A DNA stretch of 34,919 nt from Betaproteobacteria bacterium (GTDB lineage: Bacteria > Pseudomonadota > Gammaproteobacteria > Burkholderiales > Thiobacillaceae). Under the pieces are notes generated by a model, which ran no database searches, had not been told where the DNA came from, and saw nothing but the letters and a program-made list of their open reading frames with translations. How positions within the stretch are numbered: the first letter of the stretch is position 1; each line of letters begins with the position of its first letter. The position numbers and the translations under genes are program-made. Location of the stretch: the NCBI GenBank assembly GCA_020061585.1, contig JAGUXX010000178.1, forward strand, positions 1-34,919, given 5' to 3'. Of the stretch, positions 1-34,919 are shown in pieces.

Positions 1-2
1 AG

Positions 3-98
3 CCTTTTATCTGGACCAAAAGCGCTCGCGATATCCTGCAAAAAGTCATTCGCGCCAACAGCCGCTTAAGTTCCAAACAGAATGAATCACTACACTAG
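3..98 (+). CDS. IS630-family transposase, C-terminal fragment (runs off left edge)
   Basis: An open frame enters from the left edge and stops with TAG at 96-98. It begins PFIWTKSARDILQKV, which resembles the usual C-terminal tail of IS630-family (DDE, Tc1/mariner-like) transposases, where a 'PFxWTKxADxIL' segment precedes the stop. Only about 31 residues are visible, none of them catalytic. I therefore cannot tell whether the element is complete outside the window or is a remnant, and I did not find a convincing terminal inverted repeat after the stop. The family call rests on this short tail alone. Confidence 0.55.
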   Translation, partial: PFIWTKSARDILQKVIRANSRLSSKQNESLH

Positions 99-184
99 GG
101 CAATCAGATCGTACGTTTGGTCGGACATGAGGCTTCATGCGCCTCGTTGCCGTTTATTTTCCTGATGTCCAGGTTGAACGAAAC

Positions 185-198
185 CTGACTTAGATCAA
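185..198 (+). promoter_or_regulatory. possible FNR/CRP-family half-conserved operator
   Basis: The sequence CTGAC-TTAG-ATCAA matches the FNR consensus TTGAT-N4-ATCAA perfectly in the right half and in three of five bases in the left half. It lies about 125 bases upstream of the DsrC-like gene and the ubiUVT genes. Oxygen-independent ubiquinone genes are FNR-controlled in E. coli, so the location makes sense. The site is imperfect and no clear promoter hexamers were identified beside it. Confidence 0.3.
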
Positions 199-322
199 AC
201 CGTTTTTCCGACTCCGCGACCAAGATGATCTCCCGCATGCCTTCGCCTGCCGTTTGCCCAAGGTCAAACGGAGCCGCGGTGGTTTGTTACCTTGAGCAAT
301 GTATCGATAACGGGAGCCCGCA

Positions 323-739
323 ATGCCATCCACAGCGCATATGCCGAAGATCAACTACCGGGAAGATGCCATCGACAGCACCAGTCCCTACGCCATCTAC
401 ACCTGCAAGCTGCTGGTGGATGGTCAGGAAATCCTCACCGACCCTGAGGGCTACATCCTCGACATGGATGCCTGGAGCGAAGCCTTCGCCCGTGCCCAGG
501 CCGAGAAAGAAGGCCTCACGCTGACCGAAGAGCATTGGCAGGTGATTCATTTCATTCGGACCTACTACGAGGAACACAGCGTACAGGCACAGGTGCGCGA
601 CATGGTCATGCACTTCCGCGAAGTCTGGGGACCGGAAAAAGGCAACAGCCGCTATCTGCACGACCTCTTCCCGATGGGCGGCCCGCAGAAACAAGGCAAC
701 CGCGTCGCCGGCGTACGCAAGACCAAGGGCGAGCACTGA
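323..739 (+). CDS. DsrC/TusE-family protein lacking both C-terminal cysteines
   Basis: A 138-residue protein of the DsrC/TusE/DsvC sulfur-relay fold. Family landmarks are GYILDMDAWSE near residue 49, LTEEHWQVIHFIRTYYEE in the middle, and GNSRYLHDLFP followed by a GGPQKQG turn near the C terminus. True DsrC carries two cysteines on a mobile C-terminal arm and TusE keeps the penultimate one. Here those positions read Asn126 and Glu137, and the only cysteine is Cys28, outside the arm. It therefore cannot carry a persulfide or trisulfide in the known way. Cysteine-less homologues (called RspA-type in the literature, as I recall) are thought to be regulatory or accessory. GGGAG lies seven bases before the ATG; an internal ATG at 341 is an alternative start. 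It precedes ubiU by 113 bases on the same strand. Confidence 0.85.
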   Translation: MPSTAHMPKINYREDAIDSTSPYAIYTCKLLVDGQEILTDPEGYILDMDAWSEAFARAQAEKEGLTLTEEHWQVIHFIRTYYEEHSVQAQVRDMVMHFREVWGPEKGNSRYLHDLFPMGGPQKQGNRVAGVRKTKGEH

Positions 740-852
740 GATATTTCAGGCCGACCCGACATTGCCGGCGGCTATTGCGAACTCAAAATTTCTTGGACAA
801 CACAAAAGACAAGAAGGTATGTTTAGCCCCTGTAACAAAATCCATTGAAAAC

Positions 853-1866
853 ATGTCGAACCCGCCTCTGCTTGAATTGATTTGCCCCGCCGGCAGCCTG
901 CCGGCGTTGAAGGCCGCCGTCGACCATGGCGCCGACGGCGTTTATCTGGGCCTGAAGGACAACACCAACGCGCGCAATTTCTCCGGGCTGAACTTCGACG
1001 CAAAATCGCTTGCGGATGGCATCCGCTACGCCCAGGCCAAGCGCCGCAAGGTATTGATGGCGCTGAATACCTACCCGCAACCGGCGACTTTGCCGCGCTG
1101 GCACAAGGCGGTGGACACCGCCGCCAGCCTTGGGGTCGACGCCATCATCCTGGCCGACCCCGGCTTGATGGCCTATGCCCGCAAAACCCATCCGCAACTG
1201 CGTTTGCACCTGTCCGTACAAGGTTCCGCGACCAGTTACGAGGCGGTGAACTTCTACCGCGAGCGTTTCGGCATCCAGCGCGCCGTGTTGCCGCGCGTGC
1301 TGTCGCTGGCGCAGGTGGAAAACGTCATCGCCAACACCGACGCGGAAATCGAGTTGTTCGGCTTCGGCGGCCTGTGCGTCATGGTCGAGGGCCGCTGCTT
1401 GTTGTCGTCCTATGCCTGCGGCGACTCGCCCAACACCTTCGGTGCCTGTTCGCCCGGCCACGCGGTGCGCTGGGAACAAACGCCGATGGGCATGGAAACC
1501 CGTCTCAACGGCGTATTGATCGACCGCTACGCCGACCATGAAAAAGCCGGCTATCCGACTTTGTGCAAGGGCCGCTTCGAAGTCCAGGGCGAGACCTACT
1601 ACGCGCTGGAAGAACCGACCAGCCTGAACAGCATGGAAATGCTGCCGGAAATGGCGCGGCTGGGTATCGCCGCGATCAAGATCGAAGGCCGCCAGCGCAG
1701 TCCGGCCTATGTCGCCGAGGTCACCAAGGTGTGGCGCGCGGCGATCGACGCGGTGAAGAAAGATAGACTGACTTTCAAGACCCAACCGGCCTGGTCGGCG
1801 GCGTTGGCCAAGGTGTCGGAGGGCAGCATGAATACGCTGGGCGCTTACTACCGGCCATGGAAGTGA
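853..1866 (+). CDS. ubiU: O2-independent ubiquinone hydroxylation protein UbiU (peptidase U32 family)
   Basis: A 337-residue U32-family Fe-S protein. UbiU pairs with UbiV to hydroxylate ubiquinone precursors without oxygen. The start gives MSNPPLLELICPAG, the standard U32 N terminus; the frame is open upstream to 535, but that part resembles nothing. Four cysteines at 175, 182, 199 and 238 have the spacing 7-17-39, the same as the [4Fe-4S] ligands of E. coli UbiU (C169, C176, C193, C232). The blocks GLCVMVEGRC, SPNTFGACSPGH, GYPTLCKGRF and KIEGRQRSPAYV are diagnostic of UbiU rather than of RlhA or other U32 proteins. No strong ribosome binding site is visible before the ATG. ubiV follows after a repeat-filled spacer. 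Confidence 0.95.
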   Translation: MSNPPLLELICPAGSLPALKAAVDHGADGVYLGLKDNTNARNFSGLNFDAKSLADGIRYAQAKRRKVLMALNTYPQPATLPRWHKAVDTAASLGVDAIILADPGLMAYARKTHPQLRLHLSVQGSATSYEAVNFYRERFGIQRAVLPRVLSLAQVENVIANTDAEIELFGFGGLCVMVEGRCLLSSYACGDSPNTFGACSPGHAVRWEQTPMGMETRLNGVLIDRYADHEKAGYPTLCKGRFEVQGETYYALEEPTSLNSMEMLPEMARLGIAAIKIEGRQRSPAYVAEVTKVWRAAIDAVKKDRLTFKTQPAWSAALAKVSEGSMNTLGAYYRPWK

Positions 1867-2010
1867 GGGGTGAAACGTGACTTGCCGCTGCGCGGCTCAG
1901 GTGAAACGTGAAAAGTGGCACACCGCCCTTCACGTTTCCCGTTTCACATTTCACGTTTCACCAGCGGCGCAGCCGCATCACATTTCACCCGCGGCGCAGC
2001 CGCATCACCC
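1867..2010 (+). repeat. repeat cluster: heptanucleotide array plus 18-bp direct repeats between ubiU and ubiV
   Basis: The whole ubiU-ubiV spacer is repetitive. Positions 1929-1963 hold five tandem 7-base units close to TTCACGT. GTGAAACGTGA occurs twice at 1870-1912 as the inverse of those units, so the left and right halves could pair. An 18-base unit, GCGGCGCAGCCGCATCAC, occurs at 1964-1981 and again at 1991-2008, and a GC-rich relative of it sits in the left half. The cluster ends directly at the ubiV ATG and leaves no Shine-Dalgarno sequence for that gene. Confidence 0.8.
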
Positions 2011-2928
2011 ATGAAACTCTCCCTCGGCCCCCTCCTCTACTACTGGTCACGCGAAGACACTCTCGCGTTCTACGAACAAGCTGCCGCATGGCCGCTGGAC
2101 ATTGTCTATCTGGGTGAAACGGTTTGCTCCAGGCGGCATCTGCTACGCCTGCCGGACTATCTTGATCTGGCGGAAAAACTCAGCGCCGCCGGCAAGGAAG
2201 TCGTGCTGTCCAGTCAGACGCTGATCGAATCCGAATCCGATCTGAAGGCGCTGCGCAAACTGATCGCCGATGGCCTTGAGAGTGGAAAACGCCCCATGGT
2301 CGAGGCCAACGAATGGGGCGCGGTGCGCCTGCTGGCGCAAGCGGGTCAGCCGTTCGTCGCCGGCCCGACGTTGAACACCTACAACCCGGACACGCTGGCG
2401 ATGCTGGTGGAAATGGGGGCAAGCCGCTGGGTGCCGCCGGTGGAAATGCCGCGCGAGATGATCCAGCAGATGCTGGCGGCGTTACCCGAATCGATCGCAC
2501 TGGAAACCGAACTGTTCGGCTACGGCCGTTTGCCGCTGGCCTTTTCGGCGCGCTGTTTCACGGCGCGGCATTACAACCTGCAGAAGGACGACTGCCAGTT
2601 CCGCTGTCTGGACCATCCGGACGGACTGGTGCTGGCTTCGCGCGAGGGAGAGAATTTCCTCGCCATCAACGGCATCCAGACCCAGTCTTCCAAGGTCATG
2701 AGCCTGGCGCACCGCTTCGACGAATTGCAACCGGCCGGCATCGACGTGCTGCGCCTGTCGCCGCAGGCCAGAAACATGGAGCGTGTGGTCGCCACCTTCC
2801 GCGCCTTGGCTGATGGCGACATCGCACCCGCCCAAGCCCCCGCCCAACTCGACCGCTTCATGCCGGCGCCGCCCTGCGACGGTTATTGGCTAGGCGAAGC
2901 CGGCATGGCGTATCACCCGGCAAGTTGA
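2011..2928 (+). CDS. ubiV: O2-independent ubiquinone hydroxylation protein UbiV (peptidase U32 family)
   Basis: A 305-residue partner of UbiU in oxygen-independent ubiquinone synthesis. The start at 2011 gives MKLSLGPLLYYW, which matches the family N terminus (MKYSLGPVLWYW in E. coli). The frame is open further upstream through the repeats, but that part is an unlikely coding extension. Cysteines 39, 182, 195 and 199 reproduce the E. coli UbiV cluster ligands (C39, C180, C193, C197), including the 13 and 4 residue gaps. Other landmarks are YLGETVCSRRH, PFVAGPTLNTYN, LPLAFSARCFTARH and NGIQTQSS. The ATG follows the repeat cluster with no recognisable ribosome binding site, so translation may depend on read-through from ubiU or on RNA structure. 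Confidence 0.95.
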   Translation: MKLSLGPLLYYWSREDTLAFYEQAAAWPLDIVYLGETVCSRRHLLRLPDYLDLAEKLSAAGKEVVLSSQTLIESESDLKALRKLIADGLESGKRPMVEANEWGAVRLLAQAGQPFVAGPTLNTYNPDTLAMLVEMGASRWVPPVEMPREMIQQMLAALPESIALETELFGYGRLPLAFSARCFTARHYNLQKDDCQFRCLDHPDGLVLASREGENFLAINGIQTQSSKVMSLAHRFDELQPAGIDVLRLSPQARNMERVVATFRALADGDIAPAQAPAQLDRFMPAPPCDGYWLGEAGMAYHPAS

Positions 2929-2953
2929 TGCATGAATCAAACCCGCAAAAGCC

Positions 2954-3031
2954 CGTCACACCGGCGAAGGCCGGTGTCCAGATTGTTGACCCCGAATTCA
3001 ACTCTGGATTCCGGCCTTCGCCGGAATGACG
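2954..3031. repeat. REP/BIME-like inverted repeat
   Basis: Two 29-base arms (2954-2982 and 3003-3031) are reverse complements except at two doublets, and those doublets change in a compensating way within each arm. Each arm is itself a small palindrome built on ACCGGC-GAAG-GCCGGT or TTCCGG-CCTTCG-CCGGAA. The edges read CGTCA and TGACG. This is the common dispersed 'GTCATTCCGGC...GCCGGAATCCAG' type of intergenic repeat, and a relative lies at 23247-23313. It sits between ubiV and ubiT and could limit or stabilise the message. Confidence 0.75.
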
Positions 3032-3050
3032 AAGTCCAAGGAGTCCTCAC

Positions 3051-3542
3051 ATGAAAATCCCAGCCTTCCCGCGCTTACTGCCCGGGACTTTCCCGCAACC
3101 GCTCGCCCGGGTCATCGCCGCCCTGCCCGCCTGGCCGGCCTCGCGCGCCTTCGCCTTCGCCGCCAACCGGATCGCCTGGCCGTCGCTGCGCGAGCTTGAC
3201 TGGTCGCAGGTGCATGGTCGCCGCTTCTGCGTGCAGGTCCGCGATGCCGGCCTGAAACTGTATTTCTCGCTGCATGCCGATGGCTTCCGCGCCGAACGCA
3301 ATGCTGTCGTGGATGTCACCTTCACCGCGACCGCGGCCGATTTCGCGCGCCTGGCGCTGCGCCTGGAAGACCCGGACACGCTGTTCTTCAACCGCCGCCT
3401 GCTGATCGAAGGCGATACCGATCTCGGCCTGACGGTAAAGAACATGCTCGACGCGGTGGAACTGGAAACCGCCGCCGCCAGCATGCCGGCCGGGTTGGGC
3501 CATGTGGTGCTGAACCTGCGCCGTCTGGCGGCACAAAGCTGA
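3051..3542 (+). CDS. ubiT: ubiquinone biosynthesis accessory factor UbiT (SCP2 domain)
   Basis: A 163-residue protein with one SCP2 sterol-carrier-like domain (about residues 35-150), containing DAGLKLYFSLHADG, DVTFTATAADFARLA and LFFNRRLLIEGDTDLGL. UbiT binds isoprenoid quinone intermediates and is needed, with UbiU and UbiV, for anaerobic ubiquinone synthesis; it is the counterpart of the aerobic SCP2 protein UbiJ. The length fits the family (E. coli about 174). The start is supported by AAGGAG at 3038-3043. Its position just after ubiU and ubiV on the same strand makes the UbiT assignment stronger than a plain SCP2 call. Confidence 0.9.
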   Translation: MKIPAFPRLLPGTFPQPLARVIAALPAWPASRAFAFAANRIAWPSLRELDWSQVHGRRFCVQVRDAGLKLYFSLHADGFRAERNAVVDVTFTATAADFARLALRLEDPDTLFFNRRLLIEGDTDLGLTVKNMLDAVELETAAASMPAGLGHVVLNLRRLAAQS

Positions 3543-3553
3543 ACGTCGCCGCA

Positions 3554-3623
3554 CCATGAACCATGAACCATGAACCATGAACCATGAACCATGAACCTTG
3601 AACCATGAACCATGAACCTTGAA
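3554..3623 (+). repeat. heptanucleotide tandem array, ten CCATGAA-type units
   Basis: Ten head-to-tail 7-base units fill exactly 70 bases: eight are CCATGAA and two (units 7 and 10) are CCTTGAA. The array starts 12 bases after the ubiT stop and ends 67 bases before the start of the pseudouridine synthase gene. Because the unit is not a multiple of three and the copies are almost perfect, copy number should be free to drift. It is not a CRISPR array, since there are no spacers. Confidence 0.95.
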
Positions 3624-3690
3624 CGGCGGTTTCCCGCCTGAGCGGTACACTCGCGTCCCCGTCGCACCGCTCACACGCCAGGACCGCGCC

Positions 3691-4401
3691 ATGACCGATT
3701 CCATCCGCCTCGCCAAACGCATTGCCGAAATGCGCGCCTGTTCGCGCCGCGAGGCGGAACTGATCATCGTCGGCGGCTGGGTGAAAGTGGATGGCGTGGT
3801 GATCGAGGAACCGCAATTCCGGGTCGCCGATCAGCGGATCGAAATCGATCCCGCGGCGGTTTCCGAGCAGGCCGAACCGGTCACCCTGCTGTTGCACAAA
3901 CCGGCCGGCATAGCCGCGTCAACACTTCAGCTCGACTACGCCAATCAATGGTCCGAGGATGCCTCGGGTCTGCAACCGCTGAAAGTGCATTTCTCTCGAC
4001 TGACCGCCTGCGCGCCGCTGGACGACTTCGCCGGCGGACTGCTGGTGCTGACCCAGGACTGGCGCATCGCCCGCAAACTGACCGAGGACGCCGCCACCGT
4101 CGAACATGAATTCGTCATCGAAGTGGCCGGCGACCTGGCGACCAGCCAGACCCCGGAAGGCATCAAACGCCTGAACCGCGGGGGCGGCGCTAATCCATCC
4201 AGCTCGCTGAAAATCAGTTGGCAAAACGAAACCCGCTTGCGCGTGGCGCTCAAGGGCGGGCAGATCGCGCCCATTGCCCAGGCCTGTGCAAGCGCCGGCC
4301 TGCAAATCGTGACGATCAAACGCATCCGCCTGGGCGGCGTGGCGATGGGCAAACTGCCGGCGGGACAATGGCGTTATCTGCGCGCCGCCGAACGCTTCTG
4401 A
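3691..4401 (+). CDS. RsuA/RluF-like rRNA pseudouridine synthase with altered active-site motif
   Basis: A 236-residue protein with an N-terminal S4 RNA-binding domain (about residues 5-50, RLAKRIAEMRACSRREAELII) followed by a pseudouridine synthase domain of the RsuA/RluB/E/F type. LLLHKPAG at 67-73 is the usual strand after the S4 linker. The catalytic motif, normally GRLDxxTxGLLLLT, reads APLDDFAGGLLVLT here. The catalytic aspartate is present as Asp111, but the conserved Gly-Arg before it is replaced by Ala-Pro. The ATG at 3691 is chosen because AGGA precedes it and the S4 domain starts there; a TTG at 3619 inside the repeat array would add 24 unlikely residues. The target is probably 23S rRNA or tRNA, unproven. 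Confidence 0.8.
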   Translation: MTDSIRLAKRIAEMRACSRREAELIIVGGWVKVDGVVIEEPQFRVADQRIEIDPAAVSEQAEPVTLLLHKPAGIAASTLQLDYANQWSEDASGLQPLKVHFSRLTACAPLDDFAGGLLVLTQDWRIARKLTEDAATVEHEFVIEVAGDLATSQTPEGIKRLNRGGGANPSSSLKISWQNETRLRVALKGGQIAPIAQACASAGLQIVTIKRIRLGGVAMGKLPAGQWRYLRAAERF

Positions 4402-4425
4402 GCGCGCTGTGCAACGTTGCCGGAC

Positions 4426-5139
4426 TCAGCGCGGCACGCTGACCTGATGCATGCGCGCGGCGATGATGGCCTTGCGTTTCAGCAGGCCACGCGCCGAGCG
4501 GCGAGTTTCGTAATAGCGCGGATTCGGAATCATCGCCGCCAGCAACGCCGCCTGATCCGCCCCGACAGCCGCCGCGGAAGTCTTGAAATAGCGTCGGCTG
4601 GCGGCCTCCGCGCCATAGATGCCGTTGCCCCACTCGATGACGTTGAGATACACCTCCAAGATCCGGCGCTTGCTCCACAGCGACTCGATCATCACTGTGA
4701 TGACCGCCTCCTGGACCTTGCGCAGCGGGTTGCGCGAGGCGGACAGAAACAGATTCTTGGCGAGCTGCTGGCTGATCGTCGAGCCGCCGGCGACGATGCG
4801 CCCCTGCTTGAGATTTTTCTTCATCGCCACTTCCATGCCTTCCCAATCGAAGCCTTCGTGATCCAGGAAGCGGCTGTCCTCAGCGGCGATCACCGCGCGC
4901 TTCAGCGATTTGGATATACGCGGGTAATCAACCCAGCGATAGCGCAATTCGGCATCGGGCTTTTTCTCCTGCAAGCGCGCCATGCCGGCTTCCATGAACG
5001 CCGTGGAAGCCGGATCGAAGGCTTTCCACCACAGCACATGGCCGAGATACCAGAGCTGCAACAGCAGCACCAGAACCACCAGTATTCCCAGACCCCGCCA
5101 GAACAGCCGCCACATCGAAAAACCCGAACGACGCGGCAT
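4426..5139 (-). CDS. mtgA: monofunctional biosynthetic peptidoglycan transglycosylase MtgA
   Basis: A 237-residue GT51 enzyme that polymerises lipid II into glycan strands at the periplasmic face of the inner membrane. A single transmembrane anchor lies at about residues 15-35. The GT51 motifs are AAEDSRFLDHEGFD (catalytic Glu87) and GGSTISQQLAKNL, followed by RKVQEAVITVMIE and EVYLNVIEWG. The start codon shares its A with the aroE stop (TGATG), with GGGAGG just upstream, so the pair is translationally coupled. A longer in-frame start at 5196 would lie inside aroE and was rejected. There is no transpeptidase domain, as expected for MtgA. Confidence 0.95.
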   Translation of the reverse strand: MPRRSGFSMWRLFWRGLGILVVLVLLLQLWYLGHVLWWKAFDPASTAFMEAGMARLQEKKPDAELRYRWVDYPRISKSLKRAVIAAEDSRFLDHEGFDWEGMEVAMKKNLKQGRIVAGGSTISQQLAKNLFLSASRNPLRKVQEAVITVMIESLWSKRRILEVYLNVIEWGNGIYGAEAASRRYFKTSAAAVGADQAALLAAMIPNPRYYETRRSARGLLKRKAIIAARMHQVSVPR

Positions 5140-5948
5140 CAGGCCTCCCGCAACATGCGCATCACCGGCGCGGTCAGCGGCCGCACGCCGCGCCACACCT
5201 CGAACGCCGCCGCCGCCTGTTCCACCAGCATGCCCAGACCATCCGCCACGCGGGCGCCCTGAGCGCGGGCAAACGCCAGAAACGGCGTGTCCTTGCCATA
5301 CATCATGTCGTAGGCCAGCGCCTCAGGCGCGAAGACATCCGCCGGCAACGGCGGCAGATCACCGGCCAGACTGGCGGCGGTGGCGTTGATCAACAGATCG
5401 AAGCGGCCGTTCAAGGCGTCATAGCCGCCGCCGGACAGATTTCCGCCGGCGCCGGCCATTTCACGCGCCAGGCCGATCGCCTTGTCCGGCGTGCGATTGA
5501 CGATGAACAAACTGGCCGGCGACTGCTCCAGCAGCGGAAAAACCACGCCCCGCGCCGCGCCGCCGGCGCCCATCAACAGGATGCGCTTGCCGGCCAGTGC
5601 GAACCCCAGGTTGCCGAGCAGGTCGGCGACCAGGCCGGCGCCATCGGTATTGTCGCCAAGCACGTCATCGGCATCGAACTTCAAGGTATTCACCGCCCCC
5701 GCCGCGCGCGCCCGCGCGGTCAACCGAGTCGCCAGGCCAAACGCCTGTTCCTTGAATGGAACGGTGACATTGGCGCCGCGCCCCCCCATCGAACGAAACG
5801 CCGCGACGGCATCGGAGAATCCATCCAGCGGCGCCAGCAGCGCGACATAGTCCATGTCCTGTCCGGTCTGAGCGGCAAACGCGGCATGAATCAGGGGCGA
5901 TTTCGAATGGGCGACAGGATTGCCGAAAACGGCGTAAGCATCGGTCAT
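5139..5948 (-). CDS. aroE: shikimate dehydrogenase (NADP+)
   Basis: A 269-residue AroE that reduces 3-dehydroshikimate to shikimate in aromatic amino acid synthesis. The shikimate-binding segment is [14 protein letters not shown] (Ser15, Ser17). Lys66 in [11 protein letters not shown] and Asp102 in GDNTDGAG form the catalytic pair. The Rossmann loop is GAGGAARGV, and NRTPDKA further on suits NADPH binding. The length is normal for the family. It is the first gene of a two-gene minus-strand unit with mtgA, a pairing often seen in betaproteobacteria. Upstream lies the 324-base divergent spacer shared with the FnIII lipoprotein gene. Confidence 0.97.
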
Positions 5949-6272
5949 GGCGGCTGCGGAACAAGAATTGGAGCGGGATTGTAGAAGCTCGGGTGACCAA
6001 AAACATCATCGACAAAACTTGAATCGTCTGTTGATCATGCCGGATCGGGCGGGCACTTGCGCTAGCGTGGCCTTCCGCTTCAAGAGCAGCGTCGGCATTC
6101 GGAGTGTCCGCCTCCACGATCTTTCTAAGGTTTTTGCTTGGATTAAACACCGTATGTGCTATTCATCAATCATGCTTTCAGGACATGAATATATAAATAC
6201 CCCGTATCTGCCAGCCATACGTCAGGGGGTTGAAGTTCGTTACACACGCCTTGCTTAGCCGAGGAACCCGAA
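5949..6272. other. divergent intergenic region between aroE and the FnIII lipoprotein gene
   Basis: These 324 bases hold no convincing gene. The right third is A/T-rich (ATATATAAAT at 6189-6198) and is followed by a palindromic stretch at 6200-6229. There CGTAT (6203-6207) pairs with ATACG (6217-6221), with a C-run before and a G-run after that could extend the stem. GAGGAA at 6260-6265 is the ribosome binding site of the downstream lipoprotein gene. A small plus-strand frame (5947-6258) has no recognisable protein features and spans this control region, so I did not call it. Confidence 0.5.
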
Positions 6273-8105
6273 ATGTTGGTTTCAAACCTGACCCGAGTCG
6301 CCGTCCTGATTCTGACCTTGCTACTGACCTTGCTGCTGGCCGGCTGCGGTGGCAGTGGAGGCGGCGATGGAAGCAGCGGCGTGACGGCGGTCGACGCGCC
6401 GGACCAGATCACCGTCGATGGCGGTCGCGAGCGGATCACCGTCACCTGGTCCGGCGTCAGCGGCGCCACGAGCTACAACATCTACTATTCCACCGCCACG
6501 CCGGTGAATCCGATGAATCTGGCGACCACGACCAAAGTAGCCAATGTCGGTAGCCCACAAACCATCCGGGGGCTCATCGACAGGGACACGTATTACGCCG
6601 TGGTGACGGCTATCGGCCCCGGCGGTGAAAGCGTGGTTTCCAAGGAAATCGCCGCCGTTCCCGCCAACCCCGCGCCACCGTTGGCGCCGCTGAACATTCG
6701 CGCCGAAGCGGGAGCCGGGCAACTCATCGTGCATTGGGACGCTTCCGATGGAGCGACTTCCTACAACCTCTACCACGGCACCAGCACCAGTATCACCCAA
6801 ACGACCGGCACACCAGTGGTCAGCATCAGCAGCCCTCACGTCCTGAATCTTGCCAGCGGTGCGACCTATTACGTAATCGTCACCGCCGTGAACGCCGCCG
6901 GCGAAAGCGCGGACTCATTCATCGCCAGCGCCAGCCCCTCGGCATCCCCCCCACCGCTGGCGCCGACCAACATGCAAGCCGAGCTCTCGCCGACCGACCC
7001 AAGCAAGGTCGTGCTGACCTGGAATGCCTCCGCTGGGGCCACCGGTTACAACCTGTATTACGGCAGTTCCTGGGGCGTCACCAAAGCCACTGGAACCGCG
7101 GTGAACAATGTCGGCAGCCCCTATACAGCAACTGGCTTGGCATTGAACAAGGCCACTTTTTTTGTGGTGACCGCCACCAATGTGGCGGGTGAAAGCAGCA
7201 TCTCCTTGCAGGCCGCGGCAACCCCCAGAGCCGCGGAGATCGTCGCCGCCAACGCTCGCATGGTCAACATTCCAGTCGGGAGCTTCCTGTTCGGAGACAG
7301 CAGCGACGCGCTCACCGCGAATGTCATCAGCTACGCCCTGCCAGTCAAGAATATTTCCATCAGCGGCTTCTGTATCGATCGTTATGAAACCACCCATGAC
7401 CTCTGGGCAACGGTCTACACCTGGGCACTCGCCAATGGCTACAGCTTCGACAATCCGGGCAAGCGCGGCGCGGACGACCTGGGAACCGACATGCCGGTCA
7501 CGACCATCAACTGGTATGACACCGTCAAGTGGTTGAACGCCCGTTCAGAGATGGAAGGTCTCGTCCCCGCCTATTACACCGATATCGGCCATAACACTGT
7601 TTACCGAACAGGCAACGTGAATCTGACCAATGCCATGGTGAACTGGACAGGCAACGGCTATCGACTGCCGACAGAGGCGGAATGGGAAAAAGCCGCGCGC
7701 GGCGGCCTATCAGCCAAACGCTGGCCTTGGGGCGACGACCCGCAAAATCTCGGGCAAGTGGAAACATCGATTGCAAACTTCAACGAGGGAAGGGCTACCA
7801 GTGTGGGCATCTATCTTCCCAATGACTACGGTTTATACGACATGGCCGGCAATGTGTGGGAATGGACATGGAATTGGTGGGTGGATGATTACGACCATGC
7901 CAGCCTGGTCGCAACGGACCCTGTCGGACCTGACGCTCCCATAGCGGTCGATAAGGAATTGAGGGTCAGGCGTGGAGGCGGATATGCATATGGCGTGCGT
8001 TATCTGCGCAATGCCGAGCGCATGGGGAGAGTCCCCACCTATATCGCCACTTACTTTGGCTTCCGCGCAGTCCGCTCCGAGGCACTGCCCGGGACATGCC
8101 CATGA
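6273..8105 (+). CDS. lipoprotein with three FnIII domains and a C-terminal FGE/SUMF1-like domain
   Basis: A 610-residue protein with a lipoprotein signal peptide (hydrophobic residues 9-22, lipobox LAGC with Cys25) and a Gly/Ser-rich linker. Three fibronectin type III domains follow at about 37-127, 130-222 and 225-317, each with a GATSYNIYY- or GATGYNLYY-like strand and an AGGES-like end. The C-terminal domain, about 325-605, is the formylglycine-generating-enzyme fold: IPVGSFLFG, FCIDRYETTHDLWA, YRLPTEAEWEKAARGG, YDMAGNVWEWTWN and RRGGGYAYG. The copper-binding cysteine pair of true FGEs is missing (tyrosines stand in that segment), so it is probably a binding or non-sulfatase member. It is expected at the cell surface or in the periplasm. 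The next gene, also exported, starts 90 bases downstream. Confidence 0.85.
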   Translation: MLVSNLTRVAVLILTLLLTLLLAGCGGSGGGDGSSGVTAVDAPDQITVDGGRERITVTWSGVSGATSYNIYYSTATPVNPMNLATTTKVANVGSPQTIRGLIDRDTYYAVVTAIGPGGESVVSKEIAAVPANPAPPLAPLNIRAEAGAGQLIVHWDASDGATSYNLYHGTSTSITQTTGTPVVSISSPHVLNLASGATYYVIVTAVNAAGESADSFIASASPSASPPPLAPTNMQAELSPTDPSKVVLTWNASAGATGYNLYYGSSWGVTKATGTAVNNVGSPYTATGLALNKATFFVVTATNVAGESSISLQAAATPRAAEIVAANARMVNIPVGSFLFGDSSDALTANVISYALPVKNISISGFCIDRYETTHDLWATVYTWALANGYSFDNPGKRGADDLGTDMPVTTINWYDTVKWLNARSEMEGLVPAYYTDIGHNTVYRTGNVNLTNAMVNWTGNGYRLPTEAEWEKAARGGLSAKRWPWGDDPQNLGQVETSIANFNEGRATSVGIYLPNDYGLYDMAGNVWEWTWNWWVDDYDHASLVATDPVGPDAPIAVDKELRVRRGGGYAYGVRYLRNAERMGRVPTYIATYFGFRAVRSEALPGTCP

Positions 8106-8195
8106 TTGTTTTCAATCAAACCTTGAAAGGTATTCAGTGAGATAGGTCTTTCGATGATTTGGTACGTTTGTCATCAACCAGAGAAGGAGAAAGTC

Positions 8196-10220
8196 ATGAG
8201 ACTGCGTCATTTTTTACGCCTGACGAGCGTTGGGTTCGTCTTTTTGACGTTAATCGGCTCGGCATCGCTTGTCCGCGCCGATGCGGCATCCGATTGGGCG
8301 GATGCGCTGGCGAAAGGCCAGCAATATCTGTTCAACACGTTCAACTCGGTGGATGACGATACTGGAAACTGGACTCCAGGCAATCACAGTTCCCGTGTCG
8401 GCGAGACCGCCATCGCCGCTTCCGCGCTGATCGAAACCGGCAAAATCAGCGACCCCGCGTACAAGGCCATCATCGACAAGGCCATCAACTACATCAAAGC
8501 CGAGCAGGACGACACCACAGGCTGTATTGGCAGCCAGACCTACGAAACCGGTCTTGCCGTGGTTGCCTTGTCCTTGTATGGCAGCAACGTCGCGATGACG
8601 GCCGGAGAACTTGAGCCATATCAAACCGTGGTCCGTAATGCGATCAATTGCCAGAAGAGCTATCAGAACATTGCCGGCTCAACCCATGGCGCCGACATGA
8701 ATCCGGATGGTTCCGGAACGCCTACCAATGCCAATGGCTGCCCCTTCAATACCGCGCACTACGGTGGCTGGGGCTATGGTGGTTACTGTGACAGCGCCGA
8801 CATGTCCAATACCCAATTCGCGGCCATCGGCATTTACTACGGCTCCAAATTCCTTGGCGATGGCATCAAGGGAACGGCGTGGGCAAATGGCCTCCTGGAG
8901 TTTCTCCGCCTGCGCCAGATGACTGGCGAAAATACGGATGACAATCCGAATGGCGGTGCGTTCGGCGTGTATAGCCGTGATGAATCCAGTCGCTTCCTGA
9001 CCGGTACGGGTGGCGGACTCTGGATACTGACGATGATTGATGAGATCAGCGCCAAACAAGATGCGGCGGATGCCGGAACCATGGTTCAGCGTGCCGTAGA
9101 CTGGTACACACGCAATTACACTTGGACATATGGCGACGCACAGTATTACTTCATTTACGCCATGGCCAAGGGGTTGACCGCCACTGTGGGCGATCTGGTG
9201 CTCTCCGGAACCGAGACCTGGACGACCGACCTACGTGCTTACTTGAATGCCAATAAAACCGAAGTGGCGGCCAGTGACACCACCCCTGAAAGCAACTACT
9301 GGAGCGGTTCGGACTGGCTTGATCCTGGCCCGGTTGGCACGACAGGCTGGGCGCTGATGTCCATGGCCTTGTCTGATGTTAATACGCCTAGCGCCACCAA
9401 GCCCTTGGCGGATGTCCCGGAGACCACGCTTCCCGAAGTCAACCGGGGAACGGTCTGGCTAGAGACAACTGGCGGCGTCACCATTAGTTTGCCCGCACGT
9501 GCCGATATCAGCCCGGCGAACGCCGTGGCTACCGGTGTGGAAATGCCGATCGGTTCGTTCGAATTCACGTTGAATGGCGTGACCGGCGCGACTACCGTAC
9601 TCAAGATAGTTCCGCCGGCCGGCACGCTTGATCCGGCCAACTCCATCACCGGTTTCCTGAACGCCGACGGCAGCATCAAGGCCGGCCTGACCTGGTTCAA
9701 ACTGGCGGGTGGCGTGGGTGGCGCCTGGACGGGTTTGCCCAATGTGCCGATCAAGCTCGGCCCGGACGGCGGTCCTTACACCTATATCGAAGTCACCCTG
9801 ACCGATAATGGCGAGGAAGACGCCGACCCAACGGTCGGCGTGATCCGCGACCCGGGCGCGCCTGGCGTAGGCTTTGTGGCGAGCGTCGATGACGCCGATG
9901 GTGGCGGCAACGGCAACTGCTTCATCGCCACCGCCGCCTACGGCAGCAACATGGCGGGCGATGTGATGCTGCTGCGCAAGTTCCGCGACAACGTGCTGCT
10001 GACCAATGCCTTTGGTCGCATGCTGGTCGACACCTACTATGCGGTATCGCCGCCCATCGCGGCGTTCATCGCCGACCACGCAGTCCTGCGCGCAACCACC
10101 CGCGCCGTGCTGGCGCCGATCGTCTTCACGGTGAAGTATCCGTGGGGCACGCTCGGCATCCTGATCCTGGCCGGGTTGTTCGCCGGGTTCATGGTGCGCC
10201 GACAAGGTCACGCCGCATAA
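8196..10220 (+). CDS. exported alpha-toroid (squalene-cyclase/prenyltransferase-like) protein with anchor-U-like and CFI-box-like C-terminal domains
   Basis: A 674-residue protein. AAGGAGA at 8184-8190 fixes the ATG at 8196, giving a Sec signal peptide that ends near LVRADA (about residue 29). Residues of about 30-390 are helical and resemble the prenyltransferase/squalene-oxidase repeat fold: ALAKGQQYLFNTF, GETAIAASALIETG, YETGLAVVALSLYG, TGWALMSMAL. Residues of about 410-555 (GTVWLETTGGVTIS to LTDNGEEDADPTVGVIRDPG) resemble the 'choice-of-anchor U' module. The end carries CFIATAAYGS, then LLRKFRDNVLLTNAFGR, a hydrophobic helix and RRQGHAA. This is the CFI-box-CTERM layout as I recall it. 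It is probably anchored to the envelope. The substrate is unknown. Confidence 0.75.
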   Translation: MRLRHFLRLTSVGFVFLTLIGSASLVRADAASDWADALAKGQQYLFNTFNSVDDDTGNWTPGNHSSRVGETAIAASALIETGKISDPAYKAIIDKAINYIKAEQDDTTGCIGSQTYETGLAVVALSLYGSNVAMTAGELEPYQTVVRNAINCQKSYQNIAGSTHGADMNPDGSGTPTNANGCPFNTAHYGGWGYGGYCDSADMSNTQFAAIGIYYGSKFLGDGIKGTAWANGLLEFLRLRQMTGENTDDNPNGGAFGVYSRDESSRFLTGTGGGLWILTMIDEISAKQDAADAGTMVQRAVDWYTRNYTWTYGDAQYYFIYAMAKGLTATVGDLVLSGTETWTTDLRAYLNANKTEVAASDTTPESNYWSGSDWLDPGPVGTTGWALMSMALSDVNTPSATKPLADVPETTLPEVNRGTVWLETTGGVTISLPARADISPANAVATGVEMPIGSFEFTLNGVTGATTVLKIVPPAGTLDPANSITGFLNADGSIKAGLTWFKLAGGVGGAWTGLPNVPIKLGPDGGPYTYIEVTLTDNGEEDADPTVGVIRDPGAPGVGFVASVDDADGGGNGNCFIATAAYGSNMAGDVMLLRKFRDNVLLTNAFGRMLVDTYYAVSPPIAAFIADHAVLRATTRAVLAPIVFTVKYPWGTLGILILAGLFAGFMVRRQGHAA

Positions 10221-10250
10221 GGCGCTGTCCTCGACTCGCGTAGTGAACGA

Positions 10251-10277
10251 CGCCCCCCGCAAGGGGGGTGCTTTTTT
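10251..10277 (+). terminator. rho-independent terminator after the toroid-anchor gene
   Basis: Six C's pair with six G's across a GCAA tetraloop, extended by one G-T and one C-G pair, and a run of six T's follows (10272-10277). It begins 30 bases after the stop codon. It insulates the surface-protein genes from the glnA control region. Confidence 0.9.
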
Positions 10278-10395
10278 GTGTTACGGCCCAATCGCGGCAA
10301 GTTCCAGCACGCTCATACCGCGCGGACAACCGCGTTTTCAAGGTTCGGTTGTAGCGCAAATCCCGCGTCGTCATACGCACCAATTAGGGGCAAAA

Positions 10396-10412
10396 AGCAC
10401 CACACCGGTGCA
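10396..10412. promoter_or_regulatory. NtrC binding site upstream of glnA
   Basis: GCACC-ACACC-GGTGC at 10397-10411 matches the NtrC dyad core GCACC-N5-GGTGC exactly; the flanking bases are A on both sides. It lies about 60 bases upstream of the -24 element of the sigma-54 promoter, a normal enhancer distance. The bases between the terminator and this site (10278-10395) show nothing else I can name. Confidence 0.8.
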
Positions 10413-10473
10413 ATTCTTTTCCCGTTGCCTAAGCGATGCCTTATGGCACAATAGTTTGTCCTATTTCGGGGCA

Positions 10474-10489
10474 TGGCACAGAACATGCT
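10474..10489 (+). promoter_or_regulatory. sigma-54 (-24/-12) promoter of glnA
   Basis: TGGCAC-AGAAC-ATGCT matches the sigma-54 consensus TGGCAC-N5-TTGCW at all but one position, with the invariant GG and GC ten bases apart. It is 57 bases before the glnA ATG. With the NtrC dyad upstream this predicts induction under nitrogen limitation. A weak vegetative promoter may also exist (TTGCCT at 10425-10430, CACAAT at 10447-10452), comparable to the glnAp1/p2 arrangement. Confidence 0.8.
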
Positions 10490-10546
10490 TAACCGCCCCT
10501 CGTGGATATCCACTTATTGCAATCCAGCTTACACAAGGAGTTCGAA

Positions 10547-11962
10547 ATGGCGGTCGCCGATGTAATGAAGATGATTCAGGAAAACGATATCAAATTCGTT
10601 GATTTCCGTTTTACCGACACCCGCGGCAAGGAACAGCACGTTACCGTGCCGGTTTCCGAGCACGGCTTCACCGAAAGCAAGTTCACCGACGGCCACGCCT
10701 TCGACGGCTCCTCCATCGCCGGCTGGAAGGGTATTCAGGCTTCCGACATGCAGTTGATGCCCGACCCGGAAACCGCCAATCTCGACCCGTTCATGGACGA
10801 GCCGACGCTGATCCTGACCTGTGACGTGGTCGAACCAGACACCGGCAAGGGCTATGACCGCGATCCGCGTTCCATCGCCAAGCGCGGCGAAGCCTATCTG
10901 AAATCCACCGGCCTGGGCGACACCGCCTACTTCGGCCCGGAACCCGAATTCTTCATTTTCGACTCGGTCACCTGGGGTTCCGACATGTCCGGCACCCACG
11001 TCACCATCGAATCCGAAGAGGCCGCCTGGTCCTCCGGCAAGAAATACGAAGGCGGCAACATGGGTCACCGTCCCGGCATCAAGGGCGGCTATTTCCCGGT
11101 TCCCCCGGTCGACTCCCTGCATGACATCCGCGGCGCCATGGTCCTGGCCCTGGAAGAAATGGGCGTGCCGGTCGAAGTACACCACCATGAAGTCGCCACC
11201 GCCGGCCAGTGCGAAATCGGCACCCTGTTCGCCACGCTGGTGAAGCGCGCCGACTGGACCCAGGTTCTGAAGTACGTGGTGCACAACGTCGCGCACAGCT
11301 ACGGCAAGACCGCGACCTTCATGCCCAAGCCCATCGTCGGCGACAACGGCTCCGGCATGCACGTGCACCAGTCGATCTGGAAAGACGGCAAAAACCTGTT
11401 CGCCGGCAACGGCTACGCCGGCCTGTCCGAGTTCGCGCTGTACTACATCGGCGGCATCATCAAGCACGCCAAAGCCTTGAACGCCATCACCAACCCGTCG
11501 ACCAACTCCTACAAGCGTCTGGTACCCGGCTTCGAAGCCCCGGTCATGTTGGCCTACTCGGCGAAGAACCGTTCCGCGTCGATCCGCATCCCGCACGTCG
11601 CGTCCGACAAGGCCCGCCGTATCGAGACCCGCTTCCCGGACCCCACCTCCAACCCGTATCTGTGCTTCACCGCGCTGATGATGGCCGGTCTGGACGGCGT
11701 GCAGAACAAGCTCCACCCCGGCGACCCCTCCGACAAGAATCTCTACGACCTGCCGCCGGAAGAAGAAATGGCCATCCCGAAGGTTTGCCACAGCCTGGAA
11801 ATGGCGCTGGAAAACCTGGACCAGGACCGCGAGTTCCTGACCCGTGGCGGCGTCTTCTCCAACGAATGGATCGACGCCTACATCGAACTCAAGACGGAAG
11901 AAGTCAATCGCTTCCGCATGACCAGCCATCCGGTCGAGTTCGACATGTATTACAGCCTGTAA
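10547..11962 (+). CDS. glnA: glutamine synthetase type I
   Basis: A 471-residue GSI-beta type enzyme that makes glutamine from glutamate, ammonia and ATP as a cytoplasmic dodecamer. It shows [16 protein letters not shown] near the N terminus, [17 protein letters not shown], the ATP-binding [16 protein letters not shown], and [10 protein letters not shown]. The adenylylation loop NLYDLPPEE puts the regulatory tyrosine at residue 400 (Tyr397 in E. coli), so control by GlnE adenylylation is expected. AAGGAG at 10535-10540 fixes the start; a GTG at 10502 would overlap the promoter region. A NtrC site and a sigma-54 promoter lie upstream and a terminator follows. ntrB and ntrC are not in the adjacent positions. 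Confidence 0.98.
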
Positions 11963-11977
11963 TTACCAGGTTGATCC

Positions 11978-12004
11978 AAAGGGCGGCGTATGCCGCCCTT
12001 TTTT
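11978..12004 (+). terminator. rho-independent terminator of glnA
   Basis: GGGCGGC and GCCGCCC form a perfect 7-bp stem around GTAT, extended by A-T pairs, and six T's follow. It starts 16 bases after the glnA stop, so the DUF4124 gene downstream needs its own promoter or read-through. Confidence 0.95.
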
Positions 12005-12061
12005 ATTGTCCCGATGGCGCGCAATTCCCTACACTTCAGGCATTCGTACCGAGGTAGCACC

Positions 12062-12502
12062 ATGCGCATCGCCATCGCCCTGTTTATGCTCGCCATGCCC
12101 CATATCGCCCTGGGGGAAATCTACAAATTCGTCGACGAAAACGGCCTGGTCACCTACACCAACATGCCTCGCCCGGGCGTAAAACCGCAGTTGACCATTC
12201 CCGACCTCAGCAAGAGCAGCCCGGCCAAACCGGCCAAGAAAGCCACGCCCAGCGGGAAAATGCCTACGCCCAGCTATTTTCCGAAAGTCGACACCAGCAC
12301 CCAGACCAAGCGTGACGACATGCGCCGGCAGTTGCTATTGGAGGAACTGCGCAGCGAAGAGCGCAACCTCGCCGCCTCGCGCAACGAGCTCAGCCTGGGC
12401 AGCCGCCGTCCCGGCGCGGACATCGGCAAATTGACAGACGACGTGCGCATGCACGAGAAGAACATCCAGATGCTCAACAAGGAGCTGTCGCACATCCGCT
12501 GA
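12062..12502 (+). CDS. DUF4124-domain exported protein
   Basis: A 146-residue protein with an N-terminal signal peptide (cleavage likely after MPHIALG, residue 18). The DUF4124 segment EIYKFVDENGLVTYTNMP comes straight after it. A Pro/Lys-rich linker (residues of about 52-75) leads to a charged helical C-terminal half (RRQLLLEELRSEERNLAASRNEL) that is probably a coiled coil. GAGG at 12050-12053 supports the start. DUF4124 proteins are common next to glnA in beta- and gammaproteobacteria, but their role is not established. It probably acts in the periplasm. Confidence 0.85.
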   Translation: MRIAIALFMLAMPHIALGEIYKFVDENGLVTYTNMPRPGVKPQLTIPDLSKSSPAKPAKKATPSGKMPTPSYFPKVDTSTQTKRDDMRRQLLLEELRSEERNLAASRNELSLGSRRPGADIGKLTDDVRMHEKNIQMLNKELSHIR

Positions 12503-12512
12503 ACGCGGCAAG

Positions 12513-12549
12513 GAAGACCTGACAGGTTTTTAAAACCTGTCAGGTCTTC
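12513..12549. terminator. perfect 37-base palindrome, likely bidirectional terminator or dispersed repeat
   Basis: An 18-base arm starting GAAGACCTGACAGG is followed by one T and then its exact reverse complement. The centre is T5-A4, so transcripts from either strand would form a long hairpin. It starts 11 bases after the DUF4124 stop. It lacks a strong T-run outside the stem. The perfection of the arms suggests a mobile intergenic element as well as a terminator. Confidence 0.7.
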
Positions 12550-12609
12550 GTGGATTCCCGCATACGTACGTGAACCGCCTGAAGCATTCGGCGGGAAACC
12601 CCGCCGGGC

Positions 12610-12618
12610 TGGTAAAAT
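12610..12618 (+). promoter_or_regulatory. extended -10 promoter of proS
   Basis: TGGTAAAAT is an exact TGN plus a five-of-six -10 hexamer, 31 bases before the proS ATG. No good -35 hexamer stands 17 bases upstream, which fits an extended -10 promoter. A small GGCGGG/CCCGCC hairpin lies directly upstream. Confidence 0.45.
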
Positions 12619-12648
12619 GCGCGTTCACTCACGCTTACCCGCCCGATC

Positions 12649-14379
12649 ATGCGCATTTCCCAGTTTTTCCTCTCCACCAGCAAGGAAGCCCCGGCCGAAG
12701 CCGAACTCGCCAGCCATCGCCTGATGCTGCGCGCCGGCCTGATCAAGCGCCTGGGTTCCGGCCTGTATACCTGGATGCCGCTGGGGCTGCGGGTATTGCG
12801 CAAGGTGGAAGCCATCGTGCGCGAAGAAATGAATCGCGCCGGCGCCATCGAACTGCTGATGCCGGCCGTGCAACCGGCCGAACTCTGGCAGGAAACCGGC
12901 CGTTGGGCGGTTTTCGGCCCGCAGATGCTGAAGATCAAGGATCGCCATCAACGCGATTTCTGCTTCGGCCCGACCCATGAGGAAGTCATCACCGATCTGG
13001 CGCGCAAGGAAATCCGCTCCTACAAGCAATTGCCGATCAATTTTTATCAGGTGCAGACCAAGTTCCGCGACGAGATTCGGCCGCGTTTCGGCGTCATGCG
13101 GGCGCGCGAATTCCTGATGAAGGACGCCTATTCCTTCCACCTCGACGAGACCAGCCTGGACGCCACCTACCAGACCATGTACGCCGCCTACTCGCGCATC
13201 TTTACCCGCCTGGGCCTGAAGTTCCGCGCCGTCGCGGCCGACACCGGCGCGATCGGCGGCAGCGGTTCGCACGAATTCCATGTGCTGGCGGACAGCGGCG
13301 AAGACGGCATCGCCTTCTGCCCGGCTTCCGACTACGCCGCCAACGTCGAGATGGCCGAAGCCTTCGCGCCGGCCGCCGCCCGTCCGGCCGCGACGGAAGC
13401 GATGCGCGACGTCGACACGCCGAAACAGACCACCTGCGAGGATGTCGCCGCGCTGCTCGGTATTCCGCTGCAAAAAACGGTCAAGCTGATCGCCGTGATG
13501 GCCGACGACAAGCTGCACGTGCTGCTGATTCGCGGCGATCACAGCCTGAACGAAGTCAAGACCGGCAAGATCGCGGGCCTGGCCGACTTCCGCTTCGCCA
13601 CCGAAGCGGAAATCCGCGCCGTGTTCAATTGCCCGCCCGGCTTCCTCGGACCGATCGGACTCGATCGCGGCCAGATCCGTGTAATAGCCGACCGCAGCGT
13701 TGCCGCCATGGCTGATTTCGTCTGCGGCGCCAACAAGCCCAAATTCCACACCGCCGGCGTCAACTGGGGCCGCGACCTGCCGGAAGCCGATCTGGTCGCC
13801 GACATCCGCAACGTCGTCGTCGGCGATCCCAGCCCGGATGGCCAGGGCGCACTGGACCTGTGTCGCGGTATCGAGGTTGGTCATATCTTCAAGCTCGGCA
13901 CCAAATACTCCGAAGCGCTCGGCGCCACGGTGCTCGATGAGCAGGGCCAGGCCCGCACGGTAATCATGGGCTGCTACGGCATCGGCGTGTCGCGCATCGT
14001 CGGCGCCGCCATCGAACAGGGCAATGACGAACGCGGCATCGTGTTCCCGCAATCCATCGCGCCGTTCGAACTGGCCATCGTGCCGCTCGGCCTGAAACGC
14101 AGCGACGCGGTGCGTGAAGCGGCGGAAACACTCTATAAAGAACTCATGACCGCCGGCATCGATGTCGTGCTGGATGATCGTGACGAACGTCCCGGCGTGA
14201 TGTTCGCGGATATGGAACTGATCGGCATACCGCATCGCATCGTGGTCAGCGAACGCGGCCTGAAGGAGGGCATGCTGGAAATTCAGAGCAGGCCGGAAAC
14301 TTCCGGCACGAAGATTGCTCAAGAAAACGCAGTCGATTTCATACGGGAGAAGGTCATTTCATGTCGAGCAAGCCACTGA
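12649..14379 (+). CDS. proS: prolyl-tRNA synthetase, bacterial type with editing domain
   Basis: A 576-residue class II aminoacyl-tRNA synthetase that charges tRNA-Pro. It begins [19 protein letters not shown] like the E. coli enzyme (572 residues). The catalytic blocks are [13 protein letters not shown] (motif 1 region), [35 protein letters not shown] (motif 2) and [17 protein letters not shown] (motif 3). The insertion between motifs 2 and 3, about residues 230-400, is the Ala-tRNA-Pro editing (YbaK-like) domain, and the anticodon-binding domain fills the last 110 residues. No clear Shine-Dalgarno sequence precedes the ATG, but homology supports this start. The last 19 bases overlap the lytic transglycosylase gene. 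Confidence 0.98.
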
Positions 14380-15026
14380 AAACCATCAAAATCGCGCTCT
14401 GGCTGCTTGCCTTCAGCGCCGGTGGCGCCTGGGCCGGCGCGCAGCAGTACGAACCAATGTCGGCCAGCGTCAAATCGCAACTGTCCAAGGCGGTGGCGGA
14501 TACCGCGGTGAAAAACGCCGCCTTTGCCAGCACGCCGGAGGTCCGGGCCTGGCTGGCGGAAATGTCGCGTCGTCTCGAACGGCGAATTCCCGACGCCGAA
14601 TATCGCCAGGACTTCCTCAACACCGTGCATTACGAATCGATCCGCGCCGGCCTCGACCCCGAGATGGTGCTGGGCCTCATCGAAGTGGAAAGCGGCTTCC
14701 GCAAATACGCCGTGTCCAGCGCCACCGCGATGGGCTATATGCAGATCATGCCGTTCTGGACCAAGGTCATCGGCACGCCGGAGCATAACCTGTTCCACCT
14801 GCGCACCAACCTGCGTTACGGCGTCACCATCCTGCGTCACTACCTGGACATCGAACGCGGCGACCTGTTTCGAGCCCTCGGCCGCTACAACGGCAGCCTC
14901 GGCAAACCGGAATATCCGAATATGGTTTATGCCGCTTGGCGCAACAAGTTCACCTACGGCATTCCACCAGCCAAAGCCAGATCGAATCGTCAGGTTCAAT
15001 CAAACCCATCCCGACAGGATGGTTGA
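14361..15026 (+). CDS. SLT-family lytic murein transglycosylase
   Basis: A 221-residue exported muramidase-like enzyme that cleaves peptidoglycan glycan strands without hydrolysis. A signal peptide occupies about residues 1-25 ([10 protein letters not shown]). The SLT domain runs from about 85 to 200, with [27 protein letters not shown] split across the usual ES and GLMQ-type motifs. Glu110 is the catalytic residue, and [10 protein letters not shown] is the third motif. The gene overlaps the end of proS by 19 bases, so the two are cotranscribed, a neighbourhood seen in several betaproteobacteria. It faces pilE with 234 bases between them; that gap holds one weak inverted repeat and nothing else recognisable. 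Confidence 0.9.
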
Positions 15027-15199
15027 TATTGCGCCAACGGATCGCGTAACCGCGCGGATAACTTATGTCTCGCCGGCAAACCAGGTCAGCGCCACACGAC
15101 AACTGAAATGCAATAGGCGCTGGCGCAGCGGTCATCTGGAAAGGCTCTCAAGGGCGTTCCATCAATTTCTGTTCGACCCCTCGCCGACAACCCAGAGCG

Positions 15200-15236
15200 G
15201 GCATAGGACAAATTGCTTTTCGTTGACGCCTATGCC
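15200..15236 (-). terminator. weak inverted repeat after pilE (possible transcript end)
   Basis: GGCATAGG (15200-15207) and CCTATGCC (15229-15236) are exact reverse complements around a 21-base loop. It follows the pilE stop by 24 bases on the minus strand. There is no T-run, so it could be an mRNA-end structure but is not a textbook terminator. Confidence 0.25.
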
Positions 15237-15260
15237 GACGCATGGCCAACGCAAGCCAAT

Positions 15261-15773
15261 TTACCAGCAATCCCCCACAGCGCCGGATCCGTTTTCGCCT
15301 TTGACGCCGGTATTGGTCAAGGTCAGCGTTCCACACAGCGCATCGGCCGCAATCGGCACGGCTTGCAGGGTATAGCTCTGCGAGAGGATTGAGTCGAAAC
15401 TGATGTTGTAGCGCGCCGTGCCTTCCTTGGGCGCCACGCAGAGTCCATCAAGTGAAACTTCCGTGCCCGCGCCAACACACGCATTCGATGCCCTCGCTGT
15501 ACCGCAATCATCGGTTTCGGTTTGATGATAACAATTACTGACCGTGTAATTACGTTCAAGGAATTGCGCCGCTTCCAGCAAAACCCCTCGAGCCGCCGCA
15601 CGATTGGCGCTAGTTACATAGTTTTGATAAGACGGATAAGCGACAGCGGCCAAAATACCGACAATCGCCACGGCTATCAGCAACTCGATCAGCGTTACGC
15701 CTGATTGAGCGCCTTGGCCGCCATATCCAAGTTTCAGGGAACGAAGCGCTTGTGACATTGCAATATCTTTCAC
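15261..15773 (-). CDS. pilE: type IV pilin-like protein PilE (minor pilin)
   Basis: A 170-residue prepilin with the cleavage site QSG|VTLIELLIAVAIVGILAAVAYPSYQ; Glu5 of the mature protein is present. The C-terminal region ends LCGTLTLTNTGVKGENGSG...GDCW, the cysteine-closed loop typical of PilE-type pilins. Other cysteine pairs may close more loops. The start is taken as GTG at 15773, which overlaps the pilY1 stop as GTGA with GGGAG eight bases upstream. TTG at 15791 and ATG at 15758 are alternatives, and none alters the mature protein. It is the last gene of the minor pilin operon. In Pseudomonas, PilE primes pilus assembly together with FimU, PilV, PilW, PilX and PilY1. Confidence 0.9.
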   Translation of the reverse strand: MKDIAMSQALRSLKLGYGGQGAQSGVTLIELLIAVAIVGILAAVAYPSYQNYVTSANRAAARGVLLEAAQFLERNYTVSNCYHQTETDDCGTARASNACVGAGTEVSLDGLCVAPKEGTARYNISFDSILSQSYTLQAVPIAADALCGTLTLTNTGVKGENGSGAVGDCW

Positions 15774-18700
15774 GGAAGAATCTCCCGCCAATTTATACGC
15801 GTATGCGCGTCACCTGACAAATCAACTCCACCAGATTCAACTTCCGGATTGTCATTAAGGTTTTTTGTTTGCGAAGCGATCCATGTATGAGTGGCATTGC
15901 TAGTCAACTCTAAGCTTCCCTTGATAAGAGAATGCCCCCCCAGCGAAGACCCGGTATCGACACCAGCGGAAATGTCGTCTTTCTCATCGACCGCACCATC
16001 GCCATTTGTATCAAACAAAGGCACAGTGGACATGGATCCATCCAAATAATTCAGCCCGATAATTCGACTCATAACGCCACCTGAACATGCGTCAGTAGAC
16101 GGCGCCATTCCATCAAATAGAATAATGTCGCTTTTCACGTTAGGGCGACCGACAAGGCGCTCTCCCGAAATGGAAAAATTGGTGTACCAGCCTTTGATAA
16201 CAGCGGGCGGCTCAAGCTCCGGAGTTGTAGTAGCCGTAATGGTCGGCGGCGACGCAGTACTGAGGTTCTGATAAACCAATACATCACGCCCTGATACTGT
16301 AACGTCCGTATCCTTGATTCCGTAGAACGACTGCGATTCATCACTCAACGCATCGTCTGAAGACAGATATTTTCCAGTTCCGAATAGAACCATCAATCCA
16401 CCATCAGGGTGACGGGTAACAACCGGCGGAGAAAGGATGGGCTGTCGATTGCTGGTTGGGCTAACCCCATCATCCGCGACAAACAATGGGGTACATGTGG
16501 AAGGCGCGGTTTCAGCGCATGTATCGGTTGAATACGCGACTTTCCAGGTACTTGGGGTGCTGCTGACACCCTCATATAAAGAACTGGTCGCATGCGGACC
16601 AACCAGGAAGCGCCACATGTTGCCCTGCAAGTCACCGGCATAGACAGTGTCGATATAACCGTCACCATCCGCATCATATGGTAACGGCGATGAAAGACCA
16701 TTGCCGCCTGAAGCAGATTTCGCGGCAACGATCTTTATGTAATCCGTTCCTTGAACCCAGACGCCTCCCGTGCCAGTGGGACCATCCAAAAAAATAATGT
16801 ACAACGCCGCATACCCTTGGGAGCTATTGTATCCATTGCCGACAATAACCGCCCAGCGGCCATCCGGATAATCCTCATAGGGCTTCAATCTGACGATCTG
16901 CCTGGGCGAACCCGTTTCCAGATCGATTGGCGGGAGGTTATAAGTCAAACCAAGGTCAGCGTCATCGTTATCTGTAAATTCCCACAAGACCAGGGATGAT
17001 GCATTGGACTCGGAGAAAACAGGGGCTTTTGCAGCCAGCGCCGTATCCCCAGGGTTGGTGACATCCAGAGCATAAAAGGCTTTCCCTCCAGAATTCAATC
17101 CACCTACCAGCACACTCCGCCAACTGGATTTGCTCGAAAGATAAGCATCACCCACCATAGGATGACCATCGACGAAATACCTGTGGTTCTTCGTGTTATT
17201 GCGATAATCCTGAGAAGTCAGCCAACTCAAATTTGAATAAACCGGGGTCGGGACATAGGCTATGACCTCGGATCCTTGCAAAGCCGCGGTACATCCAACC
17301 TGACCACTGACCACTACTGCCGGATCGCCACTATATACCGGGAGATCACAGGCATTGAAGCCATGCAGCATACCGTCATTGGCCCCGACATAGACAACCG
17401 GGAAGCGTTTGCTGAAATCGCTGCTGAAGGTACTGTAACCCGGATAATCGACGTCCGAATATCCCGTCTCAGGCTTGCCGACATACCATGGACTCGAATT
17501 AATGATATCCCCTAATTTTCCGGTAGGCCTTTGCCTGAAAGTACCTGCTGCGGTTCCTTCTTCCGTATGATCTCCCCGGAGATAGTTGAGGCGTTTTTCG
17601 CCGTCATCATCCTGGAGCAGGGTTTCATCCCGATCAAGATAATATTGCTGTGTACCTGCCGTGTCGACAGTTCCAGTCAAATTATCCCAACGGAATGGCA
17701 CTCCGCTAGTACCCGCCTTGGTCAGGATGACTCTATCTCCCGCAGCCTTGGAGTCCAGCTTCTCCGCGGCATCCCATTCCACCGTATCAGTCGACAAAAA
17801 TGTGGATACGAGCGTCCCGCTCCACTCTTCACTAGCAAATTGCGCCAGATAATAGCGACTGCCGGTATTGAGTTCGGTACTGCTGGTTGCCACGGCGGAA
17901 GCCGAACCGGTACGCTTGATGATGTCGGCGAATGCGCTGTTCAAACCTTCAACCAACTTTTCAGGCTCGGTTGCAAGCACATAATTGTCGGGCATGCCGT
18001 CACCGTCACTATCCCATTCTGATGCCACATTAGGGGTCCCGCTGTCGTCACTATCGATAAAGCCGCCGTACTTCCCCGCCAACCAAAGCATATTCCTCGG
18101 GCCATCCAGGGGATTGTTTTTGTATTCCTGGGTGTCGATCATGTACGTGGCAATGGTTTGTTTTTCTTTGAAATCAGGGCGGATATCCGTGGTGTTGGCG
18201 TAGAAAGCCAATCCAGCAATGTAGTAGGAATTTTGCTTTATCGGATCGGGGCAAGTACCCATGACTTCACCGAGGCTAGTGATGGTCTTGGCAACACACG
18301 AACCAGGGCTTGTATCACCCGGGAAATAGCCCACCGAATCATTTGTGCCCGTTACGCTGTCCGATACGCCCGTACTGGTCCAGATACCGGTGCTGGACCA
18401 GGAAATGCCATTCAACCCTTCCAGCTCTCCTACCCTGTCGGTAAGTTCCTTGACATTGATGTCCGGATCAGGATTGCTGGGCTCGCCACAATCCCCATCC
18501 GAGAATGCTGGCAGCCCGGAGGTGCCGGAACGCGCACAGGTGAAATAGGTACCGGGCAGTTTCTTGTCCAGCCAGGGGTTGGCGTCGTTGATCCCGACGA
18601 TGAAGTTTTTCTGGCACCAGTCCTGTATCGGGTCGTCCCAGACGGTGATGACCGGAAAACCGTCTTTCATGGCGGTAGTCAAGTCGGATGAATACTCGGG

Positions 18701-19744
18701 TGTATTGCCGAGATTCTTGAAATAGCGCAAGGACTCGTAATAAAGCTCCCCGGCGGGATCAGAGTCCTTATAGCCGCTGGCTCCGAATTTGTTGATGTAA
18801 TTGATGACGCCGCTATTGCTGACCGAGCTTGCGGTTGCCTCGGCGGGATCCGGGTTACTGACAAAGATGCCGGTCGTGGCGCTCCATTCGGTGTTGGCAT
18901 TGGCCGCCATACCGCTCTCGATAACGTATTTTTCAGGGCCGGTGTATTTCATTTTTGATCGAAGAACACCGCCATCCCGGCTTTTCGAATTGTCAGCCAG
19001 ATAGCTGGTCAGCGCAAACCGCATCTTGGAAGAGTTGTTCTGGATCAATCCAGTGGGCTTGTAGGTATAGGGAGAAGACGTACCATACTGCGTACAGTTG
19101 GTTTCCAGGCCTACGCTGGCATCACAAACCTTCACCCGCACATGCAAGGTTCCCTTTTGCGAGCCTCCAGAGCTGGTACCCACTTTCATGGTCTTGCCCA
19201 AACCGTGGTTGGTGAGATAGATATCCGCATCGGCATAAGGCGTCACCGTGGATGGCGCCACATTGACTCCCGCATTCAATCGCTTGACGGGAAACCAGCT
19301 TGAATTGCTGGTAGCGCTGGCCCTGACGATAACGGTTTCGGTTGTTGTGTCGACGTAGCGATCGCCCCCCGTCAGCGCCCATCGAAACTCATCGATGGCG
19401 GTCATGCCCGCCCAGTTGAGGAGGTTTCCGCTCCATTGGCCGCTACAGGTATGGTTATCCCCGGTCGCGCCGACAGGGTTGAAGCGGTCGCTGCTGTAGG
19501 TGTAACACTTGTTCGGATCGAAATACCCCAAAAAGGTGGTGCCAGCAGAGTAACTGGTCGCGCCCGTCGGACCCGAATAGGCCGCTCCCCCCATAGGACC
19601 CTCGATGGACATGTCGAACAATACATTCGGATCGACCCGGTTGTTGATAAACAAGGGGACATTCGAAATATCCAAAGAGGCGCTATCAGCAAACTGCCCG
19701 AACAAGTTCGCCATTAGAAAAGCCGACAAAAATAGATTTTTCAT
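15770..19744 (-). CDS. pilY1: PilY1-like pilus tip/biogenesis protein
   Basis: A 1324-residue exported protein with a signal peptide (about 1-22). The C-terminal half has the PilY1 beta-propeller features: FPVVYVGANDGMLHGFNA, EVIAYVPTPVYSNL, HRYFVDGHP, SVLVGGLNSGGKAFYALD and MVLFGTGKYL. Three calcium-loop-like segments are visible: DSDGDGMPD at 578, DADGDGYID at 1024 (the position that fits the PilY1 regulatory Ca2+ site) and DTNGDGAVD at 1245. I do not see a clear von Willebrand A metal site in the N-terminal half. PilY1 sits at the pilus tip and opposes retraction, and in some species it acts in surface sensing. The start has GAGGGGG just upstream. The coding region is noticeably more A/T-rich than its flanks. 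Confidence 0.93.
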   Translation of the reverse strand: MKNLFLSAFLMANLFGQFADSASLDISNVPLFINNRVDPNVLFDMSIEGPMGGAAYSGPTGATSYSAGTTFLGYFDPNKCYTYSSDRFNPVGATGDNHTCSGQWSGNLLNWAGMTAIDEFRWALTGGDRYVDTTTETVIVRASATSNSSWFPVKRLNAGVNVAPSTVTPYADADIYLTNHGLGKTMKVGTSSGGSQKGTLHVRVKVCDASVGLETNCTQYGTSSPYTYKPTGLIQNNSSKMRFALTSYLADNSKSRDGGVLRSKMKYTGPEKYVIESGMAANANTEWSATTGIFVSNPDPAEATASSVSNSGVINYINKFGASGYKDSDPAGELYYESLRYFKNLGNTPEYSSDLTTAMKDGFPVITVWDDPIQDWCQKNFIVGINDANPWLDKKLPGTYFTCARSGTSGLPAFSDGDCGEPSNPDPDINVKELTDRVGELEGLNGISWSSTGIWTSTGVSDSVTGTNDSVGYFPGDTSPGSCVAKTITSLGEVMGTCPDPIKQNSYYIAGLAFYANTTDIRPDFKEKQTIATYMIDTQEYKNNPLDGPRNMLWLAGKYGGFIDSDDSGTPNVASEWDSDGDGMPDNYVLATEPEKLVEGLNSAFADIIKRTGSASAVATSSTELNTGSRYYLAQFASEEWSGTLVSTFLSTDTVEWDAAEKLDSKAAGDRVILTKAGTSGVPFRWDNLTGTVDTAGTQQYYLDRDETLLQDDDGEKRLNYLRGDHTEEGTAAGTFRQRPTGKLGDIINSSPWYVGKPETGYSDVDYPGYSTFSSDFSKRFPVVYVGANDGMLHGFNACDLPVYSGDPAVVVSGQVGCTAALQGSEVIAYVPTPVYSNLSWLTSQDYRNNTKNHRYFVDGHPMVGDAYLSSKSSWRSVLVGGLNSGGKAFYALDVTNPGDTALAAKAPVFSESNASSLVLWEFTDNDDADLGLTYNLPPIDLETGSPRQIVRLKPYEDYPDGRWAVIVGNGYNSSQGYAALYIIFLDGPTGTGGVWVQGTDYIKIVAAKSASGGNGLSSPLPYDADGDGYIDTVYAGDLQGNMWRFLVGPHATSSLYEGVSSTPSTWKVAYSTDTCAETAPSTCTPLFVADDGVSPTSNRQPILSPPVVTRHPDGGLMVLFGTGKYLSSDDALSDESQSFYGIKDTDVTVSGRDVLVYQNLSTASPPTITATTTPELEPPAVIKGWYTNFSISGERLVGRPNVKSDIILFDGMAPSTDACSGGVMSRIIGLNYLDGSMSTVPLFDTNGDGAVDEKDDISAGVDTGSSLGGHSLIKGSLELTSNATHTWIASQTKNLNDNPEVESGGVDLSGDAHTRINWREILP

Positions 19745-19761
19745 GATTTCCCCCTCGTTTG

Positions 19762-20082
19762 TTAAGGCCTGTGCTCCAGAACTTCAATGCGGATTGCAAG
19801 ACCATTGCGGATGGTAACCTTGGCCTTATCGAAATATCCGCTATCCGCCAAGGTTCCGCATGTTATTCGATACTGATACCAGCATTCGGTTGCTTCGCCC
19901 TGACGAATCTTCAAGTTTTCCGAATCGCCGCGCAGCAAAGGGTATTTTTTATCATTTATCTCCACAAATTTTCGGGTGATATTGGAAATATGACCAATAA
20001 CTTCAGCATTGACCAGATCCGCGGCGTGCGCCGTCTGGGATATCATCAAACCAACAAATAGGGTTGACAGAAGTTGTTTCAT
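19762..20082 (-). CDS. small exported protein in the pilin operon, PilY2-like by position
   Basis: A 106-residue protein with a clear signal peptide (MKQLLSTLFVGLMISQTAHA|AD). GGAGG seven bases before the ATG fixes the start. The mature part, about 85 residues, looks all-beta (VNAEVIGHISNITRKFVEINDKKYPL, AKVTIRNGLAIRIEVLEH) with two cysteines, Cys65 and Cys73, that could form a disulfide. Pseudomonas places pilY2, a similar-sized exported protein, between pilY1 and pilE; here the gene lies before pilY1 instead, 22 bases after pilX and 17 before pilY1. I cannot show sequence homology to PilY2, so the function is open; a role in pilus assembly is inferred from the operon. Confidence 0.75.
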   Translation of the reverse strand: MKQLLSTLFVGLMISQTAHAADLVNAEVIGHISNITRKFVEINDKKYPLLRGDSENLKIRQGEATECWYQYRITCGTLADSGYFDKAKVTIRNGLAIRIEVLEHRP

Positions 20083-20104
20083 TTCATTTCCTCCAGAATT
20101 ATAT

Positions 20105-20680
20105 TCAGTCGGCTCTGTATATTTCCTGTAGCCATACCACGGCATTACCACTCACACCTTGCCCGCGGGCAGTGATTCGGTAGTAATAGACTTTACCGCC
20201 AAAATCTTTCATGAACCGCTCGAGTATATACCGTGGCTGAACGACTCCCGGTATGGCCGCGGCCCCGGTGTAATCGCCATACCCGACACTATTATACGCC
20301 CCATCATCCCAATATTCCGGGTTGCTTGTCCAAAGCGGCGTCGCATAACCCGCAAATCCGTTATTACATACGCCATTGTCATCAGCAGCAGCCGTTCCAG
20401 CACAGTCAGGCGTTCCAACAGGGAATATCGACGTAATGCCACGAGCGGAAGCGGGCACATCATTTCTGATATCTCTTTCCGCATCGCGTAGCGCCAATTC
20501 TGCCGCCTGCATGGCAATCGAGCGGTCGCGCAAATTGCCTGACATCCGTTCTTCCAGAGTGGACATGCGCGCGGAGGTGATACCGATCATAGTCAGCACA
20601 ACCAGAAAAATCAGACCGGTGATAAGCGCCGCGCCAGACTGGCGATAACATGACGAGAGTGAAGTGGGGTTTATTTTCAT
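20105..20680 (-). CDS. pilX: minor pilin assembly protein PilX
   Basis: A 191-residue PilX-type prepilin-like protein. The N terminus is SGAALITGLIFLVVLTMIG with a Gly before the hydrophobic segment, and RMSTLEERMSGNLRDRSIAMQAAELALRDAE is the strongly conserved PilX helix. This class often lacks the standard Glu5, as here. The C-terminal half is variable with aromatic residues (YYYRITARGQG before the end). It lies eight bases after pilW and belongs to the minor pilin complex that initiates pilus assembly. Confidence 0.9.
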   Translation of the reverse strand: MKINPTSLSSCYRQSGAALITGLIFLVVLTMIGITSARMSTLEERMSGNLRDRSIAMQAAELALRDAERDIRNDVPASARGITSIFPVGTPDCAGTAAADDNGVCNNGFAGYATPLWTSNPEYWDDGAYNSVGYGDYTGAAAIPGVVQPRYILERFMKDFGGKVYYYRITARGQGVSGNAVVWLQEIYRAD

Positions 20681-20688
20681 GTTCTCGC

Positions 20689-21450
20689 TCAGGGCATCAT
20701 GGTGACCCGGTTGCGCAAACTAAACGTGGCCACGAAAGCGCGAAACAGACGCCCATTGGTCCCCGTATCGAAGTCGTTGGCGGCATTGGCATCGGCGCCC
20801 AGCGCCCCATTGCAGGTCAGGTATTGCTGATCCCCAGGCGTGATGCCTCGCTCTTCCGAACGTACCAGGACGCAGGCCCGGACGCTGACCACCTGGCTCC
20901 AGTCGCCGGGCGCCGTCGTGTACTGATTTGCCGACTGGTCATCATCGGTATCGATGCCGTAAAGGAATTGCAGATCTTCGACATTGGATACCAGCGGGTC
21001 ATTGTTGCAGCGCAGATCGGTTCCGGTCAGATCGAAGGCATCCGTAACGATGGCGCCTTCCGCAACATCATCGCCACTGCAATCTTGTCCCCCGGTACCA
21101 TCATATTGCACGGTAACCGTATTGGCGGTGCCTTGAATCGCCGTACCGGCAAATGCGGCGGCGGGCAAGGTTGGTTCGAGCGGAATATTTGCATAGCCGG
21201 CCTGACGCAAGCTGCGGCCGATGGCGTCGAGTGCGTAGCGGCCTGCTTCCTGTATGCGCGCATTTTGTTCCTGCACGCGGTATGTCTGGTTGCTGCCAAC
21301 GTAGATGGTGCCGATACCGGTCAGCAAGAGCAGACCCAAGGTCATGGAGATCAGCAGTTCAAGCAGCGTCATGCCGGCTTGGCGGCGCATCGTTCTGGTC
21401 ACGCCAGACAGTGGACCGATCAGTCTCGGATTCAAGCATGCGGCGCTCAT
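20689..21450 (-). CDS. pilW: minor pilin PilW
   Basis: A 253-residue prepilin with the cleavage site QAG|MTLLELLISMTLGLLLL, mature Glu5, followed by NQTYRVQEQNARIQEAGRYALD, the helix typical of PilW. The globular part has three isolated cysteines plus a VRACVLVRSEE strand. A leader of 26 residues is long but not unusual. ATGA overlap with the pilV stop indicates coupled translation. It acts with PilV, PilX and PilE at the pilus tip. Confidence 0.92.
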   Translation of the reverse strand: MSAACLNPRLIGPLSGVTRTMRRQAGMTLLELLISMTLGLLLLTGIGTIYVGSNQTYRVQEQNARIQEAGRYALDAIGRSLRQAGYANIPLEPTLPAAAFAGTAIQGTANTVTVQYDGTGGQDCSGDDVAEGAIVTDAFDLTGTDLRCNNDPLVSNVEDLQFLYGIDTDDDQSANQYTTAPGDWSQVVSVRACVLVRSEERGITPGDQQYLTCNGALGADANAANDFDTGTNGRLFRAFVATFSLRNRVTMMP

Positions 21451-21956
21451 GGCGAAAACCTCGTAACGAAGCTCTGCGTTTCATCCACGTCCTTTTCGGT
21501 CCAGGACACCGTAATGTCGAAAACCCGGTTGGAATTGGCCACTATCGTTACGCAACCCGCGGGGCCACTGACACAACGAACCGTACCCGTGCCGCCAGGC
21601 AACAAACGCGCATTATTGGTAAGCCATTGAAAATGATCGGTAGTCGCCATCTGGGCTGATGTGCAACCCGCGAGAATACAAGCCGGATCGACCGGCAGCA
21701 CGGCCGTCAGATCGCTGTAATTCCCCGCACCTATGCCGTCCAGATTCGCGCGCATCCGGTCAGCCATGTCATAGGCTTGTTGAGAAGCTATCGATCGGTA
21801 GTAGGCGACCTGGTTGTTGTTCAGGCTGACCACCTGCAACGCCGCCAAGCCCAGCAGGCCGATAGACAGCACGACGATGGCGACCAGGATTTCCAGCAAT
21901 GTGAAACCACTTTGCCGAGACGGCGGAGATTGAAGTTTGAAAGACATCATGGACAT
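21447..21956 (-). CDS. pilV: minor pilin PilV
   Basis: A 169-residue prepilin with the cleavage site QSG|FTLLEILVAIVVLSIGLLGLA, mature Glu5, and then LQVVSLNNNQVAYYRSIASQQAYDMADRMRANL, the PilV signature helix. Two starts are plausible: ATG at 21956 with GAGGGGG ten bases upstream, or ATG at 21950, which overlaps the fimT stop as ATGA. The C-terminal domain has cysteine pairs (ACILAGC, RCVSGPAGC) suited to disulfides. It overlaps its neighbours at both ends. Confidence 0.93.
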   Translation of the reverse strand: MSMMSFKLQSPPSRQSGFTLLEILVAIVVLSIGLLGLAALQVVSLNNNQVAYYRSIASQQAYDMADRMRANLDGIGAGNYSDLTAVLPVDPACILAGCTSAQMATTDHFQWLTNNARLLPGGTGTVRCVSGPAGCVTIVANSNRVFDITVSWTEKDVDETQSFVTRFSP

Positions 21957-22555
21957 GTCAAATTAACCCCCTCGACATCTTCAATGGAGTCGCCATTTCC
22001 GTCAGTTGTGCGCCTTACCCTGCCCTGAAACGAGACCGTGACACCCCGTGCCTCGACTGCTCCACGGGCATCACAAAGCATGAGGGTCCCACTGGCACCC
22101 GTAATAAAACCGGTGTTCTGGAATCGAACTCGTTCTAGGTTGCTGGAGCGTAAGGTATTACCACCCGAAAGCGCCGAATACACCTGCAGAATCTCATCAC
22201 CATCAATGGTGTCTAAAACGCCATCGCCATCATTGTCTACAAACACCAACCAGCCGGTTTCCCAGGTCTTGCTGGACGCACAGGACTCCGCATCGCTCGT
22301 GCTGCAGACTGTGACGGTTATCCCTCGCTTCACGGCCTCGCTTTTGGCCAAGGTCAACGCCAAAACCAGCTCATTGGCCTGCGTGGCCAGGCGACTATTC
22401 ATCAGGAAATCCCGGAAACTGGGGATAGCCACCGTCATCATGATGCCGGCGATGGCCAGCGTGACCAGCAGTTCGATCATCGTGAAACCACGACTGATCG
22501 GTCGTTTGACGCGGCGATCCGAAGCCTCCGGAACTGGCAAGTTAGAGTCTTTCAT
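21947..22555 (-). CDS. fimT: GspH/FimT-family minor pilin (FimU/FimT)
   Basis: A 202-residue prepilin, first gene of the operon. After a 23-residue leader the cleavage site is SRG|FTMIELLVTLAIAGIMMTVAIPSFRDFL with Glu5 present. The rest is the GspH/FimT domain: NELVLALTLAKSEAVKRGITVTVC, WETGWLVFVDNDGDGVLD, then VRFQNTGF and GVTVSFQGRV. The NDGDGVLD loop may bind calcium. FimT/FimU begins the minor pilin set and caps the pseudopilus-like priming complex. I see no strong ribosome binding site before this ATG. The promoter should lie in the 208-base divergent space shared with the Fur-family gene. Confidence 0.9.
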   Translation of the reverse strand: MKDSNLPVPEASDRRVKRPISRGFTMIELLVTLAIAGIMMTVAIPSFRDFLMNSRLATQANELVLALTLAKSEAVKRGITVTVCSTSDAESCASSKTWETGWLVFVDNDGDGVLDTIDGDEILQVYSALSGGNTLRSSNLERVRFQNTGFITGASGTLMLCDARGAVEARGVTVSFQGRVRRTTDGNGDSIEDVEGVNLTCP

Positions 22556-22704
22556 GCGTACAGCATAGCGTCACACCAAGCCCGCGGATGCCGCCCCATG
22601 ACGGACGGCATGTTTACTGGAATGAGCGGAACAATTGGCGATATTGCGCGCGACACCGCCTTCCGCAACCGAGATCCGGCGCGCATTTGGCGCACATACA
22701 TAGT

Positions 22705-22733
22705 TAGACGCTGGGTATTCGCGCACCTACAAT
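22705..22733 (+). promoter_or_regulatory. possible vegetative promoter of the Fur-family gene
   Basis: TAGACG (22705-22710) and TACAAT (22728-22733) are 17 bases apart and match the sigma-70 hexamers at four and five of six positions. The predicted start lies about 24 bases before the ATG at 22764. No Fur box was recognised by eye. Confidence 0.4.
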
Positions 22734-22763
22734 AACCGCAATACTTTTGCCTATCACATTTTC

Positions 22764-23195
22764 ATGTCGACTTCACAACCCATCCCTCTGCCGCGTGGCG
22801 TGCTTTCCGAACGACTGCGGGCGCACGGCATCGCCCCCACGCATCAGCGCATCGAAATCGCCAATGCGCTGTTTTCGCGCTGCGAGCACCAGTCCGCCGA
22901 TCAGATTCTGGCCATCGTCAACGCGCAGCACAGCGAAACTTCCAAGGCCACGGTTTACAACACCTTGCGGCTGTTCCTGGCAAAAGGACTGGTGCGCGAA
23001 GTCATCGTCGATCCGAGCAAGATTTTCTATGACCCGAACACCGCGCCGCATCATCACTTCTACAACCTGGTCAGCGGCGAGTTGACCGACATCCCGGCCG
23101 ATGCCATGCAGATCGCCGGCATGCCGACCTTGCCGGACGGCATGCTGGCGGAGAGCATCGATGTCATCGTGCGGATACGCCCGCGGCACGCGTAG
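22764..23195 (+). CDS. Fur-family regulator, Irr-like
   Basis: A 143-residue Fur-superfamily repressor. The winged helix is at about residues 10-85 (GIAPTHQRIEIANALF, SKATVYNTLRLFLAKGLV). The dimerisation half contains APHHHFYNLVSGELTDIPADAM with His96-His98, and ends LPDGMLAESIDVIVRIRP. This C-terminal pattern and the lack of the CxxC zinc pairs fit the Irr (iron response regulator, heme/peroxide-linked) subgroup better than Fur, Zur or canonical PerR. Irr senses heme status in alphaproteobacteria; the ligand here is inference. It diverges from the minor pilin operon, with 208 bases shared, so it could affect both. No neighbouring gene clearly names its regulon. Confidence 0.8.
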   Translation: MSTSQPIPLPRGVLSERLRAHGIAPTHQRIEIANALFSRCEHQSADQILAIVNAQHSETSKATVYNTLRLFLAKGLVREVIVDPSKIFYDPNTAPHHHFYNLVSGELTDIPADAMQIAGMPTLPDGMLAESIDVIVRIRPRHA

Positions 23196-23246
23196 CGGAT
23201 TCTCATTTTCGCCGGCAAACCGTCAAACCAATCGAATGCGCATCGG

Positions 23247-23313
23247 TCATTCCGGCGCAAGCCGGAACCCAGTGAAATCAACTGACTGGATCCCGGCCTG
23301 CGCCGGGGTGACG
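23247..23313. repeat. REP-like inverted repeat, relative of 2954-3031
   Basis: The left arm (23247-23273) contains TCATTCCGGCGCAAGCCGGAA and the right arm (23285-23313) reads CTGGATCCCGGCCTGCGCCGGGGTGACG, split by about 11 bases. They are approximate reverse complements with CCAGT/ACTGG inner edges. It is the same family as the element between ubiV and ubiT. It lies between the Fur-family gene and the TRAP binding protein gene. Confidence 0.7.
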
Positions 23314-23381
23314 TTCCGCGCAGCGTCAGCCTGATCGCCCAAAACGGTCTATCCCACTCCCCCAACTGTTCAAGGCCATCC

Positions 23382-24464
23382 ATGCAAAGACGAACCTTTC
23401 TGACTTCCGCCGGCGCCGGTCTCGGCCTTGCCGCCACCGCTTTGGCGCCGAAGGCGTTTGCCGATGGCCCGAGCATCAAATGGCATCTGGCTTCGAGCTT
23501 TCCCAAGAGTCTGGATACCATCTACGGCGCGGCGGAAGTGCTGGCCGATCGACTCGGCAAGATCACCGGCGGCAAGTTTCAGTTGCGGGTGCATGCCGGC
23601 GGCGAACTGGTGCCGGGCTTGCAGGTGCTCGACGCGGTGCAGAACGGCACGGTCGAATGCGGCCATTCCGCGAGTTACTACTATGTCGGCAAGAACATGG
23701 CGTTCGCCTTCGATTGCGCCGTGCCGTTCGGGCTGACGGCGCGTCAGCAGAATGCCTGGATGTATGCCGGCGGCGGCTTGCAATTGATGCGCGAATTGTT
23801 CCAGCAATACAACATCGTGCAGTTTCCCGGCGGCAACACCGGCGTGCAGATGGGCGGCTGGTTCCGCAAGGAGATCAAATCGCTGGCGGATCTGAAGGGT
23901 CTGAAAATGCGCATTCCCGGCATCGGCGGGCAGATCATGGCGAAGCTGGGCGTGGTGCCGCAGACCTTGGCCGGCGGCGATATCTATCCGTCGCTGGAGC
24001 GCGGCGCGATCGACGCGGCGGAATGGGTCGGCCCGTATGACGACGAGAAACTCGGCTTCCACAAGATCGCCAAGAACTATTACTACCCGGGTTGGTGGGA
24101 AGGCGGTCCGCAACTGTCGTTCTACGTCAACCTCAAGAAATGGCGGGAACTGCCGGAAAACTATCAGGCCGCTTTCGAGACCGCCTGCGTCGAGGCCAAT
24201 GTCAGAATGCTGGCCGAGTATGATGCCAAGAATCCGCAAGCGATAATGCGGCTGATCAAGCAAGGCGCGAAACTGCGCGCCTTCCCGAAAGACATCATGG
24301 AAGCCGCGAAACAGGCGGCGTTCACGCTGTATGACGCGGAGGCGAAGAAGAATCCGACCTTCGCGAAAATCTACAAGGACTGGAAGCGCTTCCGCGACCT
24401 GGAAAACCAGTGGTTCAAGGTCGCCGAAGCCGCCTATGCCAACTTTCTTTACTACTCGAAGTAA
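23382..24464 (+). CDS. TRAP transporter solute-binding protein, TakP-like (2-oxoacid type)
   Basis: A 360-residue DctP-family periplasmic binding protein. The N terminus is a Tat-type signal (RRTFL at residues 3-7, cleavage near AFA|DG). The body closely follows Rhodobacter TakP, a Na+/2-oxoacid binding protein: ASSFPKSLDTIYGAAEVL, GGELVPGLQVLDAV, FPGGNTGVQMGGWFRKEI, GGDIYPSLERGAIDAAEWVGPYDDEK and YYYPGWWEGGP. Ligand specificity is inferred. No DctQ or DctM membrane subunit is in the window, so the permease must be elsewhere, or the protein serves another partner. AAGG precedes the ATG. The cytochrome c gene starts 14 bases downstream. Confidence 0.9.
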   Translation: MQRRTFLTSAGAGLGLAATALAPKAFADGPSIKWHLASSFPKSLDTIYGAAEVLADRLGKITGGKFQLRVHAGGELVPGLQVLDAVQNGTVECGHSASYYYVGKNMAFAFDCAVPFGLTARQQNAWMYAGGGLQLMRELFQQYNIVQFPGGNTGVQMGGWFRKEIKSLADLKGLKMRIPGIGGQIMAKLGVVPQTLAGGDIYPSLERGAIDAAEWVGPYDDEKLGFHKIAKNYYYPGWWEGGPQLSFYVNLKKWRELPENYQAAFETACVEANVRMLAEYDAKNPQAIMRLIKQGAKLRAFPKDIMEAAKQAAFTLYDAEAKKNPTFAKIYKDWKRFRDLENQWFKVAEAAYANFLYYSK

Positions 24465-24478
24465 TCTAGGAGCCTGAC

Positions 24479-24841
24479 ATGCGAGTTGCCGTTGTTGCAC
24501 TGATTGCCATGACCGCGCTGACGGCCTGTGGTGACAAAGCCGAAGTCGCCCCCGCCGCCGCGCCGCAAACCACCGCGCCGGAGCCGATCGAGACGCCGGC
24601 GGTAAACCCGGGGAAACTGAAATATCTCGCGGTTTGCCAAGGCTGTCATGGCCGCGACGGCCAAGGCCAGGGTTCCTTCGCGAAACTGGCCGGCCGGCCG
24701 GCAGAGGAGCTGGTCAAGCTGTTGCGGGACTATCGCGCGGGCACGCCGGTCGGCCCGCAAAGCGCCACGATGATGCCGTTCGCGAAAGCCTTGACCGACG
24801 CGGAAATCGATTCCATCGCCGATTACCTCGCCGGTCTGTAG
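24479..24841 (+). CDS. lipoprotein class I cytochrome c
   Basis: A 120-residue small c-type cytochrome. The signal peptide ends in lipobox LTAC with Cys17, so it is probably membrane-tethered. A Pro/Ala-rich linker (21-43) leads to the cytochrome domain with heme motif CQGCH at 53-57. MMPFA near residue 98 supplies the likely methionine axial ligand, and DAEIDSIADYLAGL is the usual last helix. AGGAG precedes the ATG. It follows the TRAP binding protein by 14 bases and is probably cotranscribed. The redox partner is not evident. A short ATTGCC/GGCAAT hairpin at 24861-24876 may end the transcript. Confidence 0.9.
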   Translation: MRVAVVALIAMTALTACGDKAEVAPAAAPQTTAPEPIETPAVNPGKLKYLAVCQGCHGRDGQGQGSFAKLAGRPAEELVKLLRDYRAGTPVGPQSATMMPFAKALTDAEIDSIADYLAGL

Positions 24842-24935
24842 CCGCGCCGGGCAGGCGCTGATTGCCAGGCGGCAATTGCGCTCAACAGCTATCCTGAAAC
24901 CATGTATGCACTGAGGTTTCAAAGGAGCAGACCAG

Positions 24936-26435
24936 ATGTTCGAATCCGCCGAAATCGGCCACAAGGTCGATAAAGCCAGCTATGAGCAGCAGCTTCCCGA
25001 GCTGCGCGAGGCCTTGCTCGACGCGCAGTACGACCTGATCACCACGCGCGCGTTTCCGGTGGTGATACTGATCGGCGGAGTCGACGGCGCCGGGCGTAGT
25101 GAATCGGTCGGCCTGCTCAACCAGTGGCTGGACCCGCGCCATATCCTGACCCATGGCATGGGCGAGCCGTCCGACGAGGAACGCGATCGTCCGCCGATGT
25201 GGCGCTTCTGGCGCGCCTTGCCGCCGAAAGGCAAGATCGCGGTGTTCCAGGGCTCCTGGTACAGCCTGCCGTTGCTCGACCGGGTCTATGACCGGATCAA
25301 GAACGCCGGACTGGACCGGGCGATCGCGCGCAATGTGCGGTTCGAACGCATGCTGGCCGACGAAGGCGCGCTGATCCTCAAATTCTGGTTCCACCTGTCC
25401 AAGGACCGCCAGGAAAAACGCCTCAAGAGCCTGCAAAAGGACCCGCATACACGCTGGCGGGTGACGCAGCGCGACTGGGAACACTTCGAGCATTACGACA
25501 AGTTTCTCCAGACCAGCTCGAAAGTGCTGCGCACCAGCAGCACCGCGCAAGCCCCGTGGTACATCATCGAGGGCGAGGACGAACGCTATCGCAGTCTGAC
25601 CTTCGGCCGCATCCTGCTGGAGAACCTGCGCCACCGGCTGGAGCGCGATGCGCTGCCGGCCGCCGTGTTATCGGTGCCGCCGCTGCCGGCGGCGGTCGAC
25701 AACCTGCATCTGCTGAAGGCGCTCGATCTCGACGCCAAGCTCGACAAGCAAACCTATCAGGCTCGACTGGAAGAACTCCAGGGCCGTCTGAACCTGCTGA
25801 CCCGGCACAAGCGGTTCGGGGAAATTTCCGTGGTCTGCGTGTTCGAGGGCAACGACGCCGCCGGCAAGGGCGGCAGCATCCGTCGCATCACCGGCGCGCT
25901 CGACGCACGCCGGTATCAGATCATCCCGATCGCCGCGCCGACCGACGAGGAAAAGGCCCAGCCCTATCTATGGCGGTTCTGGCGCCATCTGCCGCGCCGC
26001 GGCAAGCTGACCTTGTTCGACCGCTCCTGGTATGGCCGGGTGCTGGTGGAACGCGTCGAGGGCTATTGCGCGGAGTACGACTGGATGCGCGCCTACAGCG
26101 AAATCAACGACTTCGAGACGCAACTGACGGAACACGACATCGTGCTGGTGAAATTCTGGCTGGCGATCAGCGAAGAAGAACAACTGAAGCGCTTCCAGGA
26201 ACGCGAAAATACCGGCTTCAAGCGCTACAAGATCACCACCGAGGACTGGCGCAACCGCGAAAAGTGGCCGCAATACGAACAAGCCGTATGCGACATGGTG
26301 GACCGCACCAGCACCGAAATCGCGCCCTGGACCTTGATTCCGGCAAACGACAAGAACTACGCCCGGATCAAGATTCTGGAAACGCTGTGCAATTGCATCG
26401 AAGCCGGGTTGAAGGGTCTCGGCAAGAAAAAATAA
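24936..26435 (+). CDS. two-domain polyphosphate kinase 2 (polyphosphate:AMP phosphotransferase type)
   Basis: A 499-residue class II PPK2, two tandem P-loop domains. The first domain has GGVDGAGRSES at 47-57, a Walker A that has lost its lysine (Arg54), and QGSWYSLPLLDRV. The second keeps intact motifs: EGNDAAGKGGS at 304-314 and DRSWYGRVLVERVEG at 362-376. This degenerate-plus-active pattern and length are typical of class II enzymes, which phosphorylate AMP to ADP with polyphosphate (as in P. aeruginosa PA3455 and Acinetobacter PAP). Here the pattern matches the family and the reaction is inferred. It acts in the cytoplasm in polyphosphate and adenylate recycling. AAAGGAG precedes the ATG. 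Confidence 0.93.
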   Translation: MFESAEIGHKVDKASYEQQLPELREALLDAQYDLITTRAFPVVILIGGVDGAGRSESVGLLNQWLDPRHILTHGMGEPSDEERDRPPMWRFWRALPPKGKIAVFQGSWYSLPLLDRVYDRIKNAGLDRAIARNVRFERMLADEGALILKFWFHLSKDRQEKRLKSLQKDPHTRWRVTQRDWEHFEHYDKFLQTSSKVLRTSSTAQAPWYIIEGEDERYRSLTFGRILLENLRHRLERDALPAAVLSVPPLPAAVDNLHLLKALDLDAKLDKQTYQARLEELQGRLNLLTRHKRFGEISVVCVFEGNDAAGKGGSIRRITGALDARRYQIIPIAAPTDEEKAQPYLWRFWRHLPRRGKLTLFDRSWYGRVLVERVEGYCAEYDWMRAYSEINDFETQLTEHDIVLVKFWLAISEEEQLKRFQERENTGFKRYKITTEDWRNREKWPQYEQAVCDMVDRTSTEIAPWTLIPANDKNYARIKILETLCNCIEAGLKGLGKKK

Positions 26436-26440
26436 GCCAT

Positions 26441-26479
26441 CGGCGTCGGGGATCGCGCGTCGCGCCATCCCCGACGCCG
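26441..26479. terminator. hairpin between convergent PPK2 and FKBP genes
   Basis: A perfect 13-bp stem (CGGCGTCGGGGAT at 26441-26453, partner at 26467-26479) separates the two convergent genes. On the minus strand it is followed by a T-rich run (complement of AAAAAATAAG at 26427-26436), so it is a good terminator for the FKBP gene. On the plus strand there is no T-run. Confidence 0.8.
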
Positions 26480-26487
26480 GCTGAAAC

Positions 26488-26832
26488 TCAGCGCACCGCC
26501 AGCAGTTCGACGTCGAACACCAGCGTCGCGTTCGGCGGAATCACGCCGCCGGCGCCGCGCGCGCCATAGCCCAGATCGGGCGGAATGGTCAGCTTGCGCT
26601 TGCCGCCGACCTTCATGCCGGCCACGCCTTCATCCCAACCGCGAATGACATGGCCGCGACCGAGCGGAAAATCGAATGCTTCATTGCGATCCACACTGGA
26701 ATCGAACTTGTTGCCATTGGTCAGATAGCCGCTGTAATGCACGCTGACCATCTTGCCGGCCAGGGCCTCATCGCCTTCGCCAAGCTGGATTTCTTCGATT
26801 ACCAGGCCGCTGGCGGTTGTCGTGACGGACAT
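26488..26832 (-). CDS. FKBP-type peptidyl-prolyl cis-trans isomerase
   Basis: A 114-residue single-domain FKBP without a signal peptide, so probably cytoplasmic. Active-site residues are visible in [50 protein letters not shown] and [11 protein letters not shown]. It accelerates proline isomerisation during protein folding. AAGGAG six bases before the ATG at 26832 fixes the start; an in-frame ATG at 26853 would add seven residues and lacks such a site. Its transcript ends at the hairpin facing PPK2. Confidence 0.95.
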
Positions 26833-26861
26833 GAACACTCCTTTGTAGGACATAAAAAAAA

Positions 26862-27048
26862 CGGCACGCTAGCCCGGATATTTCATGAATTCGCGTGATG
26901 TTCGCGCAGGACCTTGTTTGCAATGGGAATTTCGCGAAGGAGTGGCGTAGTTATTCATACGCCCGACTGAGCGAAACTTTCCAGTGCGGACAAGGGACCA
27001 GCGAGGGCGCGCGAGCATTCATGAAATATCCGGGCCTTCGGCGTGCCG
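26862..27048. repeat. MITE-like element with imperfect terminal inverted repeats
   Basis: GCCCGGATATTTCATGAAT at 26872-26890 is the exact reverse complement of 27017-27035. Just outside, CGGCACGC (26862-26869) pairs with GCGTGCCG (27041-27048). Together they form about 27 paired bases at each end, with short unpaired gaps, of a 187-base unit. The interior has no credible gene. It fills the space between the start of the FKBP gene and the end of the OmpA-like gene. The arrangement suggests a non-autonomous mobile element, though no target duplication was recognised. Confidence 0.6.
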
Positions 27049-27064
27049 CGAGGGAGATCGGATT

Positions 27065-27736
27065 TTACTGAATCACGACCAGCACCACGCGCCGATTCTG
27101 GCTGCGCCCGGCCTTGTTCATGTTATCGGCGATCGGTTCGGTTTCGCCATAGGAAATGGTCGACATGCGGTGCAGCGGTATGCCGCCGTGTATGCTCAGA
27201 TAACGCTTGACCGCCTCGGCGCGCGCCTCGCCAAGCTTCAGGTTGCCCGCCGCCGAGCCGGTGCTGTCGGTATGGCCCTGGATTTCGATATAAATATTCT
27301 GGTCATCGTTCTTGAGTTGCGCGACGAACTCGTCCAAAGCAGCTTCGGCCACGCCGCCCAATTCGGATTTGCCGGAAGCAAACTTCAACTTGTCATCGGA
27401 CAGCACCACCTCGTAACTCAGCTTGCCGGCCACCAACTTGCCAGCCTCGTTTGCCCGCTCCAGCGCTTCCCGGGCGGTTTTCGACAGTTGCTCGATGTCC
27501 GCCTCGTTGGCGGCCAGTCGATCGGCATGCACTTTCAGCGTAACCTGAACTTCATCGATTTGTTGTCGCTGGCCCGCGAGGCTGGATTCGGCGGCCGCCA
27601 CACGACCATTCAGCGCCTGCGACTGGCTGCTCAACGGATCCAGTTTGGTTTGTACATATTCATGCACATAGTCACGCGTGGCGCAGCCGGTGAAAAGTAG
27701 TGAAACTGATGCCCAGAGCAATAACGATTTGTTCAT
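27065..27736 (-). CDS. OmpA-family lipoprotein with coiled-coil region
   Basis: A 223-residue lipoprotein: a short signal ends in lipobox FTGC with Cys18. Residues of about 25-105 form a heptad-like coiled coil (LSSQSQALNGRVAAAESSLAGQ onward). The OmpA C-terminal peptidoglycan-binding domain follows (about 110-223): YIEIQGHTDSTGSAAGNLKLGEARAEAVKRYL, then YGETEPIADN and QNRRVVLVV. The likely role is tethering the outer membrane to peptidoglycan. GGGGAG precedes the ATG at 27736 by seven bases; an upstream in-frame ATG at 27751 is less likely. The upstream 209-base spacer is A/T-rich and holds a palindromic ATTATAAT at 27822-27829 that could serve as a -10 box on either strand. Confidence 0.92.
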   Translation of the reverse strand: MNKSLLLWASVSLLFTGCATRDYVHEYVQTKLDPLSSQSQALNGRVAAAESSLAGQRQQIDEVQVTLKVHADRLAANEADIEQLSKTAREALERANEAGKLVAGKLSYEVVLSDDKLKFASGKSELGGVAEAALDEFVAQLKNDDQNIYIEIQGHTDSTGSAAGNLKLGEARAEAVKRYLSIHGGIPLHRMSTISYGETEPIADNMNKAGRSQNRRVVLVVIQ

Positions 27737-27945
27737 TTTGAAACTCCCCATGACTTGATTCCATCCGTGGTAACGGCGAATCTTGAAAAAAATCTAGCCG
27801 GACAATAGCTGTTACATTCAAATTATAATGCAAGTCATTGGAAACAAAAGAATTTTAATCAAAATTAATTATTCCGAGTCTAATCTTGCACAATCCACCC
27901 GCCAACCAGAAATAGTCCGCTTCCGATTTTCCCCACGAAAAACCC

Positions 27946-28794
27946 ATGAAAATTCCGCCCAGACTCCAACCGTTGCTCGAAGACGGCCTGATCGACGACG
28001 TCACCCGACAATTGATGAGCGGCAAGGAAGCGATGGTGTTCGTCGTCCGCTGCGGCGACGATGTGCGTTGCGCCAAGGTCTACAAGGAAGCCAACAAACG
28101 CAGTTTCCGCCAGAGCGTCGACTACACCGAAAACCGCAAGGTCAAGAACAGCCGCCAGGCGCGCGCCATGGCCAAGGGCACCCGCTATGGCCGGGAAGCG
28201 CAGGAAGAAGCCTGGCAAAACGCCGAAGTCGATGCCTTGTATCGTCTGGCCCGCGCCGGCGTGCGGGTGCCGACACCCTACAACTTCCATGCCGGCGTGC
28301 TGTTGATGGAACTGGTCACCGATGCCGACGGCAATGCCGCGCCGCGCCTGAACGATGTCGAATTCACGCCGGAGCAGGCGCGCACCCATTTTCACGCGCT
28401 GATTCGGCAAGTGGTGCTGATGCTGTGCGCCGGGGTGATCCATGGCGATCTGTCGGAATTCAACATCCTGATCAGCCACGATGGTCCGGTGATCATCGAC
28501 CTGCCGCAGGCCGTCGACGCCGCCGGCAACAACCACGCCAAAGCCATGCTGGAACGCGATGTCGCCAACCTGGCCGACTACTTCGGTCGCTACGCCCCGG
28601 AACTGGCGACCACCCAATACGGCAAGGAAATCTGGTCCTTGTACGAACACGGCGAGCTGACGCCGGACACGCCGCTGAGCGGACGTTTCCGGCAGAGCGG
28701 CAAACCGGTGGACCTGGACAGCGTGATGCGGGAAATCGAGGATGTGCGCCTGGATGAGGAGGCGCGCGTGCGGCGGATGCGGGAAGCGGAGTGA
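27946..28794 (+). CDS. RIO1-family serine protein kinase
   Basis: A 282-residue bacterial RIO kinase. The phosphate-binding loop is SGKEAMVFVV at 25-34 and the ATP lysine is Lys44 (CAKVYKEANKRSF). The catalytic loop HGDLSEFN at 166-173 carries Asp168, and the metal-binding IIDLPQ follows at 183-188, replacing the usual DFG with the RIO-type IDxPQ. RIO kinases are best known in archaeal and eukaryotic ribosome assembly; bacterial members are less studied and their substrates are unknown. No strong Shine-Dalgarno sequence precedes the ATG. It ends eight bases before the convergent gspF stop, and the two stops sit inside a small TGAGC/GCTCA hairpin (28792-28804). Confidence 0.9.
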   Translation: MKIPPRLQPLLEDGLIDDVTRQLMSGKEAMVFVVRCGDDVRCAKVYKEANKRSFRQSVDYTENRKVKNSRQARAMAKGTRYGREAQEEAWQNAEVDALYRLARAGVRVPTPYNFHAGVLLMELVTDADGNAAPRLNDVEFTPEQARTHFHALIRQVVLMLCAGVIHGDLSEFNILISHDGPVIIDLPQAVDAAGNNHAKAMLERDVANLADYFGRYAPELATTQYGKEIWSLYEHGELTPDTPLSGRFRQSGKPVDLDSVMREIEDVRLDEEARVRRMREAE

Positions 28795-28801
28795 GCCGCG
28801 C

Positions 28802-30016
28802 TCAACGCACCATCTGATTCATCTCGAAGATCGGCATCAGAATCGCCAGCACGATCAGCAGCACCACGCCGCCCATGACCAGAATCAGCAACGGTTCCAG
28901 CAGCGCGGTCATCGACAGCACGCGGGTATCCAGTTCCTGCGTCTGCTGATTGGCGATGCGTTCGAGCATTTCCGGCAGGCGGCCGCTTTTCTCGCCGCTG
29001 GCGACCAGATGCGTCATCACCGGCGGGAACATGCCGGTCGAGGCAATCGCCCGGCTCATGCTGCCGCCCTCGCGCACCCGTTTGACGATTTCGTCGACCG
29101 CCGCGCGCATCGGCAGGTTGCCGACCACCCCGGCGGCGGCATGCAACGCCGACAGCAACGGTACGCCGCTGCCGGACAGGATGGCCAGGGTGCTGGTCAG
29201 CCGCGCGGTGTTGACGTTGCGGGTCAGGCGACCGATCAGCGGCAAACGCAACAGCAACAAATGCCAGCGATGCCGAAACGCCGCGCCGCGCAGCGCCTGG
29301 CGAAACAGCAACGCCGCGCCGATCAGAACCGCCAGCAGATACAGGCCGAAACTGCGCAGCAGCCCGGATACCGCGATCAAGATCTGGGTCAGCAGCGGCA
29401 AGGTCTGGTGCGAGTTCTCGAATACCGCCACCACCTGCGGCACCACATAGGTCAGCAAACCGGCCACCACCAGCACCGCGACAGTGGTCACCAGCGCCGG
29501 ATAGATGAACGCCAGACTGACCCGGCGATGCAGGCTGTTGCGCGCCTCGATGTAATCCGCCAGGCGTTCCAGCACGCCGCCCAGCTTGCCGGAGTCCTCG
29601 CCGCTGGCGACGATGGTGCGGTACAACTCGGAGAACACCGCCGGATAGCGCGCCATCGCCCGCGACAGGGAAGCGCCGCCCAGCACCTCGCCGCGCACGC
29701 CGGCCAGCACGCGCTGGGTAGCGGCGGATTCGGATTGTTCAATGCAGGCCGACAGGGTTTCTTCCATGGTCAGCCCGGCGGCCAACAGCGTCGCCATCTG
29801 GCGCGTGGCCAGGGCCAGGTCGGCGGCGGACAGCCCGCGTTCGCGGAACCGCCGTTTGCTCTGGCGCTGCACCGCTTCCAGCAACACCTCGACCCGGGTC
29901 GGGATCAAGCCGCGCTCACGCAGTTGCGCGCGCGCCTGGCGCGGCGTATCGGCCTCCAGCACGCCGCTTTCGCGGCGACCGGCGGCGTTTATGGCTTCAA
30001 AGCGGAATCCGGCCAT
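28802..30016 (-). CDS. gspF: type II secretion / type IV pilus inner-membrane protein GspF
   Basis: A 404-residue polytopic platform protein. It starts MAGFRFEAINAAGRRESGVLEAD, the standard GspF N terminus, then two T2SF domains each with the QxATLLAAGLTMEE- or SGSGVPLLSALH-like segment. Three membrane helices are visible: about 165-190 (VAVLVVAGLLTYVVPQV), about 212-235, and a C-terminal one at about 375-398 ending MPIFEMNQMVR. It connects the GspE ATPase to pseudopilus assembly in the inner membrane. MSHA-type MshG is a close alternative identity. It is the last gene of this minus-strand unit visible here, 27 bases after gspE; no gspG follows. Confidence 0.9.
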   Translation of the reverse strand: MAGFRFEAINAAGRRESGVLEADTPRQARAQLRERGLIPTRVEVLLEAVQRQSKRRFRERGLSAADLALATRQMATLLAAGLTMEETLSACIEQSESAATQRVLAGVRGEVLGGASLSRAMARYPAVFSELYRTIVASGEDSGKLGGVLERLADYIEARNSLHRRVSLAFIYPALVTTVAVLVVAGLLTYVVPQVVAVFENSHQTLPLLTQILIAVSGLLRSFGLYLLAVLIGAALLFRQALRGAAFRHRWHLLLLRLPLIGRLTRNVNTARLTSTLAILSGSGVPLLSALHAAAGVVGNLPMRAAVDEIVKRVREGGSMSRAIASTGMFPPVMTHLVASGEKSGRLPEMLERIANQQTQELDTRVLSMTALLEPLLILVMGGVVLLIVLAILMPIFEMNQMVR

Positions 30017-30043
30017 GCGCGCAAGTCATCGATGCCGGGTTGA

Positions 30044-31534
30044 TCACGCTCTGGCCACCCGCATCACTTCCTCCAGCGTGGTTTCGCCCGCCGCGACCCA
30101 GCGCAGGCCGTCGTCATACAGACTCAACCAGCCGTTGTTCGACGCCTCGGCGCGCAACACCGCCTCGCTGGCGCCATCGTGGATCTGCCGGCGCGCGGCG
30201 TCGTTGAGGCTGAACAGTTCGTAGACGCCGGTCCGACCGCGATAGCCGGTGTGATTGCACTCCGGGCAACCGACGGCATGCATCACCCGATCGACATTGT
30301 ATCCGGCCAGCGCCGCCTGTTCGGCGCCATCCAGAGTCGATGGCTGTTTGCAGGCCGGACACAGGCGGCGGATCAGGCGCTGGCCGAGCACGCCGATCAT
30401 GCTGGTGGCCAGCAGATAGGGTTCGACGCCCATGTCCGACAAACGGGTGACCGCGCCGAGCGCGTCATTGGTGTGCAGCGTGGCCAGCACCAGATGCCCG
30501 GTGAGCGAGGCCTGCACGGCGATCTGCGCGGTTTCCAGGTCGCGGATCTCGCCGATCATCACCACGTCCGGGTCCTGCCGCAGGATGGCGCGCAAGGCGC
30601 GCGCGAAAGTCAGCTCGATGCGCGGATTGACGTGGGTCTGGCTGACCTGATCGAGGTCGTACTCGATCGGGTCTTCGACGGTCATGATGTTCAGCCGAGT
30701 GGCGTCCAGCCGCGACAGCGCCGCGTACAACGTCGTGGTCTTGCCCGAACCGGTCGGCCCGGTGACCAGGATGATGCCGTGCGGCGCGCGGATCAGGCTG
30801 TCCAGCCCGCGCAGCACCGAAGGATTCATGCCCAAAGCCTCCAGTTCCAGCCGGCCATGCTGCTTGTCGAGCAGACGCAACACGACGCGTTCGCCGTGCC
30901 CGGTGGGCAACGTGGAAACCCGCACATCCACTGGCCGACCGGCGACGCGCAGGGTGATGCGGCCATCCTGCGGCAAGCGTTTTTCGGCGATGTCGAGACT
31001 GGCCATCACCTTGATCCGCGACACCAGCGCCGCGTGCAAGGCGCGCGGCGGCGTCATCACGTCGCGCAGCATGCCGTCGACGCGATAGCGGATCACCGAG
31101 CGATTTTCGTAGGCTTCCAGATGAATGTCGGAGGCGCCCTCGCGCAAGCCTTGCGCCAACAGCGCGTTGATCAAACGGATGATCGGCGCGTCGTCCTCCG
31201 ATTCGAGCAGATCGCCCACCGCCGGGATGTCCTGCGCCAGCGCTGTGAGGTCGATCTCCTGTTCCAGGTCGTCCATGATCCGCGCGGCATGCGCATCCTC
31301 GCGGGCATAGGCCTGGGCCAGGAGGGCGTCGAACGCCTCGCCGCTGAGCAACACCGGCAGCAAGCGCGTCGCCAGCACCCGGCGCGCCTCGGACAAGGCC
31401 GCGATGCCGGCATCCTCGCGCACCCAGACTTCGATCGCGTCGCCCACCTGACGCGCCGCCACCACGCCATGCGCGCGCGCGGCGTGATAGGGGATGCGGC
31501 GAACGATGGCGGGGTCGATGGACGGCAAGGACAT
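30044..31534 (-). CDS. gspE: type II secretion ATPase GspE (or MSHA-type MshE)
   Basis: A 496-residue secretion/assembly ATPase. A short N1E-like region (residues of about 1-110) is followed by ASDIHLEAYENRSVIRYRVDG, a Walker A GPTGSGKTTT at 259-268, the Asp box VEDPIEY, a Walker B-type motif VVMIGEIRD, the His box GHLVLATLHTND and a zinc site with CPACKQ and CPECNHTG (four cysteines). All catalytic elements are intact. It powers (pseudo)pilus assembly with GspF. The sequence resembles GspE most, yet MshE is close and the upstream gene is MshL-like. It starts eight bases after the MshM-GspD frame. Confidence 0.92.
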   Translation of the reverse strand: MSLPSIDPAIVRRIPYHAARAHGVVAARQVGDAIEVWVREDAGIAALSEARRVLATRLLPVLLSGEAFDALLAQAYAREDAHAARIMDDLEQEIDLTALAQDIPAVGDLLESEDDAPIIRLINALLAQGLREGASDIHLEAYENRSVIRYRVDGMLRDVMTPPRALHAALVSRIKVMASLDIAEKRLPQDGRITLRVAGRPVDVRVSTLPTGHGERVVLRLLDKQHGRLELEALGMNPSVLRGLDSLIRAPHGIILVTGPTGSGKTTTLYAALSRLDATRLNIMTVEDPIEYDLDQVSQTHVNPRIELTFARALRAILRQDPDVVMIGEIRDLETAQIAVQASLTGHLVLATLHTNDALGAVTRLSDMGVEPYLLATSMIGVLGQRLIRRLCPACKQPSTLDGAEQAALAGYNVDRVMHAVGCPECNHTGYRGRTGVYELFSLNDAARRQIHDGASEAVLRAEASNNGWLSLYDDGLRWVAAGETTLEEVMRVARA

Positions 31535-31542
31535 CCGGGCGC

Positions 31543-33345
31543 TTATTCCGGCCAGATCGAAAAATCGTTGCTCGACCGTTCCGGCGCGGTTTTCTTGACC
31601 GGCGCCGGCGGCGCCGTCCGAACCGGCGGTTTGCCGGCCAGCACGCCATCCAGCTTGAGATCCGGCAGCGCCCCGGGCGAGTTGTCCGGCAACAGCAACC
31701 GCCGGGTTACCGGGAAGGCGCCATAGACATTGCGGATGTAGTCGTAACGGGTATCGGTCAAACCCGCCAAGGCTTCCGGCGTGCGCACCACCACCGGACG
31801 CAGGAACACCATCAGATTGGTCTTGGTGCGCTTGCGCGTTTCGCTGCGAAACAGACCGCCGATCAACGGCAGATCACCCAGACCGGGGACCTTGTCGATG
31901 CCGTTCTGCACGTCGTCCTGGATCAGGCCGCCGAGCACGATGGCGTCGCCGTCGCCGACCAGCACGGTGGTCTCGATCGAGCGTTTGTTGGTGATGATGC
32001 CGGCGGCGTTGCTGGCATCCTGCACGTTGGACACTTCCTGGACGATCTGCAGCTTGATGGTGCCGCCTTCGGAAACCTGCGGCTTGACCTTCAACGTCAG
32101 GCCGACATCCTTGCGCTCGATGGTCTGGAACGGGCTCACCGATGAGCTGCTGCCGGTCGACGCCGTCTGCGCATACTGGCCGGTGATGAACGGCACGTTC
32201 TGGCCGATGACGATCTTGGCTTCCTCGTTGTCCAGAGTCAGCAGATTCGGCGTGGACAGGATGTTGGCATCGCCATCCGATTCCAGCAGTCGCGCCAACG
32301 CGGTCAGGCCGGTGACCTTTTCGCCGTTCAAGGTGACCGTCTGGCCCAGTGCCAGATTCAGACCCGCACCCGGCAAGGACGAAACCGTCCCGGTCGCGAT
32401 GGCGCTGGACAACGCCAGCAGGTTGTTGCCGCCGCTGCCGAAATTGGTGCCGCCCAGCAAAGCATAGCTGTCCTGGTTCTGCAGCAGCGGCGTCTGCCAT
32501 TGAATCCCCAGTTCCGCCGCCTTGGCGCTGCTCACTTCGACGATCAACGCCTCGACGAACACTTGCGCGCGTTGCGCATCCAGCTTGTCGATCACCACCC
32601 GCAAGCTGTTGTACAAATGATCCGGAGCGTTGATTACCAGCGAATTGCTGGCGGCATCGGCCAGTATCGTCACCCCGCCGCTGGTGGCGGTGCTGGTCGC
32701 GGCGGCGCCGGCCTGGGTGGCGCGATGCATCAGATAGACCGGGGTTTCCCGCGCGCTCAACGGCTGGATGCGTTCATGGAAGACGATGCGGCCGCGGATC
32801 TGGCGCACCGAGGGTTCGGCCAGCCGGGTATCCAGTTCGGGCTGACCGAACAGCACGATCTGCAACAGCTTGCGCTTTTCGGTTTCCAGATTGGTGATCA
32901 GCCGCAGCGCTTCCAAGGTTTCCAGCGGCATCGCCTGGGCTTCGTCGATCAGCGCCACCGCCGGCTTGCCGGCCCGCGCCAGTTCCAGCAGGCGCAGTTC
33001 CAGCGCCTTGGTCAGCCCATGCGCGAGGCCGCGTTTGACGCTGCCGCCGGCCTCGCCGGCCAGTTCGCCGAGCAGTGCCTGATTCAGCGCCGCCGGGGTC
33101 AGATGCGGGTTGGGCACATAGGCGGCGGCCCAGCCCTGGCTTTCCAGATGGTTGAGCAGGTAACGGCACAGCAGGGTCTTGCCGGAGCCGACTTCGCCGA
33201 CGATCTTGATCAGCCCTTCGCCGGATTCCAGCGCCACCAGCAAGGTGTTCAACGCCGACTGGGCGCCGACGCCGGGAAAAAAATAGCCGGTATCGGGAGT
33301 CAGACCGAACGGAAATTCCTTGAGGCCGAAGTGGGCGAGGTACAC
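31543..33345 (-). CDS. fused reading frame: truncated MshM/ExeA-type AAA ATPase joined to truncated GspD secretin
   Basis: A 600-residue frame built from two unrelated parts. Residues 1 to about 210 are an ExeA/MshM-type ATPase: MYLAHFGLKEFPFGLTPD, Walker A GEVGSGKT at 50-57, Walker B ALIDEA at 131-136, VLFGQPEL and FHERIQPLSARET. Its lid and C-terminal domains are missing. From about 222 (SGGVTILADAASNSLVI) it is a GspD secretin, N3 region plus barrel, with VEALIVEVSSAKAAELG, ERKDVGLTLKVKPQ and VPGLGDLPLIGGLF. The signal peptide and domains N0, N1 and N2 are missing. As read, a cytoplasmic ATPase runs into an outer-membrane secretin with no export signal. An in-frame deletion or assembly join near 32680-32720 is likely. 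The start is GTG with no clear ribosome binding site. Confidence 0.85.
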   Translation of the reverse strand: MYLAHFGLKEFPFGLTPDTGYFFPGVGAQSALNTLLVALESGEGLIKIVGEVGSGKTLLCRYLLNHLESQGWAAAYVPNPHLTPAALNQALLGELAGEAGGSVKRGLAHGLTKALELRLLELARAGKPAVALIDEAQAMPLETLEALRLITNLETEKRKLLQIVLFGQPELDTRLAEPSVRQIRGRIVFHERIQPLSARETPVYLMHRATQAGAAATSTATSGGVTILADAASNSLVINAPDHLYNSLRVVIDKLDAQRAQVFVEALIVEVSSAKAAELGIQWQTPLLQNQDSYALLGGTNFGSGGNNLLALSSAIATGTVSSLPGAGLNLALGQTVTLNGEKVTGLTALARLLESDGDANILSTPNLLTLDNEEAKIVIGQNVPFITGQYAQTASTGSSSSVSPFQTIERKDVGLTLKVKPQVSEGGTIKLQIVQEVSNVQDASNAAGIITNKRSIETTVLVGDGDAIVLGGLIQDDVQNGIDKVPGLGDLPLIGGLFRSETRKRTKTNLMVFLRPVVVRTPEALAGLTDTRYDYIRNVYGAFPVTRRLLLPDNSPGALPDLKLDGVLAGKPPVRTAPPAPVKKTAPERSSNDFSIWPE

Positions 33346-33355
33346 GGCGGCCGCG

Positions 33356-34919
33356 TTAGTTGCCGGCGGGCGACGGCGTTTCGCGCAACCGCTCGCTGGC
33401 GTCGCGCACGCCCTGCATCCAGTCGGATTGCTGGCGGATCAGCGTCGGTTTGAGCAGAATCACCAGTTCCTGCTTTTGCCGTACCTTGCTGGTGTTCTTG
33501 AACAACGCGCCCAGCAGCGGAATATCGCCCAGGCCCGGCACGCCGCTGTCGGTGTCGCGCGATTCGCGCTTCATCAGGCCGCCGATGGCGGCGATCTCGC
33601 CATCTTTCAGGCGCACGATGCTGTCGGTTTCCGAGACGCTGCTCTTCGCCAGCGGCAACTTGTAGACGCCCTGCTGGCTGCCCAGGTCGATGACCTTTTC
33701 ATCGGTCACCACCAGGCTGACCGACGGATGGACATGCAGAATGATGTTGTCGGCGTCGTCGATCTGCGGCGTCACGTCGAGCGCGATGCCGGAGAAGAAC
33801 GGCTGGGTGGAGACGCTGGTCGACGGCGTGGTGGTGGTGCCGGTGGTGCTCTGGGTGCTGGAGATTTCGGTGACGAAGAACTCGTCGGTGCCGACCTTGA
33901 GCACCGCCTTCTGGTTGTTGATGGCGGCGATGCGCGGACTGGACAGCACCTGCACCTGGCCCTGGGTCTCCAGGAAGCGCACCAGCGCGGCGAAGCTGTC
34001 GGTCTGGAAAGCCAGGCCGACAAGCGTGCTGTTCGCCGCCTGATTGAGCACGCCGAAGTCGGCGGTGGAATTCAGGAACGGGAAGTTGCTTGATGGAAAC
34101 GTCGCCTGGCCGTAATTGCTGCTCAAGCCGAACGGCAAGCCATTGCGCGTGCCGATCGCCGACCAGTTGATGCCGGTCTGGGCATTCTCGTTCAACGTCA
34201 CTTCGATGATCTTGGCTTCGATCATCACCTGCCGCTCGATCTGTAGACGCGCCGCCTTCAGATACTCGGCCACCTGACGCTGTTCCGCCGGCAGCGCGCG
34301 CACCATCAGCATGCCGGTATGCGGGCTGACGCCGACCCCGCGCCCGCCCGGACAGGCGGCGGTCGCTGTAGCGTCAAGGGACGCCGAGCAGCCGATCAGC
34401 ATGCCGACCGAAGCCCGCAATTCGCCCCAGAAGTCGCTCGCCACCGAGGTCGTCACGCGGCTGCTGTCGACTTGTTCGCCGCGACCGTTGCCGGTGTTGC
34501 CGCCGTCGCCGCCGGTTGACGCGGATTTGGACGTGGAATCGGCGATCGAGCCGGAAATCACCCGCACATCGGATTTGCCCTGGCGCGTCGACGAGGGATA
34601 GGCGACGGAATAGAAGCGGGTCTGGGCGGTCAGCGGCTGGACATGAATGCGGTTGCCGTCGATCCGGTATTCGTAGCCGTACAGATCGCGCAACGCCCGC
34701 ATCGCCTCGGGCACGGTAACGTCCTTCAGATCGACCGTGATGCCGCCCGCCACTTCCGGATGCAACAGCATGCTGTAGCGGGTGCCGGAAGCGATGCCGA
34801 GGAACACCTGTTGCGCCGGCGCGGCGTTTACCGCCAAGTCGAAGCGCGCCTCGGCCGGCGGCGCGGCGACTTCCGGCAATTCCAGGCGGGTACTCGGTTC
34901 CAGCGCCGCCGCCACGGCC
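33356..34919 (-). CDS. mshL: MSHA biogenesis secretin MshL (5' end beyond right edge)
   Basis: At least 519 residues of a PilQ/MshL-type secretin; the start and signal peptide lie beyond the window, and the GTG at 34915 is probably not the true start. N-terminal visible parts are STN-like: NAAPAQQVFLGIASGTRYSML and VTVPEAMRALRDLYGYEYRIDG. After a Ser/Gly-rich stretch (STGGDGGNTGNGRG) comes a region with Cys pairs (GCSASLDATATAACPGG). The secretin core follows: MIEAKIIEVTLNENAQTGINWS, VQVLSSPRIAAINNQKAVLKVG, LDVTPQIDDADNIILHVHPS and VPGLGDIPLLGALF. It would form the outer-membrane channel for an MSHA-type pilus. The ATPase/secretin fusion starts 10 bases after its stop, so they are one operon. 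Confidence 0.9.
   Translation of the reverse strand, partial: AVAAALEPSTRLELPEVAAPPAEARFDLAVNAAPAQQVFLGIASGTRYSMLLHPEVAGGITVDLKDVTVPEAMRALRDLYGYEYRIDGNRIHVQPLTAQTRFYSVAYPSSTRQGKSDVRVISGSIADSTSKSASTGGDGGNTGNGRGEQVDSSRVTTSVASDFWGELRASVGMLIGCSASLDATATAACPGGRGVGVSPHTGMLMVRALPAEQRQVAEYLKAARLQIERQVMIEAKIIEVTLNENAQTGINWSAIGTRNGLPFGLSSNYGQATFPSSNFPFLNSTADFGVLNQAANSTLVGLAFQTDSFAALVRFLETQGQVQVLSSPRIAAINNQKAVLKVGTDEFFVTEISSTQSTTGTTTTPSTSVSTQPFFSGIALDVTPQIDDADNIILHVHPSVSLVVTDEKVIDLGSQQGVYKLPLAKSSVSETDSIVRLKDGEIAAIGGLMKRESRDTDSGVPGLGDIPLLGALFKNTSKVRQKQELVILLKPTLIRQQSDWMQGVRDASERLRETPSPAGN

Follow-up and report, generated by a model that had tools for sequence, protein, structure and literature searches.

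Can a cytoplasmic ATPase and an outer membrane secretin share one polypeptide, or have pieces of two genes been joined by mistake? The question is raised by an open frame that runs for 600 codons on the minus strand, from a GTG start at 33345 down to 31543, with no interruption in the given sequence. It lies on contig C33, whose full 34,919 bases are the window. Pfam finds an AAA_22 domain at residues 41-175 (E 1.8e-25) and a Secretin domain (PF00263) at residues 353-521 (E 7e-51). The MshM-like ATPase model TIGR03015 matches residues 1-222 with a score below its cut-off, and the GspD model TIGR02517 aligns residues 210-530 with positions 280-600 only of its 600. A sequence-only reading had described one frame carrying an ATPase and a GspD, and the frame itself and these matches bear that description out. 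We believe the frame is no new architecture. Because mshM and gspD are whole and apart in all relatives examined, it is most probably the front of an mshM gene stuck to the back of an unrelated gspD by an assembly mistake.

The two halves and their join

The mshM-derived part covers residues 1 to about 215 (32701..33345, minus strand) and shares 78-89% identity with the mshM genes of same-genus genomes. It corresponds to the first 645 or so bases of mshM, the front three quarters of the protein, and it holds the AAA core with both Walker A (GEVGSGKT) and Walker B (ALIDEAQ). Alignment with relatives shows that the cut removes the last 65-70 or so of about 280 residues, including the conserved GxPRLLN segment. 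The C-terminal lid that carries this segment is present in the relatives' MshM and missing from the composite frame. The earlier reading had the ATPase cut after the sensor/arginine region; it was right that the protein is truncated, but the sensor-2-like GxPRLLN segment is gone as well.

The gspD-derived part (31543..32699, minus strand) holds the end of N3, the secretin barrel and the C-terminus, and it is what TIGR02517 matches. Beginning at about residue 217, it shares 74-79% identity with the nearest gspD genes of the genus, so the names given earlier to both halves agree with their nearest relatives. The barrel domain is present. No N0 domain is matched, and the GspD model begins too late to cover N1 and N2. 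The same profiles find N0 and three Secretin_N stretches in a relative's full GspD. The claim that the frame carries GspD from N3 to the barrel is correct for the barrel and incorrect for N3 as a whole, which Secretin_N matches only from profile position 25 and below the cut-off, in agreement with the alignment of relatives. The frame also appears to have no signal peptide; its N-terminus is that of MshM (VYLAHFGLKEFPFGL) and aligns with mshM from residue 1.

None of the 78 positions that are invariant in 19 mshM relatives is changed in the front half, and none of the 72 that are invariant in 88 gspD relatives is changed in the back half, so neither resembles a decayed pseudogene. Two long-standing pseudogenes ought to have decayed; the intact positions fit an artefact, or else an event that took place very recently.

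One could argue instead that the fusion is genuine and functional, with an MshM-like ATPase domain serving as the N-terminal module of a secretin. There is a single open frame, the join is in frame and both halves are conserved. A chance join would fall in frame one time in three, a point against an assembly artefact. Such a protein would have to work without a signal peptide, without N0-N2 or a complete N3, and without the ATPase lid, and it would be unique among 117 genomes. We know of no export route that lets cytoplasmic and outer membrane parts share one chain. We give this idea next to no credence. If the fusion is real and expressed, its secretin part could not be exported, and the organism would have given up the functions of GspD and MshM or found an unknown cytoplasmic role for the product, a combination we consider very improbable.

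The join can be placed within a short zone (32676..32725, minus strand) using nucleotide alignments to the relatives' mshM and gspD. Similarity to mshM stops at about base 32700; gspD-like sequence takes over between about 32725 and 32676. The best breakpoint is at about 32700, within GGCCGGCGCCGCCGCGACC, and it falls in the Ala/Gly/Ser-rich loop of GspD N3. In GC content the richest 40 bases at the junction (87.5%) are essentially at the top of the whole window, at about the 99.97th percentile of its 40-mers. The right end of the contig is GC-rich too, with 20 bases at 90% (99.4th percentile). GC-rich stretches lose coverage in short-read data. A long exact word common to both genes of the relatives, read on the same strand, was sought to account for the mis-join, but only words of 10-12 bases were found. 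These fall short of the k-mers that assemblers usually employ, so the data do not demonstrate a plain collision of k-mers, and a chimeric read or a gap-closing step must be supposed.

Gene order around the frame and in relatives

The genes on either side of the frame look ordinary. On the msh side mshL (33356..34919, minus strand, TIGR02519 over the cut-off) has lost its 5' end, export signal included, at the end of the contig; mshL frames in relatives are 580-620 aa long. The sequence-only reading reasoned that a fusion, if real and expressed, would leave MshL as the only exportable secretin here. For the genome that cannot stand, since the contig end truncates MshL as well and two further secretins exist, PilQ on C242 and one more on C129. 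On the gsp side gspE (30044..31534, minus strand, TIGR02533 over the cut-off, 87-94% identical to close relatives) and gspF (28802..30016, minus strand, T2SSF, 86-93% identical to relatives) are both intact. The RIO-kinase-like gene beside gspF (27946-28794, plus strand) is found in the same position in the related genome G004 and is 93% identical there. This conserved placement is evidence that the contig is sound on its gsp side.

Two other features of the window can be recorded here. Positions 15558-24500 on the minus strand carry a type IV pilus minor-pilin cluster, whose members include a GspH-like pilin (21947-22555) and a large PilY1-like protein (15770-19744). At 6273-10220, about 18 kb from gspF, lies a gene pair, one GldK/formylglycine-enzyme-like and the other CFI-box/choice-of-anchor U. 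The same GldK-like/choice-of-anchor U pair in G017 (L121:10144-14001) is divergent and adjoins gspC.

Relatives keep the msh and gsp genes apart. In all 24 mshM loci (19 distinct) mshM is complete, with its C-terminus present, and mshN comes next; gspD directly follows mshM in none of them. Of the gspD loci, 86 extend 1 kb or more upstream, a count that includes a few loci twice, and every one has N0-N2 sequence there. Genomes of the same genus have the order mshL-mshM-mshN-gshA, followed by gshB-like and ApbE-like genes (these last two identified by eye), and they have gspC-gspD-gspE-gspF as a separate locus. Where one genome has both mshM and gspD (G002, G004, G014, G017 and others), the two are on different contigs. 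The joined parts are thus separate loci in relatives, as expected of a chimera.

In two species a pair of small genes lies between gspD and gspE (L121:6179-6779 and L119:7869-8670), 94% identical between them. By eye the second gene is like a BrnA-type antitoxin, so this is perhaps a toxin-antitoxin pair within a type II secretion operon.

Three cohorts of loci contained no fused relative. The frame itself was sought in the 116 other genomes of the family and not found; a match running through both halves occurs only in the window's own. Matches in the other genomes start near residue 156-220 or stop near 215-233, and the few that start early are weak gapped extensions, as shown for G014. It had been suggested that a simple deletion or recombination removed the end of mshM and the start of gspD, and that related genomes be searched for the order mshL-mshM-(mshN)-gspD-gspE that this needs. 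No relative has that order. A simple deletion between neighbouring operons was therefore dropped as the lead reading, msh and gsp being apart in all relatives. The other suggestion, a false join of reads during assembly, gains support from the two-locus order and from the gaps described below.

The missing pieces in the genome itself

The window's genome has 4,585,829 bases in 336 contigs, with completeness of 93.5% and contamination of 0.6%. The number of contigs and the records of its relatives suggest that it was assembled from a metagenome. We sought the front of gspD, the end of mshM, mshN and gspC in it using the relatives' proteins, and none was found. The same proteins readily detect each other among the relatives.

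It is important to realize where the contigs stop. The gshA gene is at C64:17307-18617 and points away from the contig end at 18752. Relatives have mshN before gshA, but here the contig ends 135 bases upstream of gshA, inside a dispersed repeat. A search of these 135 bases for the tail of mshN found none. The repeat is intergenic, about 100 bases long with inner palindromes (ATGCCTCGGCAT), and the copy at G000 C64:18618-18752 (L135) has 31 matches in the genome. Near-identical copies are on five other contigs (C312, C227, C156, C59 and C14) and further copies on C120, C262 and C242. Several are at or near contig ends: C14 starts inside a copy and C156 ends 11 bases past one. The copy on C59 lies just upstream of a gspG gene. 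On the other side the edge of C306 carries mshI, and the contig breaks off in the next gene, about 1.7 kb in relatives' coordinates from the mshL end of C33. The ends of C64 and C306 are thus assembly gaps where the msh locus would be expected to continue.

It seems that the msh locus is spread across three contigs or more and that the pieces it lacks measure about 1.2-1.8 kb. The missing gspC and gspD front make a piece of similar size. The gsp-side gap could not be located, since the gene that precedes gspC in G004 was not found when it was sought in this genome as a landmark. The shortest contig of the genome that we encountered is 4,035 bases. If short contigs were left out of the bin, all of the missing pieces would be explained at once. 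An architecture that is absent from the rest of the family and comes from an assembly gapped at the missing msh pieces gives no support to the earlier word unprecedented.

The missing genes could have been truly deleted instead. A real and very recent rearrangement would have cut both genes short and joined them in frame, leaving a product inactive in both roles, either by a deletion after the gsp operon had moved beside mshN in this lineage or by a translocation. A single deletion between two neighbouring, like-oriented operons would account for all the lost sequence at once, from the end of mshM and mshN to gspC and the front of gspD. No mshN was seen in the 135 bases before gshA, so the mshN-gshA order is unproven in this genome. 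Vibrio cholerae still makes MSHA pili when mshM or mshN is lost (PMC4624765). However, gsp stands beside msh in no relative, and the gshA and mshI contigs both stop at gaps that adjoin the missing genes. The conserved positions are also undecayed, and gspE and gspF are still 86-94% identical to relatives. We consider such a rearrangement unlikely. It would be only modestly interesting in any case, because deleting mshM or mshN leaves V. cholerae MSHA pilus production unreduced (PMC4624765).

There is also a variant of the chimera, in which the join mixes two closely related strains or species that occur together, the msh half coming from one and the gsp half from the other. In its favour, the two halves derive from different loci, though each is typical of the same genus. 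The contamination estimate is low, and no duplicate of mshL, gshA or mshI was found in the genome. We think this variant unlikely; its probability is part of that of the chimera as a whole. The genome has pseudopilin gspG genes, a point in favour of the chimera. Three of them (C38:15023, C262:14442 and C59:394) are over the family cut-off, and being separate they suggest that the genome has more than one system like type II secretion.

A probable assembly chimera and its comparison with known systems

We believe, with a probability of about 85%, that the composite frame is an assembly chimera made at a GC-rich gap. Coming from its right end, the contig would carry mshL and the first 645 or so bases of mshM. 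At the GC-rich stretch the assembly would have passed into the GC-rich N3-loop stretch of gspD, and from there the contig would have run on through the true gspE-gspF order. The true continuation of mshM would be its last 200 or so bases and mshN, up to the dispersed repeat before gshA. The true start of the other locus would be gspC and the front 900 or so bases of gspD. The mis-join itself, and the loss of these pieces in binning as contigs too short to be kept, are what we infer. The organism most likely has an ordinary full-length MshM and an ordinary full-length GspD. Metagenome assemblies are well known to contain chimeric contigs; one benchmark of short-read assembly reports them as common, at 2.6 and 22 per genome for two assemblers (PMC11261854).

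If the frame were taken at face value, databases would list a new ATPase-secretin architecture, and readers of the genome would conclude that it has no type II secretin. The lesson is more likely a practical one, that a long clean open frame over a junction is no proof of a gene. Synteny in relatives, together with the location of the missing halves, can reveal that two loci have been joined.

The V. cholerae msh genes listed in the literature include mshI, mshJ, mshL, mshM (ExeA-like), mshN (TPR), mshE and mshG (PMC4624765), and in models of type IV filament systems mshM and mshL are mandatory MSH genes while gspD is able to stand alone (PMC6668835). The frame is like MshM, the ExeA-type AAA ATPase of the MSHA pilus operon, in its first 215 residues, its Walker motifs and the mshL directly upstream. 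It differs in lacking the last 65-70 or so residues with GxPRLLN and an mshN after it. It is like GspD, the type II secretion secretin, from about residue 217 to residue 600, with the N3 end, barrel and C-terminus in place and gspE and gspF next. It differs in that the signal peptide, the domains N0, N1 and N2 and the beginning of N3 are absent, and in lacking gspC upstream, a gene missing from the window and the genome alike. The frame also resembles a chimeric contig of a draft metagenome assembly, with separate loci joined, a GC extreme at the join and gaps at the matching places.
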